Shown here: positions 1-64,000 of the stretch, piece by piece
Position numbering within the stretch: position 1 is the stretch's first letter
Layout of the letters: every line of letters starts with the position of its first letter
Translations under genes and position numbers: made by a program
Notes under the pieces: model-generated
The model's input: only the letters and a program-made list of their open reading frames with translations
Told to the model about the DNA's origin: nothing
The model's database searches: none
Source of the DNA: Hyphomicrobiales bacterium
GTDB taxonomy: Bacteria; Pseudomonadota; Alphaproteobacteria; Rhizobiales; Rhizobiaceae
Length of the DNA: 64,000 bases
Direction of reading: 5' to 3'
Assembly: GCA_900469625.1 (NCBI GenBank)
Contig: UBXV01000043.1
Span: 1 to 64,000 of the forward strand

Positions 1-453
1 ATGGATGAGTTCAGGTTCGGCAACACGGACGAGTTGGCGCTGACCGAGTGCGGACGCTGGTTTTGCAGGCGAGGAAGCTCGAGACAACGCGAAGCAAGCC
101 GTGAGCCGTCCCCACAAAGGCATACGCGCCACTGACGCTCGGTTGATCCTTGGCCCCTTTCATCTGGGGCCTTTCCTTCTACATCTCCCTATGATGACAA
201 ATACGATCCGCCGGCTCGCCTGGGGAAAGAGACACCAGCGCCGTTGACGCAATGCCGGTAGCGCCGAGCGCGCCAAATCGCATTAGCTTCTAACGTTACG
301 CCGTCGGTGATACGTTTCATTTCAGTCACGAGCGCCGTTCGAAGATCGAATAACTCAGGCCGTAAACCGCAGCGACCTTATTCATCAATCGCTTATGCGG
401 AACCTGCGATTCCCGTCTGCGTTGTTCCTTGGATATTGAAAGGAGCTTTTCTG
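1..453. other. Left-edge region without a recognised gene
   Basis: A 44-codon open frame begins with the first base of the window and stops at 135. It has no recognisable motif and could be the tail of a gene cut by the window edge or chance. The remainder up to the DUF3606 gene holds no frame that I can support; no repeat or RNA gene was seen. Confidence 0.25.
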
Positions 454-636
454 ATGGCAGACGACAAAAAGAGGCCGCTAGCAGAGCGAAGCTTGGCTCC
501 ACGTACGAAGATCTACGCGGTCGACTACTTCGCCAAGAAGCACGGTATTCCCGCTGCAGATGCACGGCGCCTGATAAAGCAACATGGGAGTGACCGCGAC
601 GCTGCCGACAAGGCAGCCAACCGTCTAAAGGGCTAG
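454..636 (+). CDS. DUF3606 family small protein
   Basis: A 60-residue protein. The ATG at 454 is chosen because a strong ribosome site (AAGGAG, 440-445) sits just upstream; a longer frame back to 307 has no such site. The central stretch DYFAKKHGIPAADARRLIKQ followed by GSDRDAAD matches the pattern of DUF3606 proteins, which are roughly 60-aa proteins common in Rhizobiales and of unknown function. Charged, no membrane segment, probably cytoplasmic. It stands alone, about 200 bp before the aldehyde-oxidoreductase operon, on the same strand. The family call is from memory of the pattern and is fairly safe; the role is unknown. Confidence 0.75.
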   Translation: MADDKKRPLAERSLAPRTKIYAVDYFAKKHGIPAADARRLIKQHGSDRDAADKAANRLKG

Positions 637-833
637 ATCCGCATACGAGCCTAAAGCGGCTGTTCGACCAAGCATTGCGCGAAAGCTGCCGCATGAACCA
701 AGGCAGCAGTGGGAACCCAATCCGACGTTCGAGGCTCGTGTCCAACATATCGCCGAAACGCTCGGACCATCGCGGACAGGAACATTCCTCGACCGCCATC
801 GTTTGCTCTCATGCAAAGCAAAAGGATCCGCAC

Positions 834-1355
834 ATGGACATCGGCTCGCGAAATGACGCAGTCCCCCTCTGTTCCACCGCGTTCGTGATCAACGGCCAGC
901 AGTTCACTCTTGAGCTCCATCCTTGGGTCACGCTGCTGGATCTGCTTCGAGGAGCTCTCGAGCTCAGCGGCACAAAGAAGGGATGCGATCACGGCCAGTG
1001 TGGCGCCTGCACAGTCCTTATCGACGGCGAGCGCATCAACGCCTGTCTAAAGCTTGCCGTCTCACTCGATGGTGCAAGGATAACGACGATCGAAGGTCTG
1101 GGGTCGCCGGAGTCCCTGCACCCCATGCAGAAAGCCTTTATAGAGCACGATGCGTTCCAGTGCGGCTACTGCACGCCGGGGCAAATCTGTTCCGCTATCG
1201 GCCTTGTAAGCGAAGGCCGCGTCCATTCTCGAGCAGACATTCGCGAACTGATGAGCGGCAATCTCTGTCGCTGCGGTGCCTACACCAATATTGCCGACGC
1301 GATTGAGGATGTGATGGGTCAAGGCCGCAACCAGATCCGGGAGGCGGCGGAATGA
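834..1355 (+). CDS. paoA: Aldehyde oxidoreductase 2Fe-2S subunit (PaoA/YagT type)
   Basis: Iron-sulfur subunit of a molybdenum hydroxylase of the xanthine oxidase family; it passes electrons from the molybdenum centre to FAD. From the ATG at 834 (173 aa) the first [2Fe-2S] site is C51, C56, C59, C71 (CDHGQCGACT) and the second is C110, C113, C145, C147 (FQCGYCTPGQICS, NLCRCGAY). The wording is closest to E. coli YagT/PaoA. The frame is open upstream to 675, but the 834 start fits the family length. Unlike E. coli PaoA no twin-arginine signal peptide is visible, which suggests a cytoplasmic enzyme. The stop codon overlaps the next gene's ATG (ATGA at 1352-1355), so the subunits are translationally coupled. 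Confidence 0.9.
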   Translation: MDIGSRNDAVPLCSTAFVINGQQFTLELHPWVTLLDLLRGALELSGTKKGCDHGQCGACTVLIDGERINACLKLAVSLDGARITTIEGLGSPESLHPMQKAFIEHDAFQCGYCTPGQICSAIGLVSEGRVHSRADIRELMSGNLCRCGAYTNIADAIEDVMGQGRNQIREAAE

Positions 1356-2368
1356 GGCCCTTTTCGTACACGCGTGCGCAGACCGTGCAGGCGGCCGTCC
1401 AGGCGCTGGCATCAGATCCGCAGGCGGTATTGCTTGCCGGAGGGACTAATCTCATCGATCTCATGAAGTACGAAGTGGAGCGGCCGGGCGCTATCATCGA
1501 CATCAACCGCCTGCCACTGAATTTTATCGACGATCTGCCCGATGGTGGGATCCGCATCGGCGCTCTGGTTACCAATTCGTCGGTTGCCCATGACGAGCGG
1601 GTCAGGACGCGCTATCCGTTGCTCGCAAGCGCGATCCTGGCGGGCGCCTCGCCGCAATTGCGCAACGCCGCTACGACGGGTGGCAACCTTGTGCAACGGA
1701 CACGCTGCTACTACTTCTATGACCCGGCAACCCCCTGTAACAAACGACAGCCCGGATCTGGCTGCGCGGCCATCGGGGGCGTTAACCGAATACATGCGAT
1801 CCTCGGTGCGAGCGATTCCTGCATTGCAGTCCACCCCTCCGACATGTGCGTGGCACTGGCCGCACTCGGCGCGACGATTGAGGTCGAGGGCCCGGCCGGC
1901 CGGCGCGACATCGCATTTTCAGACTTCCACCGGCTACCCGGCGACCGGCCGGAACTGGACAACACGCTCCAGAGCGGCGAATTGGTCGTTGCTATCCGCC
2001 TCGAACCCAATCACTTTGCCGTTCATCACACCTACCTCAAGCTGCGCGATCGCTTGTCCTATGCCTTCGCGCTGGTGTCGGTGGCCGTCGCAGTTGAACT
2101 TTCGAACGACCGTTTAGTCGATGTGAGAGTGGCGTTGGGCGGCGTTGCGCACAAGCCTTGGCGCGACCGGCTGGTTGAAGCTGAGTTTGCCGGGGTGGTC
2201 GCCGATGAAGAGGCCTTCCAGAAACTCGCTGAAAGGCTGCTTTCCGGGGCCAAGGGTCACGGAGGCAACCACTTCAAGATCCCGTTGGCGGCCAAGGCGA
2301 TCGTCCGGGCACTAAAACAGGCCACTTCAGGCCGACTGCAGGACCAGGCCGCCAAATCGGTGCAATAG
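1352..2368 (+). CDS. paoB: Aldehyde oxidoreductase FAD subunit with extra Fe-S insert (PaoB/YagS type)
   Basis: FAD-binding subunit, 338 aa, CoxM/YagS family. The FAD-binding loops are visible as LLAGGTNLIDLMKY (about 27-40) and ATTGGNLVQRTR (107-118). An insert carries cysteines C119, C129, C138 and C157 (RTRCYYFYD, PCNKR, GSGC, DSC). In PaoB-type proteins this insert holds an additional [4Fe-4S] cluster, distinguishing them from ordinary CoxM subunits. The C-terminal domain (from about 225) is the CO_deh_flav_C type. The gene overlaps the Fe-S subunit by 4 bp and is 13 bp from the catalytic subunit, so the three are one operon. Substrate presumed to be aromatic or other aldehydes by family; not provable from sequence. 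Confidence 0.9.
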   Translation: MRPFSYTRAQTVQAAVQALASDPQAVLLAGGTNLIDLMKYEVERPGAIIDINRLPLNFIDDLPDGGIRIGALVTNSSVAHDERVRTRYPLLASAILAGASPQLRNAATTGGNLVQRTRCYYFYDPATPCNKRQPGSGCAAIGGVNRIHAILGASDSCIAVHPSDMCVALAALGATIEVEGPAGRRDIAFSDFHRLPGDRPELDNTLQSGELVVAIRLEPNHFAVHHTYLKLRDRLSYAFALVSVAVAVELSNDRLVDVRVALGGVAHKPWRDRLVEAEFAGVVADEEAFQKLAERLLSGAKGHGGNHFKIPLAAKAIVRALKQATSGRLQDQAAKSVQ

Positions 2369-2381
2369 AGGAGCGCAGGCA

Positions 2382-4634
2382 ATGCCTATTCAATCGAAGG
2401 CAGTGGGCCTGCCTCTATCACGCGTCGAAGGACCGTTGAAAGTGACGGGAGGAGCCAGGTACGCCGCGGAGTATTTCCAGCCGGGCATGCTGTTTGGTGT
2501 CGTCGTGCCGGCTACCATCGCAGCGGGGCAAATTGCTTCAATCGATGTGTCCGCTGCTGAGCGGTTTGCCGGGGTAGTAAAGATATTCACGCATGAAAAC
2601 CGTCCTTCGACCGCCTACAGGGACAGCAAGTGGAAAGATCAGGTTGCCCTCCCCGGCCATCCTTTCCGCCCGCTCGAAAGTGACCGGATCCTCTTCGACG
2701 GACAGCCAGTTGCTCTTGTCGTTGCGGAGAGTTTTGAGGCTGCGCGCGATGCCGCTACGCTCGTGCGGGTGCATTATCTCCCGGAGGAATCCCACACGGA
2801 TCTCATGCGAGCGATTCACACGAGCTATTGCCCGCCGATCCCGCGTGCCAAGGAGATGATGCCACCGCCACCGCGCGGGAATGCACAAGCTGCGTTCGAC
2901 CGTGCTACCAACAGGATCTCGGCTGATTACCGGATGGACGGCGAGCATCACAATCCTATGGAGCTGTTCGCCACGACGGTGCTTCTGGGCGACGATGGTA
3001 CATTGACCATTCATGACAAGACACAGGGTTCTCAGAACTCGCAGGACTACGTCTGCAACGTTTTCGGACTTGCTACTGAGACAGTCGTCGTCAGAAACGC
3101 TTACGTCGGAGGGGCGTTTGGCCAAGCCTTGAGACCGAAGTACCAGCTGTTTTTTGCCGTCATGGCTAGCCTCGATCTCAAACGATCGATGAAGGTGGAG
3201 ATGAGCCGGCGCGAAATGTTCTACCTGACCTGGCGTCCTTCGAGTTTCCAGACCGTATCGCTAGCCGCCGATCGCGAAGGACATCTGCAGGCGATCAGAC
3301 ATCATGCGGTCCATGCGACGTCACGCTATGAGGATTATCAGGAAAACGTCGCCAACTGGTCGGGACTTGCATATCGCTGCGACAACGTCGAACTGTCCTA
3401 TGAAATCGTAAAACTCGATGTTTCGACTCCCGGCGACATGCGGGCGCCGGGGGCTGCCACTGGGGTTACGGCGCTGGAAGCGGCGATGGACGAGCTTGCC
3501 TATGAGGTCGGTATCGACCCTTTGGAGTTGCGCCTTCGCAATTTTGTCCATCGCGATCAGAACCAGGATAAGGACCTTACCTCAAAGGCACTACACGCCT
3601 GCTACCGCGAGGGCGCGGCACGGTTTGGTTGGGCAGGTCGATCGCCAGAACCGGGATCGATGCGGGACGGGGTCGATCTCGTCGGCTGGGGCATGGCGAC
3701 CGGTCTCTGGGAGGCTTCAATGTCCCCCGCCGAAGCAAAGGTTCAGTATTGTGCCAACGGTACGGTTGTGGTGTCGGCTGCTGCCTCGGATATTGGCACC
3801 GGGACCTACACAATTCTGGGCCAGATTGCGGCCGAATGCTTTGATCTTCAAATCGGCGACGTCACGGTTCGTCTGGGCGATTCAACTCTGCCCAAAACGG
3901 GAGTTGAAGGCGGCTCGTGGACCGCGGCGTCCTCCGGTTCTGCGGTGCAGGCCGCGGCTAAAGCGGTCATCGCTACGCTGTTGAAGCATGCAGGGGAACT
4001 GCACAACTCTCCGCTTGCTCGAGCATCGGCGGACGAGGTGGAGGTTGCAGAGGGTCGCCTAGTACTAGAGGCCAATCATCAGGTGGGCGTTGCGATTTCC
4101 GAAATCATGGCGACAGCCGGCCTATCATCGATCGAAGAAAGCGCCGAGGTAGGTCCTGACAAGGCACTCGCTCGGAAGTTTGCTGCCTATACCCATTCAG
4201 CCGTGTTCGTGGAGGTGAAGGTGGACAGCGAACTGGGCGTGATCCGCGTCACGCGTGTGGTCAGCGCCGTTGCGGCCGGCCGAATCCTCAACCCGAAGAC
4301 CGCGCGCAGTCAGATACTTGGAGGTATCGTCATGGGGCTGGGGATGGCGCTACATGAGGAGGGCATGATCGATCATCGCACCGGCCGTATCGTCAACCAC
4401 AACCTTGCCGAATACCACATTCCGGCCCACGCCGACGTCGAAGACCTCCAGGTGATTTTCGTTGATGAGGACGACGACAAGGCCAGTCCGATCGGCGTGA
4501 AAGGGCTTGGGGAAATCGGCATCGTCGGCGTCGCTGCGGCCATATCCAATGCAATCTTCCACGCAACCGGCAAACGCGTCAGGTCGTTCCCGATCACGAT
4601 AGACAAGATCCTCGAAAGCGAGATCAGACAATGA
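2382..4634 (+). CDS. paoC: Aldehyde oxidoreductase molybdenum-cofactor subunit (PaoC/YagR type)
   Basis: Catalytic large subunit, 750 aa, close to the E. coli PaoC length. It would bind the molybdopterin-cytosine-dinucleotide cofactor and oxidise aldehydes to carboxylates. Visible family landmarks: N-terminal a/b hammerhead (from RVEGPLKVTGGARYAAEY), GEHHNPMELFATT, the glycine-rich loop YVGGAFGQALRPKYQ, GTGTYTILGQ, GGSWTAASSGSAVQAA, and the C-terminal GVKGLGEIGIVG, which contains the glutamate that acts as base in this family. Ribosome site AGGAG at 2368-2372. The stop overlaps the ATG of the catalase-like gene by 4 bp. No MCD-insertion chaperone (PaoD/XdhC) is present nearby, so it must be supplied elsewhere. 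Confidence 0.92.
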   Translation: MPIQSKAVGLPLSRVEGPLKVTGGARYAAEYFQPGMLFGVVVPATIAAGQIASIDVSAAERFAGVVKIFTHENRPSTAYRDSKWKDQVALPGHPFRPLESDRILFDGQPVALVVAESFEAARDAATLVRVHYLPEESHTDLMRAIHTSYCPPIPRAKEMMPPPPRGNAQAAFDRATNRISADYRMDGEHHNPMELFATTVLLGDDGTLTIHDKTQGSQNSQDYVCNVFGLATETVVVRNAYVGGAFGQALRPKYQLFFAVMASLDLKRSMKVEMSRREMFYLTWRPSSFQTVSLAADREGHLQAIRHHAVHATSRYEDYQENVANWSGLAYRCDNVELSYEIVKLDVSTPGDMRAPGAATGVTALEAAMDELAYEVGIDPLELRLRNFVHRDQNQDKDLTSKALHACYREGAARFGWAGRSPEPGSMRDGVDLVGWGMATGLWEASMSPAEAKVQYCANGTVVVSAAASDIGTGTYTILGQIAAECFDLQIGDVTVRLGDSTLPKTGVEGGSWTAASSGSAVQAAAKAVIATLLKHAGELHNSPLARASADEVEVAEGRLVLEANHQVGVAISEIMATAGLSSIEESAEVGPDKALARKFAAYTHSAVFVEVKVDSELGVIRVTRVVSAVAAGRILNPKTARSQILGGIVMGLGMALHEEGMIDHRTGRIVNHNLAEYHIPAHADVEDLQVIFVDEDDDKASPIGVKGLGEIGIVGVAAAISNAIFHATGKRVRSFPITIDKILESEIRQ

Positions 4635-5725
4635 GCGAGCGCCTCGGAGTGTCACCCGTCAGGTTTTCATCGGACCTCGAGGAAATCCAGCCGGACGAGC
4701 CAAAAAAGGCGCGCGAGATCGCGGATACGATGTTGTCCATTGCCGAAAAGACCTACGCCCACAGCGGCCACGCAACGCGAGCGGTCCATGCCAAGAGTCA
4801 CGGCATGCTTGAGGCTAGGTTGGAGGTAATCTCGGGTCACCCGGACGAGTTGGCACAAGGGATTTTCGCGCGACCAGGCACATATGATGCCATCATCAGA
4901 CTCTCGACTACGCCGGGCGATCTCCTTCATGACAGCGTTTCGACGCCCCGCGGGATGGCGTTCAAGGTGCTGGATGTTGAAGGCGATCGCCTCTCGGGTT
5001 CCGAAGGGTCGCAAAGCCAGGACTTCGTTCTCGTTAACGCCAGGACATTCAATTCGCCGAGCGCGAAGGCTTTCCTCAGAAGCCTCAAACTGCTTGCCGC
5101 CACGACCGACCGGCTCGAACGCACCAAGGAGTTTCTGTCCACGGTGTTCAGGGGAACAGAGGCCGCCCTCGAGGCCGTCGGCGCTGAGAGTCTAACGCTG
5201 AAGACACTGGGTGGTCATCCGGTGACCCATATACTGGGCGAGCGCTTCTTTTCTCAACTGCCGGTGCGTTACGGCGATTACATCGCCAAGCTCGAAGTTG
5301 CGCCCGCGTCCGAAAACATTAAGGCCCTCGTCGGTGTCACCCTCGACACCGACGACAGTGAAGTTATCCGGCATGAAGTGGTGCGCTTCTTTGAGAACGA
5401 GACTGCGATCTGGGACGTTAATGTGCAACTCTGCACCGACCTCAATGCTATGCCCATCGAAAGCATTGACCCCTGGAACGAAGTTCAGAGCCCATTTGTG
5501 ACAGTGGCTCGCCTCATCGCAGAACCTCAAACCGCGTGGAACGAGGCTCGAGTGACAGCCGTGGATGACGGGATGCATTTCAGTCCTTGGAACGGGATTG
5601 TTGCCCATCAACCCCTCGGCGCGATAATGCGTCTGAGGAAGCTCGCTTATGAGCGTTCAGCCGCTTTCCGCTCTCAGCGAAATCCGGTCCCAGTCACTGA
5701 TCCCTTGGTCTGTCCATGGAAATAG
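4631..5725 (+). CDS. Small heme catalase-family protein (y4iL-like)
   Basis: A 364-aa member of the catalase superfamily, shorter than classical catalases (about 480-700 aa), resembling the rhizobial y4iL subgroup. The distal-histidine region reads HATRAVHAKSHGMLEA (about residues 47-62). The DFVLVNARTF segment (about 132-141) corresponds to the NxPvFFv region of classical catalases. The C-terminal RLRKLAYERSAAFRSQRN carries the R-x5-Y spacing where the proximal heme tyrosine is expected. It starts inside the stop codon of the molybdenum subunit (ATGA). This coupling suggests that it removes hydrogen peroxide formed when the oxidoreductase reduces oxygen. Activity could be catalase or peroxidase. 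The family call is strong; the role is inferred from context. Confidence 0.85.
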   Translation: MSERLGVSPVRFSSDLEEIQPDEPKKAREIADTMLSIAEKTYAHSGHATRAVHAKSHGMLEARLEVISGHPDELAQGIFARPGTYDAIIRLSTTPGDLLHDSVSTPRGMAFKVLDVEGDRLSGSEGSQSQDFVLVNARTFNSPSAKAFLRSLKLLAATTDRLERTKEFLSTVFRGTEAALEAVGAESLTLKTLGGHPVTHILGERFFSQLPVRYGDYIAKLEVAPASENIKALVGVTLDTDDSEVIRHEVVRFFENETAIWDVNVQLCTDLNAMPIESIDPWNEVQSPFVTVARLIAEPQTAWNEARVTAVDDGMHFSPWNGIVAHQPLGAIMRLRKLAYERSAAFRSQRNPVPVTDPLVCPWK

Positions 5726-6223
5726 GTCGTCGGCGTCACGAGCAAAGGTTTGAATTTCGATCAAATCCAAAGCCCAAAGCATTTCATGACGCACCGCGAT
5801 AGAACATGGCTCTGATGCGTAGCGAATCGATGTACGGTGAGCTTGTTCCGAAAGGGACAAAACGCTGCCGAAGCGAGCGATTTCGAAGGCAACTGCATCG
5901 CGTCGGCAGCGTTTATATTGCAAGGGGCCGGACGGCGCGCCACGAACGCGCGAATTGGGGCGTGGGGGCTCTGACTGGCAATAACGTCGAGATCTACGCT
6001 CAGATATTCACTGATCTCGGCCTGTCCGGACCGGGCAAACCCACGCTTGCTGAAAGCCAGTTGCTATAGCGCACGTGGACGCAGGGCGGACTGGCGATCC
6101 GCCTTTCTATTCCCCGCGACGCAGTCACGTAGACACGGCCAAAAAAGTCGGGCTTAGGCAAAGGAGCGCTCTACCAGCCTCGACCCTTTGACGGCGATCA
6201 CGGTGCGGTGACTGGGGTGGAAG
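5726..6223. other. Intergenic region after the oxidoreductase operon
   Basis: About 500 bp. Several short open frames occur on both strands, but none has a convincing ribosome site or family pattern. No strong hairpin terminator or repeat was found. Confidence 0.4.
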
Positions 6224-6478
6224 ATGGATTACGAGAGAATCGGCCGGGCACGAATGATGGTCCGGCTACCCAGGCATCGGGTGCAATTGGCAGAGATCAA
6301 ACTTCCCCTCTTATGCGAACTGCTGGAAATCTACGGCCTCGCGGTTGTGAAGCGCGACGAGTTGCGCGCGCGGAGGATCCGTCAAGACTTGATCGCCGAG
6401 TACGATGAACTATGCCAGGCGATGGAATATGATGCTATCCAGCTCATCGCATGCGCGCGGCCGCGTCTGGTACGGTGA
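6224..6478 (+). CDS. Small hypothetical protein
   Basis: An 84-residue open frame with an acceptable ribosome site (GGGGTGGAAG just before the ATG). The predicted protein is rich in Arg, Leu and Glu and looks helical (EIKLPLLCELLEIYGLAV, then RRIRQDLIAEYDELCQ). I do not recognise a family. It lies between the catalase-like gene and the convergent LysR gene. It may be a real small regulator-like protein or a fortuitous frame; the charged, amphipathic composition argues mildly for a real protein. Confidence 0.35.
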   Translation: MDYERIGRARMMVRLPRHRVQLAEIKLPLLCELLEIYGLAVVKRDELRARRIRQDLIAEYDELCQAMEYDAIQLIACARPRLVR

Positions 6479-6646
6479 GGTATCCCCGAGACCGAGATAG
6501 CGCAGCCGCGATCCTGCCGGCGACCTCAAGCCAATACCCCTGCGCGTTACAGATTTTCTGGCTGCCGAGCCAACGCCGTGCTGGCCACCCATCGTTGGGC
6601 TTAGCTGGCAGCGATTCACGTCGAGCCCCACCTCAAGTTCTCACGT

Positions 6647-7537
6647 TCACCTACCCACCCTGACCAGCGACCGCGCAATGTCGATGATGTCGTCACGGGC
6701 AGCCGTCGGATCGTCCTTCGACCAGGCGACGCCAAGCCCAATCCTGAAGTCCACTCCCTTCACCTTTCGGAGCTCGAAATTGCGATTGGGCAGATCCAGT
6801 GTCCATTCCGGAGCAAACCCGATTCCAAGGCCGGCCGAAACCAGTGACACCAGCGAGAAGGTGTCGTCACAGGTATAGGCGACACTCTTCGACAGATCGT
6901 GCTCCTCGAATTTCTCTGCGAAATAGCGTTCAGTATAGGAAAGATTCTGGCGCGAGAATGAGATGATCTTTTCACCCTTCAGATCCTCGATGTTGATCTC
7001 GCTTCGGGAAAGCAGCGCGCTCTTCTTCTCCAGCGCCAGCAGGTATCGCTCATGGGCAATCGAGAAGAACCGGAGCGAACCGATGTTTTCGACCGGGCGG
7101 ATGAAGCCGAGATTGATCTGGCCGTTCTCCAGCCCGCGGATGATGTCGTTTGTCGAGCCGCTGGAGATGTGCAGCTCGATATCGGGATACTTGCGACCGA
7201 TGCGCGCCAGAAACGCCGGTAGCACACCGATGGTTGCCGGATAGACCGTCCCGATCCGGATCTTCCTCACCGCCTTGCCGGCGACAGAGCGCACCATCTC
7301 GGCCGAGAGATCGACATCGCCGAGGATCCTGATACAGCGATCGTAATAGACCGCCCCTGCCCTCGTCAGCTCCACCCGCCTTGTCGAGCGGATGAACAGC
7401 TGAACACCGAGTTCCTTTTCCAACGACTGGATCTGGCAACTCAAGGCCGGCTGGGCGATACACACCCGAGCCGCCGCCCGACCGAAATGCAGCTCCTCGG
7501 CAACCGCCACGAAGTAACTCAGTTGGCGAAGTTCCAT
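6647..7537 (-). CDS. LysR-family transcriptional regulator
   Basis: A 296-aa LysR regulator. The start at 7537 (MELRQLSYFVAVAEELHFGR) matches the conserved beginning of the family; a longer frame to 7630 adds an unrelated tail. The winged helix-turn-helix occupies about residues 1-60 (AARVCIAQPALSCQIQSLEKELG). The effector-binding domain runs from about 90 to 290 and contains IRIGTVYPATIGVLPAFL and LVSAGLGIGFAPEW. It resembles the CatR/BenM-type branch that controls aromatic catabolism. It is convergent with the oxidoreductase operon and divergent from the XRE gene, so its target cannot be settled by position alone. Confidence 0.9.
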   Translation of the reverse strand: MELRQLSYFVAVAEELHFGRAAARVCIAQPALSCQIQSLEKELGVQLFIRSTRRVELTRAGAVYYDRCIRILGDVDLSAEMVRSVAGKAVRKIRIGTVYPATIGVLPAFLARIGRKYPDIELHISSGSTNDIIRGLENGQINLGFIRPVENIGSLRFFSIAHERYLLALEKKSALLSRSEINIEDLKGEKIISFSRQNLSYTERYFAEKFEEHDLSKSVAYTCDDTFSLVSLVSAGLGIGFAPEWTLDLPNRNFELRKVKGVDFRIGLGVAWSKDDPTAARDDIIDIARSLVRVGR

Positions 7538-7757
7538 GTCACACTCCGCGTTTAATCGGCGGCGTCCACTTGCCGGCGATGTTTCCCAGAGAATTAGTTG
7601 AACGATTATCCAAAGCGCGTGCGAGCCCACGCTCGCGCGTACGCTGCCGCCCCGCTATAGTCGCGATAGAATCACCTCGAAGCGCATTGCGCCTCGAAGT
7701 TGTAAATACGATCCAACAATCGCCACGTCAAGGCGAAATCGATATGGAGAGGCGATT

Positions 7758-7988
7758 TTGTTGCCCATTCAATGCAAGATGGCTCGCACAGCCCTCCAAA
7801 TGGGCGTCAAAGAGCTTGCTGAAGCGGCAAATGTCTCAACAAATACCATCGTCCGACTTGAGCGCGGCGAGGAACTGAAGCCCCGCACGGTTGCCAGCAT
7901 TCGCTCTGCGTTCGAAGCCGCTGGCGTCATCTTCATTGACGGCGAATACAGCGGAGATGGCGGGCCCGGAATACGATTGGCTCTCTAG
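7758..7988 (+). CDS. Small XRE-family DNA-binding protein
   Basis: A 76-aa (TTG start at 7758) or 69-aa (ATG at 7779) helix-turn-helix protein. The TTG start is preferred because GGAGAGG lies 7 bp upstream and because the extra residues (MLPIQCKMAR) match the usual beginning of these rhizobial proteins. The HTH is MGVKELAEAANVSTNTIVRLERGEEL, and the tail AFEAAGVIFIDGEYSGDGGPGIRL is the typical end of this small family. It is probably a repressor-like single-domain regulator; targets unknown. Confidence 0.8.
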   Translation: MLPIQCKMARTALQMGVKELAEAANVSTNTIVRLERGEELKPRTVASIRSAFEAAGVIFIDGEYSGDGGPGIRLAL

Positions 7989-8011
7989 CAGGTCGGAGAG
8001 AGGCGTTCCGA

Positions 8012-8029
8012 TCGATACATTATGCGATC
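8012..8029 (+). repeat. Dispersed 18-bp repeat, copy 1
   Basis: TCGATACATTATGCGATC, identical to copies at 38913-38930 and 53968-53985. All three are intergenic, in the same orientation, and preceded by a G(T/C)TCC-like pentamer. This copy lies 23 bp after the XRE gene. Its function is unknown. Confidence 0.8.
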
Positions 8030-8242
8030 AAACCGGAAGAGATCATAGCATTTGAGGCGTAGGTTCTAATATGGAACCAAAACGTGCGTAAAAATCCCAT
8101 GAGCCAGACTTTAGAAGAAGAACCCCGAGCTTAGTGAAGTTTGACCCTGCAGACTGCGCGATCCGCACGGGAGCAAGGTTCGCCCGGCCACGTCCGACAC
8201 GCGAGGCTTGATCTTGTCGCTCGTCAAAATTAAGTACGAACA

Positions 8243-8893
8243 ATGGATAGGTCCCAGAACATCGCTGGCAAGAACGGCACAGGCGAAGCGGAAGCGCGTC
8301 GCCGGCCACAGCAGGCGCGTTCAAAACAGAAAGTGGAGGCCATCCTCGAAGCCGCTACAATGCTCATCGGAGAAAAGGGCGTCGATTCAGTTTCAATGCG
8401 CGATATTGCACGCGCGACGGCTATGCCTCTTTCCGTGATCTATCAGTATTTTCCCAACAAATCTGCCATTGTCGAGAAGCTCTTCACGGCGATGACGGCA
8501 CATTCCAGGGCGCGAACGGCCGCCGTTGCGGCCACCATCAAAGACCCAGCGGATTTTGTGATCGCCACCGAACAGCTCTTGGACGAGTATTATGAGACGG
8601 TGCGGCGCCATCCGGCTATGGCAGACCTGATCAACGCGGTGTTGGCTGACAAGACGCTCGGCCACCTGGATGTTCAGGACAGTCGCTGGCACGCGAATGT
8701 CCTTTACGATTCAATCGAGCATAGGGTGATTCCCGCGAGACGCGACGAGTTCCGGCGGATCCTCTTCATGTTCAACCACCTGATCGGCGGCTTGATGCGG
8801 CTTTTGTTGAGCCTTGACGACCAACAGGCGCGGCGCATGCTCGACGATTACAAGATGCTGACGCGCCGCCAGGTCGCGGACATTTTCGAGTAA
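8243..8893 (+). CDS. TetR-family transcriptional regulator
   Basis: A 216-aa TetR repressor. The N-terminal HTH spans about residues 28-75: RSKQKVEAILEAATMLIGEK, then VDSVSMRDIARATAMPLSVIYQYFPNKSAI. The C-terminal ligand domain is all-helical and ends MLTRRQVADIFE. It is convergent with the aldehyde dehydrogenase gene. As the nearest TetR gene to the aldehyde dehydrogenase, PLP-enzyme, FAD-oxidase, FadL and ceramidase block, it is a candidate binder of the palindromes at 13043-13180. The ligand is unknown; a long-chain lipid would fit. Confidence 0.88.
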   Translation: MDRSQNIAGKNGTGEAEARRRPQQARSKQKVEAILEAATMLIGEKGVDSVSMRDIARATAMPLSVIYQYFPNKSAIVEKLFTAMTAHSRARTAAVAATIKDPADFVIATEQLLDEYYETVRRHPAMADLINAVLADKTLGHLDVQDSRWHANVLYDSIEHRVIPARRDEFRRILFMFNHLIGGLMRLLLSLDDQQARRMLDDYKMLTRRQVADIFE

Positions 8894-8937
8894 TGAACTC
8901 TTGCACAACAGCTGTATTTTTGGGCTTAATCGGTAGA

Positions 8938-10371
8938 TCAGCGATTGCTTCGCCATTCCAGAATTGTAGACAACCGCCGCGCCAGTGTGCCCCAAGGCGG
9001 CCCCAATTTTTCGAAGACGGAGACGAATCCGATCTTCAGCACTGAGCGGGCGTGGCTGAAGCGCAGGAAGCCGTCATATCCGTGATAGCCGCCGGTTCCG
9101 CTCGAACCGACACCCCCGAAGGCCATTCCGTCCTGGCCAGCATGTAGCAGGGTGCCATTCAAGGTCACGCCCCCCGAGATAGCACCGTCCAGAATCCTCT
9201 CCAGCATGTCGTCATTTTTGCTGAATGCATAAAGCGCCAACGGGCGATCGCGGCCGTTGATGAAGGCGAGTGCTTCTCCGATAGTCTCGTAGCCGATTAC
9301 AGGCAGCACCGGCCCGAATATCTCTTCGCGCATCAGAACGCCGTCTGCCGGCGCGTTGATCACGACCGTCGGTGCGATTTTGCGCGCCCCACGGTCGCCA
9401 GGCAAGGCCAACACAGTCGCTCCTTCCGCCCGGGCCTCGTCAATCGCCGCCACCAGACGAGCGTAGTGGCGCTGCGAGATGATCGAAGTGTAGTCGTCGT
9501 TGTCCGCGAACGTCGGATAAGACTTGCCGACATGTGCGATCACCGCTTGCGCGAACGCCTCGACTTTGTGCTCCGGCACAAGTACGTAGTCGGGCGCGAT
9601 GCAGGTCTGGCCGGCATTCAAGAACTTGCCGAAGGCGATGCTTCCCGCGGCTCTAGTGATATCGAAGTCTTCGCACAGGACGGCAGGCGACTTCCCGCCG
9701 AGTTCCAGCGTCACCGGCGTCAGGCTCGCAGCCGCTGCCTGCATGACTTTGCGGCCGACCGTCGTTGACCCGGTGAAGATCAGATGGTCGAACGGCAAGC
9801 CCGAAAAGGCCTCGGCGATCTGCGGCCCGCCGTTTATCACCGTCACCTCGGTCTCATCGAAAGTCTCGGCGATCGTTTGAGCCAGGAGGCCGGAAAGCCG
9901 TGGGGTCAGCTCGGACGGCTTGATCATGGCGCGGTTACCGGCCGCAAGGACGTCTATGAGCGGCCCAAGTGAAAGAAAGAGCGGGTAATTCCACGGGGCA
10001 ATGATGCCGATGACGCCGAGCGGCTCATACCGAACCCATGCCCTGGCCGGCTGGAACGCTATATCGACATGGCGACGCCGTGGTTTTATCCAGCGATGGA
10101 GATTCTTGCGAGCGTTGCAGGCGGCGGCCATCAGCAGTCCAACCTCGAGCATACGCGTTTCGTCGACGGAACGATTACCGAAATCCTCGGATATCGCTTT
10201 CGTGAACGCCGCCTGATGGGTGACGAGCATGCACCGCAACCTGTCGAGCGCGTGTCTTCGCTGCGCCAGTGTCGGCGCCGGACCACCGCGGGTCAGCGTG
10301 TACTGCAGCTCGAAACGGCGGGCCATTTCGACAAGCATCGCGTTTTGCGGCTCGGCCGTGTGTGTGTTCAT
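8938..10371 (-). CDS. Aldehyde dehydrogenase (coniferyl-aldehyde-dehydrogenase-like)
   Basis: NAD(P)-dependent aldehyde dehydrogenase, 477 aa, oxidising aldehydes to acids in the cytoplasm. Catalytic residues are visible: N128 in PWNYP, E223 in TLELGGKSP, C257 in NAGQTCIAPDY. The shorter length and the wording YEPLGVIGIIAPWNYP and MIKPSELTP place it with the CalB/class 3 branch (coniferyl aldehyde, or long-chain fatty aldehyde dehydrogenases). In this neighbourhood a fatty aldehyde from sphingoid-base cleavage is a plausible substrate, but that is inference. It is transcribed in the same direction as the PLP and FAD enzymes upstream, with a 159-bp gap. Confidence 0.9.
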   Translation of the reverse strand: MNTHTAEPQNAMLVEMARRFELQYTLTRGGPAPTLAQRRHALDRLRCMLVTHQAAFTKAISEDFGNRSVDETRMLEVGLLMAAACNARKNLHRWIKPRRRHVDIAFQPARAWVRYEPLGVIGIIAPWNYPLFLSLGPLIDVLAAGNRAMIKPSELTPRLSGLLAQTIAETFDETEVTVINGGPQIAEAFSGLPFDHLIFTGSTTVGRKVMQAAAASLTPVTLELGGKSPAVLCEDFDITRAAGSIAFGKFLNAGQTCIAPDYVLVPEHKVEAFAQAVIAHVGKSYPTFADNDDYTSIISQRHYARLVAAIDEARAEGATVLALPGDRGARKIAPTVVINAPADGVLMREEIFGPVLPVIGYETIGEALAFINGRDRPLALYAFSKNDDMLERILDGAISGGVTLNGTLLHAGQDGMAFGGVGSSGTGGYHGYDGFLRFSHARSVLKIGFVSVFEKLGPPWGTLARRLSTILEWRSNR

Positions 10372-10530
10372 CGCTTAACTCCCTAGGCAGCGATCACCGT
10401 CGCTTTTCATGAACTGGTCAGACGAATGCAATGCTTCGTGCTCTCGCGCCTCTGGAGCGACAATGAATGGCGGCGCGGAATTCTCTCGCATGGCGTCATC
10501 AACCCGAACATCACGCAGAGTTTGCGTGCC

Positions 10531-11688
10531 TCACTGCATCGGCAACGCGTCCCAGCACTCAATGACCTCTCCTCCCGACATGACCGCGATCGATCCGAAC
10601 TGTTGAAGCACGAACTCGCTCTGCGTCGGACGCAGGAAGGCGTAGTCATCCACCTTGATGGTCGCGGCATTCGACAGGGCGAAGAACTGCTGATTGGTGG
10701 ATTGCCCGAAAGTCGAGTTCCGTGTCAGGCCGACGGGCCAGACGGGATCGGCCATCCACTTTCCGCCATAGACGAAGCACCCGCGGCGAGGAGCGATGCC
10801 CGCGCCGCGCAACAGGCGCGCAGCGATCGCCGGTCCCGGCAGCTGCGCCTCACCGACCTTCAGCACGGGAGTGGCGATATGGATCGCAGGCAAGAGCTGA
10901 GCCAGGCTTCGCACATCGAAATCGGTCGGCTTGAGAAACGCAGATCCCAGTGAGAGTTCGTTGGCGCCGACGTCGGCGTCGTAGGTCAACGCCGTGGTTG
11001 ATCCGCCGAGGTTCAGGATGTCGCGCTGATCATCCCGCAGCACGGCAACGAACTGGCGAAACTGGCGAATGCTGTTGCGTTGCGCCAACGGTGGGCCGCC
11101 GAACAGCTTAGGCATGTGCCCGATATGAGCCTCATATGCCATCACCCCCATGCATTGTAGGCTAGGCATCTCCGCCAGGCCGGCCAGTGCTTCTGCCAAC
11201 GCGTCGGCGGTGCGAAAGCCGCCGCGGTGCAGACCGACATCCACCTCGAAGCAGAAGCGCAAGGCGTTGCCGATGGAGGTTGCCAATCCGGCATATTCGG
11301 CGAGCCGCTGCGGGGTGTCGATCAGCCACACAATCCGGTCCGTGGCACTCGGCGGCCATTGCGTTAGTACCGGTCGCGCGAGATCGACCGGCATCGGTTT
11401 TCCAAACAGCAACTCGACATCGGAAAGCGTGTCCAGAACCGCTCGGCTGACCGGCGGGTGAAAGGTCATGATTCTCCTGGTTGCAAACGCGTCCGAAATA
11501 CGTTTCAGCAGCGGCAACGATGGCAGCGACTTATCCACGAGTCGCAAGCTCATCGTCGCAGGCATCCTGGCCTTGACCAAGGCAATGTTGCGGTCGAGGC
11601 GATCGCGATCGAGCACCAGGGCGGGCTGGTGGATCTTTGCCCTGCGCAAGGCCTGGGTCACATACCCGAAATACGCGCCGGGGCTCAC
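10531..11688 (-). CDS. PLP-dependent DSD1/D-threonine-aldolase-like enzyme
   Basis: Fold-type III PLP enzyme (alanine racemase N-terminal domain plus D-serine-dehydratase-like C-terminal domain), 385 aa. The GTG at 11688 is chosen because it overlaps the preceding gene's stop (GTGA) and gives the usual family beginning; the longer frame to 11958 reads through the upstream gene. The PLP lysine should be K53 (RLVDKSLPSLP), after QPALVLDRDRLDRN. Relatives act on beta-hydroxy amino acids (D-threonine aldolase, D-serine dehydratase). Overlap with the FAD oxidase indicates a coupled two-step pathway. A remembered parallel is the SphBC pair of the Pseudomonas aeruginosa sphingosine regulon. Confidence 0.82.
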   Translation of the reverse strand: MSPGAYFGYVTQALRRAKIHQPALVLDRDRLDRNIALVKARMPATMSLRLVDKSLPSLPLLKRISDAFATRRIMTFHPPVSRAVLDTLSDVELLFGKPMPVDLARPVLTQWPPSATDRIVWLIDTPQRLAEYAGLATSIGNALRFCFEVDVGLHRGGFRTADALAEALAGLAEMPSLQCMGVMAYEAHIGHMPKLFGGPPLAQRNSIRQFRQFVAVLRDDQRDILNLGGSTTALTYDADVGANELSLGSAFLKPTDFDVRSLAQLLPAIHIATPVLKVGEAQLPGPAIAARLLRGAGIAPRRGCFVYGGKWMADPVWPVGLTRNSTFGQSTNQQFFALSNAATIKVDDYAFLRPTQSEFVLQQFGSIAVMSGGEVIECWDALPMQ

Positions 11689-12965
11689 AGGTCGATCCCG
11701 AAAAGCGTGGCGATGTAAGGTGAAACGAAGCGATTTTCGGGGTCGATGTCGCGACGGACGGACATGGCTTCCATGAAGCGGGGATAGCTCGCCTGAAGGT
11801 CCCTGGCGGTGAGGTTGTGCATCTTGCCCCAGTGCGGCCGCCCACCATACTTGCGAAATATCGGTTCCATCGCATTGAAGTAAGGCAATGGATCCGAGCC
11901 GGCCTGGTGATGGATGGCGATCGACGCCGTTTGACGCCTGTAGAACGGGCTGAGCCATGCCTCGTCTGACGCAACGACCCTGACTTCAATCGGGAAATAG
12001 ACGTTAGAGAAGCGCGTCTCCATCAAGGCGATCACCTCTGCGAGGACGCTAGCCCCCTTCTCAATCGGAACGTGATACTCCATTTCATTGAAGCGCACGT
12101 TGCGCTCCGAAGGATAGACGGTCAGCCAGTCGGCCACGTAGTCCTCGCGGGCGATGCCAGAGAGCGCATTTCTCAGAACTGCCTTGCGCAACCAGGGTGC
12201 CCAACCGGTCAGTCGCTGCACCCTGGCAAGCGTCGCCATCGTTTCATCGTCTTCGTCGGGTGGCCGCGTCACCGCGACATCATCCGAAAGATCGGAAGCG
12301 ACGAACAATGCAATTCGCGAGAACGGGGCATAATAGAACTCGGCCGAACGATGTGATGTCATCATTATGTTGAACTGGTCGAGCATCTCCTCGATCGACA
12401 AGGTCCATCGGCGACGCCGCAGCCGATAGCTTGCAACGTTGCGGAATGTGACTTCAGTCACCGCCCCGAACGCACCGAGGCCGGGAATCACGGCGAGGAG
12501 ATCATCGACGTTCTTCTTGCGTGAGAACTCGCGAACTCTTCCTCGCCCATCGACGACGTTAATCGCTTCCAACTGCGTATGATAGGCACCCAGCGTTGCG
12601 CCGGAGCCATGTGTCGCGGTCGCTAGCGCACCGCCGAAGGCCTGCTTGTCGATATCCCCCATGTTGGGAAAGGCCTGCCCGATCTTGTGCATCGCCCGTG
12701 CGAGCTCGCCGAGCTTCGTTCCCGCCCCGGCCGTGACGGTCAACGCATCCGCGTCGTGATTGCGAATTCCGGAAAACTTGTCGAGCGAGACGATGGTGCC
12801 GTCGCTCTTGACCAGCGGCGTGAACGAGTGGCCGGTTCCCACGAAACGGAGCGGCGTTGAAGCGGTGCGAACAGCATCGCAGAGTTCATCGATGTCCGCG
12901 GGCTCGACCCGAGACCGCGGCGTCGACGAATGATAGCCAGACCAATTTTGCCAGCGCACCGTCAC
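11685..12965 (-). CDS. FAD-linked oxidase of the aldonolactone oxidase family
   Basis: A 426-aa flavoenzyme of the D-arabinono-1,4-lactone/L-gulonolactone oxidase family. The N-terminal FAD-binding PCMH fold shows FVGTGHSFTPL, TVTAGAGTKLGELARAMH and GGALATATHGSG. The C-terminal ALO domain carries GGRPHWGKMHNL, the family HWGK motif that contacts the flavin. No signal peptide. The physiological substrate is not necessarily a sugar lactone: this branch oxidises many alcohols. First gene of the leftward operon; its promoter lies in the palindrome-bearing region shared with the FadL-like gene. Confidence 0.88.
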   Translation of the reverse strand: MTVRWQNWSGYHSSTPRSRVEPADIDELCDAVRTASTPLRFVGTGHSFTPLVKSDGTIVSLDKFSGIRNHDADALTVTAGAGTKLGELARAMHKIGQAFPNMGDIDKQAFGGALATATHGSGATLGAYHTQLEAINVVDGRGRVREFSRKKNVDDLLAVIPGLGAFGAVTEVTFRNVASYRLRRRRWTLSIEEMLDQFNIMMTSHRSAEFYYAPFSRIALFVASDLSDDVAVTRPPDEDDETMATLARVQRLTGWAPWLRKAVLRNALSGIAREDYVADWLTVYPSERNVRFNEMEYHVPIEKGASVLAEVIALMETRFSNVYFPIEVRVVASDEAWLSPFYRRQTASIAIHHQAGSDPLPYFNAMEPIFRKYGGRPHWGKMHNLTARDLQASYPRFMEAMSVRRDIDPENRFVSPYIATLFGIDL

Positions 12966-13042
12966 AGCTTACCTCCAAGCCGTCGATGGTGAGCACATGA
13001 TTTCTGCGACGCCATGCCTACTCTCCCTGCAAACTCCAAAAC

Positions 13043-13057
13043 ATGACTATATGTCAT
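13043..13057. promoter_or_regulatory. Candidate operator, copy 1 (ATGACT-ATA-TGTCAT)
   Basis: 15-bp near-perfect inverted repeat ATGACTATATGTCAT with one mismatch between the arms. It lies 78 bp upstream of the FAD-oxidase start, in the divergent intergenic region. Same core as the two sites at 13141-13180. Size and symmetry are typical of a TetR-family operator; the binder is inferred. Confidence 0.6.
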
Positions 13058-13140
13058 CTTTTATGTGATGATTGATCAGGTTCTTTGTCAACAAGAAAAG
13101 CAAGGACTACCAACCAGAGGGCACGCGACGGCCATATAAC

Positions 13141-13180
13141 ATGACAATGTGTCATCTATTGCAACATGACACATTGTCGG
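13141..13180. promoter_or_regulatory. Tandem candidate operators, copies 2 and 3
   Basis: ATGACAATGTGTCAT (13141-13155) is a perfect palindrome with 6-bp arms and a 3-bp spacer. ATGACACATTGTCGG (13166-13180) is an imperfect second copy starting 25 bp downstream. They lie 70-110 bp before the FadL-like gene, where a promoter is expected. With the copy at 13043 they could give coordinated control of both divergent units. Confidence 0.65.
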
Positions 13181-13250
13181 ATTATGTTGGCAGCGAGGAG
13201 ACGAAAACGTCGTGCAAAAGCACGCGAAAACCACACTGGGAGGAGCAAAT

Positions 13251-14369
13251 ATGAAGTGGACTACGCGCATTGCATGCATCACCCTTTTGGCAGGGTGCAC
13301 CACATATTCCGCGCGTGCCGGGGGGTACGCCATGGGCGCTGCAGAACTGGATATCCTTTTCGATCCCGGTCGTTTCAGCTGGCGCGCAGGTGTTACCTAT
13401 GTCGTACCGCATCGCAAGACTGATCGCGGCCCCCAGGCGGGAGAAGATACGGCGGCGTCCTTCTCCTATTTTTCGGGCGCGATGAAGCTGACGCTTTTCG
13501 AGGGATTGAGCTGCGCGGCAACGGTTTCCCAGCCTTATGGCGGCTTTACGGAGGCTTCCGTTCCGGCAGCCAATGGCACACTCGATGAGATATTGCTGAT
13601 TACCGAAACTGCCTTGACCTGCGCCCCCAGGTTTGAGCTCGATACGGGAAACGTCTATCTGCTCGCCGGCGTGTTCCAGGAAAGGCTTTCCTATGATCTG
13701 ACCCGTGAGCTGGCCCCGAATGCTCTGGCCGATGTGGATCTCGATGGCACAGCGTACGGCCTGCGTGTCGGCGTGGCTTACGACATTCCCGAAATCGCTT
13801 TCAGGACCCAGCTGATGTATCGATCAGGTACGTCCTACGGCGCGCAGGGTAGGCTTACCGCGCCCGGTGATCTGGTGGGTTCGACAGATCCGAGCGTCAC
13901 GGTTCCCGCTTACGGTGAGGGCATCGTCCCCCAAAGCATCGAACTCCAGGCCCAGACGGGCATCGCCCCCGGCTGGTTGGTCTTCGGCTCGCTGCTTTGG
14001 CAGGACTGGAGCAGGCTGGAGAAGTTCAGCATCGACAGCGAGCTTTTTTCGGATACTTCAATTCACAATTGGCGCGACGGCTGGACGGCGACGTTCGGTG
14101 TCGGTCATGCGTTCACAGAACAGGCGTCGGGCTTGATCGCGTTCAGCTACGATCACGGTACTTCGACCGGATGGGAGCTTGGCAGCGGCAATACCTGGAT
14201 CGGTACGGTCGGCGGATCGCTGAAAGACGCATTCGGCGGAGAGCTGCGCGGCGGCTTCAGCGCGGCCTACCTGGCGCCTCTTGCCGAGACCGAAAATGGC
14301 GCAGCCAACGCGGCTGCGGCCGCCGGCTGGGCCTACGGCGTCAACCTTTCCTACAATTTGAGTTTCTAG
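13251..14369 (+). CDS. FadL-like outer-membrane channel
   Basis: A 372-aa outer-membrane beta-barrel protein of the OMPP1/FadL/TodX type, expected to move hydrophobic substrates across the outer membrane. The ATG at 13251 follows a strong GGGAGGAG site. The signal peptide is about residues 1-23, with cleavage after SARA, giving a mature N-terminus GGYAMGAAELD. A lipobox-like LLAGC occurs inside the signal, but the AxA site fits better for a barrel. Alternating hydrophobic/aromatic strands run to the end, which finishes YGVNLSYNLSF with the C-terminal Phe typical of outer-membrane proteins. Next to a secreted ceramidase it is a natural candidate for importing released fatty acids or sphingoid bases. 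Confidence 0.75.
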   Translation: MKWTTRIACITLLAGCTTYSARAGGYAMGAAELDILFDPGRFSWRAGVTYVVPHRKTDRGPQAGEDTAASFSYFSGAMKLTLFEGLSCAATVSQPYGGFTEASVPAANGTLDEILLITETALTCAPRFELDTGNVYLLAGVFQERLSYDLTRELAPNALADVDLDGTAYGLRVGVAYDIPEIAFRTQLMYRSGTSYGAQGRLTAPGDLVGSTDPSVTVPAYGEGIVPQSIELQAQTGIAPGWLVFGSLLWQDWSRLEKFSIDSELFSDTSIHNWRDGWTATFGVGHAFTEQASGLIAFSYDHGTSTGWELGSGNTWIGTVGGSLKDAFGGELRGGFSAAYLAPLAETENGAANAAAAAGWAYGVNLSYNLSF

Positions 14370-14393
14370 ACGGTCTCCACGAGCAGACCGTCT
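14368..14393 (+). terminator. Hairpin overlapping the fadL-like stop codon
   Basis: AGACGGTCT and AGACCGTCT form a perfect 9-bp stem around an 8-nt loop, beginning inside the TAG stop. There is no following T-run, so it may be a transcript-stabilising hairpin or a partial terminator before the ceramidase gene. Confidence 0.5.
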
Positions 14394-14597
14394 TGGCGGC
14401 CCGTCAGCGATGACAACCGGTCGTTCGCATGCCACTGGGGGAGCGGGCTCGCCGCAAGGGCATTGTGCACAGGGGACCCATGCACAAAATCCGCTGCTTC
14501 CTTCACATGACCCTTAAGTAACTGACATTCAGCCACCTTCACAAAAGCTGACTTGTACTCACTTTTGCTTCGTCGTTTTCCATGGGGAGGAAAGATA

Positions 14598-16844
14598 ATG
14601 ATGATTTGGCACCTGATGATCCAGGTTGTCGTCTTGGCACTATCATTTGGAGTGCCACACGCCGCGCAAGCATCGCGGCGCTACGAAATTGGCCTTGGCG
14701 CCGGCGAACTGACTGTTGTTGCGTTGGGTTCGGTCAGTTCCGGCTGGACCATCACGGAGGATTTCGAGGGATTGCAATCAAGCCTGTTTGCCAGGGCCTT
14801 TCTTGTTGGCGATCCGCAACTGAAGACTGAACTTCTGTTCGTCGTTGTGGAATCGGCGGACGGCAACAATCCAATCAAGCATGCAGTGCTTCAGAAATTG
14901 CAGAAGAAGTATCCGGGCCGCTTCACCGAAGCAAATTTCGTACTGGCGGGCACCCATACGCATGGCGCCCCGGCAACCCAGGACACGGACCAGCCGAAGG
15001 TCGTTAAGGCCGTCGTTGACGGCATTGTCGACGCGGTCGTCGCCGCTGTCGATGACAAGGCGCCGGGCGAGATCACAGTCAGCCGCGGGAACCTCACCAC
15101 GATCGCCCGCAACCGGTCCGAACAGGCATTCGACCTGAACGCTGAAGCCGACAGGCGCGTCTTTCCGCTCAAGATTGATCCGCTCATGACACAGCTTGCC
15201 TTCTGGCGCGACGGCAAGCCGGTGGGCCTGCTGAACTTCTTCGGCGTTCACCCCACAACGATGGTGGACGAGGGGTTCACCTACATCAGCAGCGACAGTT
15301 ACGGCTATGCCGCGTATCGCATTGAAAGCGAGATGACCAGGACCGCACATGGCACGCGTTTTGTTGCGGCATTCGCGCAGACCAATGCTGGTGATCAGAC
15401 GAGCAACATCCATTTCGACCGTTGCACCGACCGCACGGAAAGTTCGCGTCATCAATGGGGCTGCGCACGCGGCCTCAGCGAACATGGCCCGTTCGAGAGC
15501 ATGAAAGCCGTCGGCGAAGCGCTTGCCGACCAAGCCATGGCGCTGATGACCGCGAAGTCATCAACCCCTGCCGACGGCGACGGCTACGCACAGGTCGAGC
15601 AACCGGCACGGCCGGTCGATGATGGCGTCGTCATAGGGGCGGAAGGCTTGAATTACCGCAAGGGCCTCGCTGATCTGGCAAGCGTGCGCGTCGCTGCCAA
15701 GTACACGGGCGGCAAAGAAGAAACGACCTGTGCGCCGGCCTGGGGCGCGTCGCATGCCGCAGGCAGCACCGAGGATCTTGGCACGACACTGGCCGATGAA
15801 GGGGCTGACAACAGCTACAGTACTGCGGGATACCTCATCTGGGCACTGAACGGCCCATCCGTCGTTTCCGAACCTGTCAAAACCATGCTGCAGGTGGCCG
15901 GACTTGGCAGTTTCGTGAATGTCCCGACATCCGATGAGCTCATCGATTGCCAAGCTCCCAAGGAAGCCGTCCTTGCGTTGCAACCACGCCCCGTCGGCAT
16001 GCAGGTTTTCAAGCTTGGAAAGATGCATTTTGCTGTCGTGCCCTTCGAATTGACGGTCATGACGGGCTATCGGATCCGTCGCCACTTGGCCGAGACCCTG
16101 GGTGTCAACGTCGATGATGTGCTCGTGCTCGGCTATGCGGCCGGCGAAGCGCCAAATACCTCGGACGACGACTCCGGTGGAGGCTACATCGTCACCCCGG
16201 AGGAATATTCAAGCATGCAATATGAGGGCGGCTACACCGCGTGGGGGAAGTGGAGCCAGCCGGCGCTGGCACAGGCGCTCGACCGGCTTGCCGCAACGCT
16301 GATCGGCAACGCACCGCCGACAAGAACGATCCTCGCCCCCAGGCCGGACGATCTTCTGGTCAAGATTGCCGACACTCCCGAAGACCAACTGCCTCGCCCG
16401 ACGCGGTGGGACGGCGTGCCGCTATTCGAGCAAATGGGCAAGGTGATCACCTCACCGGCGCCCACCTATCCAACGGTGGCGCTGGAAGTCTCGGACAAAC
16501 GTCGTTTCGTCAGCGCAGAATTCGTCAGTGGGCATCCGATGAACCGATTGCGCCCGGGCGACAGCTTTGCCGCCGTCGAACGGCGCACCGCCGATGGCAA
16601 ATGGGAGGTAATCCAGCGCAGTGGCAGCTGGGGCATAACGATCCACTGGAAGGCGATTCCGCTGTGGCAATGCGCCAGCATCAGTTGCCTCAGCGCCACG
16701 GTTACCTGGCAGATCCCGGACAAGATTGCGCCTGGAACATACCGCCTCGTGCAGACCGGGGATTATAGACCCGCGTATGGTCTATCCGAGATCATACCAT
16801 TCCGCGGTGAAACGGTGCCTTTTGAGGTTGAGGCGCAGCCCTGA
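14598..16844 (+). CDS. Secreted neutral ceramidase
   Basis: Neutral/alkaline non-lysosomal ceramidase, 748 aa, which would hydrolyse ceramide to sphingosine and a fatty acid outside the cytoplasm. The ATG at 14598 (or 14601) follows GGGGAGGAAAG; the signal peptide is residues 1-25 (cleavage after AAQA). Zinc-site motifs are THTHG (H120/H122) and GVHPTTM (H218), followed by YISSDSYGYAAY. The nucleophile loop, GDVSPN in well-studied ceramidases, here reads GDQTSN (265-270), so threonine replaces the catalytic serine position and serine follows. The C-terminal immunoglobulin-like domain of the family runs from about 590. It follows the FadL-like gene on the same strand. Confidence 0.88.
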   Translation: MMIWHLMIQVVVLALSFGVPHAAQASRRYEIGLGAGELTVVALGSVSSGWTITEDFEGLQSSLFARAFLVGDPQLKTELLFVVVESADGNNPIKHAVLQKLQKKYPGRFTEANFVLAGTHTHGAPATQDTDQPKVVKAVVDGIVDAVVAAVDDKAPGEITVSRGNLTTIARNRSEQAFDLNAEADRRVFPLKIDPLMTQLAFWRDGKPVGLLNFFGVHPTTMVDEGFTYISSDSYGYAAYRIESEMTRTAHGTRFVAAFAQTNAGDQTSNIHFDRCTDRTESSRHQWGCARGLSEHGPFESMKAVGEALADQAMALMTAKSSTPADGDGYAQVEQPARPVDDGVVIGAEGLNYRKGLADLASVRVAAKYTGGKEETTCAPAWGASHAAGSTEDLGTTLADEGADNSYSTAGYLIWALNGPSVVSEPVKTMLQVAGLGSFVNVPTSDELIDCQAPKEAVLALQPRPVGMQVFKLGKMHFAVVPFELTVMTGYRIRRHLAETLGVNVDDVLVLGYAAGEAPNTSDDDSGGGYIVTPEEYSSMQYEGGYTAWGKWSQPALAQALDRLAATLIGNAPPTRTILAPRPDDLLVKIADTPEDQLPRPTRWDGVPLFEQMGKVITSPAPTYPTVALEVSDKRRFVSAEFVSGHPMNRLRPGDSFAAVERRTADGKWEVIQRSGSWGITIHWKAIPLWQCASISCLSATVTWQIPDKIAPGTYRLVQTGDYRPAYGLSEIIPFRGETVPFEVEAQP

Positions 16845-17120
16845 ACTGCGGCTACGGGCCATTCCTGAAGCGCCCATGTTTCTGGACCAGCAAACGCTCG
16901 CCTTCTGGGCTCTTCCACGGGGCGGGCTGGCAAACCTTTTGGTTTCCTGAGCACGATTGGACTTTCTTGCCGATTGCGCTGGGGCCGAACGCATCGCGTC
17001 TGCGCCGATCCTCCGTTTTGCCCATGCACTCTTAACGGACGGAAACCGGCGTGGTCCGGACGCTCGGCGCGGAGGCGGCCGTTGTGAGCCTCACCCTTTT
17101 TGATATCCTCGGGTTGACTA
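16845..17120. other. Gap between ceramidase and efflux operon
   Basis: No open frame with family features. A possible -35 hexamer (TTGACT, 17114-17119) for the efflux operon lies immediately before its operator palindrome. Confidence 0.4.
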
Positions 17121-17155
17121 TTCTATAAACGCGTTTACTGAACGCGTTTATAGAA
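17121..17155. promoter_or_regulatory. Long perfect operator palindrome of the efflux operon
   Basis: Arms TTCTATAAACGCGTT (17121-17135) and AACGCGTTTATAGAA (17141-17155) are perfectly complementary over 15 bp with a 5-bp spacer. The left arm also contains the self-palindrome TAAACGCGTTTA, so two overlapping TetR sites are possible. It ends 10 bp before the TetR start codon, next to a TTGACT box: the arrangement expected for autorepression of a TetR-RND operon. Confidence 0.8.
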
Positions 17156-17165
17156 AGGGAATCCG

Positions 17166-17771
17166 ATGCCACGTCAACCCATGAGTGAAGTTGAAGTCGA
17201 GCGCACGAAAGCGCGAATTCTGAAGGAAGCAGCGACGATCGTCGGTGAAAGCAGTTTGGCCGAGCTTTCGATGAGGTCGCTTGCCGGTCGCGTCGGACTG
17301 ACACCCGGTGCGCTCTATCGATACTTCCCATCCAAGCAGTCGATACTTCATGCCTATTGGGCCGATGCGCTGGCCGACCTGAGGAGGCGCGTCCACTCAA
17401 TCGGTGCTGATGAAGGTGATCCGATCGCCGCGATTCGGCGGATTTTTGCGGTTTACACGAGCTTTTGCCTGGAGGACCACGATCGCTTCAAGGTTCTATT
17501 TCTGGAGAACAGCCAAGGCCTGGAGGACGGATACTCGCATCCGGAGGACCTTCTCCCTTATGAGCACCTGGTCGAGCGCGTCAATGGAGCCATGAAATCC
17601 GGGGCCTTTCGCGAGGCCGATCCGGAGGTGGTCGCCCAGGCCCTGTGGGCGGCGGCGCATGGAGGCGTAACCCTTCTTATCACTGAAACGACAATGAAGC
17701 TCTGTGAGCCGGCCGATCTTCTCTCCACAATCATAGACAACATGTTGCGCGGCCTGGCGGCCCAGGAGTGA
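17166..17771 (+). CDS. TetR-family repressor of the adjacent RND pump
   Basis: A 201-aa TetR regulator with the HTH at about 15-60 (SMRSLAGRVGLTPGALYRYFPSKQSIL) and a C-terminal ligand domain of the TetR_C type (AVYTSFCLEDHDRFKVLFLE). The start codon lies directly after the 35-bp operator palindrome. Its stop overlaps the adaptor gene's ATG (TGATG), so regulator and pump are co-transcribed. It probably senses a pump substrate. Confidence 0.9.
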   Translation: MPRQPMSEVEVERTKARILKEAATIVGESSLAELSMRSLAGRVGLTPGALYRYFPSKQSILHAYWADALADLRRRVHSIGADEGDPIAAIRRIFAVYTSFCLEDHDRFKVLFLENSQGLEDGYSHPEDLLPYEHLVERVNGAMKSGAFREADPEVVAQALWAAAHGGVTLLITETTMKLCEPADLLSTIIDNMLRGLAAQE

Positions 17772-18850
17772 TGACAATGCGGCTCTTTATTGTTGGCTTT
17801 CTCTCGCTTGGGGCGGCTATTCTTGCAGGATGCTCGGACGAGTCGGAGGCGCAAAGGCCGGCACGGCCTTTGCGCGCCGTGGCAGTGCAATTTCATGAGG
17901 CCGGAGAAACAGTTGAGCAGACCGGCGAGGTTCGTCCCCGTCTCGAAACGGCGATGAGCTTTCGGCTGCACGGCCAAGTGGAGTTCCGGGTCGAAAATGG
18001 TTCGTTGGTGAAGGCTGGCGACGTTCTTGCAAAGCTCGAGCGTGGTCCGAGCGTCAACGGCGTTCTTGCCGCCCGCGCCGACCTTGCGAATGCGAATGCG
18101 GAGCTTAAATTTGCAGGGTTGAACGCCGAGCGGACCCGAAACCTGTTCGAGAAAAATACCGCATCGAAAGCGCAGTTGCAGCAGGCAGATGCGACCCGTT
18201 CGACCGCCGAAGCAAAGCTCGCCGCAGCGCAAGCCGGGCTTGCAAGCGCCGAACAGACCCTGTCCTACACCGAACTGCGGGCCCCATATGATGGCGTGAT
18301 CTCGGCGGTGGGATCAAACCAGGGCCAGGTCGTCAGCGCCGGCCAAATGGTTGTTACCCTGATCTCCGAAACTGAACGCGACGCCGTTTTCGACATTCCC
18401 GCTCAATTGTTGCAGCTCAAGGAAAACGTTCCGACCGTTTCGGTGTCGCTGGTATCTGATCCGTCGGTTACGGCAAAGGGGGCCATCCGGGAGGTCACAC
18501 CCTCTGCCGACCCTGCAACGCGCACCTACCGGCTCAAGATCGGATTGGACGCCAGCGGAAGGAATATGCCCTTCGGAGCCGCAGTTCGCGGAAAAGTGGT
18601 GCTGTCACCAAAGCAGGTGATCTCCATACCGTCGTCCGCGATCACGCAGGATCGCACCGGAAGTGCAGTCTTCGTGGTGGAGCGCGACACGAACACAGTT
18701 AAGCGCCGAGCCGTCACGGCGGAGCGTTACACGGGAACGTCGGTTCTAATTTCACATGGGTTGACCCAGGGCGAGCTCGTCGCGACTGCCGGCGTGAGCA
18801 AATTGCGTGACGGCGAAGCGGTCGTCATCGAGAAGGACGCAGGCCGATGA
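17771..18850 (+). CDS. RND efflux periplasmic adaptor lipoprotein
   Basis: Membrane-fusion protein (AcrA/HlyD type), about 359 aa, bridging the RND pump and an outer-membrane channel. It starts with a lipoprotein signal (AAILAGC, Cys21). Lipoyl-like halves appear around HGQVEFRVENGSLVKAGDVLAKLE and LRAPYDGVISAVGSNQGQVV, with a coiled-coil hairpin between them (about 95-150). The barrel domain follows (AVRGKVVLSPKQVISIPSSA). The ATG at 17771 overlaps the TetR stop; an in-frame GTG at 17768 is the alternative. The 4-bp overlap with the pump gene indicates coupling. No TolC-type gene follows, so a channel encoded elsewhere must be used. Confidence 0.9.
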   Translation: MTMRLFIVGFLSLGAAILAGCSDESEAQRPARPLRAVAVQFHEAGETVEQTGEVRPRLETAMSFRLHGQVEFRVENGSLVKAGDVLAKLERGPSVNGVLAARADLANANAELKFAGLNAERTRNLFEKNTASKAQLQQADATRSTAEAKLAAAQAGLASAEQTLSYTELRAPYDGVISAVGSNQGQVVSAGQMVVTLISETERDAVFDIPAQLLQLKENVPTVSVSLVSDPSVTAKGAIREVTPSADPATRTYRLKIGLDASGRNMPFGAAVRGKVVLSPKQVISIPSSAITQDRTGSAVFVVERDTNTVKRRAVTAERYTGTSVLISHGLTQGELVATAGVSKLRDGEAVVIEKDAGR

Positions 18851-21800
18851 GTGCCACTCCATCTACGAAGAACTTCAACCTCTCTGCTTGGGCCCTTCAG
18901 CGGCAGTCACTCATCGTCTTTCTGATGATTGCCGTCATGCTCGGCGGCACATGGAGCTACCTGAGGCTCTCGCGCAGCGAGGACCCACCGTTCACGATCA
19001 AGACAATGGTCGTGACCGCTGCCTGGCCGGGCGCAAATGTGAGCGATACCGTCAATTTGCTGACGGACAAGATTGAAAAGAAGCTGAACGAGACGCCCTT
19101 TCTCGACTACACGCAAAGCTACACGCGCGCTGGCCAATCGGTCGTGATGGTCAACCTTCGCGACGACACACCTCCCGCCAAGGTCAAGGAGATCTGGTAC
19201 ACGGCGCGGAAAAAGATTGGCGACGTTGCCGGTACGCTGCCGGAAGGCGTTCAAGGGCCTTTTTTTGACGACGAATTCAGCGATACCTACGGGATCATCT
19301 ACGCATTCTCAACCGAAGGACATTCTTCGAGGGAACTGCGCGATCAGGTGGACGGCGTCCGCGCTGAGATCCTGACGCTTCCGGATGTCGGCAAGGTCAA
19401 TGTTCTCGGAGTTCAGGAAGAAGAGATCGTCATCGAATTCTCGTCTGCGAAGCTTGCCGGCTGGGGCGTTGGCCCGACGGAGATGATCGATGCGATCCGC
19501 GCTCAGAATACGGTCGCGCCAACAGGGGTCGTCCGGACTGGCGAAGAAAAGATCTCGCTGCGCGTGAGCGGTGCCTTCACGTCGGAGGAAAGTCTGCGCG
19601 ACCTCACGATTCATGTTGAAGGCCGCTACATCAGGCTGGAGGATGTCGCCGACATATCTCGCGGTGTCGTCGACCCACCTGCACCTTCCGTCCGCGTCAA
19701 TGGCGTTCCAGTCATCGCGCTCGCCATCTCCATGGCCGAAGGCGGTAACCTGCTTACCTTCGGCGAAGCCCTCAAGTCCACGATGGCGGCCGTTGCGGCG
19801 AAACTGCCGCATGGCATCGAAGTCCAGCAGGTCGCAGACCAGGCTTCCGTCGTCAAGGACGCCATCGGGCAGTTCGTGACGGTGCTGATCGAAGCCATCA
19901 TTATCGTCCTCGCGGTGTCGTTCGTGACCCTTGGCACCCGTGCCGGCCTTGTCATCACCGCTTCCATTCCCTTGGTCCTCGCGATCACCTTCTTGGGCAT
20001 GGACATGGCGGGCATCGGTCTGCAGCGCATATCTCTCGGCGCTCTGATCATCGCCCTTGGTTTGCTCGTCGACGACGCCATGATCACGGTCGAAGCCATG
20101 GTGTCTCGGCTCGAGCACGGCGACAGCAAGTCGTCCGCGGCCAGCTTCGCCTTCGAAACCACGGCCTTTCCGATGCTCACGGGCACGCTCGTGATGATCG
20201 CCGGTTTCATTCCGATCGGCTTTGCCGCTTCGAGCGCCGGGGAATACACTTTCTCGCTGTTCATGGTGGTGCTCATTGCGCTCGTTGCTTCTTGGGTCGT
20301 CGCGGTCCTGTTTTCGCCCCTCATCGGAATCTGGATCCTGCCGGACCGCATAGCTCACCAGAACCACGGCAACGGTCGAATCCTGAATGCCTATCGCACC
20401 CTCCTCGGCTGGTCGCTGAACCATCGCTGGCTCACGCTTGGAACGGCACTTGCGCTTTTTTCACTTTCGCTGTTTGGATCGACTAAACTGGAAGAAGAGT
20501 TCTTCCCGGCATCTGATCGCGCCGAACTCCTTGTCAGCCTGACGCTTCCGCAGAATGCATCTCGCGACGCGACGGAACAACGTGCACGGCAGCTCGAAGC
20601 CGTTATGGGGGCAGACCCGAGCGTGCATCAATTCACGACCTATGTCGGGTCCGGATCAATACGGTTCTACCTTCCGATGGACCTGCTTCTCGACAACGAC
20701 AACGTCTCGGAGTTTGTGGTCGTGGCAAAGAGTGTGGAGGAACGAGACGACCTTAGAAAACGCCTTGAGGCGGTCTTGGCTTCTGACTTCTCGGATATCG
20801 TTACGCGCGTGTCGCCGCTCGAGCTTGGCCCGCCGGTCGGTTGGCCGCTCAAGTACCGGGTTCTGGGTCCCGACTATGCCAAGGTGCGCGAGATTTCGCT
20901 CCAGGTGGCCAATATCGCCGGCGAGGATCGCCGCACGCGTGACATCAACATGACCGCCGGCGAACCGCAAAAAAACGTTACCGTTCTTGTCAACCAGATC
21001 GAGACGCGTGCACTCGGCATGAGTTCGGAGTCGATAGCCAGCGAGATCGCAGCGACGTTTGCAGGGACCGACGTGACCGCGATCCGTGATGGCGACAGGC
21101 TCGTCAACGTCGTCCTAAAAGGCGTTTCTGCCGACAGGACATCGATCACCACGCTCGACAACATGACCCTGCGGACGTCCAACGGGACCGCAGTCCCGCT
21201 ACGCCAGGTTGCCACTGTCGCCTACGGATTGGAGGATCCGATCATCTGGAGGCAAAAGGGCAAACCGATGATCGTTGTCCAGGCGGATGTCGCCGAAGGG
21301 GCGCAGGCCGCATCGGTCCATCTGGCGATCAGTGACCGATTGGACGAATTGCGTGCTTCACTTCCCCTCGGCTACGCCATTGAGATCGGCGGAACCGTCG
21401 AGGAAACTGAAAAGGGCAACTCTTCGGTGTTCGCCGTCGTTCCGGTCATGTTGGTGGTCATATTGGCACTTCTCATGCTGCAGCTTCAGAGCTTCACTCG
21501 GACCGCTCTCGCAGTCCTCATGGCACCGTTCGGCCTCATCGGTGTCGTTGCCGCCATGCTTCCGACGGGCACGCCAATGGGTTTTGTCGCACAGCTGGGC
21601 GTGATTGCTCTCGCCGGCATGATTATCCGCAACGCTGTCATTCTCATTCAGGAAGTGGACGAAAACGTCGCCCGTGACATGTCCCCACTGAACGCTGTCG
21701 TGGCGGCATCCGTCCACAGGGCACGGCCGATCGTGCTGACCGCCTGTGCCGCAATTCTCGGAATGATACCCATCGCCTCGCAGATCTTCTGGGGACCGAT

Positions 21801-21969
21801 GGCATTCGCGATTATCGGCGGCTTGGCGAGTGCGACAGTATTGACGCTTCTACTCCTGCCTTGCCTCATGATGTGGCTGTTGAACGCTGAGTGCGGGCGC
21901 AAGAAGTCAAAGGGCGTCCAGCGGTCCGCGGGCGTGCGCAGCGACATCGCTGAAGGTGTCGCGGGTTAA
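18847..21969 (+). CDS. RND multidrug efflux permease
   Basis: A 1040-aa inner-membrane proton-driven exporter of the AcrB/MdtB superfamily (HAE1-like). The first membrane helix is at about 18-36, two large periplasmic loops are present, and the TM4 proton-relay motif is LGLLVDDAMITVEAM. A second repeat starts around HRWLTLGTALALFSLSLFG and ends in helices with GMIIRNAVILIQEVDENV and GPMAFAIIGGLASATVLTLL. The N-terminal wording (AWALQRQSLIVFLMIAVML, SEDPPFTIKTMVV) is that of the rhizobial/pseudomonad subgroup with a lipoprotein adaptor. Last gene of the TetR-adaptor-pump operon; a strong terminator follows about 100 bp later. Confidence 0.93.
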   Translation: MSATPSTKNFNLSAWALQRQSLIVFLMIAVMLGGTWSYLRLSRSEDPPFTIKTMVVTAAWPGANVSDTVNLLTDKIEKKLNETPFLDYTQSYTRAGQSVVMVNLRDDTPPAKVKEIWYTARKKIGDVAGTLPEGVQGPFFDDEFSDTYGIIYAFSTEGHSSRELRDQVDGVRAEILTLPDVGKVNVLGVQEEEIVIEFSSAKLAGWGVGPTEMIDAIRAQNTVAPTGVVRTGEEKISLRVSGAFTSEESLRDLTIHVEGRYIRLEDVADISRGVVDPPAPSVRVNGVPVIALAISMAEGGNLLTFGEALKSTMAAVAAKLPHGIEVQQVADQASVVKDAIGQFVTVLIEAIIIVLAVSFVTLGTRAGLVITASIPLVLAITFLGMDMAGIGLQRISLGALIIALGLLVDDAMITVEAMVSRLEHGDSKSSAASFAFETTAFPMLTGTLVMIAGFIPIGFAASSAGEYTFSLFMVVLIALVASWVVAVLFSPLIGIWILPDRIAHQNHGNGRILNAYRTLLGWSLNHRWLTLGTALALFSLSLFGSTKLEEEFFPASDRAELLVSLTLPQNASRDATEQRARQLEAVMGADPSVHQFTTYVGSGSIRFYLPMDLLLDNDNVSEFVVVAKSVEERDDLRKRLEAVLASDFSDIVTRVSPLELGPPVGWPLKYRVLGPDYAKVREISLQVANIAGEDRRTRDINMTAGEPQKNVTVLVNQIETRALGMSSESIASEIAATFAGTDVTAIRDGDRLVNVVLKGVSADRTSITTLDNMTLRTSNGTAVPLRQVATVAYGLEDPIIWRQKGKPMIVVQADVAEGAQAASVHLAISDRLDELRASLPLGYAIEIGGTVEETEKGNSSVFAVVPVMLVVILALLMLQLQSFTRTALAVLMAPFGLIGVVAAMLPTGTPMGFVAQLGVIALAGMIIRNAVILIQEVDENVARDMSPLNAVVAASVHRARPIVLTACAAILGMIPIASQIFWGPMAFAIIGGLASATVLTLLLLPCLMMWLLNAECGRKKSKGVQRSAGVRSDIAEGVAG

Positions 21970-22069
21970 GCGGCTTTGCGTCGCCGGCATTTCATCGCTA
22001 GTACGCTTTGCCGGGCTTGGCAGAGAATGGAGCCCCCTCACCTCTCCGACCACCATTCCTTCATCCAAA

Positions 22070-22112
22070 CGCAAGATCGCCGGGCTACCGTGGCTCGGCG
22101 ATCTTGCGCTTT
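22070..22112 (+). terminator. Rho-independent terminator after the RND operon
   Basis: CGCAAGATCGCCG (22070-22082) and CGGCGATCTTGCG (22096-22108) form a perfect 13-bp stem with a 13-nt loop, followed by CTTT. It is placed between the pump and the next TetR gene. Confidence 0.8.
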
Positions 22113-22166
22113 AGCGTACGGCACCTGTAACCGGTCGTAGCAGTCACCTCTAAGTTTTAGTATGGA

Positions 22167-22178
22167 CATTCTAGAATG
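22167..22178. promoter_or_regulatory. Candidate TetR operator
   Basis: CATTCTAGAATG is a perfect 12-bp palindrome 20 bp before the TetR start codon, where an autoregulatory operator is expected. The palindrome is short, so it could be chance. Confidence 0.45.
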
Positions 22179-22198
22179 GATGCATCAATATCATCCCA

Positions 22199-22795
22199 AT
22201 GGGACGCAAACGTGAATTCGATGAAGAAGCAGTACTGGCCGGCGCCATGATGGCCTTTCGCCGGCACGGCTATGCTGGCCTATCGATCTTAGAGTTAGAG
22301 GCGGCCACCCAGATCAGCGCAGGCAGTCTCTATAACGCCTACGGTGACAAAGAGGGGCTCTATAGGGCGGTATTCGATTTCTACTTCAGGAAAGTCATCG
22401 ATCCTCGGATAGGCTCCGCACAGACGCTCGACGACCTTGAGAAAGTTGCAATTGATCTCTTCAACCCACCGTTTTCAGATGGGTTGGGCTGCTTGGTGAC
22501 TAATGCCGCTGTCGAATTTCGAAACTCGGCAGGAACCGGCGGCTATTTTGCCGGACGTGGCCTCGACACCATCGAGGCGGCAGCCCTTCGAGCCGTCAGG
22601 GCGGATATGGGGGACGGAAATGAACCTGCAGCGCTACGCATTGTGCTGCTCTATCAGGGCATGCTGGTGCTGACCCGCGCCGGGCGGTTGTCTAACGCCT
22701 ACAAGGACGCCGTGAGGGCCGAATTCGATCGCTTGCGCAGGCAAGCCAAGTCAACCTTCCCAGCCATAAGAGAGCAGAATGCAAAAGGCGATTAA
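22199..22795 (+). CDS. TetR-family transcriptional regulator
   Basis: A 198-aa regulator. The N-terminal HTH is typical of the YxaF/LmrA-like branch: RKREFDEEAVLAGAMMAFRR, GYAGLSILELEAATQISAGS and LYNAYGDKEGLY. The C-terminal domain carries GCLVTNAAVEF, a hallmark of the same branch. It overlaps the RidA-family gene by 17 bp, so it probably controls that gene and itself. Confidence 0.88.
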   Translation: MGRKREFDEEAVLAGAMMAFRRHGYAGLSILELEAATQISAGSLYNAYGDKEGLYRAVFDFYFRKVIDPRIGSAQTLDDLEKVAIDLFNPPFSDGLGCLVTNAAVEFRNSAGTGGYFAGRGLDTIEAAALRAVRADMGDGNEPAALRIVLLYQGMLVLTRAGRLSNAYKDAVRAEFDRLRRQAKSTFPAIREQNAKGD

Positions 22796-23159
22796 TCCAA
22801 CGGGCGTGTCCACGCCACCCTACTATAGCCAGGCGATCGAGGTCTCCGGTTTTGCAAGGACTCTTTATGTGTCAGGGCAGGTCGGGGTAGCAGCCGATGG
22901 CAGCTTTCCGCCGAATGTCGGCGAGCAAGCGAAGTTAGCGATCGCCAACCTTAAAGCAGTTCTGGCCGAGGCGGGCATGGACAGGGATAACATCGTCAAG
23001 AACACGATCTATCTAACAGATCCGTCCCACATGGAGGAATTCATGGCGGCGGGCGGCGAACTTCTATCTTCTCCACCGGCCGCTTCGACGCTTCTCATTG
23101 TCAAGGCACTCGCAAATCCGGAACTACTAATAGAAATCGAGGCGGTTGCGGTAGCCTAA
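22779..23159 (+). CDS. RidA-family enamine/imine deaminase-like protein
   Basis: A 126-aa member of the RidA/YER057c/UK114 family, which forms trimers and hydrolyses reactive enamines or imines or acts in related catabolic steps. Visible family pattern: PYYSQAIEVSG, LYVSGQVG, QAKLAIANLKAVLAEAGM, VKNTIYLTD and the end LIEIEAVAVA. The usual catalytic arginine near position 105 (xxRVxVEV) is absent: the segment reads ALANPELLIEIEA. It is therefore more likely a non-RidA subfamily member with a pathway-specific role. It begins inside the TetR gene. Confidence 0.82.
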   Translation: MQKAINPTGVSTPPYYSQAIEVSGFARTLYVSGQVGVAADGSFPPNVGEQAKLAIANLKAVLAEAGMDRDNIVKNTIYLTDPSHMEEFMAAGGELLSSPPAASTLLIVKALANPELLIEIEAVAVA

Positions 23160-23286
23160 AAGCACAGCGAAAACTACCTACCGTCGTCAAACTCGCTTCA
23201 GCCAATATCTGGATGCGCTTTAACGAATCGGTGAACTAAAAAGGTCCCTAGAACGCTCGGAGAGACGTTCAGGCAGGAGCCCGACT

Positions 23287-23601
23287 ATGATCAAGATGAG
23301 CGTCTACTACCCCGCCAATGGCGGTTCGAAGTTCGATCACGACTACTACCTCACCCGTCATATGCCACTAATCCAGGAACGGCTCGGCGACGCCTGCTTG
23401 CGCTACGAGATCGATAAGGGCCTTGCGGGTCGCGAACCTGGAAGCGAGCCGGAGTTCGTCGCGGCGTGCCACGTCTACTCGCCGAGTCTAGCGACATTCC
23501 AGGAGGCGTTGGGTCCCCACCGCGGGGAGATCGCCGCGGACGTCGGCAACTATACGGACATCGCCCCCATCGTGCAGATCAGCGAAGTCGTTGAGAGATA
23601 A
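23287..23601 (+). CDS. EthD-family small protein
   Basis: A 104-aa dimeric alpha/beta-barrel protein of the EthD family. MIKMSVYYPANGG, FDHDYYLTRHMPLIQERLG and the end APIVQISEV are diagnostic; the histidine in TRHMPL is conserved. A good ribosome site (CAGGAG) precedes the ATG. EthD proteins accompany oxidative catabolic pathways but their chemistry varies. It lies 127 bp after the RidA gene. Confidence 0.85.
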   Translation: MIKMSVYYPANGGSKFDHDYYLTRHMPLIQERLGDACLRYEIDKGLAGREPGSEPEFVAACHVYSPSLATFQEALGPHRGEIAADVGNYTDIAPIVQISEVVER

Positions 23602-23761
23602 TGGCTTCGGCCCGCATCCGCGGCACCAGCCGAATAATGGCGTCAGTGCGTTCAACCCGATCCGCATACGTCCGGCTATTTCCACCCTTCATGATCCACC
23701 TGTCTTGAGCCGTCAGGCGCCGCACAGGTGCATCGATAGTGCAGCACAAAGAGGAGCATCT

Positions 23762-24208
23762 ATGACGCTGACCAACTTTCCCTCCGAACATCACCGCCGC
23801 CTGAACATCCTTGCCGGCGCCTGGGACACGTCGATCACCATGATTGAGGCCGACGGCACCGAAGGCGGCACCTCGCAGGCCAGCGACATTTATGCATGGA
23901 TGCCGAACGGCCACTTCCTCGTGCATGACGTCGACGCGATGATGGGAGACCAGCATGTGCAATCGACTGAGATCTTTGGAGTTGATCGAGCCTCGGGCGA
24001 ATTCTTTAGCCGGAGCTACGATCCCGATGGCAGCACAAACGATTTTGTCTCAAAGATCGAGGGCCTCGACTACACAATTACAGGCAAGATCCAGCGCTTC
24101 ACTGGGTATTTCGGTGACGATGGCAGGATGCTGCAGGGCGAATGGAGGCAACTCCAGGGGGATGATTGGAGGCCTTTTGTTCGGATCGTGCTTAAGAAGC
24201 GTTCATAG
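23762..24208 (+). CDS. DUF1579-like hypothetical protein
   Basis: A 148-aa protein starting at the ATG that follows a GAGGAG site. It begins HHRRLNILAGAWDTSITM and contains ASDIYAWMPNGHFLVHDVDA and EIFGVDRASGEFFSRSYD, the pattern of DUF1579/YybH-neighbour lipocalin-like proteins of unknown function. No signal peptide. Probably in one transcript with the EthD gene. A hairpin follows immediately. Confidence 0.65.
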   Translation: MTLTNFPSEHHRRLNILAGAWDTSITMIEADGTEGGTSQASDIYAWMPNGHFLVHDVDAMMGDQHVQSTEIFGVDRASGEFFSRSYDPDGSTNDFVSKIEGLDYTITGKIQRFTGYFGDDGRMLQGEWRQLQGDDWRPFVRIVLKKRS

Positions 24209-24224
24209 AGGCTCGCCGAAGAGG

Positions 24225-24252
24225 GCCGTTGTCGCCTGGGGCGGACAACGGC
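24225..24252 (+). terminator. Hairpin after the DUF1579-like gene
   Basis: GCCGTTGTC and GACAACGGC form a perfect 9-bp stem with a 10-nt loop, 16 bp after the stop. No long T-run follows; possible terminator. Confidence 0.5.
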
Positions 24253-24468
24253 AGCTTTCGGGCCCTCACAGCTTTGCTGCGAATGGCGGTAGTGGGGTCG
24301 GAAGCGGTTATGGAGGTCGCCCACGCTCATCGAACCCCAGGCCCAAGAGTGGTCCCATCACGTGCCCGACCAAGGGCAACGTATTACGTCTTTTCCCACC
24401 CAATCGTCACTTCGGGCGTTGGAGATCAGGGTAGCGGCCCCGCTAAGTGCCAAACGGCATTTGCGATT

Positions 24469-26223
24469 TCATATCTTTGCTGGCTTCTTTTCAACGGTCG
24501 TCGCTTCGCTTGGGGCCCAGGGCATATCATTCAGCTTGCCTGCCGCATGTTTTGCCACGCGCCAGCCGAAAACCATCGCCGGGCCGATCGTGGTACCCGG
24601 TCCTGGATAGGTGCCGCGGAAAATCGAAGCGAGGTCGTTGCCGCATGCATAGAGACCGGGAATCGGCTCGCTGTTCTCGTCAAGCACCCGGCCGAACTCG
24701 TCTCCCGAAAGCCCTGCGCTCGACGCAAGGTCGAAGGGCCGCACCTCCATGGCGTAATAGGGGCCGGTCCCGATCAGCCCGAGGCAGGGATTGGGTTCGA
24801 CGGCGGGATCGCCGTTGAAGCGATTGACGACTGAAGCACCCCGGCCGAAAGCCTCATCGACGCCGGTGGCAGCCGATTGATTGTAGGTTTCGACGGTCTT
24901 GGCGAGTGCCTTGGCGTCACAGCCAATCTTGCCTGCCAGTTCGGCGAGCGTGGATGCTTCGATCGCATAACCGGCCTTCAGCATCGCGGCGAGGTTCCGC
25001 GCTCCGGGCAAGATCATGCCGATGCCGTAGTGACGAATGAAGGCAAAGTCGCAGATGAGATGGGAGGGAATAGCCCCGTCTCGGATCTGCCCCATCGCAA
25101 AATCGTGGTAGGAAGCAGATTCGTTGACAAAACGCCTGCCAGCAGAATTGACGGCGAGAAGCCCGGGTTTGGCGCGGTCGAGGATGATGTGGGGCCAGAC
25201 TGCAAGCGAACCGTCCGCTCTCCGGTATGACGAACAAGGCATCCAAAGCGCTGGACTGTCGCCCCCGCCATCGAAGCGCGCGCCAACTGCCATCGCCAGT
25301 TCGGCGCCATCCCCGGTATTGGTCGTCGGCCCAAGCGAACACTCCCGCGTGCCCGCCGGAAACAGCCGCTCACGGATTTGCTGGTTCCAGCCGATGCCGC
25401 CGGTCGCTAGGACGACGCCCTTGCGAGTGCGTATCCGTCGGCTCCCGGACGGGCCCTCGAGGACCGCACCGACGACACGGCCGTCATGAACGACAAGTTC
25501 CTTGACGGCCGTTTGGAACTTCACCGAAACCTTCGCCTTGCGCAGACTGTAGAGGAGCCGCGCCACCAGGGCATTGCCCATCAGAAGCCGGGTACCACGC
25601 CGATAGCTCACTCGATCCACGACATAGCGCCCCACTATCGCAGCCGCGGTACGAAGGTTGGAACTCGACCGGAACGGGGACAGCATGGCGTCGAGCTCGT
25701 TGCGGCCGACCATCATGCCACCTAGCCCCATGAATTCGCGGCGCGGCGCTCGTATCCGGCTGAAGTCTCTGCGGCCGAGCAGACGCCCGTCGAATGTCAA
25801 CGGGCTCAGCGCCCGGCCGCCGTAGGCAGAGCCCGGTCCGTCGAGATAATCCGGATGGGCCGACGCGGCTACGAACTTCACATCCGTGCGGCGGTCCAGC
25901 TCCTCTATCGCTTTACGTCCAGAGGCGAGGAAGGCTTCCCGAAGCTCGACGCCGGGACGATTGGCCACGACCGATTCCAGAAACACGCGTGCATCCTCCG
26001 CGTTGTCGGGAACCCCCGCCAGCTCTGAAAGATGGGTTCCTGGCACCCAGGTGGTGCCGCCGGAGGTGGAGGTGGTTCCTCCCACCAGGTCGGTCTTTTC
26101 GCAAAGAACAACCCGGAGACCCTCTAGCGCAGCCACGAGCGCGGCCGTCATGCCACCGGCGCCGGCGCCGCAAACCAGAAGATCTATCTCTTCTACTTCG
26201 TGCTGTATGGTGTCAGACGGCAT
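24469..26223 (-). CDS. FAD-dependent oxidoreductase (3-ketosteroid dehydrogenase/fumarate reductase type)
   Basis: A 584-aa flavoprotein. The start at 26223 follows GGGAGGAG. The N-terminal dinucleotide-binding motif is DLLVCGAGAGGMTAALVAAL, with EKTDLVGGTTSTSGGTTWVPG next. The C-terminal FAD region reads EPIPGLYACGNDLASIFRGT and YPGPGTTIGPAMVFGWRVAKHA. This is the FAD_binding_2 family that includes 3-ketosteroid delta-1-dehydrogenases and flavocytochrome c reductases. Substrate unknown; steroid or alicyclic ketone dehydrogenation is possible. It lies downstream of the two-domain EthD-like gene and opposite the AraC regulator. A fragment of a paralogue lies directly upstream. Confidence 0.85.
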   Translation of the reverse strand: MPSDTIQHEVEEIDLLVCGAGAGGMTAALVAALEGLRVVLCEKTDLVGGTTSTSGGTTWVPGTHLSELAGVPDNAEDARVFLESVVANRPGVELREAFLASGRKAIEELDRRTDVKFVAASAHPDYLDGPGSAYGGRALSPLTFDGRLLGRRDFSRIRAPRREFMGLGGMMVGRNELDAMLSPFRSSSNLRTAAAIVGRYVVDRVSYRRGTRLLMGNALVARLLYSLRKAKVSVKFQTAVKELVVHDGRVVGAVLEGPSGSRRIRTRKGVVLATGGIGWNQQIRERLFPAGTRECSLGPTTNTGDGAELAMAVGARFDGGGDSPALWMPCSSYRRADGSLAVWPHIILDRAKPGLLAVNSAGRRFVNESASYHDFAMGQIRDGAIPSHLICDFAFIRHYGIGMILPGARNLAAMLKAGYAIEASTLAELAGKIGCDAKALAKTVETYNQSAATGVDEAFGRGASVVNRFNGDPAVEPNPCLGLIGTGPYYAMEVRPFDLASSAGLSGDEFGRVLDENSEPIPGLYACGNDLASIFRGTYPGPGTTIGPAMVFGWRVAKHAAGKLNDMPWAPSEATTVEKKPAKI

Positions 26224-26269
26224 TTTGTCTCCTCCCGTAATACTCGTCCAGGCCATGGTCATTACCCCT

Positions 26270-26400
26270 GACGATGCCTTCGCCAGCCAGGAAGTCGTAG
26301 GTCATGGCCGGTCCGAAGGTGTCCACCGCCGGAGCGGTACCATTCCTAACGCTGTTCATGTCGTTTCTGGTGGCGTAAAGTCCCGAAACCGGCAGCCGAC
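26270..26400 (-). pseudogene. C-terminal remnant of a second FAD-dependent dehydrogenase
   Basis: The minus strand still encodes LPVSGLYATRNDMNSV, then GPAMTYDFLAG. This matches the C-terminal FAD-binding region of the same flavoprotein family (consensus PIPGLYAAGNDMNS and GPAMTFGYIAG). The part around NGTAPAVDTF has lost the conserved YPGPGTT. No upstream flavoprotein body remains. It looks like the tail of a deleted paralogue ending about 50 bp before the intact gene. Confidence 0.6.
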
Positions 26401-26623
26401 CATATCGAGGACCCGCCCCGGGTATCCTTTTCGATGTCTGTAAATTTACCAGGGGGCACGATACGCACCGCGCAGAAGAGGCCATGCAAAACTGGAGCGG
26501 TCAGGCATTCGGTCTATGGGCCGGCTTGACATGGCCCTGCTGATAGGCAGTCGTGCCGCGATGAAATTGCGGGGCGGCATCGAGCGCCGCCTGATGATTG
26601 AAGAACGCCGACGATACAGACTG

Positions 26624-27319
26624 TCACTGCACCTGCATATCTTCCGAGGTGAGCGTGAAGGCAGTTTCGTAGATCTGTGTGACGGGCGACTTCACCGCCC
26701 CGGTGGCCTCGGCCAGCTTCTCTGCCATAGGCAAGGCTGCCTCCAGAGCAAAGCGAAACGAGCCTTCGATCAGCAGAACGACATCAAAGCCCTTCTCGGA
26801 CATTTGGTTACGTAACTCAGTTTCACGCGTACGTACGCGCGATACTTCGCTTCGCGCGACTCCGAGATGAACGCCGCAGACGCCTGGCAGCGTGAGAACC
26901 GCTTCGACAAGAGGCCTAGCCGACTCTCTCAAAGCTCCCTCGGAATTCGGCTCTTTCAAATCGCACCGGATTGTAGCCATGCTGCCCCCGTCGCCAAACC
27001 CCGCGGTCGCGATCCTTTCGCATGCGATACGCAGGAAATTCCGGAAGCTCGGCGCCACCGCGGCGGTCCAGGGCGTCGGATTGTTCAGCCGCTCCAGATA
27101 GGCTTCGGAACGGAATACCTCGACATCATCGCCGGCATAGATCGTACCGAAAACATAGCGCTCGGCGTTGGGTGAATGCAGACGCTTGCCCGCGCGAAAG
27201 CCAGGGATTGAAAGACGCTCAGGCATATGTTCCCGCGTATGCCATTCGACATATTCGCCATGCTCTCCCTCGGCAATGTCATGCCAGATGGCGAGAAAGG
27301 CTGAGCCTTTCAGTCCCAT
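26624..27319 (-). CDS. Two-domain EthD-like (dimeric alpha/beta barrel) protein
   Basis: A 231-aa protein; the start at 27319 is set by GGAGGAG just upstream. The first half shows AIWHDIAEGEHGEYVEWHTREH and MPERLSIPGFRAGKRLHSP, a ferredoxin-like EthD/NIPSNAP-type fold with conserved WHxxEHMPER. The second half (from about 115) repeats the fold more loosely. Proteins of this kind are encoded with catabolic oxidoreductases and decarboxylases; the reaction is not established. It is first in the leftward unit ahead of the flavoprotein. Confidence 0.65.
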   Translation of the reverse strand: MGLKGSAFLAIWHDIAEGEHGEYVEWHTREHMPERLSIPGFRAGKRLHSPNAERYVFGTIYAGDDVEVFRSEAYLERLNNPTPWTAAVAPSFRNFLRIACERIATAGFGDGGSMATIRCDLKEPNSEGALRESARPLVEAVLTLPGVCGVHLGVARSEVSRVRTRETELRNQMSEKGFDVVLLIEGSFRFALEAALPMAEKLAEATGAVKSPVTQIYETAFTLTSEDMQVQ

Positions 27320-27788
27320 ATTATCTCCTCCACTCCCGGACGGCTCGCTTGCCAACTTGGCAAGGACATCGGCTCCGCGTCGTGTAGACTCTTAGCCTGA
27401 GTTTCGGCCTATCGTCTTGCCCTCATATGCCACTCTACTTGACTGTACGTGCCAGAGAACGACGTGCCATCCTGCATAGCCACGGAAAGCCCACCCAACG
27501 CCGTCTGAGTTCTCTGAGGGCCCGCAAATCCCTTTGCTTGCAGTGGTGTTTGACTGTTGGAACGGGTCATAAACTTGACATCTTAGGCGACTGTTGCATA
27601 AGTTTTGTCACTTGGCATCCAGCGTCCACCAGACGTCGAAAGACGGGTTTTTGAAGTGTGTGCCACAAGATGCATAGCGACACCTGGAACGTCCCCTGTA
27701 TCGGCGTTGGTGGCCGATTGGCAGATCGACCTCCATCGATAGAAAAGCGCCTGGCCGGTGCTCGCTCGCCCTCTTCCTGGTACGGAAC
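27320..27788. other. Divergent promoter region between the EthD-like and AraC genes
   Basis: About 470 bp between two outward-facing genes. It must carry the promoters of the catabolic unit and of the AraC regulator. I saw no clear long palindrome, which is usual for AraC direct-repeat sites. Confidence 0.4.
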
Positions 27789-28745
27789 ATGACCTTTCAC
27801 TACACCACCGCCGATCTCTCGCAGAGCCAACGCGCTCAGTACTGGCATGACAGCGTGGCTGCTCAGTTGATCCCAGCAGAAGCAAAGTATGGAAACCCGA
27901 ATAGTTTCGAGGCCTCCTTACGGGGCGGTCTTTTGGCTGGTTTGACTATTTGCGAGATGAAAGCGCAGCCGCACACTTTCGTTCGGACAGCACAGATCGT
28001 CCGGCGTGCTCCTGACGAGGATTTTGTCGCGACTTTCCTCAAGGAAGGCTCGATGAGGTGCTCTCAGGACGGCCGAATGGTCGAAGCTGGGCCAGGCTCA
28101 ATCGTTCTACTCGACGCCGGTAGACCGTTCAAGCATGAGATGGGGGCTATCACTTCGCTCATCATTCGGCTCCCTCGCCGAAGGTTTCTCGCGCGCTTTC
28201 CACAGGCGGAACGGCTGACCGGGGTCGAGCTTGCACGGGACAATCCGATGACGGGCCTACTACATGGAATCGCTGAAGAAGCGTTGCGGATGCAGGCCAC
28301 CGCCCGTGCTGTTGCCGCAGAGACCCGGTTTGCATCGGCTCTTGTAGATCTGTTGATCGTCACAATGGAACAGTCGGTGGAAACAGGAGCGGAGATTAAC
28401 CGGTACGAGATCGTTCGTCGCAAAGCTTCCGATTTCATCGAAGCGAAACTGGACGATTATGACCTGAACATAGACATCATATCGAGCGCCACTGGAACAT
28501 CTTCGAGGACACTTGCGCGCGCGTTCGCTGCGGACGGCAGGACAGTGATGCAGCATGTATGGAAGCGGAGACTCGATGCGAGCTTCTCACTCTTGGCTGA
28601 GCGCCGCGTTACCCAGGTGACCCAAGCAGCCTATCAATGCGGCTTCAACGACCTCTCGCATTTCGCGCGCGCATTCAAGTCAGCCTTTGGATTGACGCCG
28701 GGGAGCGTCCTTCGCGGAGCCGATGCTGGCAGAAACTCAAAGTAG
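27789..28745 (+). CDS. AraC-family transcriptional regulator
   Basis: A 318-aa regulator. The N-terminal sensor domain is the AraC-binding-like type found in FeaR/AlkS-like proteins (TFHYTTADLSQSQRAQYWHD, GPGSIVLLDAGRPFKHEM). The C-terminal double HTH spans about 215-310: IDIISSATGTSSRTLARAF, VTQAAYQCGFNDLSHFARAF, KSAFGLTPG. It is divergent from the EthD-like/flavoprotein unit and is its likely activator, responding to an unknown pathway substrate. Confidence 0.88.
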   Translation: MTFHYTTADLSQSQRAQYWHDSVAAQLIPAEAKYGNPNSFEASLRGGLLAGLTICEMKAQPHTFVRTAQIVRRAPDEDFVATFLKEGSMRCSQDGRMVEAGPGSIVLLDAGRPFKHEMGAITSLIIRLPRRRFLARFPQAERLTGVELARDNPMTGLLHGIAEEALRMQATARAVAAETRFASALVDLLIVTMEQSVETGAEINRYEIVRRKASDFIEAKLDDYDLNIDIISSATGTSSRTLARAFAADGRTVMQHVWKRRLDASFSLLAERRVTQVTQAAYQCGFNDLSHFARAFKSAFGLTPGSVLRGADAGRNSK

Positions 28746-29168
28746 CCGACGGATAGACAGTCGGTAACCATTCACACCAATACGAAAATGACGAGGACGC
28801 CCGAAGGCGCCGTTCTTTTCTTTCCAAGTCGTGGAAGCTATCGCGTCGTCAAAGGAACAGGTGATCAGTCGTCCATGCAGATGAAATCGATCTCGGACGT
28901 CGCGTGCAACTGGCTTGTCCAAGGCGTCGGCCGATTACAAGAGCCTGGCGGTCGGTCGTTCGCATTGAGTCTGCTGCTGTACCCGAGTGGACCTGCTAGG
29001 ATCTGAACGCATTCACCAAAGAGGCAATTCCGCGTTTGTGGGAAAGCAACTGGAAAAGGTGCCGACACCGACGCCGACCAACTCGGGAGGTCCAGGCGTG
29101 AGGCTGCTACGAGCAGCCAGCATAGCAAACCGGTGGCGGAAAAAACGCTGGCGCCCGCACAGATGTTG
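28746..29168. other. Gap between convergent AraC and amidase genes
   Basis: About 420 bp. A short inverted repeat (CCGAC...GTCGG, near 28748-28766) follows the AraC stop. No supported gene. Confidence 0.4.
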
Positions 29169-30173
29169 TCATGGTAGACGAAGGGCGCCCGCGAACGTCT
29201 TTTGTATCGACGCGCCGACTGTGTACTTTGGATCAACCATGTTTCCGAGGCGAACGCGTCCAACTTGCGTAAGGAGCATATACGCGTCGATCTCGTCAAA
29301 GCCGAAATCTTTGGAGAGCCAGTGGATCAAATCGAGGTAGGCCATGCGCGTGGCGTCCTCCATTGGGCGGGTCGAACCGATGGACATGTAGAAGGTTCGG
29401 TTCTCAAGCCGCGGCGTCTTGATCGACCATCCTTTGATAAGGTCGACTTGAACTGTCGTTACGCTTGGATGCTCCAATGCCGTGCCACATATTTCACCAT
29501 CACCCTGGGTGGCGTGGCAATCGCCGAGATAAAGATAAGCACCTTCCACACTGACAGGGAGATAGATCACAGCGTCTGGCGCGACGTCGGGCAAGTCCAT
29601 GTTGCCGCCGTAGTAATCTGGGACCAGCGAAGAGATCGCCTCGATCTCCGGCGATGTTCCGATTGTTCCGATAAACGGCTCATACGGCAAATAGAGGTTT
29701 TCGTTCCATTTGGTGCCGCGTTCGACCGTCACTTCGAGCTTGCGGATTAGTTCCGGAAGCGGGGGAGTGATCATTGCGGTGTCTGGCGTCGGCACTAGGC
29801 CGCCAAAGCCGGGCTGAATAAGTGTGGTTCCACGTGGCTGCTCACCTCGCGGCTCAATCTTCTTGATGTAGACGGCGATCGTATCGCCTTTCTCGGCACC
29901 ATTAATGTAGATCGGCCCGTTCTGCGGGTTCACAAACGGGAACTTGATGATCTCACTCGGCCTGTCGCTCTCGTGTTGAATCTTTCCGTAGAATGCATCG
30001 TGTGTTTCCGCCACTATCACTGCGCCTGGGTCCACGGTGAGAACGGGCTTGTTGTAGGGACTGTAGAGGTAATGATATTCGCCTTGGGCCTGTTCCGTAA
30101 GAGAATGGGTTTCGCCGGAAATGCCCTTCGCGACGCCCCTCAAGGCCATGATAGATTCAGAAAACCAGCTCAT
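29169..30173 (-). CDS. fmdA: Acetamidase/formamidase
   Basis: A 334-aa amidase of the FmdA/AmdA family, which hydrolyses short amides (formamide, acetamide) to ammonia and a carboxylate. The ATG at 30173 has an excellent AAGGAGG site. Recognisable regions: VLTVDPGAVIVAETHDAF, NGPIYINGAEKGDTIAVYI, IQPGFGG and LGDCHATQGDGEICGTALE; the last is the most conserved block, with metal-site His/Asp/Glu. It lies downstream of a LivFGMHK-type importer on the same strand, separated by about 1.1 kb. The pairing resembles the fmd systems that couple amide uptake to hydrolysis for nitrogen supply. Confidence 0.88.
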   Translation of the reverse strand: MSWFSESIMALRGVAKGISGETHSLTEQAQGEYHYLYSPYNKPVLTVDPGAVIVAETHDAFYGKIQHESDRPSEIIKFPFVNPQNGPIYINGAEKGDTIAVYIKKIEPRGEQPRGTTLIQPGFGGLVPTPDTAMITPPLPELIRKLEVTVERGTKWNENLYLPYEPFIGTIGTSPEIEAISSLVPDYYGGNMDLPDVAPDAVIYLPVSVEGAYLYLGDCHATQGDGEICGTALEHPSVTTVQVDLIKGWSIKTPRLENRTFYMSIGSTRPMEDATRMAYLDLIHWLSKDFGFDEIDAYMLLTQVGRVRLGNMVDPKYTVGASIQKTFAGALRLP

Positions 30174-31250
30174 TGATGAGCCTCCTTGTTAGATTGTGCG
30201 AGACTGTGATCGGCGTAGGACCGGAGAAAACTCAGCTTTCTTCCCGGCCCGACCGTAAGCGGACGAAGCTCGGCAGTCTTGCTTGGAGCGGCCAGCTCGA
30301 TTGACTGATGCTGCCACCGCGATGCGGCAGGAGCACCGGCAGTTAATCAGTCTGTGGTGAAGCAGCTTTACCTGACGCCGCAGCACGCTCTTTGAATTCT
30401 CGACGTGGCGTCCTCCTCAATGCCGTAGTCCGATGTCATTGCCGGTCGGTTGCATTGACGGCCTCCATTCAGTTGGGCACCGTTTGGCATCCGACCGAAG
30501 CTCGAAAGTCGCGCAAGCAGTGCCGGACGCTGAAAGCAGGTTCGTGACGACATGGTTTCGCTCTCGGCTTCACCGGGTCCTATGACCGGCTTGTCCGGCT
30601 TGCCGCCTTCGCTCCGTGAGCAGGGGACAACAGATCGCGATTGTTCGTCCCCTGTCCTTGCGCGCAGGCGACGCGTTCCAGCTCGTTTGGAGTGATGCCA
30701 GGCCGTGATCGCCCTTGAGGGCATAAGCTTCCATCGCGCTTAAAGTTATCGCACTACCGGGCGTTGCTCTGGCGTATCTGCTCCCCAAACGAGATGTTAC
30801 TCGATGCCCAATTGGCGTGGCGCCAGATCATGGTATTTGCGATAAGAAGACAGCTGTCGATCGCGCTGGCGGCGGTTAGGATTGTCAGGTCAATCACTTC
30901 CCGACAATGACGAACGGCTACGTCTTGCTCCTGAGTTCTGCATCCCGCCGCTGGCTGGGAGATGCGGCAGATTGAGAAGAAGACGTCCAGGATCGGCGTC
31001 TACCGCTGTAGCAACAAGGTCAAACTTTGCGCGTCTAGTCGGACGGCGCCCAGACTATCGTTCTCATAGGTATACTGCGCGCCGGAGAAACACATACCGG
31101 AACCTCCTTGGCGTCTAGGCCATCGCGCATCATCGCCGAAAGGTCCTCTGCTTCTCGACCGTCGGGTTGGCAAATGCGTTCGAGCAGAAGGACGCGAAAG
31201 ACAAGGCGCACAAGAGCGCGAAGACGTTGGTTCGCCTCCGCCTCCCCACG
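30174..31250. other. 1.1-kb stretch with no recognised gene between importer and amidase
   Basis: Open frames on both strands (such as 30368-30724 minus) are Arg/Ser/Pro-rich with no family pattern, typical of non-coding GC-rich DNA. Only a short minus-strand frame at 31000-31095 has a good ribosome site. The stretch may be an eroded gene or a long regulatory leader for the amidase. Confidence 0.4.
31000..31095 (-). CDS. Possible 31-aa small protein
   Basis: A 31-codon frame preceded by a perfect GGAGG 5 bp before the ATG. The protein begins MCFSGAQYTYENDSLGAVRL and ends LTLLLQR. It follows the last importer gene by about 155 bp on the same strand, so it would be in the same transcript. Unrecognised; the ribosome site is the only positive evidence. 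Confidence 0.3.
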   Translation of the reverse strand: MCFSGAQYTYENDSLGAVRLDAQSLTLLLQR

Positions 31251-31961
31251 TCAAAGCATCAAGTTCGACCGCACCGTTTCGCTGGTCACTTCGCCTGGTG
31301 CGATTGTACTCACGATCCGGCCCTTCTCCATCACATAAGAGCGGTCGCTCAATGCCAGGATGGTGTCGAGATTCTGCTCCACGAACAGAACAGTCGTTCC
31401 CAGCTCGCGGCTAAATGACCTCAACGCGCTACATATGAGTTGGACGATGGACGGTTGAATGCCCTCGGACGGTTCATCCAAGAGCATCAGGACTGGATTT
31501 CCAATCAGCGCGCGCCCGATTGCGAGCTGTTGCTGCTCGCCACCCGACATGGTTCCAGCCATTTGATTGCGGCGCTCCGCCAAGCGCGGAAACGACTGAA
31601 AGACAAGTTCAGGCAGCTTCTTCCCCGCCGAGCCGCCGATCGAGCGCCCGACCTCCAGGTTTTCTTGGACTGTCATTCGCGGAAAGACGTCGCGACCCTG
31701 CGGGATGTAACCGATCCCAAGTCGTGCGCGGCTGTCGGCGGAGAGCCTAGTTACATCGCGGCCGAGCAGCCGCACACTTCCGGACGCCGCTCCCAGCAGG
31801 CCAATAAGGCATCGCATCGTTGTCGTTTTTCCAACTCCGTTGCGGCCGATCAAGCTCACGATTTCACCTTTCGACACCGACAGGTCTACACCCTGTAGAA
31901 TCGGCGTTGCGCCGTATCGCGCCCAAAGGCCCTTAACATCAAGGACAGCATCAACGCTCAT
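31251..31961 (-). CDS. ABC importer ATPase (LivF/UrtE-like)
   Basis: A 236-aa ATP-binding subunit. Walker A GRNGVGKTT, Q-loop region GYIPQGRDVFPRMTV, signature MSGGEQQQLAIGRAL and Walker B VLMLLDEP are all intact. The GRNGVGKTT and QGRDVFP wording is close to LivF/UrtE proteins. The start at 31961 overlaps the end of the preceding ATPase gene by 11 bp. Last of the five importer genes, powering uptake of a small amide, urea or amino acid. Confidence 0.9.
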   Translation of the reverse strand: MSVDAVLDVKGLWARYGATPILQGVDLSVSKGEIVSLIGRNGVGKTTTMRCLIGLLGAASGSVRLLGRDVTRLSADSRARLGIGYIPQGRDVFPRMTVQENLEVGRSIGGSAGKKLPELVFQSFPRLAERRNQMAGTMSGGEQQQLAIGRALIGNPVLMLLDEPSEGIQPSIVQLICSALRSFSRELGTTVLFVEQNLDTILALSDRSYVMEKGRIVSTIAPGEVTSETVRSNLML

Positions 31962-32676
31962 GATTGGTTTTTCCCAAGTAGATTTCGGCGACACGTTCGT
32001 TAGCGATGATGTCGTTGATCGATCCGTGTGCGAACGTCCGACCGAAATGAAGGACCGTGACCGCCATCGCGATTTGGCGAACGAACGCCATGTCGTGTTC
32101 TACGACAAGCATGGTCGTTCCTTCCCGGTTCAGTTGCAGGATCAATTCGCCAGTTCTGTACGTTTCTTCGGGGGACATGCCCGCGGTCGGCTCGTCCAGC
32201 AAGAGAAGCCTGGGCCTTAATGCCATGGCCATCCCGATTTCAAGCCACTGCTGCTGGCCGTGCGATAGCTCGCCCGCGGGCTTACCATGGCTTGCAGACA
32301 AATCGAGCAACTCCAGCAGGCGATCCTCCTCGCCTTTCAGCTCGCCATAGCCGACGTGGTGCTGAAGTGCGATATGAAGGTTCTGACGAACCGGCAGCTC
32401 TTTGAAAACCGACGGCTTTTGCATTTTGATGCTCATGCCCCGTTTCACGCGGCTGAAGGGCATCTCCTTAGTCACGTCCGCGCCGTCGAACAGGACACGG
32501 CCCGATGTAGGTGGGTAAGTTCCTACGATGAGTTTAAAAAACGTGCTTTTGCCGGCGCCGTTGGGCCCAATGATGCAGTGAATTTCCCCCTGGTCTACCG
32601 ACAGTGTGACATCGGATACCGCCGCCAAGCCTCCGAAGGACTTTGACACTGAGTGCGCTTCGAGAAGCTTAGCCAT
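31951..32676 (-). CDS. ABC importer ATPase (LivG/UrtD-like)
   Basis: A 241-aa ATP-binding subunit. Walker A is GPNGAGKST, signature LSHGQQQWLEIGMAMAL and Walker B RLLLLDEPTAGMSPEE. The LSHGQQQWLEIGMA form of the signature is characteristic of UrtD-type (urea/short amide) transporters rather than LivG. The start at 32676 overlaps the permease end by 8 bp. Confidence 0.9.
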   Translation of the reverse strand: MAKLLEAHSVSKSFGGLAAVSDVTLSVDQGEIHCIIGPNGAGKSTFFKLIVGTYPPTSGRVLFDGADVTKEMPFSRVKRGMSIKMQKPSVFKELPVRQNLHIALQHHVGYGELKGEEDRLLELLDLSASHGKPAGELSHGQQQWLEIGMAMALRPRLLLLDEPTAGMSPEETYRTGELILQLNREGTTMLVVEHDMAFVRQIAMAVTVLHFGRTFAHGSINDIIANERVAEIYLGKTNHER

Positions 32677-33751
32677 GGGCGCGGTCTCCTGCGGGGGCGC
32701 CAAGGACAGCCGTGGGTTCCTGTCGCTGGCGGCGGCTGAGCAGGCCGATCTTTTTGATAAAACCGATGACGAATCCCTCCGGCACGTACATCACCGTCAC
32801 AAGGAGGATCACGCCGGTGATGATGAGTGCCGCCTGCTGACTGTAAATCGTTATGAGTTGGTAAACGAACAGGAAGAAGAACGATCCGACGAGCGTCGCG
32901 GTAATGTCCTGCCTTCCCGAGAAGGCGACCCAAACGATCGGCATCGCCGCCGCCGGAAGGCCAATCGTCGTCGGTGTGATGAACTGCCCCCAAGAGGTGT
33001 AGAGAGCGCCACTAAGACCAGCGAGACCGCTGCCAATGCAAAACGTTATCAGCCGGTATTTGCGAACATCATACCCCAATAATTCTGCACGCTGCTCATC
33101 TTCGCGAATGGCAACAATCACGTTTCCAAACTTGGAATTCAGGAGGATCCGAAGTCCAAGATACACGACCACGAGGACGGCGATCATAAGGTAATAGAGG
33201 TTGATCCCCTCGAAGTAGATCTTGATGTCGCCATACGTGATGTTCAGCGACTTCATCCCGGTCATTCCGTTGAAGCCATTGAGGCGAGCTTTGCCGATTG
33301 CCCACTCGGGACCAGCAGTCTGACTAAGGAAGAAGGCGAGAACAAGTGTGGCCGCGAGAGTGACAATACCGAAGAACACACCCCCAACCCGGCCATAGAT
33401 CATGAAATAGCCGAGTATCGCGGCAACGATGACGGAGATGACGACTCCCAACACAAGAGCCTCAAAGGTGGAGAAGCCCCGCCCGCCAAGATTGATCGCG
33501 ATGACACCGTAGGCATAACCCGCGATCCCAAAGAAGAAGGTCTGCCCAAAAGACATGATTCCGGCGTACCCCCACATGACACAGAGACCAAGCGCCATGA
33601 AAAGCCAGACCATGAAGTACGCGAAGTTGCCGACGTCATAAGGATCGGCGAAGAGCGGAAAGGCGAGCGCTGCAAGCAGTACGGCGACGAAGCTGCTCCA
33701 AAAGCGACGTCCCGTTCCGAGTGTCTGCGGACCATTGATGAGTTTTAGCAC
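32669..33751 (-). CDS. ABC importer permease (LivM/UrtC-like)
   Basis: A 360-aa inner-membrane permease with about ten hydrophobic segments. The conserved coupling loop reads IVAIREDEQRAELLGYDVRKYRLITF (EAA-like region), followed by GLAGLSGALYTSWGQFITP. A start at 33751 gives the family length. It lies 17 bp from the partner permease gene. Confidence 0.9.
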   Translation of the reverse strand: MLKLINGPQTLGTGRRFWSSFVAVLLAALAFPLFADPYDVGNFAYFMVWLFMALGLCVMWGYAGIMSFGQTFFFGIAGYAYGVIAINLGGRGFSTFEALVLGVVISVIVAAILGYFMIYGRVGGVFFGIVTLAATLVLAFFLSQTAGPEWAIGKARLNGFNGMTGMKSLNITYGDIKIYFEGINLYYLMIAVLVVVYLGLRILLNSKFGNVIVAIREDEQRAELLGYDVRKYRLITFCIGSGLAGLSGALYTSWGQFITPTTIGLPAAAMPIVWVAFSGRQDITATLVGSFFFLFVYQLITIYSQQAALIITGVILLVTVMYVPEGFVIGFIKKIGLLSRRQRQEPTAVLGAPAGDRAHG

Positions 33752-33768
33752 GTTAGCAATCCTAGATT

Positions 33769-34635
33769 TCAGCGCAGATGCCGATTGACCAAACCGGTTA
33801 CGCCGTCAGGCAAAACCCGGATGACGAGAATGACGGCCACCAGCATCCCGATCTGGCCTATGATTTGTCCTTGCCATGCGTTAAGCCCGGTGCGGATGAA
33901 GGCCAGGATGATGGCCGCCGGCGCAGTTCCAAGCAGCACGTTGGCGCCCCCGATGACGACGGTGACGAAGCTGTCCGTAACGAAGGCGGCGCCCATCGTC
34001 GGTACAAGCGTCATCGTGGGTGCATAAAGTGCCCCGCAGAGGCCGGCTAGGCCCGCCCCGAGCCCGAAACTGAGCGCGTATATCCAGTTGATCCTGACAC
34101 CGAGCGCGCGAGCCATTGAGGGCTGCTGCATCGTCGCACGCGCAAGCACCCCGAATCGAGTTCGCATGAACAAGAGATAAAGGATGCCAAGTACCGCAAT
34201 GGAGGCAGCAAAGAGCATGACGCGGTATGTCGAGAATGAGTAGTCACCGACCGAGAAGCTTCCGGGAGGCGTGCCGATGCCAGAAAGACTCGGCCCGACA
34301 ACGAGAAGCGTTCCCTGTGTCACGATGAGGCTCAAGCCCCAGGTTGCCAAAAGCGTATCGACCGGCCGATTATAGAATCGGCGGATGACGACGACCTCGA
34401 CCAGAATACCCAGAATTGCCGCAGCAAGCGCGCCACAGAGCTGGGCGAGTACAAGAGGCAGTCCCAGATTGACCATGCCCACGGTCACGTAGGCACCGCA
34501 CATGATGAATTCCCCGTGCGCCAAGTTGATGACGCCCATCATGCCGAACACAATTGCCAGTCCCGCCGACGCAAGAACCAGAAAGGCGAATATGTCGGCA
34601 AATTGATAGATGTAGGAGAAAAGTTCGCCCAGCAT
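33769..34635 (-). CDS. ABC importer permease (LivH/UrtB-like)
   Basis: A 288-aa permease with eight or so membrane segments. It has the typical LivH start (FLVLASAGLAIVFGMMGVIN, then LAHGEFIMCGAYV) and the coupling loop RTRFGVLARATMQQPSMARALGV. It lies between the binding-protein gene and its partner permease on the same strand. Confidence 0.9.
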   Translation of the reverse strand: MLGELFSYIYQFADIFAFLVLASAGLAIVFGMMGVINLAHGEFIMCGAYVTVGMVNLGLPLVLAQLCGALAAAILGILVEVVVIRRFYNRPVDTLLATWGLSLIVTQGTLLVVGPSLSGIGTPPGSFSVGDYSFSTYRVMLFAASIAVLGILYLLFMRTRFGVLARATMQQPSMARALGVRINWIYALSFGLGAGLAGLCGALYAPTMTLVPTMGAAFVTDSFVTVVIGGANVLLGTAPAAIILAFIRTGLNAWQGQIIGQIGMLVAVILVIRVLPDGVTGLVNRHLR

Positions 34636-34708
34636 TTTAATGCTCCCCCGGACCAGTTCAATGGCTTTGCGGCGCCCCGTCTCTTGAGAGCCGCTAGTCT
34701 TCGTCCAA

Positions 34709-35944
34709 TTAGTTTTGCGGGAGGTTATCCGGGCTGTACTGCTCTTGCGGATTGTTCTTCGTTAGATCACAGCCGACCGAGGCGAGCCAGAACGGCTGGA
34801 TCACACCGAGATCTTCCTCGCGCTTCACTTCATGCTTGTCGTCGACCGAGAGGAGATACATGTTGTGTGACATGTGCTGGCTCTTCGGGTCCATGCAGAT
34901 CTTGCCTTCGGAAGCTTCGATACAGACATCGCCCTGCGCGACGGCCTTCCGCATATCCTGAAGTTTTGTCGACTTGGCCCGCTCGACCATTTCCTTGTAG
35001 AGGTAAATCGTCCAGTAGGCGTTGTAGCCCATGTCGTTGATGTACGTTTCGTTCGGATACTTGGCATGCCATTTCTTCTTGAACGCTTCGGCAGCCGGCG
35101 TGTCGAGTTCTTCGTACCAGTTGGCCGTAACGTGCAACCCGGAGAGCGCCGGAGGCGGAAGAAGCTTGTGCTCCCAGCCGACCATCACCTTCACCGAGGA
35201 CGCCAGAGGGATGTTGAGATTGGCTGCTGCGGCTTGCTCGAAATAGCTGTCCTGCGCGCGCCCAGTCAGAACCGCCAAGATCCAATCAGGCTTGGCTTTC
35301 TGGATGTTTTGGATGGTCTGTGCAAACTGGCTGACGCCCATCGGAATAAACTCCTCACCGACCAGCGTACCCTTTACATCGTCCTGCGCCAGGATCTGCT
35401 TGTTCCATTCGGATGCAAGATGGCCGAAGTTATAGTCCGGTGCGATGACATAGACCTTGGGACCGAATTTCTTGACCATGTATGGAATAAGTGTTGAGAA
35501 CTGCTGCTCTGGAACCGCGCCAGTCGCAAAGGTATTAGCGTCGCAGACGCCGCCCTCGTACTGGTTGGTGTAAAAATAGGGAGTTTCACCCTTGTCGACG
35601 ATTGGACGAAGAGCCTCACGAGCCGCAGAAGCAATGCCGCCTATCAACACGTCCACTTTGTCTTTGTCGATCAGCCTGCGCGCAAATTCCTGATATCGGG
35701 CATTGTCTGTCTGCGGATCCAGATAGATCAGATCGATCTGACGACCCATGATGCCACCGGCTTTGTTGATTTCTTCGACAGCCAGTTCCGATCCCCGCAC
35801 CTTCGGCGCGCCGATCGGCCCGAAGTCTCCCGACGAATCTTCAAGCAGGCCGATTTTGATTGGGTCTTCCGCGTAGGCGGCGCCCGAAGTCAAAGCGATT
35901 AGCGCCAAAGCCGTGGCTCTCGCCAGCAATTTGGGTTTCAGCAT
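34709..35944 (-). CDS. Periplasmic substrate-binding protein of the amide/urea/branched-chain type
   Basis: A 411-aa Leu/Ile/Val-family binding protein. The signal peptide is residues 1-25 (cleavage after AAYA). The mature protein begins EDPIKIGLLEDSSGDFGPIG and shows VRGSELAVEEINKAGGIMGR and VDVLIGGIASAAREALRP. The sequence is closer to UrtA/AmiC-like amide receptors (TPYFYTNQYEGGVCDANTF) than to LivJ. First gene of the importer operon; with FmdA-like hydrolase downstream a short-chain amide is the best guess for the ligand. Confidence 0.88.
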   Translation of the reverse strand: MLKPKLLARATALALIALTSGAAYAEDPIKIGLLEDSSGDFGPIGAPKVRGSELAVEEINKAGGIMGRQIDLIYLDPQTDNARYQEFARRLIDKDKVDVLIGGIASAAREALRPIVDKGETPYFYTNQYEGGVCDANTFATGAVPEQQFSTLIPYMVKKFGPKVYVIAPDYNFGHLASEWNKQILAQDDVKGTLVGEEFIPMGVSQFAQTIQNIQKAKPDWILAVLTGRAQDSYFEQAAAANLNIPLASSVKVMVGWEHKLLPPPALSGLHVTANWYEELDTPAAEAFKKKWHAKYPNETYINDMGYNAYWTIYLYKEMVERAKSTKLQDMRKAVAQGDVCIEASEGKICMDPKSQHMSHNMYLLSVDDKHEVKREEDLGVIQPFWLASVGCDLTKNNPQEQYSPDNLPQN

Positions 35945-36491
35945 TGTTGTAGTTCCCCTTTTTATATGTCGACACAGTGTGGCGTCGAACTGTCGTTTCG
36001 ATGATGTTGTGAGACCTGCCTGGTCCCCACCATGCATTAGACAATCCAAAGTTATGACGGCCTGTGACCTTCGTCTTGGTCGGCGAGGACACCCGATTTG
36101 ACTGTGGCTGCCATTCGAGCCCCCAACGCTCGCACAGGGCGCTGAAGCCTCGACGTGCATTGAGCTCTTGGCCACCGAGGCTAGTACGAGCCCAACACCA
36201 GTTCGTGTCGCCCGACAATTTGCAGCAACAGGGAACCCAGGTCTAAAACGTGTCTCTCTCAGTCAAAACAGGTGACGCGCGCAACCAAGACGGCATCTCA
36301 TCGCAAACCTAGTGTCTGGCTTTCCACTAGCGCCCCTGGTGGGAATGACTGGAACGCCGGTGAAAACGAATGGCTGGCTTTATAGGGGGCTCAATTGTCG
36401 TCGCATTGGAAATGCGATCTTGCCCCCGCAGGCTGCTTCGCTGGTGCCGGCCTTCATATGACCCCAACAATCTCTAAGAGGACCCTTGCCA
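35945..36491. other. Promoter region between importer operon and NIPSNAP gene
   Basis: About 550 bp between divergent genes. A small palindrome CGACACAGTGTGGCG lies at 35969-35983, near the importer start. No NtrC-type sigma-54 promoter (GG-N10-GC with the expected TGGCAC-TTGC) was recognised with confidence. Confidence 0.35.
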
Positions 36492-36836
36492 ATGTCGATT
36501 TACGAGTTGCGCACCTATACGGCTCTGCCGGGTCGCCTGCCTGATTTGCTAGTCCGGTTCGAGCATCATACCGTCGCAATTTGGAACAGGCTGGGCATAA
36601 AGCCATACGGGTTCTGGATCCCGCTGACCGGTCCATCCAGCAACGAGCTGATCTATTTTCTGGTTTGGGAGTCGCTAGCTCAACGCGAGGCTCTCTGGCA
36701 GAGCTTCGTGCAGGATCCGGAATGGCTGGATGTGCGACATCGCAGCGAAGCAGACGGCCCATTGCTGGCCAATATCGCCAGCCAGTTTCTGGCACCCACG
36801 GCATTCGCCGAACTGGGCATGATGCCGACCGATTAA
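36492..36836 (+). CDS. NIPSNAP-family protein
   Basis: A 114-aa dimeric alpha/beta-barrel protein. MSIYELRTYTALPGRLPDLL, GFWIPLTGPSSNELIYFLVW, the conserved RxxLWxSFxxDPEW pattern (ALWQSFVQDPEWLDVR) and the terminal FLAPTAFAEL are typical of NIPSNAP proteins. AGAGGACCC precedes the ATG. Role unknown; often beside catabolic or transport genes. Confidence 0.88.
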   Translation: MSIYELRTYTALPGRLPDLLVRFEHHTVAIWNRLGIKPYGFWIPLTGPSSNELIYFLVWESLAQREALWQSFVQDPEWLDVRHRSEADGPLLANIASQFLAPTAFAELGMMPTD

Positions 36837-37215
36837 TCCCCAAAGCTTCCGAAGTAAAATTTCTTGCGGCCGGCGAAGACGGTACGAATGCGTGACGACG
36901 TTCGGTGACCGTCCCCGTGGTTTTGCTGATGGAGAAAAGGCGGGTGCATCAGCTCCTCACGAGCGACAGGTTTTCCTGCGATTTGAGTTACGGCGGTGTC
37001 TCACTAACGCTCAAGAGGTTTGCTACCGGCGCGAAAGTTTCGGTCTCAACAAGCCTGGCCGCCTGCCGGGCAACCTCAGCAACATTGAGGCTTAGCGCGA
37101 GCCGCGGCCGATACAGCCGACGCCGTCAAACCCGAGCCAATCGGGATCCGCCGGCGGGTCGTTCTTATCTAGCCCGGTGCGGCGCCAGCAGTAGCGGGGT
37201 TGGTAGGACATTCCT
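36837..37215. other. Gap after the NIPSNAP gene
   Basis: About 380 bp. Plus-strand frames in this stretch are low-complexity Arg/Ser translations with no motif; nothing supported. Confidence 0.4.
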
Positions 37216-37413
37216 TTAATTACACCCGTCGGAATACGGCTTGCGCCCAAGTTCGTCGCAAATCGTTTGCCACGACGCTCGGCCCATTCCTCTTATTCGT
37301 AATAGGACGGTCATGGGAACGTTCCTTAAGTCCTCGATCGTGTGATATCCATGCCGGTGGAGCTCGGCGATTAGCCGGGGCCTCAACTTCAAATCGGAAA
37401 GCTTCGTGGTCAT
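37216..37413 (-). CDS. Orphan RNA-polymerase alpha-CTD-like mini-protein
   Basis: A 65-aa frame. LSDLKLRPRLIAELHRHGYH, TIEDLRNVPMTVLLRIRGMG and RASWQTICDELGRK follow the helix-hairpin-helix plan of the RNA polymerase alpha C-terminal domain (consensus: ..L.L..R..N.L....I.tigDL...t...Ll.i.n.G.ksl.Ei...L). The N-terminal alpha domain is absent and there is no linker. The ribosome site is weak. It could be a DNA- or regulator-binding decoy, or simply a small HhH DNA-binding protein. Confidence 0.5.
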   Translation of the reverse strand: MTTKLSDLKLRPRLIAELHRHGYHTIEDLRNVPMTVLLRIRGMGRASWQTICDELGRKPYSDGCN

Positions 37414-37729
37414 TCGTGCATAAAAGCAGGCTGCGTCCGCGGGTCAATGGCACGATTTTCCAAGTTTGGAGGTGAGACCAACGTCCTCGCAACAAGAAAA
37501 GGCTTGGGTGTTGAGGCGGGGCACCAATACGCAAGCTGCGGCAATCGCATCGCCAGCCTCCCTCGCGCTTCGGGCCACACTGGGCAAGTACCCCTCGCCT
37601 TGAAGGGATTCGAACCAGCTTCCATGCCCGTCGTTTATTAAGCGACCACACTAATTAACAAAATTGCTATTTCGTTTATTAAGGTGCGATGCTATTTAAC
37701 TCCACCACAACAATCGACACGGGAAGGCA
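37414..37729. other. Gap before the Fic gene
   Basis: About 315 bp. GGGATTCGAACC at 37605-37616 resembles a tRNA T-arm on the minus strand, but no tRNA can be folded around it. The AT-rich 37640-37700 stretch probably holds the fic promoter; GGGAAGG precedes the fic start. Confidence 0.4.
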
Positions 37730-38902
37730 ATGGACCGAAACGACCCCAATATCAATGGGCGGTTGGGCCGCTTTGTTGAAACCGCTGTCGGCGGTGAACG
37801 CGTCAAAGCGTTCGTGCCGCCTCCCCTTCCCCCGGTTCCGCCAATCGCGATCACCGGCCTGCTCACACGTCTAAGCGCGGCCGAGCGCGCGCTCGGACGG
37901 CTTGACGGTGTTTCCGTGCTGTTGCCCAACAAGGAACTGTTCCTCTACATGTATGTGCGCAAGGAGGCGGTCCTTTCATCCCAAATCGAGGGTACCCAAT
38001 CGACACTTTCCGACCTGCTTCGCTTCGAAACGGAAGCGATCGGTGGCCAGCCGGTCGACGATATCCGGGAAGTCTCCAACTACGTCGACGCCATGATGTT
38101 CGGTCTCGAGCGCCTGAAGCAGCTGCCGCTATCACTGCGCCTTATTCGGGAAATGCATCAGCGATTGTTGGACAGCGGCCGGAGAGGGACGAAGAGCCCT
38201 GGTGAATTCCGCACGTCCCAGAACTGGATCGGCGGAACTCGGCCGGGAAACGCAATGTTTGTGCCCCCTCCTCCCAATGAAGTCATGAACTGCCTGGGGG
38301 AATTGGAGAGGTTTGTTCATCTGGACACGCCCGACATTCCACCTCTGATCAAGGCGGGGCTCATTCACGTTCAGTTTGAAACCATCCATCCTTTCCTGGA
38401 CGGCAACGGCCGTCTCGGTCGACTTTTGATCACCCTGTTCCTTTGCGCCACCGGCGTACTTCGACAGCCCCTTCTTTACCTCAGCCTCTATTTCAAATCG
38501 CGTAGGGCCGATTATTATCGCCTGCTGCAGGAAGTCCGCGAATATGGCACCTGGGAAGCGTGGCTCGAGTTTTTTCTCGAGGGGATCGCCGAAACAGCGG
38601 AACAAGCCTTTGAGACTGCCAATCAAATTGCGCGGCTGTTCGAGGGCGATCGCGAACGCATCGTAAGGGAGTCTGAACGTACGGGATCGGTCCTCCAGAT
38701 TCACGAGGCCATGCGCACCAGCCCTTATCTGACCGCCACCGCCGCAATGAAGCAGAGCGGACTGACCATGCCGACAGTCAACGCGGCCCTCGACCAACTT
38801 CAAAGGCTTGGAATCGTTGAAGAAGCAACGGGTCGACGGCGTGGGCGGGTCTTCGTCTATCGCGCGTACATGGAAATACTCAGCGACGGAGCGAGCGGCT
38901 GA
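37730..38902 (+). CDS. Fic-family protein (class II, self-inhibited)
   Basis: A 390-aa Fic protein that would transfer AMP or a similar group to target hydroxyls. The catalytic motif is HPFLDGNGRLGR (H220-R231), complete. The N-terminal inhibitory motif [S/T]xxxE[G/N] is SSQIEG (S83...E87-G88), which places it in class II. The N-terminal Fic_N domain (about 35-110) begins PPLPPVPPI. The C-terminal winged helix is about 330-385 (YLTATAAMKQSGLTMPTVNAAL, then DQLQRLGIVEEATGRRRGRVFVY). Such DNA-binding chromosomal Fics usually act on endogenous targets. It stands alone between the alpha-CTD-like gene and the secretion locus. Confidence 0.92.
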   Translation: MDRNDPNINGRLGRFVETAVGGERVKAFVPPPLPPVPPIAITGLLTRLSAAERALGRLDGVSVLLPNKELFLYMYVRKEAVLSSQIEGTQSTLSDLLRFETEAIGGQPVDDIREVSNYVDAMMFGLERLKQLPLSLRLIREMHQRLLDSGRRGTKSPGEFRTSQNWIGGTRPGNAMFVPPPPNEVMNCLGELERFVHLDTPDIPPLIKAGLIHVQFETIHPFLDGNGRLGRLLITLFLCATGVLRQPLLYLSLYFKSRRADYYRLLQEVREYGTWEAWLEFFLEGIAETAEQAFETANQIARLFEGDRERIVRESERTGSVLQIHEAMRTSPYLTATAAMKQSGLTMPTVNAALDQLQRLGIVEEATGRRRGRVFVYRAYMEILSDGASG

Positions 38903-38912
38903 AGAGTTCCCG

Positions 38913-38930
38913 TCGATACATTATGCGATC
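38913..38930 (+). repeat. Dispersed 18-bp repeat, copy 2
   Basis: TCGATACATTATGCGATC, 10 bp after the fic stop. Followed by CAAAGCCGGAACAT, partly shared with copies 1 and 3. Confidence 0.8.
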
Positions 38931-38992
38931 CTGGACGCACAAAGCCGGAACATAATGAGACCGCTCCCTATACCGGTTGCGGTCGGTTGCGC

Positions 38993-40456
38993 TCACCTCT
39001 CCTTCATCGCGGTGGATGAGACCTCGGCCAGCGGCGAGAACAGATATTCGAGAATTCTTCTCTGCCCGGTCTTGACCTCGACGGTCACGGCCATGCCCGG
39101 TGACAGCGGGACGGCCCGACCATCGACGAGGATGTCGGTCTCGATCGGTTCGATGACGACGGGATAGACGAGGTTCTGCATGCGTTGCGCGTTGCTGAAC
39201 GGAACCGAGGTTTGCAAGCTGGCGGAGGAAGACTCTTCCGTCTGCCTGGCATCAGGCTCCGGGATCGCATCGGTCGCGACACGGGTGACCTTGCCGTGCA
39301 GGATGCCGTAGCGGGTGAACGGGAAGGCCTCGACCTTGATTACCGCCTCCAGGCCAGCCTCCACGAAACCGACGTCGCGGTTCGGCAGATAGGCTTCGAT
39401 CTCAAGCATTTGGCCCGTCGGCACGATGCGCATCAGTTCCGTGCCCGGCGACAGCACCTGCCCGACCGTGGTGATCGCCGATGACTGGATGACACCGGTC
39501 TCCGGGCTTTTGATCGTCATCGCTGAGAGCTTGCGGACAGCCTTGGCAAGCTCCTGGGCCGCCTGGTCGGCGTCCCGCTGCGCCTCGGTTAGTCGTTGGG
39601 TGTTGTCGGCAAGAAACAGGCTGAACTGGCTTGCCGCTTCGCTTCTGACCACGTCAAGTGCGGTCTCCGCCTCCTTGGCCTCACCCCTTTGCGAGGCGAG
39701 ATCCCGCTCGGCCTCCAACAGTGTTTCCTGGGCATCGATCATCGAAGCCTTCGTGCCTGCCTCGGCATCGACGAGCTTTCTGCGCATAAAAACCCGCTGC
39801 GCCAGCGTTGCCACGAACGCCTTCTGGGCGGCGATTGTCCCGGTCAGCCGCTCGTTCTGTGCCTGGCCCTTAGTGAACTGTGCACGCAGGTTGGCAATTG
39901 TTCCGGACAGCTTTGCGACCTCGGCGGCATAGACCTGGCGTTCACGCTCCTTGAGCGCTCCGCTGATGTCTTCGGGAAACGTGATCGGGCGGCTCGGCGG
40001 ACGATCGGCCTTCATCCAGATATCGAGAAATGCCCAGTTGCTAACCACCTCATTCAGCGTCTGTCGCCGGGCGATTTCCGCCTGGAGTGCCTGGAGACGC
40101 AGGGAGAGCGCCTGCTCCTCCGCCTTCGCTGTGGTGCGATCGAGCTCGATCAGGATGGCTCCCTTCTCGACGCGCGTGCCGTTGATCGCATTGGTGACGT
40201 TGACGCGCCCTGGCTCTTCGGACTGGACGATCTTTACACGTCCGATAGGCTGGATCTTGCCCTGTGCCGTCGCGACAATGTCGAACTTGCCGAAGTACGC
40301 CCAGAGGAGGCTGAGAGCTGCCAGCAGGCAGATCAGCCAGATCATCGCCGCTCGCACCGGCGAGGCCGGCGTCTCCAGGATTTCGATCGCCGCCGGCAGG
40401 AACTCCTGGTCGGCGCGATTGGTGGGCTTCTTCGGGCGTGGCTGGTGAACGTTCAT
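38993..40456 (-). CDS. Type I secretion membrane-fusion protein (HlyD/PrtE family)
   Basis: A 487-aa periplasmic adaptor. There is a single N-terminal membrane anchor (AAMIWLICLLAALSLLWAYF, about 37-56), then GKIQPIGRVKIVQSEEPGRV, a long coiled-coil hairpin (about 110-330) and the conserved C-terminal block DILVDGRAVPLSPGMAVTVEV and KTGQRRILEYLFSPL. It overlaps the exporter ATPase gene by 4 bp, so it is the last gene of the secretion operon. The outer-membrane TolC partner is not encoded here. Confidence 0.93.
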   Translation of the reverse strand: MNVHQPRPKKPTNRADQEFLPAAIEILETPASPVRAAMIWLICLLAALSLLWAYFGKFDIVATAQGKIQPIGRVKIVQSEEPGRVNVTNAINGTRVEKGAILIELDRTTAKAEEQALSLRLQALQAEIARRQTLNEVVSNWAFLDIWMKADRPPSRPITFPEDISGALKERERQVYAAEVAKLSGTIANLRAQFTKGQAQNERLTGTIAAQKAFVATLAQRVFMRRKLVDAEAGTKASMIDAQETLLEAERDLASQRGEAKEAETALDVVRSEAASQFSLFLADNTQRLTEAQRDADQAAQELAKAVRKLSAMTIKSPETGVIQSSAITTVGQVLSPGTELMRIVPTGQMLEIEAYLPNRDVGFVEAGLEAVIKVEAFPFTRYGILHGKVTRVATDAIPEPDARQTEESSSASLQTSVPFSNAQRMQNLVYPVVIEPIETDILVDGRAVPLSPGMAVTVEVKTGQRRILEYLFSPLAEVSSTAMKER

Positions 40457-42648
40457 TGCTGCTCCTTCGCAACGACATCCGCCATTCCGTTCTGCAGGCG
40501 CCAGAGATGGGCGTAGAGGCCGTCGGTGCGCGCCAGCAGCTGGTCATGCGTGCCGACCTCGACGATCCGCCCCTCTGACATGCCGATGATACGGTTGCAG
40601 GCACGAACGGTCGCCAGCCGGTGCGCGATGATGATCACGGTGCGGCCGCGAACGATTTGGCGCATATTGGCAAGCACGATGCGCTCGCTGTCATAGTCGA
40701 GGGCGCTGGTCGCCTCATCGAGAATGAGCATCGGTGGATTGGTCGAAAGCGCTCGAGCAATTGCGATACGCTGCCGCTGACCGCCAGAGAGATTCGCGCC
40801 ACGTTCCTCGATCATCGTGTCGTAGCCGTTCGGTAGCTTGGCGATGAACTCGTCAGCGCCGGAAAGGCGCGCAAGACTGATCACGGCCTCGCGCGACATG
40901 GCCGGGTTGGAGAGTGCGATGTTGTCGTGGATCGTACGGTTGAACAGCAGGTTCTCCTGCAGCACGACGCCGACATGCGAGCGCAACCAGGCAGGATCGA
41001 CCTGGGCAATGTCCTGGCCGTCGACAAAGACCTGACCGGTGTCAGGAATGTAGAAGCGCTGCATCAGCTTGGTCAGCGTCGACTTGCCTGACCCGGACGG
41101 GCCGACAATACCGATCACCTCGCCGGGCTGGATGTCGAGATTGATGGTCTTCAGGATCTCGGGGCCGTTTGGCGAATAGCGGAAACTGACGTTCTTGAAG
41201 CCAATGGCGCCGCGCGGCTTCGGCAGCGCAACCGGCTGCAGTGGCCGCGGCTCGGCCGGCGCGTTCAAAATGTCGGCAAGGCGCGTGACCGAGATCTGCA
41301 CCTGTTGGAAGTCCTGCCAGAGCTGCGACAGACGCAGGATTGGCTGCGACACCTGGCCGGCGATCATGTTGAAGGCGACCAGCGCACCGACGCTCAAGCT
41401 CCCATCGATCACGGCTTGGGCGCCAAGCATCAACAGGGCAGCACTCGTCAGCTTGTTGATGTACTGGATCGCGTTCTGGCCCTTAGCCGCAAGCATCGCC
41501 GCCAGAAACGACGAACGGACATAGGCCGCCAGCCGCTCTTCCCATTGCGAGGCCACGACTGGCTCGATCGCCGACGCCTTCAGCGTCTGCATGCCGACGA
41601 CGGACTCGACCAGCAACTGCTGACTATAAGCGCCACGGTCGAATTTCTCGTCGATGCGCTCGCGAAGGAACGGGCGGATCAGGAAGCCGATGGCTACATA
41701 GAACGGGATCGAGGCGACGACCACCCAGGCAAGCGTCGTCGAATAGGCAAACAGAACGGCGATAAAGACAAAGGTGAAGATGAAATCGAGACCGCTGAAC
41801 AACCCCTGCCCTGTCAGAAACTCGCGGATCGTCTCAAGCTCGCGCATGCGCGCCACTGTCTGGCCGGCGGCGCGTGTCTCGAAATAGCTGAGCGGTAGGT
41901 TGAGCAGGTGACGGAAGAGACGCCGTCCCAGTTCGACATCGATGCGGCTCGTCGTATGCGTGAGCGCGTAGGTGCGCAGATACTGCAACACAACGTCGAA
42001 AAGGCCGATCGTCACGAGACCGACGACAAGCACCGTAAGCGTCGAATAGCTGCGGTGCGCCAGGACCTTGTCGACCACCACCTGGAAGAACATCGGCGTC
42101 ACCAGCGCGAAGAGCTGGATGAACAGGCTGGCGATCAGCACGTGGCCGAGCGAACGTCGATAGCGCCAGATCGACGGCAGGAACCAGCGGAAGCCAAAGA
42201 CTGTGGTTGATGCGCCGGCGCCCAGGAACTTGCGCTGCAGCAGGATGAAGCAACCGCCTGTCAGTCGCAGGAGTTCGGCGGCATCGACCTCACGCGTTTC
42301 CATCGTCGTGGGATCGACGAGGCGCAACTCTCCTGACGATGTCGCTCCGGCGAAGATCGCAAAGCCACCATCGGTCTGGTAGGCGATCGCCGGCGTCGGC
42401 AACGCTGAGAGCCGCGTGGGCGACACGGCAGAGACATGCCGCGCCTTCAAACCGACGATCTTGGCGGCCCGCAGCAGGTCGTCCGCGCCAGCCAATTCAC
42501 CGAGCGCCAGTTGCTTGGAGATGACTTCGGGTTGGGCAGCAATGCGGTAGTAGCCGGCGACAAGGCAGAGAGCCTTCAGGCCGGAATCAATATCCAGCGC
42601 CTCGGACTCCGATGCGACAGGATGGTGGGGGCCAAGGGGCGCGTTCAT
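40453..42648 (-). CDS. Type I secretion ABC exporter with degenerate C39-like domain (HlyB family)
   Basis: A 731-aa transporter. The N-terminal C39-like domain (about 15-135) carries DSGLKALCLVAGYYRI, so the catalytic cysteine of true C39 peptidases (DCG) is serine (S22). As in HlyB it should bind rather than cleave substrate. The ABC membrane domain runs from about 160 to 450. The ATPase has Walker A GPSGSGKST, signature LSGGQRQRIAIARAL, Walker B PMLILDEATSALD and the H-loop IIIAHRLATV. It lies 98 bp downstream of the giant gene, which is its obvious substrate. Confidence 0.94.
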   Translation of the reverse strand: MNAPLGPHHPVASESEALDIDSGLKALCLVAGYYRIAAQPEVISKQLALGELAGADDLLRAAKIVGLKARHVSAVSPTRLSALPTPAIAYQTDGGFAIFAGATSSGELRLVDPTTMETREVDAAELLRLTGGCFILLQRKFLGAGASTTVFGFRWFLPSIWRYRRSLGHVLIASLFIQLFALVTPMFFQVVVDKVLAHRSYSTLTVLVVGLVTIGLFDVVLQYLRTYALTHTTSRIDVELGRRLFRHLLNLPLSYFETRAAGQTVARMRELETIREFLTGQGLFSGLDFIFTFVFIAVLFAYSTTLAWVVVASIPFYVAIGFLIRPFLRERIDEKFDRGAYSQQLLVESVVGMQTLKASAIEPVVASQWEERLAAYVRSSFLAAMLAAKGQNAIQYINKLTSAALLMLGAQAVIDGSLSVGALVAFNMIAGQVSQPILRLSQLWQDFQQVQISVTRLADILNAPAEPRPLQPVALPKPRGAIGFKNVSFRYSPNGPEILKTINLDIQPGEVIGIVGPSGSGKSTLTKLMQRFYIPDTGQVFVDGQDIAQVDPAWLRSHVGVVLQENLLFNRTIHDNIALSNPAMSREAVISLARLSGADEFIAKLPNGYDTMIEERGANLSGGQRQRIAIARALSTNPPMLILDEATSALDYDSERIVLANMRQIVRGRTVIIIAHRLATVRACNRIIGMSEGRIVEVGTHDQLLARTDGLYAHLWRLQNGMADVVAKEQQ

Positions 42649-42746
42649 GATCGCTAAGCGTCAATTTTCTTAAGAGGAGATCGATAGCGAGGCCTTCGGG
42701 GACTTTAGGCGCCCGGAGGACTCGCTTCAGCAACGAATGGCCCTAA

Positions 42747-45700
42747 TTAGGCAACTGCTGTCTCGAACCGAGAGGGTCGAGACAAGACTTTGACGTCGCC
42801 AACAAGTGCACGTGTTCCGTCACCTTTCAGGTAGCTGCTGGTCCCGGTAATAGCCGAGCCGTCTGCAAATTCACGCGCGCCCGCCGTCGATGGCACAAGC
42901 TCGATCAAGCTGACGTCGGCCTCAGCCAGCGTCTGCAGTTCGCCGGCATCCGTAGCACCATTTTGATTGACGTCACGCCAAATACGGAACTCGCTCCAGC
43001 GGGCATCACCAGCGTCCAGTTGATTGTTGCCGTTCGTGTCGAACACCAGACGCAGGGCCTCGAGGTCGCTGATTTCCGCCTGCTCTTCGACAAGCTCATC
43101 GTACGTCTTCCACATCGTGAACGCGAGTTCCTTGGCCTGGTCGATCAGACCATCCGCACCGGAGGTTCCGTCGGCGGCAAGGTCAACCGCCAACCATCCA
43201 TCAGCCGGGCCCACCCAGCCGGTACCGTCGGCGACACCATCGCCATCCCAATCGAACCGCGGGCCATTGCCCGCATCTAAGTCAGCCGGTGAGAAGATAC
43301 GAAGATCGATATGGTTGTCACCGTTAAGATCGAGCACGACGGGTCGGTTCATCAAGCCAAAGCGGTTGTGGACGTATTCAGGATACATACCCAGGACGGT
43401 TCTGCTGTCCCCGTTTTTGGCCGCGTAAAGTTTCGCCTGAATGCCAACGTCAAGCCGCCCTCTGTCTTTATTGTAGGGCAGCCACCAGTTCAGCTGATTT
43501 GTCGCGTAGTTGCGCATGTCTTGAATTCTTGCAAGCTGTAGATCGGCAAATAGCGGTTCGTTCAGGCCCGCTAAATCCGACTGCGTCCGCCCATCGAAAC
43601 GCTGATACCCTTCATGCGGCGCGCGGCCTTCTGCATACCCATTAGCGCGCCAATGCTCGAACGGATTTAGGCCCGCGTTTCTGATATCCGTATTCTGCTG
43701 CAGGTAGTAGTTCCCATCGAACCAGGCATTCGGCCTGCGCCCTTCCTTCCACCCGAACTGGCTGTAGTGCTCGATCGCCGGCGCATGCCAGCCGTTGGCG
43801 ATGTCCGGGTTCATAGCAAGATAGTAGTTTGCATCAAACGTCGCCATCTGGCGGGCTGTGCCTTGTCCGTTGGCCCGTGCCTCAACCACCGAACCATCGT
43901 CGCGTCTCGTGTATTCGGCCACGACCTGTCCCGCGGAGTTGAGATATTGCTCGACATAGGAATAGGGCTGGGCGTTGGTGGGATCCCAGAACTTCGCATG
44001 CCTTGAATTGTCCGGCTGGTGGGCTGCGGTGGAGACCACAGCGCCACTGGGGTTCCGGACCTCTACGAAGCGTGCCCATGGCTGATTGTTGTAGACGTTG
44101 TAGGTCGTCGTTTCGGTCCAACCATCATCCCATCTGTTCATCTGCCACTCGACAGCATTGGCGCCATTGACCCGCTGTTCGATGTAGGACCAGTTTTGAT
44201 TGTTGGCGGCATCCCAATGCTTGACGAAGCGCGAGTTGTCGCCTTGGTAGGCTGCCTCCGTCATCAACGCGCCACCGGCGTTTCGGGCCTCGACGAGCCG
44301 CGCCCAGGGCTGGTTGTTATAGACGTTGAACGTCGTCGTCTCTGTCGAACTGTCGTCCCAGCGGCTCATCTGGCGCTCAAGCGCGTTGGCACCGTTGAAG
44401 CGTTGCTCGATATAGGACCAGGCTTGATTGTTGGCCGCATCCCAGAGCTTCACGAACCGTGAGTTGTCAGCCTGGAAAGCCGCCTCGGAAACCAGCGCCC
44501 CGCCTGCATTCCTCGCCTGAACGAGACGCGCCCAGGGCTGGTTGTTGTAGACATTGTAGGTCGTCGTCTCCGTCGACCCGTCATCCCAGCGGCTGACCTG
44601 CGATTCCATCGCGCCGGCGCCATTGAACACCTGGGTGATCTGTGACCAGCCATGCGCGTTCGCCGGATCGAAGGCTTCCACGACCGACGTGCCATTGTCG
44701 TTTATGGTTGCGGTCTGGGTTATCCGGCCCTGCGCGTCGACGAGGTGCTCTCTTCGAACCCAGGACTGATTGTTGGCCCAATCGTAGTCGGTTCTCGCGG
44801 TCATGACCCCTGCTGCCGAGAAGATCCGAGCTTCGTAAAGCTGACCACCCGGCGAACGGTAGTAGAGGTCCGTTCTCGTGTTGTTATCGTGGAACTGCTT
44901 TTCCAGCGTCTTGACGCCCGCCGCATCAATGGTCTGCTCGACGCGCGACCAGCCGTTCTGGTTATAGGGATCGTAGATTACCGCTCCAGATTCCCGTCCG
45001 GCAGCGTCATAGTAGGTTCTCGACAGCAAGTTGCCGTCGGCGGCGAAGTTCTGGGACTCCTGAATGACGCCACCTGACGCTCGGAAGATGACTTCCGTGC
45101 GGGTGCCGTTGTCGAAGAATTGCTTCTCGAGTGTCTTAACGCCCGCCGTGTCGAACGTCTGCTCAATCCGCAACCATGTCTGCTGGCTCGGATCGTGGAG
45201 GACGGTGCTCGTCTTTCGCCCTTGGGCGTCGTAGACGGTTACCGACGTCAATGCACCGTTGGCGGCAAAGGTGCGGGACTCGTAAATCAGCCCACCAGCC
45301 GCCCGATAGTACAGCTCCGCCCGGGTGTTGTCGTCGAGGAACTGCTTCTCGAGCGTTTTCACGCCGGCCGTGTCGAAGGTCTGCTCGACACGCGTCCATG
45401 GCTCTCGGCTCAGCGGGTCATGGAGGACTGTGCTCGTCCGGCGGCCCTGTGGGTCATAGAGGGTTACGGAGGTCAACGCGCCGTTGGCGGCGAAGGTCCG
45501 CGACTCGTAGATCAAGCCGTCAGATGCCCGATAGTAGAGATCCGCCGTGGTTCCGTCGTCGAGGAACTGCTTTTCCAGCGTCTTGACGCCGGCCGTATCA
45601 AAGGTCTGCTCAACACGTGACCACGTCTCGGCGTTGGCCGGATCATGGTGGGTGGCGCTGCGGATGATGTCGAACGCATCGAACACCTCTGTCACGCGAA

Positions 45701-48700
45701 CCGCGCCCGTCGCTGCCACGTAGGTGGTGCGGGTCGACGTTCCATTCGTTGCTCTGGTTTGCTCTTCAAGCGTGCGACCAGCGCCATCCACCGTCTTGCT
45801 GCGAAGAATGTTCCCGAATGAATCGACCGTGGTCTCAGCACTCTTGGTAACCGCACCGGTATTTTCCCTGGTCACGGCCGTCCGCTCGACGCCTCCGCTG
45901 CTGCGCTTCGTCGTCGTCTCCACGAACTCGTAGAAACCATCGTTGTTGGCGTCTCTTCTAAAGAGGCTCACCGCACCATCGTGGCTAACTTCATAGAGAC
46001 CACGCGACTTGACGCTGCCATCCCCATTTGTTTCGACGACGGTTGTGATGACGCTGTCGTCGATCCGTGTCTTGACGTCCATCGAGACCTCGAAACGACC
46101 GTCGCCATCGACATCGATCGTCGTGGTCTTGACGAGGCCATCTGCCGAAGTGGTCGTCTGAGTCGCCGCCGGAACCTTGTCGTTCCAATAGGTTTCGTCG
46201 TTCTGCTTCTGGTCCGACTTGCGCGCACCGACATTGTTGGTGACTGACGTCTGCCGCACGCCAGAGGCAAGGATCGTCTCGCGGACGGTCTGGTCGACGA
46301 CGCCGTCACCGTCCACATCCGTTGTTTCGACGTAGGTCTTGCCGTCGGCGCTTGTGGTTTTCGTCGTCTTGGAGCGGAGCTTGCTGGCCCTCAGGTCGGT
46401 CTCGGTGACCGTTACTTCTCGGCTGCCGTCGGCAAAGAACGCGTTCTGCTGGACTTTCCGTGTGTCTGCTGTGCCATCCGCATTTCGATCAATCTCGATC
46501 ACCGAAGACAAACCGTCCGGGGCTTCCGTCGTTGTCATTCGGCCGGTCACCGCACCATTGGCGAAATTCGTCAGCGTGGAGATGCGACGGCCATCGACGG
46601 TGGTCACGGTTTGCTCGCTCTGGTCCACCTGACCGTCGCCATTGGTGTCTCGATCGATCTGAACCAGGCGCTTGTCGTCGGAAATGGTGGTCGTGATTCG
46701 TTCGACGAGCTGGTTGGCCGCATTGCGGATGCTGTCGACCTTGACCGTGCTGCCATCAGCCCTTTCACGCGACAGCGAGACCGTCGTGCGAGCAGCAACG
46801 CCGTCGATGCCCGAGACGTCCTGAACCGTGACTGTCTTGCCGTCGGCGCTGGTCGACGTCGTCACGGTCGAAAGCGCTGCAGCGTTCGGCCCGGTCGACG
46901 CAACGGTGCGCGTCAGCGTCCCGTCCGCATTCAGAAGCCTTGTATCGGTCTGGCGTTGATCAACCGATCCGTTGCCGTCCACGTCAAGCTGCTTGGAGGT
47001 GACGAGGCCGTTGGCAGAAACAGTTGTCGTGAGGGTACGGATGCCCTGGCCATTTGCAAACTGCTGGTCGGTCGTGGTCCGCGAGCCATCGGCGTTGAGC
47101 ACGGTCACCTTGCTTTGCCGGCGATTGAACGTACCCGCTCCGGTGTCGTCCCATTGCAGGTTTTCGGTGAGCCCGTTTCCGCTGGTCGAAGCGACTTCCC
47201 GCCCCTTCAGGACCCACGCACCATTTTCGCGATTGCTGTAGTCCGTCGTGACCGTTCTGCTGCCGTCCGAACCGATCACAGTGTTCTTCGTGACCAGGGC
47301 GTCCGCACCGCCGGCACCGTCGAAGTCGTAGGTGTACGACTGGTTGAGGCCGTTGCCACTGGTGTCGATGATCGTCTGGCGGGCCACCGTATGACCGTCG
47401 GCGTGATAGTCCGACAGTACCTGATGCCGGGTGCCGTTGTTGTAGATCTGGGTGAAATCGCTCTGGTCACGAACGCCATCACCATCGAAGTCTTTGGTCA
47501 CCGAGGTGGTCCGCTTGTCGGCACTGGTCCAGGTGCCGACATGGCTTTCCCGCGTCCAGTCGGCGTTGCGGAAATAGACGACGTCGCGCTGGGTGGTTCC
47601 ATCCTGATTGATCTTGGTGATGTCGTTATAGGCGCGCAACGTGTTGTAGTTGCCGTCAGAATAGATCACTTCCTTCGTCAGGCCGTCAGCGCTGACAATC
47701 GTCATTGTCCGCTCCTTCAGTGCCCAACTGCCGGAGAACTCATCGTCGAACCGGGTGGTCGAACCATTGGCGCCAAGGCTGGTCTGCGTCCGCCGATGCA
47801 GATCCCACCCGCTGTCGCCGGTCAGCTCGAAGCTCCTGGTCGTCATCAGCCTGTTCGCCGAGACAAGCGTCAGGCTGGTACTCAATGTGGTTCCGGAAGC
47901 GCTGAACTCCGCCACCGAGCGCGACCGCTCTCCGGTGTTGCTGATACGCTCTTCGATCCACCGATCAACGGCCCCGTTGCCGTCATCGTCGATCCCCTGG
48001 CCGATCAGCTTTCCATCCGAACTCGTGTTGGTTTCGGTGCGGGCGAGCAGCCCCCCGTTCGCCGCGTGACTTTCGGTGGCCTCATAGACGGAACCGTCAG
48101 CGTTCAGCGTTTTCAATTGGGTTATTGTGTTGTCGACGACACCGTCACCGTTGAGGTCCGATGTCGTGCGTGACGCCAGGCCGTTCGCCGATGTCGCGAC
48201 CGTCGAGCGCGAGACGAGGCTCGTGCCTGCCGTCGTCGACTGGGTCATGGTCTTCGCGCCGTTGTTCTCAATCACGGTTGTCTTGGTAACCGTGCTGTCG
48301 ATGACGTCGTCGCCATTGACATCGTTTTCCTGGGTCACGGAAAGGCCGTTGCCGCTGGTCGTCACTTTGCTCCGGTTGAGCAACGTGTTGTTCGCGGAGA
48401 CCTTCTTGGTGGAGACCGTGTTGCCGCCATCGTTGTGCAGCATCGTAAACGTTTCGGTGACGAAGTCGTTCGCCCAGTCGCCGTTGACGTCGTCGAACTC
48501 CTGCTTGAACAACCCATCGACGCTCACGTAAAGAAACTTCTTCGAGAGAAGCAGCCCATCGGCATAGTTGTGGCTGTCAACCATCTGGGCGCCGTTGCTG
48601 GATCGCGTCGCGCGCTCCCAGAAATCGGTCCGCCCGTCACCATTGACATCCTTTTGAACCACCGTGTCGGAGCGATCGGCATTGATCGAGGTGGTTTCCT

Positions 48701-51700
48701 TGGCAAGCAGCGTTCCATTGCCGCTCCGGTTCTCAACCGTGATCGACTGGCTGCCGTCGGCATTGAGCACCTTTGTGCTCGAAGCGTTCTGGTCGACCTG
48801 GCCATCACCATTGATGTCGGTCGCAATGGAGACAAAGAGCCCATCCGCACTGGTCGTCTCGACCGACCGCGAAATGAGCGGGTTGTTCTCGCTCCTGCGC
48901 TCGATCGTGCGGGTTGACGTACCACCCGCGTTCCGGGTGGTCGTATCGACGACGATTTCGTCGAAAACGTTGCGGCCGTAGCGATCAACCTGCGTCGTGT
49001 TCGACAGCCGGTCGGCGCTTGTGGTCTTCACCGACCGCGACAGCAGCGTGCCATCGACACTATGGACGGTTGTGGTCTCGGTGACGACACCGGCGGCATC
49101 CCGGGTCACGGCGACCACCTGGTCGGTCGCGCCGTCGCCGTTCGTGTCGCTGGCGATCGTTCCGACCAGGCCGTCGGCAGCGCGTTGCTCGACCGACTGA
49201 GACAGAAGCTTACCGGACTGCGCGGTCGCCCGCATCGTCCTCGTCCGTGTGCCGTCGGCCGCCACGAGAGTTACGTCGGACGTCGCGCGGTCCGTGGTGC
49301 CGTCGCCATTCTGGTCCGTCGAGCTGGTTTTCGTCAGGCCATCGGCGCTGACCGTCGTCGTGACCCTGCCGAATACGCTGCCTTCGCGCGCCAGCGAGGT
49401 CTCGACAACTGTCGTTACGCCATTGCCGTCGCGGCTTGTCGACGACGTCGTCGTAAAGTCGTTCGCGCCATCGCCATCCACGTCCACCGTTTCGGTTCTC
49501 GAGCGGTTGTCCGCATTGATGCTCGTCTCCGTTCGCGACAACAGGTTCCCGTCGCCACCGCGCACGGTATTGCGTTCAATCCGGCTGCCATCGGCATTGT
49601 AGACCGTCTCTGACGCAACGCTGCGCTCGAAGTAGGAGTCGCCGTTTGCGTCCTGACGGATGGTGCGCGTCAGGCGATCGGCGGTATGCGAAGTGACTGT
49701 CTGCTTGATCAGCGTGCCATCCTGACCGAGTTCCTGCACGGTAATCGTCAGGGAATTGTCGGCGGCCTTGACCTGCGTTTCCCTTTGCGTCGTATAGCCA
49801 CCGCCGCGCTCGTCGCGCGAAATCGTGACGGTCCTGCCGTCGCTGCTCTTAACCGTGGTGGTCGAATCGATCAGGACCCCGCCGCCGTTGCGATTCGTTT
49901 CCGTTCGCGTCTGGCTTCCATCCGCATTGAGGACAGTGACATCGGTCAAGACCCTGTCGACGACGCCGTCACCGTTCTGGTCGAAGCGGGCAGTCACGGT
50001 CAGGCCGTCGGCGCTGACGGTCCGCGACGTTTCGGATTTGAGCGTGCCGTCCTTGGCATGGGCGCGCGTGGTGACCGTCCTGTTTCCGGCGCCGTCCGTC
50101 GACGTCGCTTCGGTAACCTGGTAGCCGTCCTGATCATAGGTCAGCGTCGCAGTTGCCGCCGTGCCCTTCGAGCCATCGGTTCGCGTAAACGTCGTCTGTC
50201 CGTCGATCGAAGATCCGTCGTCATAGACGATCTTCGTCTGGTCGACGCGAAGGTCGATCGACTGGATACCCAGTTGCGAAAGCGTTCTCGCCGTGATCGT
50301 CCCGTCCGCGTTGGTCACCATGACCTTGAACGAGGTCCACTGCGCGTCGCCGGCATCGAGCAAACCGTTGCCGTTGGTATCGAAGACCTGCCGCAGGGCC
50401 TGCATGTCGTTGTCGGCAGACGGATCCCAGTCGGTAAACACGATTTCCTTGCGGCTGGAGATCTTGCCGTCTCCGTCCGCATCAACCATCAGCACGCCGT
50501 CGCCGGCCCCCACCCAGGCGCTGCGATGCTTGTATCCATCACCACCGATGTCGAGGAACAGGTTCGAATCGTGCCGTCCGGTGACGCTGAACCCGTTGCC
50601 GTCCAGATCCAGAAGCACAGGCTTGCCGTTAGCCCCGCGCCCGCCGCCCTTCGATTGGCTGGTGTTTTTTGAGGAACTGTTGGTCGTCTTGGAAGGGGTG
50701 CGGCTGGTGCTCTCGCCGCCGCCGCCCTTGCCGGACGAGCTCTGGGTCGATGTGGTCTTCGTCGCCGACGTCGTTCCGGACAAGGATGTCGATTTGGTAG
50801 GGGTTCTGGCCGCGGTGGAGCTCTCACCGCCGCCGCCTTTGCCTGAGGACCCTTTGCTGCTGCTGGGTAGGGTGGCACGATCCAAGCGGGCATGAAGGCC
50901 GGCATCGTTCGTGTTGGCGCCGGCGAGTTCAGCCTCCCGGAATGCGGCAGCTAACGCATCGGTCCGGTTATGTCCCGCCGCCATCGCGGCGCGTGCAGCG
51001 GCCTCGGCGCGGGCCGCCGGGCTTGCGTTCTTACCCCCGTTTTCAGCAATAGATTTTTCTAACACAGCCCGGTCGAGCGTGATGGCGCGACCTGCGGACG
51101 TGAAGCCAACGGCGGTCCGACCACCAAAGTCTTCGACACCCATCGCGGCCCGGCCAAGACTTGCTGCATAATCCAGTGGGACCTTGGCAATCCTGGCGGC
51201 GTGGTCGAATGCGGCCAACCCTGCATCGAGTTCATGAGCCCACGCTTCGGAGAGGTTGTGAACCCGCATGCCACCGGCAATAAAAGTATGAAGTTCTTCC
51301 ACTTCGATGTTGTAAGTTCGCCAGCCGCTGCTGCAGGCAGCCGGGAGAGACGAAGCGCCTGCGCTCAGTGACGCGTCGATCGCCTCTTCGAAGAGATGAG
51401 CGTTTTCACTAGTGTAAACAATACGCTCTGCGAAAACATCGATCACTTCGCCACTTGAAAGAACTAATTTTGCGCGGCCGCCCTCAAGCATTTCGTTAAT
51501 GGCTGGGAACTCGCCGTGATTGTCCAGAAAATGATGCCCCGGAGTAGTTATGAGTTCGTGCTCGCTGCCGTCTTGTTGCCATGCGAGCCGAATCCACTCA
51601 TTCGTGATACTCCGATAAAGGCGCGTGATGCGTCTGGGTAACAGCTCACCACGCCCCAGTTCATCAGATGAAGAGAACGCGAGAACAACGTCTCCTACAC

Positions 51701-52388
51701 GCAGGTCAGAGATTGGCTTACTGGAACCATCTGCGGTGGCAACGAGTGTAAAGCCAGGAAAACACTTGGGACCAATCTCGCCGAAACCGAAGGGAGCCCC
51801 TGGGTTACGCCCCAATTGTCCCTCCAGCAACGAATTGAAGAAAGGATCCTTCGTCCGCGCCACGAAATTTATATCGGTAGGTTTGACGCCTGCCTCTCGA
51901 AGAGCCATCATCGTTCTGGTGTTTAGCGCGTAAATTGCGCCGTCGCGGTAGACTAGATTGACCTCGACTTTTGAGGGCGAAATTAGACCGGACTTGAGCG
52001 CTGACGCCAAGTCATCGACCGTCCTAATCGGTCTCCCGGCAAGTTCACTATATATTTTTATTCCATCACGCGAGTATGTTCGGGAATAGGAGCCTTGCGC
52101 TGCAACAAAATCATCTAGCGACATAGCTTTGGAGCCAAACCTAGACGCTAGCCCCTGTGTTATGGCGCCTATTCCCAATTCTATTCCGAGCCTTACAAAT
52201 GACTCCCTCCACGTCGTTGGAGAGTTCTCAATTTCCCTAATGTGAAGATCCAAAGAACCATACTGGCTTCGAAATGCAGCCTGATCTATTTCACCCGCCA
52301 TAAATCGTCTGTTGAGACCACCAAGTCTGCCGTAAAGCTCCGACAGGTAGGCTTCTTTAACCTCAGGATCGAGCCGCGAACTGCCCAT
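42747..52388 (-). CDS. Giant type I-secreted repeat protein with Hint domain
   Basis: 3213 aa. Order: residues 1-208 unknown, containing ALNTRTMMALREAGVKPTDI and LLEGQLGRN, a pattern I associate with polymorphic-toxin modules; Hint domain 209-378; Ala-rich helix 450-490; Ser/Thr/Gly/Lys linker 507-588; Ca-binding-like T1SS-associated domain 589-760 (VLLDLDGNGF, VFDTNGNGLLDAGDAQW); about 25 repeats of 56 aa (760-2160) each with a D-x-NGDG-x-x-D loop; four 75-aa EQTFDTAGVKTLEKQF repeats; three 75-aa NVYNNQPWAR repeats; two FDxxYYL modules (about 2851-2925); and a second T1SS-associated domain 3014-3213. No GGxGxD nonapeptides. Ribosome site GCAGGAG. Probably exported by the adjacent exporter; the toxin role is inference. 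Confidence 0.88.
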   Translation of the reverse strand: MGSSRLDPEVKEAYLSELYGRLGGLNRRFMAGEIDQAAFRSQYGSLDLHIREIENSPTTWRESFVRLGIELGIGAITQGLASRFGSKAMSLDDFVAAQGSYSRTYSRDGIKIYSELAGRPIRTVDDLASALKSGLISPSKVEVNLVYRDGAIYALNTRTMMALREAGVKPTDINFVARTKDPFFNSLLEGQLGRNPGAPFGFGEIGPKCFPGFTLVATADGSSKPISDLRVGDVVLAFSSSDELGRGELLPRRITRLYRSITNEWIRLAWQQDGSEHELITTPGHHFLDNHGEFPAINEMLEGGRAKLVLSSGEVIDVFAERIVYTSENAHLFEEAIDASLSAGASSLPAACSSGWRTYNIEVEELHTFIAGGMRVHNLSEAWAHELDAGLAAFDHAARIAKVPLDYAASLGRAAMGVEDFGGRTAVGFTSAGRAITLDRAVLEKSIAENGGKNASPAARAEAAARAAMAAGHNRTDALAAAFREAELAGANTNDAGLHARLDRATLPSSSKGSSGKGGGGESSTAARTPTKSTSLSGTTSATKTTSTQSSSGKGGGGESTSRTPSKTTNSSSKNTSQSKGGGRGANGKPVLLDLDGNGFSVTGRHDSNLFLDIGGDGYKHRSAWVGAGDGVLMVDADGDGKISSRKEIVFTDWDPSADNDMQALRQVFDTNGNGLLDAGDAQWTSFKVMVTNADGTITARTLSQLGIQSIDLRVDQTKIVYDDGSSIDGQTTFTRTDGSKGTAATATLTYDQDGYQVTEATSTDGAGNRTVTTRAHAKDGTLKSETSRTVSADGLTVTARFDQNGDGVVDRVLTDVTVLNADGSQTRTETNRNGGGVLIDSTTTVKSSDGRTVTISRDERGGGYTTQRETQVKAADNSLTITVQELGQDGTLIKQTVTSHTADRLTRTIRQDANGDSYFERSVASETVYNADGSRIERNTVRGGDGNLLSRTETSINADNRSRTETVDVDGDGANDFTTTSSTSRDGNGVTTVVETSLAREGSVFGRVTTTVSADGLTKTSSTDQNGDGTTDRATSDVTLVAADGTRTRTMRATAQSGKLLSQSVEQRAADGLVGTIASDTNGDGATDQVVAVTRDAAGVVTETTTVHSVDGTLLSRSVKTTSADRLSNTTQVDRYGRNVFDEIVVDTTTRNAGGTSTRTIERRSENNPLISRSVETTSADGLFVSIATDINGDGQVDQNASSTKVLNADGSQSITVENRSGNGTLLAKETTSINADRSDTVVQKDVNGDGRTDFWERATRSSNGAQMVDSHNYADGLLLSKKFLYVSVDGLFKQEFDDVNGDWANDFVTETFTMLHNDGGNTVSTKKVSANNTLLNRSKVTTSGNGLSVTQENDVNGDDVIDSTVTKTTVIENNGAKTMTQSTTAGTSLVSRSTVATSANGLASRTTSDLNGDGVVDNTITQLKTLNADGSVYEATESHAANGGLLARTETNTSSDGKLIGQGIDDDGNGAVDRWIEERISNTGERSRSVAEFSASGTTLSTSLTLVSANRLMTTRSFELTGDSGWDLHRRTQTSLGANGSTTRFDDEFSGSWALKERTMTIVSADGLTKEVIYSDGNYNTLRAYNDITKINQDGTTQRDVVYFRNADWTRESHVGTWTSADKRTTSVTKDFDGDGVRDQSDFTQIYNNGTRHQVLSDYHADGHTVARQTIIDTSGNGLNQSYTYDFDGAGGADALVTKNTVIGSDGSRTVTTDYSNRENGAWVLKGREVASTSGNGLTENLQWDDTGAGTFNRRQSKVTVLNADGSRTTTDQQFANGQGIRTLTTTVSANGLVTSKQLDVDGNGSVDQRQTDTRLLNADGTLTRTVASTGPNAAALSTVTTSTSADGKTVTVQDVSGIDGVAARTTVSLSRERADGSTVKVDSIRNAANQLVERITTTISDDKRLVQIDRDTNGDGQVDQSEQTVTTVDGRRISTLTNFANGAVTGRMTTTEAPDGLSSVIEIDRNADGTADTRKVQQNAFFADGSREVTVTETDLRASKLRSKTTKTTSADGKTYVETTDVDGDGVVDQTVRETILASGVRQTSVTNNVGARKSDQKQNDETYWNDKVPAATQTTTSADGLVKTTTIDVDGDGRFEVSMDVKTRIDDSVITTVVETNGDGSVKSRGLYEVSHDGAVSLFRRDANNDGFYEFVETTTKRSSGGVERTAVTRENTGAVTKSAETTVDSFGNILRSKTVDGAGRTLEEQTRATNGTSTRTTYVAATGAVRVTEVFDAFDIIRSATHHDPANAETWSRVEQTFDTAGVKTLEKQFLDDGTTADLYYRASDGLIYESRTFAANGALTSVTLYDPQGRRTSTVLHDPLSREPWTRVEQTFDTAGVKTLEKQFLDDNTRAELYYRAAGGLIYESRTFAANGALTSVTVYDAQGRKTSTVLHDPSQQTWLRIEQTFDTAGVKTLEKQFFDNGTRTEVIFRASGGVIQESQNFAADGNLLSRTYYDAAGRESGAVIYDPYNQNGWSRVEQTIDAAGVKTLEKQFHDNNTRTDLYYRSPGGQLYEARIFSAAGVMTARTDYDWANNQSWVRREHLVDAQGRITQTATINDNGTSVVEAFDPANAHGWSQITQVFNGAGAMESQVSRWDDGSTETTTYNVYNNQPWARLVQARNAGGALVSEAAFQADNSRFVKLWDAANNQAWSYIEQRFNGANALERQMSRWDDSSTETTTFNVYNNQPWARLVEARNAGGALMTEAAYQGDNSRFVKHWDAANNQNWSYIEQRVNGANAVEWQMNRWDDGWTETTTYNVYNNQPWARFVEVRNPSGAVVSTAAHQPDNSRHAKFWDPTNAQPYSYVEQYLNSAGQVVAEYTRRDDGSVVEARANGQGTARQMATFDANYYLAMNPDIANGWHAPAIEHYSQFGWKEGRRPNAWFDGNYYLQQNTDIRNAGLNPFEHWRANGYAEGRAPHEGYQRFDGRTQSDLAGLNEPLFADLQLARIQDMRNYATNQLNWWLPYNKDRGRLDVGIQAKLYAAKNGDSRTVLGMYPEYVHNRFGLMNRPVVLDLNGDNHIDLRIFSPADLDAGNGPRFDWDGDGVADGTGWVGPADGWLAVDLAADGTSGADGLIDQAKELAFTMWKTYDELVEEQAEISDLEALRLVFDTNGNNQLDAGDARWSEFRIWRDVNQNGATDAGELQTLAEADVSLIELVPSTAGAREFADGSAITGTSSYLKGDGTRALVGDVKVLSRPSRFETAVA
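43860..44640 (-). repeat. Three and a half tandem 225-bp coding repeats, family 2
   Basis: A 75-aa unit containing RWDDGSTETTTYNVYNNQPW. The YNNQPWAR anchors at 44531, 44306 and 44081 are exactly 225 bp apart, the same period as family 1, suggesting that the two families share an ancestor. The copies are highly similar, hence the youngest part of the array. Confidence 0.8.
44880..45640 (-). repeat. Four tandem 225-bp coding repeats, family 1
   Basis: A 75-aa unit beginning EQTFDTAGVKTLEKQF; anchors at about 45569, 45344, 45119 and 44890 are about 225 bp apart. A fifth, degenerate copy follows. The pattern of Tyr/Arg/Asp-rich strands recalls YD/Rhs-like repeats. Confidence 0.8.
45900..50135 (-). 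repeat. Tandem array of about 25 copies of a 168-bp coding repeat
   Basis: Each 56-aa unit follows the plan LLSRSVETTSADGLFVSIAT, DINGDGQVDQ, then VLNADGSQSITVE. The DxNGDGxxD loop resembles a calcium-binding EF/dockerin loop. Copies are divergent in DNA but constant in period, implying long-term selection rather than very recent expansion. Confidence 0.8.
51255..51764 (-). other. Hint (intein-like) autoprocessing domain inside the giant protein
   Basis: Residues 209-378. The domain opens with C209 in GPKCFPGFTLVATADGSS, block A of Hint domains. The TxxH block B is LITTPGHHFL (T282, H285). After VEELHTFIAGGMRVHN it ends at H377-N378, the terminal pair used for asparagine cyclisation. The next residue is Leu379, not Cys/Ser/Thr, so normal protein splicing is unlikely and cleavage or ligation, as in bacterial intein-like domains, is expected. 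Confidence 0.85.
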
Positions 52389-52408
52389 TATTGTTCTCCT
52401 GCCCTCTA

Positions 52409-52813
52409 TTAATGATTTTGCAAATCGTCGCCGATCATAAGATTAAATATATCTGCCAGAGTCGGCGGAGCGCTTTCCAGCGCCTCAACTTCTTCCGCCG
52501 AAACCTCAAGGAGACCATGTTCACTGAAAAAGCATTCGTAAGATTTGATGCCGACAGGAAGTTCGGAACCACTACCTTTTCTCTCGCAGACGCAATCGTA
52601 AGACTCGCCGTTAATTGATATCAACAACGGCTGCCTCTTGTAAGAAAAAGACAATACATTCTTAAATAGAATGTAATTATCGATAAAATCGTTACTTTCT
52701 TCATATTTGTATTGCACGCATAGATTCATCGAATCTGACGCAATGTATACACGAATATTTCCGGACGAATTTGTTCGCAGTTCCAATACTTTGCTGTATT
52801 CTACCATGTCCAT
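52409..52813 (-). CDS. Unrecognised 134-aa protein upstream of the giant gene
   Basis: Acidic, no signal peptide or membrane segment, so cytoplasmic. It begins MDMVEYSKVLELRTNSSGNI and contains SMNLCVQYKYEESNDFIDNY. It is visibly more AT-rich than the surrounding DNA. Its stop lies 20 bp before the giant gene's start, on the same strand, so the two must be co-transcribed. Size, composition and position fit an immunity protein for the giant protein's N-terminal domain; a secretion chaperone is the alternative. The family is not recognised. Confidence 0.65.
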   Translation of the reverse strand: MDMVEYSKVLELRTNSSGNIRVYIASDSMNLCVQYKYEESNDFIDNYILFKNVLSFSYKRQPLLISINGESYDCVCERKGSGSELPVGIKSYECFFSEHGLLEVSAEEVEALESAPPTLADIFNLMIGDDLQNH

Positions 52814-52875
52814 TTCGCCTCGACTTTAATGTGCAAATGCCCGAGCAAACGTCGGCGACCTATCGAAACATCGAC

Positions 52876-53406
52876 CTAGACGACATATGCGCCGCCTACA
52901 AATTTGGCCCCCGCAGCCTTCATCAGCCGATCGGTTGCCTTGATGTTCGACCCGGTCGTGACATGAATGAACGAGTGGCTCGCGTTGAGAGATGCTGCCC
53001 ATTGTCGAACCGCGGCCACAAGCCCGAGGAACACCTTGGCACGGCGAACCGGCGGCAAGTTCAGATCGACAGCGATGACATGTACAGTGACGAACAGCGG
53101 GCCGTCGGTTAGCATATAGGAGTCGGCGATCGCCCAAGCGACACCGACCGGCTTTCCGTCCAAAACCGCAATTGGGCAGACCATGCGCGGCGGACGGGAC
53201 AGGATCGTGTTGAAGTGTTCGTTCAGCTTCCAGTCGGAGAACGCCTGATCGCGAAACACGGTCGTGGCGTGGTGCTGCTTGATGATGTCACGCACGACCT
53301 CGGTGTCGCGCTCTTCAAGGAGGCGAACCCTGAGACCGCGCTCCTGCTCGCTCACCGCTAAAACATCCATTCTTTCAACGGATTCGTTGACGTCGCCCAT
53401 CATCAT
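52876..53406 (-). CDS. GNAT-like acetyltransferase
   Basis: About 176 aa from the ATG at 53406 (internal alternative ATG at 53370). VRLLEERDTEVVRDIIKQHH, then VLDGKPVGVAWAIAD, VHVIAVDLNLPPVRRAKVFL and a C-terminal NIKATDRLMKAAGAKFVGG follow the GNAT fold. The classic Q/RxxGxG/A loop is not obvious (PVRRAKVF in its place), so acetyl-CoA binding is uncertain. It precedes the 134-aa gene by 62 bp in the same direction and may belong to the secretion operon. A toxin-modifying role is possible, since HlyC acyltransferases share this fold. Confidence 0.6.
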   Translation of the reverse strand: MMMGDVNESVERMDVLAVSEQERGLRVRLLEERDTEVVRDIIKQHHATTVFRDQAFSDWKLNEHFNTILSRPPRMVCPIAVLDGKPVGVAWAIADSYMLTDGPLFVTVHVIAVDLNLPPVRRAKVFLGLVAAVRQWAASLNASHSFIHVTTGSNIKATDRLMKAAGAKFVGGAYVV

Positions 53407-54269
53407 AACTCTCGAATTCCAACAAAAGCTCACGCACCGAGCATCCAAATGGCCGCTCGGCAATCCGTTCAGATCTTAAGCTTGGTTCACCTGCTATGCA
53501 GCAATTCCGCACAATCAGGACAAGGTCAGACGCTCAGGGTAGGCCAGATCTCAGGCGTCAGAAAGACGCGCCGCATAGGCGTCCATCGGACGCCTTTTGC
53601 CCTCCAATTGCCCCAAACAATCCTTCCCCCGTGGACCACACCCAGCAACCTGCATAGAACAACTATGGGGCGAACGCTACAAGAATTTGGGGGCCGGGTT
53701 GTAGAATTTAAGGCAGAGCGCCGTCGCCCACATTGGCGCCCTCCCCTCACATATGAGGGCTGCAGAGCACCGAAGAAAACGAAGGTGAATCTCGGCATCG
53801 AAAACCGGAAACGCACGCGCTCGTTTCCACCTTCGAGCGCCGAGAACGAAGCTTAGGGAGCGCCGAGTTTGCGAAAGTTGCCCGCTGTTGGCCCGATCCT
53901 TGTGAGAGAGTGAAGGGACGATCGGACGCTCAGCCGGCGACATTCCCAGAGCTGAGAACCGCTCCAGTCGATACATTATGCGATCTTCGTGGCCCAAAGG
54001 GTGAACATCACGGCAACACGCCGTGCAACGCTCGGGGGAGCACGAATTTTCCCGCCCCTAAGGCGACGTCCACGCTTAGGTCTGTGGACGGCAGCACCGC
54101 GCGCGCCCCGTGTCAAACAGCTCTCGTTCGTCTGAACTGCCATCATCCAGCGGCGATTAGAATCTCGACAGTTCTAAGGCAGTGCGAAATTGATAAACAC
54201 ACTTGTCTTAATCGCGCCCTCAATTCAACTATAGATGGCGGCAATTCGCCGCTCGACTATCGGGTGGAA
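53407..54269. other. Region between secretion locus and Gabija genes
   Basis: About 860 bp. It holds dispersed-repeat copy 3 (53968-53985) but no frame with family features. The AT-richer part from about 54180 to 54260 probably carries the Gabija promoter. Confidence 0.4.
53968..53985 (+). repeat. Dispersed 18-bp repeat, copy 3
   Basis: TCGATACATTATGCGATC, 285 bp before the gajA-like start; followed by CCCAAAGGGTGAACAT, partly shared with copy 2. Confidence 0.8.
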
Positions 54270-56078
54270 ATGATGCGAGTAGCTCGAATTGTGATTCAGA
54301 ATTTTCGTACGTTCGCGTCACTCGACGTGAATGTCGCGGATGATCTGTGCTGCATCATCGGAGAGAATAATACAGGCAAGACCGCGATCCTTCGCGCAAT
54401 CCAGATTTGTCTAGATAATATGCTGCCATCGAGTTTTCGGTCGCTGCAGCGCGAGGACATCCACTCGGCGATCGATATCGCCGCGCCAAGCCAGGTTCTG
54501 ATCGGAATTGAGCTGACTGGGTTCGAGGGGCGGGTAAATGAAGAGGCGCTGGTCAGTACCTGGAAGACGGCTCCGGACCGCGCGCGTATCTTCTACCGCT
54601 TCCGCCCGCGCCCAAATGTCAGAGAGCAGCTTGCAAGTGGCGACATTGTACCCGGGGCGTTGACTCTCGAGGACTACCAGTGGGAAATCCGCGGCGGCGG
54701 TGATCCTGCGATCGACCTCACGAACATTGCCTGGAACGACGAGGGGATCGGGGAATCCGTGCGCTTCGCCGATTTGCAGTCTTACCTCCTCGTTCATCTG
54801 CCCGCGCTCCGCGATGTTGAGAACGACCTGCGTAATCCTCGCCAGTCACCGCTCATCCGCCTGATCGAGGCGTTCGAGATCGATGCGGCCGAGCAGGATG
54901 CCCTGATTGCCATCCTCGACCAGGCTAATCAGGCAATCGCAAGCTCGGCGACTATCGCCGAGATAGCAGGGGCAATTGACGCACGGTTCAAGGATGTCTC
55001 TGGCCCCGCGTTCGAGATGGACGCCACTCTCGGCCTCTCCGCTGCGTCCTTTCGCGCGATCATACGCAACCTGAAAATCATTCTGTCGGACCTTTCACTT
55101 ACCTCGTTCGAACCTGGCCGCAACGGCCTAGGGATGAACAACATCCTCTACATCGCGATCCTTATGGAATACCTGCAGCGGCGGATCGCGCTCAACCGCT
55201 CGGCCGGCCAACTGATACTGATCGAGGAGCCAGAAGCGCATCTTCATCCTCAATTGCAGTTCTCCTTGATCGCGGCACTGCGGGCGATCAACGTGCAGAC
55301 CATCCTGACCAGTCACAGCACCCAGGTGACCTCTCAGGTTCCACTGAGCAGCATTGTATCTCTCACCAAGCGCGAGGACGCGACTATCGCTGCCGGCAAT
55401 CTCGCGCTCAATGCCGCGCTGACCGCGCCAGAGATTGCCGATCTCGAACGCTACCTCGACGCAACCAAGAGCGCCTTGCTCTACGCGCGCAAGGTCATGC
55501 TAGTCGAAGGTCCAGCCGAGATGTTCCTGATCCCGGCACTGATCGAGCAAGTGTACGGCGTGAAGCTCGAGCGGCTCGGGATCTCCGTTATTGCGATTCA
55601 TGGCGTCCATTTTGACGTATATGCCAAGCTGTTCCGCGCCGGATCGCTCGAGAAAAAATGCGCCATCGTGGCCGATGCTGACATGGCGCCATCCGACGCC
55701 GAGGACTTCGATCCGGAAGCAGGCACCCCCGATCTAGTGGCACTGGAAAACGACTTTGTGTCTACATTTGAGGGGGCCACCACTTTCGAACGCGAGCTGG
55801 TATCGGTCGGGCGCCTGCCGATGCTGATCGAGGCCGTCCGAGCCCTCGGCGCGCCGCAGATCCTTGCACAGATGGAGGATGGGCTTGCGACGCTTGAGCT
55901 CGGGGGACTGAGCTCCGCCGACGAAACAGCACTACGCATCGAGCTTGGCCGTATCACGCTCAATACCGCCAAGCGCTTTGGCAAGGCTCGCTTCGCGCAG
56001 ATAGCTGCGCGCTATGCCCACCTCGCGACCGATTTGCCGACCTATATCGAGGAGGCGTATGAGTGGCTCACCGAATGA
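54270..56078 (+). CDS. gajA: OLD-family nuclease-ATPase, Gabija GajA-like
   Basis: A 602-aa protein; ATG at 54270 or 54273 follows GGGTGGA and fits the conserved beginning MRVARIVIQNFRTFASLDV. The SMC-like ATPase has Walker A GENNTGKT (31-38), a GLGMNNILYIAILMEYL signature-like helix (286-302) and Walker B LILIEEPEAHLHPQ (315-328), then the TSHS switch (347-350). The TOPRIM nuclease domain starts at about 408: VMLVEGPAEMFLIPAL (E413) and CAIVADADMAPSDAED (D469, D471). With a UvrD-like helicase gene overlapping its end it is a class 2 OLD protein, the arrangement of the Gabija anti-phage system. Confidence 0.9.
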   Translation: MMRVARIVIQNFRTFASLDVNVADDLCCIIGENNTGKTAILRAIQICLDNMLPSSFRSLQREDIHSAIDIAAPSQVLIGIELTGFEGRVNEEALVSTWKTAPDRARIFYRFRPRPNVREQLASGDIVPGALTLEDYQWEIRGGGDPAIDLTNIAWNDEGIGESVRFADLQSYLLVHLPALRDVENDLRNPRQSPLIRLIEAFEIDAAEQDALIAILDQANQAIASSATIAEIAGAIDARFKDVSGPAFEMDATLGLSAASFRAIIRNLKIILSDLSLTSFEPGRNGLGMNNILYIAILMEYLQRRIALNRSAGQLILIEEPEAHLHPQLQFSLIAALRAINVQTILTSHSTQVTSQVPLSSIVSLTKREDATIAAGNLALNAALTAPEIADLERYLDATKSALLYARKVMLVEGPAEMFLIPALIEQVYGVKLERLGISVIAIHGVHFDVYAKLFRAGSLEKKCAIVADADMAPSDAEDFDPEAGTPDLVALENDFVSTFEGATTFERELVSVGRLPMLIEAVRALGAPQILAQMEDGLATLELGGLSSADETALRIELGRITLNTAKRFGKARFAQIAARYAHLATDLPTYIEEAYEWLTE

Positions 56079-57838
56079 TCCGGCTGACACCCGAGCAGCG
56101 CGAGGCTGTCGAACATGACGGCAATCTGTTGCTGACTGCTTGCCCAGGCAGTGGCAAGACGCGGGTCATCCTCGCCAAGCTACTGACGCTGGCCGATCAG
56201 GTCGTCGGCACGCCCCAGTTCATCGGTTGCATCACCTATACCAATGCCGCGGTCGATGAGATCGAGGCCAGGTTGCGCACCTACGGCAACAACGCGATCG
56301 CAGACCGCTGTGAAATCTCAACGATCCACGCTTTCTGCCTGCAATTCATTCTGCGTCCCTATAGCTGGCTGATTCCAGAGGTGCCGGCGTCGTTTCAGGT
56401 TCTCTCTCGCGAGAACAGCCTGTTCGAGCAGATCGTGACGGCGGTCGAGGACGCCTTCGGTCGCATGCCCGCGGGGCAGGTGTTCGAGGACTATGAATCG
56501 CTTCGCATCGACGTGAACGGCGAACCCTGCGGCCAGGGTATCGAGACCGGCATCGTCACCGATGAATCCGCCGCGCTCTATTGGGAGCGGGTCCGCGCCC
56601 ATGGATACCTCGATTTCGCGATGATCCTCTATTATTCGTGGAAGATTGTCGAACAGCATCCGTTCGTCGGACGCGGCATCGCGAGCCGCTTTGCCTGGCT
56701 GCTGATCGACGAATTCCAGGACACCACAGACATCCAGATCGCCATCTTCGGCGCACTCCAGCATTTCCTCCACACCCGCTTCTTTCTCGTCGGGGACCAG
56801 AATCAGTCGATCATGCGCTTCGCCGGTGCTCGCCCCGAACTCGCCGAGCAGTTCGGCGATCAGATCGACGCGCACCGCGACACGGCCTTGACTGGCAACT
56901 TCCGATGCGGGCCGGCGATAGTTAGCACTGCCTCAACATTGATCCCGACCGTGCCGGCGATGCAGTCGGCGGGCGATGCAGCCCAGCTCGCGGCACAAGT
57001 GAACTACGTCCATGTCGGCCGGCCGATCGACGCCATCACAGACCATTTCCTGCCCGCCCTGCAGGATGCCGGCATCCCGCTCGGCAAGGCCGCAATCCTA
57101 GCACCATGGTGGACACATCTCATCCCCGTCGCCCGCGCCCTTCGCGAATTGGACGTGCCGATCTTCGGTCCGGGTGCCCGCCCATATAGACGTCGGCGTC
57201 TGATTGCCGGACTTGCCGAGCAACTCGGAGCCTGCGCCGGGGCCGGCAATTACCTCGGAATCCCGGGTGTCGAACGGGCACTGTTTCGGCTCATCGGCGA
57301 TCTGACCGGGAACTCGCGCTACGACATGTTCAGCTATCAGGGCCGTCGCGTGGCGCTCGGCCTTATCTATCTCGCTCGCGAACTTGCCGACCAGCATCCC
57401 GGCGGCGTCGCTTGGCTGCGCGCCATCGCCCGCGAAGCTGGTGACTATCTCGACTGCGAGGAATGGTTGCCGGGCGGCGCCAAACAGCCGCTGATCGATT
57501 CCGCCGAGGAAATGTTGTCCGACATGCAGACCAGTAAGGTCGATCTAGCGAATCTCCTTATCTCGGATATGGGCCTGTTCGCCAATCCCGAGCAGGCGCT
57601 CAAGCTAATCACGCTACACAACTCTAAGGGTCGCGAATTTGATGGCGTCGCCCTGATCTGCATGAACAATGGCAGTATCCCGCATTTCTCGACATCGACG
57701 CAGGAGGCGTATGACGAGTCTCGCCGGCTATTCTACGTCGGCCTAACCCGCGCTAGGCGCATCCTCGTTGTGGCGTCCGATCAGTCTCACTGGAAGAACA
57801 CTCCGACGCCCTTCATCGCGGAGGCTGGCCTTGAATGA
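56063..57838 (+). CDS. gajB: UvrD/PcrA-like helicase, Gabija GajB-like
   Basis: A 591-aa superfamily 1 helicase. Motifs: Walker A LLTACPGSGKTR (about 23-34), Ia ITYTNAAVDEIEARL, II LLIDEFQDTTDIQ, III FLVGDQNQSIMRFAGA, IV LTGNFRCGP, V TLHNSKGREFDGVALI, VI RRLFYVGLTRARRILVV; all intact. Two starts are possible: GTG at 56063 with GGAGG 7 bp upstream, or ATG at 56075 overlapping the gajA stop (ATGA). The ribosome site favours 56063. It partners GajA in sensing or processing phage DNA. Confidence 0.9.
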   Translation: MAHRMIRLTPEQREAVEHDGNLLLTACPGSGKTRVILAKLLTLADQVVGTPQFIGCITYTNAAVDEIEARLRTYGNNAIADRCEISTIHAFCLQFILRPYSWLIPEVPASFQVLSRENSLFEQIVTAVEDAFGRMPAGQVFEDYESLRIDVNGEPCGQGIETGIVTDESAALYWERVRAHGYLDFAMILYYSWKIVEQHPFVGRGIASRFAWLLIDEFQDTTDIQIAIFGALQHFLHTRFFLVGDQNQSIMRFAGARPELAEQFGDQIDAHRDTALTGNFRCGPAIVSTASTLIPTVPAMQSAGDAAQLAAQVNYVHVGRPIDAITDHFLPALQDAGIPLGKAAILAPWWTHLIPVARALRELDVPIFGPGARPYRRRRLIAGLAEQLGACAGAGNYLGIPGVERALFRLIGDLTGNSRYDMFSYQGRRVALGLIYLARELADQHPGGVAWLRAIAREAGDYLDCEEWLPGGAKQPLIDSAEEMLSDMQTSKVDLANLLISDMGLFANPEQALKLITLHNSKGREFDGVALICMNNGSIPHFSTSTQEAYDESRRLFYVGLTRARRILVVASDQSHWKNTPTPFIAEAGLE

Positions 57839-58020
57839 GACCATGCTTATTGGGGACGCATCGCCTGAACCGCCAAGGATGTGTTGGTTGTTTAGCTAAG
57901 CCCGGTTGGATGCCCCAATTTACTCATAGCCTCGGTCGAGTACTCCACCACGTATCTATTCGTTTCACGACGCCTGCCGTAATCTACAACCTTGTCGAGA
58001 GATTCGAATAAGGCTCGAGA
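57839..58020. other. Short gap after gajB
   Basis: About 180 bp; no terminator was recognised, so the following gene could share the transcript. Confidence 0.3.
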
Positions 58021-58578
58021 ATGGCCGCAAGGAGCTTGAAGAAGGTGAACACACCTGTACCGCCGTTTATAGAGTTCAAACCTGACGAACCAATCAAAGT
58101 GATCGACTTGCCTGGCTTTCTTGATGCAGAGAACAGATTTTTGCTTTACCGGCCGGCGCATGGGGAAATTCCCGCAGATCTGGCAAGCTATTTTGACGAG
58201 CTGTCAAAGACCACTTTCGGGATTGCCGAGAATGAGACCAGATATCGTTACCCCGATGAGTATTACGCATATGCTGCTTCGGATGTTCGCCGCTCGGAAT
58301 ATGAATACGCCCACGACTGGAATGAATCCTGTTACGAGACGTCAGGCTTGAATGCAGACGATGCTGCTGACCACCTGCTGAAGCGGGGTTTTGATTTTCG
58401 CCATGCCGATGGCCGCACCATGCTCATAACAAAGCACTTCTGTAGGCAAGCCGAACATGCCGCCAATGGTTGGCCGAAAAGCAGAATACCGGAAGCCGCA
58501 CTTCCCAATCTCACAAAGCTTGAACAGAACCTAGCAAAACAAAGTCGAGATTTTCGTGCCAGAAAGCTGCGGAAGTAA
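58021..58578 (+). CDS. Unrecognised 185-aa protein in the defence island
   Basis: A soluble, charged protein beginning MAARSLKKVNTPVPPFIEFK and containing YRPAHGEIPADLASYFDEL and HADGRTMLITKHFCRQAEHA, ending in a Lys/Arg-rich helix (QSRDFRARKLRK). No motif I can assign. The ribosome site is weak. It is 182 bp after gajB on the same strand and is closed off by a terminator hairpin at 58688. It may be an accessory defence gene; function unknown. Confidence 0.6.
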   Translation: MAARSLKKVNTPVPPFIEFKPDEPIKVIDLPGFLDAENRFLLYRPAHGEIPADLASYFDELSKTTFGIAENETRYRYPDEYYAYAASDVRRSEYEYAHDWNESCYETSGLNADDAADHLLKRGFDFRHADGRTMLITKHFCRQAEHAANGWPKSRIPEAALPNLTKLEQNLAKQSRDFRARKLRK

Positions 58579-58687
58579 TCCGATAGTCCGTCCATGACGG
58601 GGCAGCCTGGCCGGGAAACGCGAAAAGGACGGGACGAGGTGTCTGCTCGACCGTACAATCTCTCGCAGTGTCAGGCCGTGGTATCAT

Positions 58688-58720
58688 TCGCGGCCCGGCA
58701 GTGAAGAGGGCCGCGATTTT
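58688..58720 (+). terminator. Rho-independent terminator
   Basis: TCGCGGCCC and GGGCCGCGA form a perfect 9-bp stem with an 11-nt loop followed by TTTT. An outer GGTATC/GATACC pair brackets it. It separates the 185-aa gene from the HNH-like gene. Confidence 0.8.
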
Positions 58721-58830
58721 CGATACCGAACGCGTCAGTTAGGGCGGCGATCGCCATCCGTAGATCGCCAGGCTCCCGTCCTCCCGAGGCTCTGATACAA
58801 GTTGCTCTCAGTTGAGCCGAGGGGATTCGC

Positions 58831-60414
58831 GTGGACGACATGGCAGATTTCGATCCGGACGACGACCACCGTCATTGGTCGGAGGTGCTGGTCTTCCCGC
58901 ATCCCGCCAGGCTCGACGATGTCGCCATGGACTACTACTTCCGCAGCTACGACGGCAAATGGAGCGAGCAGACGAAGCGGGCGATGAAGGAACTCGGTGC
59001 CAAAGGTCTTGAGTTAAACTCCAACTGGGCGCTCGAAAGTCAGATTTGGTCCTGTAGAGGATGCGGGCGTCACAAGCGAGAAATTTTCCGGAAGTCATCG
59101 AACGGAATTCTTCTCGCCAAGCTCGAACTGCATCACGACCATCTGTGGGACGAAAGCCTCCGGAGGGCCGAGAAGCTGCTCGGACCGGACTGGAGAGAAA
59201 ATCTGATGGACGGTGCGGCGATCGTTCTCGACACGATCCGCACTCTTGTTGTGCGCTTTGACGAGGCCCTCGTCTGCTCGGAATGCAATGCGGCTGACGG
59301 CAAGGCGAAGACGGCGGTGGCCGCCGATGCGCATTTCAGCTTCGCGGCCGCGGAGATCGCAACCTTTGTCAAGGCGACGCCTCACCAGGACCACGAGATC
59401 GATATCGGAGGCGCGAAGACAGCCTGGGAGGCAGAGCGGCCGAATTTCGAACGACGTCTTGCCCTCCTCGACATGTTGCTCGGCGACCTCGCCGCCGGGC
59501 ATCTACAGCGTCGACCCGAGGGGAGGGTGCGCAGCGACCGCCGAATGTTTCAGCGCGTCGGACAGACCGAGATACTCTACGACGCCTTCAGCAGATCGGC
59601 AAAGGGCACTGTCAACGCTGGACTGTTACAGTCGATGCGCAGCGACTTCCTCGCTCGCTCGGTGCAAAAAGACCTTGTCAGGAAGGAACGCCAGAACACG
59701 GCCGTGCGGCATCCGACCGACGAGGAATACCAGAACTATGTCCCCGAGAAAATCTCCGGGAAGTGGATGGAGACCGGCGACGACTGGGCATGTCCCTGTT
59801 GTGCTCGCGGGAAAAGATCGCTGATCAGGTTAAGTTCGAAGAAGAAGTGGACGGGGAACATCCGCGCCGTCGCCCAATACGAAATCCTTCTCGACGAGGA
59901 CGAGATAGCGCTGCGGGAACGATTGTTTCCTCGCTTTCCGAACGACCTTCACCTTCAGCCGATGCACTGGCTGGACGTGTGCTCCGACTGCGCCGACATC
60001 GGAACCCGGCTCGGTCAGTCGCGACGCGATTTGGCCGAGATCTATCTCACCATCGAGCAAATGAGGGCGAGCCTTGTCGAAGTCGCCGGCAACGTCGCGC
60101 ACATGATCGACTTCGATCTGGCTGGCGAGATGTCAAGCTCGAATTGGCGGTACCGTCATGCCAGGGAGGCGGTGTCAGCATTCGCTGCTCTCCGAAACAC
60201 TTTCCGGACGCAAATGGAGCACGCCGCCGATCCTGAGTATCTTCGGAAGAACCCCTACCTTCGCCAGGAAACCTTCTTGCGGCTCGACGGCATCCTAGAA
60301 TGGGACCACCGAATCGAGGACCCCCAGCAGCGTAAGGATATCATGAAAATGTTGAAGAATGGAGACTACGGTCTTTTGTTGACCTGGCGGAAACCACACT
60401 GCGAGGCCTTTTAA
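58831..60414 (+). CDS. HNH-like protein with two zinc-ribbon motifs
   Basis: 527 aa (GTG at 58831 after GAGGGG; ATG at 58840 is the alternative). First motif: C75/C78 in WSCRGCGRHKREI, then LELHHDHLW (H101, H102, D103, H104) and C149/C152 with N153 in LVCSECNAADGK. This is the CxxC...HH...CxxCN layout of HNH nucleases with a structural zinc. Second motif: ACPCCARGKRS (C321, C323, C324) and LDVCSDCAD (C384, C387), with H374/H379 nearby. The C-terminus has ILEWDHRIEDPQQRKDI. I do not recognise the whole protein. Location beside Gabija suggests an anti-phage nuclease acting alone or with the 185-aa protein. Confidence 0.75.
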   Translation: MDDMADFDPDDDHRHWSEVLVFPHPARLDDVAMDYYFRSYDGKWSEQTKRAMKELGAKGLELNSNWALESQIWSCRGCGRHKREIFRKSSNGILLAKLELHHDHLWDESLRRAEKLLGPDWRENLMDGAAIVLDTIRTLVVRFDEALVCSECNAADGKAKTAVAADAHFSFAAAEIATFVKATPHQDHEIDIGGAKTAWEAERPNFERRLALLDMLLGDLAAGHLQRRPEGRVRSDRRMFQRVGQTEILYDAFSRSAKGTVNAGLLQSMRSDFLARSVQKDLVRKERQNTAVRHPTDEEYQNYVPEKISGKWMETGDDWACPCCARGKRSLIRLSSKKKWTGNIRAVAQYEILLDEDEIALRERLFPRFPNDLHLQPMHWLDVCSDCADIGTRLGQSRRDLAEIYLTIEQMRASLVEVAGNVAHMIDFDLAGEMSSSNWRYRHAREAVSAFAALRNTFRTQMEHAADPEYLRKNPYLRQETFLRLDGILEWDHRIEDPQQRKDIMKMLKNGDYGLLLTWRKPHCEAF

Positions 60415-60737
60415 TACGCTTGTACCAGAATCGCCAATCTCAAGCTGGAGAAGCGACTACGGATTTCACAGAGCTCGTAGAGAGCACGGCGCACTTGCAC
60501 TTAGGCGCGGCTCCGCTCTTGTTGGGTTCGGCCAGGCAACGCCGGCGCAGCGCCTGACCGATATGCCTTCCGATACTGAACAGCGCCCGCTCGATAGACG
60601 ATGTGGTAGACCGCGTTGCGATCGGGGGTACCCGGTTTCCAAACTGAAGTGCTTCGATTGCCGCTTGCGTTGGGCCTCGATCTTGGCTGGCGTGCCCTGC
60701 GTTAGCCGGGATTGTGCAGGTTAGCCGTGTGGCATAT
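60415..60737. other. Gap after the HNH-like gene
   Basis: About 320 bp with no recognisable frame or hairpin of note. Confidence 0.35.
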
Positions 60738-61080
60738 CTAGACAATCCCCCACGCCCGAAACCTCCCCCTCCCCGTCATCTCGCGAAGTCCAAGCTCACT
60801 AACAATCCGCCGCGCCGCCTACGGCGTCACCTCGAGCGTCTTCATAACGATGCCGGCCGAGACCATCGGTCTGTGCCATGACGAGCTCAATCAACTCCCG
60901 CAGTTTCGACGAGGTGCGCCGGCCGGCCAGCTTTCGCTCCATCATCTGTCGCGCCGCCAACCGATCATGATCCTTCAACCCGAGCTCGGCGGCCGCGATC
61001 AGCCAGTGGGCGATCGCCAGCAGCTGGGTCTCGCGGTCACGATGGCAGAGGCTCCGGGCAAAAATCAGGTCCCGAAAAAC
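60738..61080 (-). pseudogene. Frameshifted C-terminal remnant of a DUF1612/HTH protein
   Basis: The minus strand encodes RDRETQLLAIAHWLIAAAEL, ARQMMERKLAGRRTSSKLRE and LIELVMAQ. A one-base shift near 60882 then moves to MVSAGIVMKTLEVTP, an in-frame TAG, and AARRIVSELGLREMTGRGRF ending RAWGIV. This is the C-terminal winged-helix end of the rhizobial DUF1612 family as I remember it. With a frameshift, a stop and no N-terminal two-thirds, it is dead. Confidence 0.75.
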
Positions 61081-61091
61081 TGGCCTTCTGA

Positions 61092-61439
61092 TCAAGGGTG
61101 CCGCCACAGCCACGAATCATCTTCGGCTACTTCTGCGTTAATCGAACGGAGTCGTGCCTTCTCCGCGGCCCTCGCCTCTTTACGTTGTGCGTAGCGGGCT
61201 TCCGCCTCACGCTCTGAAAGCTTGTCGCCATTTTGATCGTAGTAGAAGCAGAACGAACGGGTTCTATCATCCCACTGCTTTTGATGCGCCCCTGCGAAGC
61301 ATTGCTCAGAATACAGGCGTGCGTTCGTCTGACGCGTTAGACCGTCCTTATCTTGTTCTTTCAGCCAATGCGTCAGCAACAAAAGACCGCCTACAAGGAT
61401 GAAAATGCTCCAAAAACGGGGAGTAACTCTAATTCTCAT
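61092..61439 (-). CDS. Hypothetical membrane-anchored protein
   Basis: 115 aa. The N-terminal hydrophobic segment SIFILVGGLLLLTHWL (about 11-26) is a signal anchor. A periplasmic part has two cysteines (SEQCFAG, FCFYYD) and then a charged coiled-coil-like helix KLSEREAEARYAQRKEARAA. GGAAATAGAGAT precedes the ATG. Family not recognised. It sits directly upstream of the DUF1612 remnant. Confidence 0.5.
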   Translation of the reverse strand: MRIRVTPRFWSIFILVGGLLLLTHWLKEQDKDGLTRQTNARLYSEQCFAGAHQKQWDDRTRSFCFYYDQNGDKLSEREAEARYAQRKEARAAEKARLRSINAEVAEDDSWLWRHP

Positions 61440-62140
61440 ATCTCTATTTCCGCTGGAATTTCAGCCCTCTGGATGTCGTTTTGCGGGCCTCAACCTGCGC
61501 ATATCACGTAGAGGTTGCTGGATCTGAAGCTAAACAGCTAAAATTAGCTGCGACGTTTCCGTAACCTGCGGCGGCTTCTATTACATCGGCCCCGACTGCC
61601 AAGCCTGGAGGCACGACGCCGGTTTCGTGTCCACGAGCGTCGAGGAGTTGCTGGGGCCGGACTCGATGGTGATCGGCGTCAAGCTCGGCTAAGCGGAAAC
61701 TGCAAGGATAGGATACGTCAGCGGCGGCTCTCCGCATCCGCGGCTATCTCACCAAGGTTCGGACTTTAACACCCCTCCCCTGTCCCAAGGTGAAGTGGTG
61801 AGGTCAAATTGCGAGGTTCAGCTCGGAAGCCACAAAGGCAAGCAGAGGCCCCCAATCCGCATCGCACCTTCGCCGTCTTAGCTAACAATTAACTATATGA
61901 ATTAACGTCTTAAATCATCCGAAACGAAGTTAAATGGCAAATTACTTCCGTCATTCGGACGCAGTTTTCCGCATCGAGTCACTATCGATAGGGACAAGGT
62001 ATCGATAGTGATTGATGTGGAGTCTGAAATCAGCTGCATCTATGAGTAACTGTGTTCGCGACGACAGCAGGCTTGTGTGGCGGACATTTTCCGCTCATGC
62101 GCCCGGCTTGAACGCGCTGTCACTCCAATTGAAAAATTGC
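61440..62140. other. Intergenic region with palindromes and a possible gene tail
   Basis: About 700 bp, AT-rich between 61880 and 62010. It contains CAGCTAA-AA-TTAGCTG at 61535-61550, a 12-bp-arm palindrome at 61979-62011, and a plus-strand frame around 61561-61692 whose end ([20 protein letters not shown], then [14 protein letters not shown]) reads like the tail of a lost gene. No intact gene. Confidence 0.4.
61979..62011. promoter_or_regulatory. 12-bp-arm palindrome
   Basis: TCACTATCGATA and TATCGATAGTGA are perfectly complementary around the 9-nt spacer GGGACAAGG. Each arm contains the 8-bp palindrome TATCGATA or its overlap. It could be an operator or a recombination site; no adjacent T-run, so terminator is less likely. 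Confidence 0.5.
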
Positions 62141-62169
62141 CATCATTGCACTATATGCAATCAATGATG
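62141..62169. promoter_or_regulatory. Nested operator of the fitAB toxin-antitoxin operon
   Basis: An outer pair CATCATTG (62141-62148) / CAATGATG (62162-62169) and an inner pair ATTGCA (62145-62150) / TGCAAT (62156-62161) overlap on a CTATA core that could serve as -10 element. It is 18 bp before the antitoxin ATG, as expected for FitAB/VapBC autorepression. Confidence 0.65.
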
Positions 62170-62186
62170 ACTGGGGACGGAATTAT

Positions 62187-62438
62187 ATGGCCAGCATGAC
62201 CATTCGCAACATCGACGATCGATTGAAGCAGAGGCTGCGTGTCCGCGCAGCGACTCATGGGCGATCGATGGAAGATGAGGCCCGTGATATCCTGAAAATG
62301 GTGTTGGCGCAGCAGGAGGCAACGCCGGGAAACCTCGCAGGCGCGATCCGCGCGCGCTTGCAGCCGCTCGGCGGCGTCGAATTGGAATTTCCCGCGCGCG
62401 AACCGATCCGTGACGCCCCGGATTTCTCCGCGCGATGA
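62187..62438 (+). CDS. fitA: FitA/VapB-type antitoxin
   Basis: An 83-aa ribbon-helix-helix antitoxin. The RHH is MASMTIRNIDDRLKQRLRVR, then GRSMEDEARDILKMVL (residues 1-45). The C-terminal tail (about 55-83) would wrap the toxin. The stop overlaps the toxin ATG by 4 bp (ATGA). It should neutralise the PIN toxin and, with it, repress the promoter palindrome upstream. Confidence 0.92.
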   Translation: MASMTIRNIDDRLKQRLRVRAATHGRSMEDEARDILKMVLAQQEATPGNLAGAIRARLQPLGGVELEFPAREPIRDAPDFSAR

Positions 62439-62902
62439 TCGTTCTCGATACGAACATACTATCTGAACTGCTTTCGCCGGCTCCCGAGCCCGCGGTTGTC
62501 GCTTGGCTAGCGGAACAGCCTTCCGCCGCCGTCTTCACGACCACGATCACAGAAGCCGAAATCCTATATGGCTTACGCCTGCTTCCCGATGGTCGGCGCC
62601 GGCGTGATCTTGAAGCGGCAATCTTACCGATCTTTGCGCAAGATCTCGCCGGTCGCGTCCTGCCGTTCGATCGGGAGGCTGCAGACGTTTATGGGACAAT
62701 TGCAACGGAGCGCCGCAAGGCGGGGCGCCCAATCAGTCAGTTCGACGCACAGATCGCCTCGATCGCGCTTTCCCGTGGCGCCGCACTGGCAACTCGGAAT
62801 GTGGCGGATTTCGAGGCTGTCGGTTTGGTGATTATAAACCCGTGGCAGGACAGATATAAGGTGGCCGGCCGCTGCAAAGCGATCGACATGCCAGCAGATT
62901 AG
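62435..62902 (+). CDS. fitB: FitB/VapC-type PIN-domain toxin
   Basis: A 155-aa PIN-domain ribonuclease toxin. Acidic active-site residues are visible: D5 (MIVLDTN), E42 (TEAEILYGLRLL), D104 (SQFDAQIASIA) and D125 (TRNVADFEAVG), all present, so it should be active. The sequence beyond INPWQ (about 137-155) extends past the usual end. It forms an overlapping pair with the antitoxin; it probably stabilises this island or replicon. Confidence 0.93.
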   Translation: MIVLDTNILSELLSPAPEPAVVAWLAEQPSAAVFTTTITEAEILYGLRLLPDGRRRRDLEAAILPIFAQDLAGRVLPFDREAADVYGTIATERRKAGRPISQFDAQIASIALSRGAALATRNVADFEAVGLVIINPWQDRYKVAGRCKAIDMPAD

Positions 62903-63008
62903 ACCGCGGCCGAACGGCGCGATCGACTAGGCGCCTGTGCATCAGCGGGGCACGGCTTCATGGTAGCAGCGTCGCCGCTACCGCGGAAGAATTCGACCCG
63001 CTGCATCC

Positions 63009-63458
63009 TTACGGCAGGTCTTTATGCAGTTCGACTGCAGGCGAAAAATCCGTCGCGATCGTTCGAGCAAACCGATAGCCTGAAGCTTCATAGAATGGAC
63101 GAGCTCGCTCGCTAGCGACGACTCGTAGCGTTCGAGCCCCGAGCGCTATTGCACGACCCTCAGCTTCGGTGAGTAATTTTCTGCCTACACCCGTTCGCCA
63201 GACCTCCGGCGCGACAAACAGGTCCTCAAGTACGGCCTGCATAGCCCCTATACCAAAAAGGACCGTTGTGAAGCCCACAATTTCCCCTTCAAGCTCCGCG
63301 ACGATGGCATACGGCAAATGAGCGACCGGGACCTCTCTGGCATCTGGAAGTGCTTGTAACTCCTCAACATGATCTCCCCAAGCCAGCGAAGACCGCAGCT
63401 TAAGTGCTCCGAGGGTATCCCTGTCCTCGGCATGTGCCTCTCGAATAAGAACGGCCAT
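63009..63458 (-). CDS. GNAT-family N-acetyltransferase
   Basis: A 149-aa acetyltransferase. The start at 63458 is supported by TAGGAG just upstream; the frame continues open to 63881 without coding features. VLEDLFVAPEVWRTGVGRKL contains the acetyl-CoA loop RTGVGRKL. The C-terminal LRVVASERARPFYEASGYRF is the typical last strand-helix unit. The substrate cannot be told; relatives act on small molecules or protein N-termini. It is convergent with the toxin gene. Confidence 0.9.
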   Translation of the reverse strand: MAVLIREAHAEDRDTLGALKLRSSLAWGDHVEELQALPDAREVPVAHLPYAIVAELEGEIVGFTTVLFGIGAMQAVLEDLFVAPEVWRTGVGRKLLTEAEGRAIALGARTLRVVASERARPFYEASGYRFARTIATDFSPAVELHKDLP

Positions 63459-63813
63459 CACAACTCCTATGCGGATCGCTTTCTCTACAGACTGCTTTCC
63501 ACTCCCATGGCGGACGCCGCCGCACAAGCATCTCGCCCGGCTCGAAAACGTCATGGCACGCACCAACCTAATTCCAGAAAGCTGATCCTTGGGCAAGCGA
63601 CCGTTCGGGTCATGAACCTCTATTTCGGAGGAGCTCGGCACCAGTTCCAAGGGCGAGGTTTCAGTTAGCCTCTTCGGCGACACTACCCGGCGTCTCCAAA
63701 TTCGCCCCTTGACGGCTCGAGAACGAGGGTGGGCGTCAATTATTGATAGTAATGGCCAGGGAGTCGCAAATCGCCTAAAAAAGCGCTGCGTTACAGCTGG
63801 CGGAGACGCAAAA
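63459..63813. other. Gap before the recombinase
   Basis: About 350 bp without a supported gene; may hold part of an attachment region for the following recombinase. Confidence 0.3.
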
Positions 63814-64000
63814 TTGGCGAAAAAACTACCTTCCGATGCTGTCCAACGGCGTGCCGAAGAACTGGACGCGCTCGACGCCATCCTGCCGTTTGATCGACGC
63901 GATCAACTCGCCACCCTTCTCACCGATGACGACGTCGCGACGCTCAAGCATCTAGCCGGCGAGGGCATGGGGCACAATACCCTCAAGGCGCTGGCTTCCG
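63814..64000 (+). CDS. Tyrosine recombinase, N-terminal fragment cut by the window edge
   Basis: A 62-residue start of a frame running off the right end (TTG at 63814, CGGAGAC upstream). AVQRRAEELDALDAILPFDR, RDQLATLLTDDDVATLKHLA and EGMGHNTLKALAS match the N-terminal core-binding region of the alphaproteobacterial site-specific integrase/recombinase family. The catalytic domain lies outside. It suggests that the island's mobility gene is just beyond 64 kb. Confidence 0.75.
   Translation, partial: MAKKLPSDAVQRRAEELDALDAILPFDRRDQLATLLTDDDVATLKHLAGEGMGHNTLKALAS

Follow-up and report, generated by a model that had tools for sequence, protein, structure and literature searches.

A giant type I-secreted protein with a Hint domain and an exchanged N-terminal segment: a probable inverted polymorphic toxin

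RTX toxins such as CyaA and HlyA are encoded in operons in which a CyaC/HlyC acyltransferase gene, the toxin gene, HlyB and HlyD stand together, and CyaA, which is acylated, has its payload at the N-terminus and the carrier at the C-terminus. MARTX toxins keep their effectors in a central position, contain a cysteine protease domain and act on eukaryotic targets. For polymorphic toxins, the available text of PMC3482391 ties HINT to export through T2SS, T5SS, T7SS and TcdB/TcaC and pairs the AHH toxin with Imm11 immunity, and the same text contains no mention of "type I secretion" or "T1SS". The idea of an antibacterial T1SS effector is already known: FrpC was hypothesised to be one, with FrpD as its immunity protein, in the excerpts of Bayer-Santos 2019 (PMC6759196), and Cdz is named as the T1SS player in the accessible part of a review (PMC7690452). 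The open-licence PMC literature, as far as its available texts reach, gave no account of T1SS polymorphic toxins that bear a Hint and have their payload at the N-terminus.

The window analysed here, a stretch of DNA of 64,000 nucleotides from a Hyphomicrobiales bacterium, encodes a giant exported protein whose host is a soil bacterium (Table 1). The locus has an exchanged payload, a conserved Hint and repeat backbone, a linked small gene, T1SS genes and a near absence of cysteine. With good confidence, we read it as an antibacterial toxin that is exported by type I secretion, shows the polymorphic-toxin architecture in inverted form and belongs to an operon arranged like hlyCABD, with a GNAT gene in the place of HlyC and then the genes for immunity, toxin, HlyB and HlyD. 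Toxicity of the payload, immunity through the small gene and Hint cleavage at Cys209 are what we infer for it. Most of the interpretation offered by an earlier, sequence-only reading of this DNA is supported.

Table 1. Coordinates of the features of the locus in the window; L008 is the nearest relative, a plasmid locus
Feature	Position	Strand	Remarks
HlyD-type periplasmic adaptor, 487 aa	38993..40456	(-)	TIGR01843 328 bits, cut-off 208.65, E 8.7e-98
HlyB-type T1SS ABC exporter, 731 aa	40453..42648	(-)	TIGR01846 935.1 bits, cut-off 725.55, E 2.3e-281
Giant-protein ORF	52388..42747	(-)	3213 aa, uninterrupted reading frame
C-terminal domain, residues 2951-3213	42747..43538	(-)	kept in relatives with HlyB/HlyD
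About eight repeats of ~75 aa, residues 2256 to ~2884	43737..45623	(-)	end is an estimate
About 24 repeats of ~55 aa, residues 792-2178	45855..50015	(-)	many with DxNxDG-type loops
Post-Hint stretch and Ser/Thr/Gly-rich linker, residues 379-602	50583..51254	(-)	residues 386-470 match L008 at 84%
Hint domain, residues 209-378	51255..51764	(-)	Cys209 to HN 377-378
Variable cassette: small gene, payload and ~145 first Hint residues	51329..52876	(-)	no DNA alignment to L008
Payload segment, residues 1-208	51765..52388	(-)	residues 84-208 are a domain common to CdiA C-termini
AT-rich gene, 134 aa	52409..52813	(-)	3' end 20 nt before the start of the giant
GNAT-fold acyltransferase gene, 176 aa	52876..53406	(-)	frame open from 53463; first gene of the operon

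The layout claimed by that reading, namely residues 1-208, a Hint domain, a linker, about 30 repeats and a C-terminal domain, with T1SS genes to follow, is borne out. Its repeat count is right because 24 units of about 55 aa and eight of about 75 aa were counted. The first set was delimited with a home-made profile (25 matches, some weak), while the second shows as eight motif matches at residues 2256-2809, spaced mostly by 74-76 aa, and as tandem arrays of 225 and 228 nt. A motif search of the 3213 aa found 19 DxN/DxD loops and no GGxGxD nonapeptide, and a Pfam scan of the giant, read up to E 10, returned no DUF637, TPS domain or FHA repeat. The C-terminal domain presumably contains a T1SS signal. 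A second copy of this domain was seen by eye before the repeats, and both copies were detected in a relative. The GC content is 0.405 for the small gene, 0.508 for the payload, 0.607 for the rest of the giant and 0.587 for the window.

At 38-45% identity, the payload matches domains elsewhere, including CdiA-like C-termini of Burkholderia ambifaria and Duffyella. Its relatives are two C-termini of CdiA-like proteins and two other ORFs, and a small gene follows immediately after each of the four. The segment ALNTRTMMALREAG...LLEGQLGRN, which the earlier reader had linked to such toxins, is indeed found again in C-termini of the CdiA type. Three of 398 genomes of the phylum carry the payload, the window's own included, as does one of the 248 genomes of the family of genome G526, that one being G526 itself. 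In G128, another genome of the window's own family, the same payload sits on a giant that yielded no Hint, so that, judged from sequence, the Hint is not obligatory for the payload. Profile scans of residues 1-208, a check suggested earlier, gave no credible Pfam or NCBIfam match. The best PHROG match (E 0.0033) is a family of unknown function, a PDB sequence search returned 14 matches, none credible (the best, at E 0.041, being a designed protein), and a scan of viral contigs for relatives gave 48 pattern matches, none of them confirmed. The single-sequence AF2 model has a pLDDT of 50, and its top Foldseek match, Spo0J/ParB (1vz0; E 0.39, TM 0.25), is not significant. A ParB-like motif was read by eye in five aligned payloads, with NT invariant and R in four of the five; these residues may fit the Tox-ParBL1 motif, given as [ST] and [NT][RT][RT] in the available text of PMC3482391. 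A ParB-like fold, suggested by this motif and by the inferred secondary structure, may serve as a lead.

The survey for N-terminal swapping proposed with the sequence-only reading covered 93 Hint loci: the window, 12 plasmid loci (L008-L019) and 80 genome loci (L020-L099), the latter kept from 85 confirmed relatives. We counted 71 of them, and dropped the 22 in which the Hint was partial or scored under 100, or in which Cys1 or a start was missing; L012 was kept despite an N-segment of 48 aa. N-segment lengths were counted from the first start codon that follows a stop and could be overestimates. Residues 1-208 are not a conserved region: of the 2485 pairs that the N-segments form, only 23 show relatedness at E<1e-3, giving 54 groups. 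The Hint is related in 2485 of 2485 pairs, partly by construction, since it was the criterion for choosing loci. None of the four closest backbones (80-91% over ~1000 aa) bears the same payload, and the closest of all (91% identical, same genus) has a different payload and a different neighbour. By blastn, the window aligns with L008 at 81% up to 52877, remains unaligned to 51329 and aligns again at 86% over 51328-43546. The identity jump lies inside the Hint in three of the four close pairs and is gradual in the fourth.

Several N-segments fall into known families, namely an AHH nuclease next to an Imm11 gene, TseH and Lipase_3, with Smlt3024-family N-domains in two loci; at least 58 of the 71 have no Pfam match at 0.01. 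This last figure would agree with a giant T1SS adhesin instead of a toxin, in which the variable N-segments would serve for adhesion or at the surface, with their chaperone encoded upstream. Giant adhesins resemble such proteins in size, repeats and T1SS, and nine RTX proteins have weak Hedgehog/Intein similarity, their role being unstated in the available text of PMC3034196. However, the nuclease, effector and lipase families, one of them beside Imm11, and the kinship of the window payload with CdiA C-terminal domains argue against an adhesin, as do the upstream ORFs, which start in a signal-peptide-like manner in 34 of 55 cases by a crude rule (one of 29 GNATs), unlike cytoplasmic chaperones. 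We consider the adhesin very unlikely and retain the toxin reading.

The 134-aa protein, in which a crude rule found no signal-peptide-like stretch, is predicted to be a cytoplasmic immunity protein. The earlier suggestion that the small gene would travel with the payload holds: G128 has a similar gene directly upstream of the same payload (E 2e-4, 0/400 shuffles), and related N-segments have related neighbours more often than random pairing would give. Neighbours are related in 5 of 21 payload-related pairs, from three independent groups, versus 2 of 1995 unrelated pairs; in the other 16 of the 21, neighbour similarity was undetectable. Under a strict criterion (at least 110 aa, gap -65 to +60), an upstream ORF is present at 51 of 71 loci versus 120 of 1420 random positions. 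A loose criterion raises this to 64 of 71, a count that is weak alone because 819 of the 1420 random positions pass too. Pfam scanning of 61 of these 64 ORFs gave one named immunity family only, and one ORF encodes a protein of the FGE-sulfatase type (E 2e-43), no obvious immunity protein.

Small proteins next to payload copies align at 14-23% identity. A single immunity family common to all copies was considered but is not supported, as the window protein compares pairwise with those at the other four copies only at shuffle level (z 0.4-0.7); the G128 protein scores z 4.1 against that of Duffyella (3/400 shuffles). A profile made from the putative immunity proteins of the window and G128 was also scanned against 346 genomes, and its matches to these two are uninformative because both went into it. 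A third match, in G165 (E 0.0034), was treated as chance because its context holds neither payload (no match better than E 6) nor a credible T1SS match. A plasmid search with the 134-aa protein gave no match.

A toxin as described might also be aimed at eukaryotes (amoebae, plant or fungal cells), with a regulator or chaperone encoded upstream. CyaA too has an enzyme on an RTX carrier, according to the excerpts of PMC5666347. Plant- and animal-associated bacteria are among the relatives of the locus. Against such targets, the payload families that have names (CdiA-CT, TseH, Smlt3024, AHH/Imm11) act on bacteria, TseH and AHH included, and come with immunity partners, and the variable cognate neighbours fit immunity, chaperones less. 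Eukaryotic targets thus appear improbable to us; the payload is, by its sequence, probably bacteria-killing.

The Hint motifs of the window are Cys209, the putative nucleophile, TPGH (282-285) and VHN (376-378). Profile support is weak but consistent: over residues 1-463, PF01079 gives E 9.9e-6 and 25.7 bits, below its cut-off of 29.7, PT-HINT gives E 0.0013, and the intein C-terminus TIGR01443 reaches 16.9 bits (cut-off 15.6; 14.8 bits with the whole protein). Eight related Hint domains align with that of the window at 39-54% identity, and TxxH and HN are retained in 65 of the 71 loci, which were picked for having Cys1. At the position that follows HN (+1), 37 of 69 loci have Asp and one has Ser; at +2, 68 of the 69 have Ser or Cys. 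The +2 preference would suit a Hint that joins or anchors the payload, by splicing or by N-terminal acyl transfer to an acceptor, like FrpC clip-and-link, though +1 is rarely a splicing nucleophile; FrpC-type T1SS proteins both cleave and link, as the available parts of PMC3034196 and PMC6759196 state. However, the conserved +2 residue may merely belong to the fold. The Hint beside other polymorphic toxins is interpreted as a releasing autopeptidase (PMC3482391), and autoproteolytic cleavage is reported for a BIL domain of one CdiA (PMC4725963), both according to the accessible text. We hold joining to be unlikely, though less so than the two alternatives above, and prefer release.

T1SS substrates are expected to have few or no cysteines. 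The giant has 2 Cys in 3213 aa, and the N-segments of the survey have 5 in 15,867 residues, the adjacent ORFs 216 in 10,599 and the GNATs 65 in 5,710. Among the 59 giants of at least 1000 aa, 56 have at most four Cys, and in 15 the Hint Cys1 is the sole one, as far as their sequence reaches. Such scarcity is supported for lipases and S-layer proteins in the available text of PMC3034196.

The GNAT protein has an 84% identical counterpart in Ensifer sp. PDNC004, and its AF2 model (pLDDT 89.7) matches GNAT enzymes, best 1qsm (E 6e-8). In the survey, GNAT lies upstream in 28 of 71 loci, HlyC in 15 and both in none, that is, one or the other in 43; neither is present in 26 of the 69 loci with room for either. 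By position, the window GNAT occupies the slot held by HlyC in other loci. The range of the earlier reading ends at the ATG of this gene, yet its text omits the slot. The exporter and adaptor genes it placed after the giant were recovered as HlyB and HlyD above the cut-offs of TIGR01846 and TIGR01843, and are 96% and 83% identical in L008, respectively. Of the 71 loci, 18 show HlyB and 14 show HlyD, some not downstream, with many stretches ending too early to tell.

In the mechanism we propose, the immunity protein would guard the producer cell while HlyB/HlyD export the unfolded chain, C-terminus leading; because export is unfolded and C-terminus first, the Hint would neither fold nor act prematurely. 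Outside, Ca2+ binding would fold the repeats, which would touch a competitor, perhaps aided by acylation. The Hint would fold next, cut before Cys209 by an N-S acyl shift and release the payload, which would inhibit a neighbour without the immunity gene. New payloads may come as cassettes of immunity gene, payload and N-part of the Hint, recombining near the last Hint block.

With more caution, though still leaning towards it, we propose a weapon class that is widespread, so far has no name and occurs mainly in Alphaproteobacteria, in which the hlyCABD operon would serve as an inverted polymorphic-toxin launcher. Its 71 loci would have 54 payload groups (unlinked at E<1e-3), immunity genes upstream of the payloads, cysteine purged almost everywhere save at the Hint nucleophile, a Hint kept safe in the producer through unfolded T1SS export, and, in part of the class, HlyC replaced by a GNAT in the same place without detectable similarity. 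If this is true, the GNAT would represent a novel type of acyltransferase that activates toxins, and giant type I-secreted carriers would join the export routes of polymorphic toxins. A finding rule would also follow, namely to take the first 150-260 residues before the Hint in Cys-poor T1SS proteins together with the gene just upstream. The candidates would then include dozens of families, of payloads and of immunity proteins, that Pfam does not name. It would also become possible to test a question of timing, namely how a domain that cleaves itself is kept inactive until export is over.

Among known systems, MARTX toxins share T1SS export, exchangeable effectors and release by autoprocessing, whereas their effectors are central, a cysteine protease domain stands where the window has a Hint and their targets are eukaryotic. 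CyaA/HlyA operons likewise keep acyltransferase, toxin, HlyB and HlyD genes together, with an N-terminal payload in CyaA; here, in contrast, an immunity-like gene lies between acyltransferase and toxin, payloads are exchanged, a Hint is present and GGxGxD is absent. Cdz of Caulobacter, also an alphaproteobacterium, combines T1SS-dependent interbacterial killing with an immunity gene, but it consists of two small glycine-zipper proteins with no giant carrier, and the accessible text does not mention "Hint" (PMC5380434). FrpC/FrpD and the Smlt3024-like RTX N-domains resemble the locus in having an N-terminal domain on a giant T1SS protein and a partner gene directly upstream, and FrpC also has a self-processing module behind that domain (PMC6759196; Linhartova 2010, PMC3034196, both in part). 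The module of FrpC is, however, an Asp-Pro clip-and-link module (SPM) in the place corresponding to the Hint, and the available texts describe neither exchange of dozens of unrelated payloads nor a HlyC/GNAT slot. With CdiA/CdiI the locus has the payload itself in common, but no TPS domain, FHA repeats, DUF637 or CdiB were seen in it, and its neighbours are HlyB/HlyD. With the polymorphic toxins of Zhang 2012 (PMC3482391, in part) it shares a conserved chassis, an exchangeable putative toxin, an adjacent gene predicted to encode immunity and a Hint between chassis and payload; unlike in those, the payload is N-terminal (1-208 of 3213), the predicted immunity gene upstream and export by T1SS, outside routes such as T2SS, T5SS, T6SS, T7SS, PVC and TcdB/TcaC. 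Because its payload is N-terminal, not C-terminal, the window system is a variant and no standard polymorphic toxin, and a C-terminal export signal would account for this reversed polarity.

The window carries a five-gene operon encoding a giant protein with a putative N-terminal payload (residues 1-208), for which no credible Pfam or NCBIfam match was found, followed by a Hint domain. The Hint domain is followed by a linker and a domain that recurs near the C-terminus; next come two kinds of repeat, about 24 units that each measure about 55 aa and about eight that each measure about 75 aa, and then a C-terminal domain. It has two cysteines, the presumed Hint nucleophile Cys209 and Cys352. GC content rises from 0.405 in the small gene upstream through 0.508 in the payload and 0.533 over residues 209-353 to about 0.61 for the rest.

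Features of the probable toxin operon in the window and KptA-like (RNA 2'-phosphotransferase) genes near payload relatives in four loci outside the type I secretion (T1SS) family
Feature	Sequence	Location	Strand	Remark
GNAT-fold gene	window	53406..52876	minus	1st in transcription order
134-aa gene (small gene)	window	52813..52409	minus	2nd in transcription order
3213-aa protein gene (giant)	window	52388..42747	minus	3rd in transcription order
Hint domain of giant	giant protein	Cys209 to HN 377-378		
HlyB-type exporter	window	42648..40453	minus	4th in transcription order
HlyD-type adaptor	window	40456..38993	minus	5th in transcription order
KptA-like gene	L004	3799-4350		named by annotation
KptA-like gene	L005	3766-4401		named by eye
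KptA-like gene	L006	3734-4333		named by annotation
KptA-like gene	L117	1109-1681		named by eye

A Hint-alignment scan of one genome per species gave 97 pattern matches, of which 85 were confirmed and 80 loci kept; going by record titles, at least three of these lie outside the Alphaproteobacteria, to which the others belong. Together with the window and 12 plasmid loci they make 93 loci, 71 of them usable (Hint complete enough, Cys1 and a start present). The N-segments, that is, the residues before Hint Cys1, have a median length of 199 aa (145-260 aa in 61 of 71). At E<1e-3 all 2485 Hint pairs are related, partly by construction since the loci were chosen by Hint, and N-segments are related in 23 of 2485 pairs, forming 54 single-linkage groups (57 at 1e-5). 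Post-Hint parts are 50% or more identical over 200 aa or more in 77 pairs, six of which have a common N-segment; four pairs reach 80% or more, and none of these four does. In nucleotide alignment with the nearest relative, Ensifer sp. PDNC004, the window matches across the GNAT gene (81%), shows no alignment from 52876 to 51329, and matches again from 51328 (86% over 7.8 kb). The PDNC004 match has coordinates identical to those in G689, a genome assigned to the genus of the window, which therefore probably belongs to Ensifer. In three of the four close pairs the proteins become abruptly more identical some 150 residues after the start of Hint; in the fourth (L011/L013) the increase is gradual. 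The small gene, the payload and most of Hint have thus been replaced as a cassette whose boundary lies near the last Hint block. We also noticed a Hint giant in locus L012 (11869-12012) that has just 48 aa ahead of Cys1, is preceded by a partial GNAT match and may have lost its payload. In Paracoccus versutus (L014 and L070) the Hint region is split over two frames, with two proteins annotated in L014, and is a broken copy.

Payload and upstream gene are linked. ORFs of 110 aa or more that end between -65 and +60 nt from the toxin start are present in 51 of 71 loci, versus 120 of 1420 random positions in the same loci. Among loci having an adjacent ORF, neighbours are related in 5 of 21 pairs with related N-segments versus 2 of 1995 unrelated pairs, a count of five that label shuffling reached in 0 of 2000 trials; the five pairs fall into three groups (L011/L042/L056, L015/L034 and L050/L075), and neighbour similarity is undetectable in the remaining 16. 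A genome of the same family, G128, encodes another giant that starts with the window's payload; HlyB (76%) and HlyD (51%) follow it, and immediately before it lies a 141-aa gene similar to the 134-aa protein (E 2e-4; 0 of 400 shuffles). Neither Hint nor GNAT was matched in this stretch (tblastn, E 1e-3), so that Hint is accessory rather than required; this giant has either lost its Hint or belongs to a sister type that lacks one. By a crude rule, a signal-peptide-like start is present in 34 of the 55 upstream ORFs that are 100 aa or longer, versus 1 of 29 GNATs, and absent from the 134-aa protein, which points to targets in the periplasm for many payloads and in the cytoplasm for that of the window.

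Several payloads belong to known families. In locus L062 an AHH nuclease N-segment (E 5e-7) has an Imm11 gene (7e-15) upstream of it; the two are given as partners in the part of PMC3482391 consulted. Individual checks also confirmed matches to TseH (L030, 7e-19), Lipase_3 (L046, 3e-6), weakly to Peptidase_C97 (L023, 0.017; L044, 0.0006) and to the Smlt3024 family (L015, 5e-8; L034, 2e-9; their upstream ORFs are also related). Candidate matches from the Pfam scan include ADP-ribosyl cyclase (two), Colicin_M (0.0098) and others besides; HExxH is present in 8 of 71, and for at least 58 of 71 Pfam gives no match at 0.01. The 61 upstream ORFs scanned gave one Imm11, one weak RELT match and one FGE-sulfatase-type protein, which does not look like an immunity protein. 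A 338-aa ORF upstream of the Hint giant in L026 (8340-9353) is, by length and sequence, probably the latter, so an immunity-like look is not universal among these neighbours.

Payload relatives also occur outside T1SS giants. A tblastn search of the first 463 residues against 72,556 plasmid records matched 27, in two sets: a majority matching the Hint part from about residue 200 (a few from 153-198), Rhizobiales plasmids included, and five payload-only records (residues 68-201). The five are the C-terminus of a DUF637-containing protein of the filamentous hemagglutinin type (Burkholderia ambifaria), a 119-aa ORF (B. multivorans), the end of a hemagglutinin-repeat protein (Duffyella) and two copies in Mesorhizobium; inspection of one of these two showed a 179-aa ORF located shortly after a fragment with the annotation Rhs core. 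Aligned relatives are 38-45% identical to the window; YS..AG..I.T.DDLA, NT.T and QL..N are common to the five aligned sequences, and by eye the NTR motif (R in four of five) agrees with Tox-ParBL1 residues in the portion of PMC3482391 consulted. A single-sequence AF2 model of the payload reached pLDDT 50, and its top Foldseek hit was Spo0J/ParB (1vz0) at E 0.39 and TM 0.25, so a ParB-like fold is a tentative lead. A small gene lies behind the toxin in all four loci read. The nearby KptA-like genes (none was seen in the Mesorhizobium locus) indicate that RNA may be the target.

Upstream, 28 of 71 loci have a GNAT-like gene and 15 have one resembling HlyC, never both; neither is present in 26 of 69 loci having room. 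PF02794 was matched by all ten HlyC-like proteins scanned and by that of L015. The GNAT structure model (pLDDT 89.7) resembles GNAT enzymes, and from gene position we infer that the toxin would be acylated by it. Adjoining the operon (53910-57838, plus strand), an OLD-like AAA/TOPRIM gene (PF13175, PF20469) overlaps a UvrD-type helicase gene (PF00580), which we take to resemble a Gabija defence pair; at the HlyD end (37730-38902, plus strand) lies a gene with a HPFLDGNGRLGRLL motif of the kind that is typical for Fic proteins. In Agrobacterium fabrum (L013) the opposite strand directly behind HlyD codes for a protein with a pre-toxin TG domain (23869-24648), a second polymorphic-toxin-like gene adjoining the operon.

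Of 15,867 N-segment residues 5 are cysteines, and 66 of the 71 N-segments are free of them, versus 216 in 10,599 for adjacent ORFs of at least 100 aa (Fisher p 1e-78); GNATs (65 in 5,710) are the milder control, as many adjacent ORFs may be periplasmic with disulfides. The five exceptions include L023, L030 and L044, whose matched families we take to be cysteine hydrolases. This scarcity reads as a signature of type I export. Among the 59 giants that are 1000 aa or longer, 15 have Cys1 as their sole cysteine in the sequence portions examined, and such retention of the nucleophile in otherwise cysteine-free giants argues for an active Hint. TxxH and HN are conserved in 65 of 71 loci; the position directly after HN is variable, and 68 of 69 have Ser or Cys at the second, perhaps an alternative nucleophile.

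Sequence comparison establishes the architecture, exchange, linkage, T1SS genes and cysteine pattern. The payload is very probably toxic, with immunity conferred by the small upstream gene product; after export of the protein, presumably acylated and making contact through its repeats, Hint would somewhat more probably than not cleave before Cys209 and release the payload. Taken together, we consider the whole explanation likely. An N-terminal T1SS payload is, as an idea, already in print: Bayer-Santos 2019 (PMC6759196) puts forward the hypothesis that FrpC acts as an antibacterial T1SS effector and FrpD as its immunity protein. Of the Hint-bearing, exchangeable, immunity-linked class, the parts of the open-licence PMC literature searched gave no account. 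PMC3034196, in the part consulted, describes weak Hedgehog/Intein similarity in nine RTX proteins and places the FrpD gene directly upstream of FrpC. The portion of PMC3482391 examined, from which 'T1SS' and 'type I secretion' are absent, links HINT to other export routes. Whereas HINT in the polymorphic toxins described there is sited directly before a C-terminal toxin, the giant of the window carries Hint behind an N-terminal payload and is accompanied by T1SS genes.
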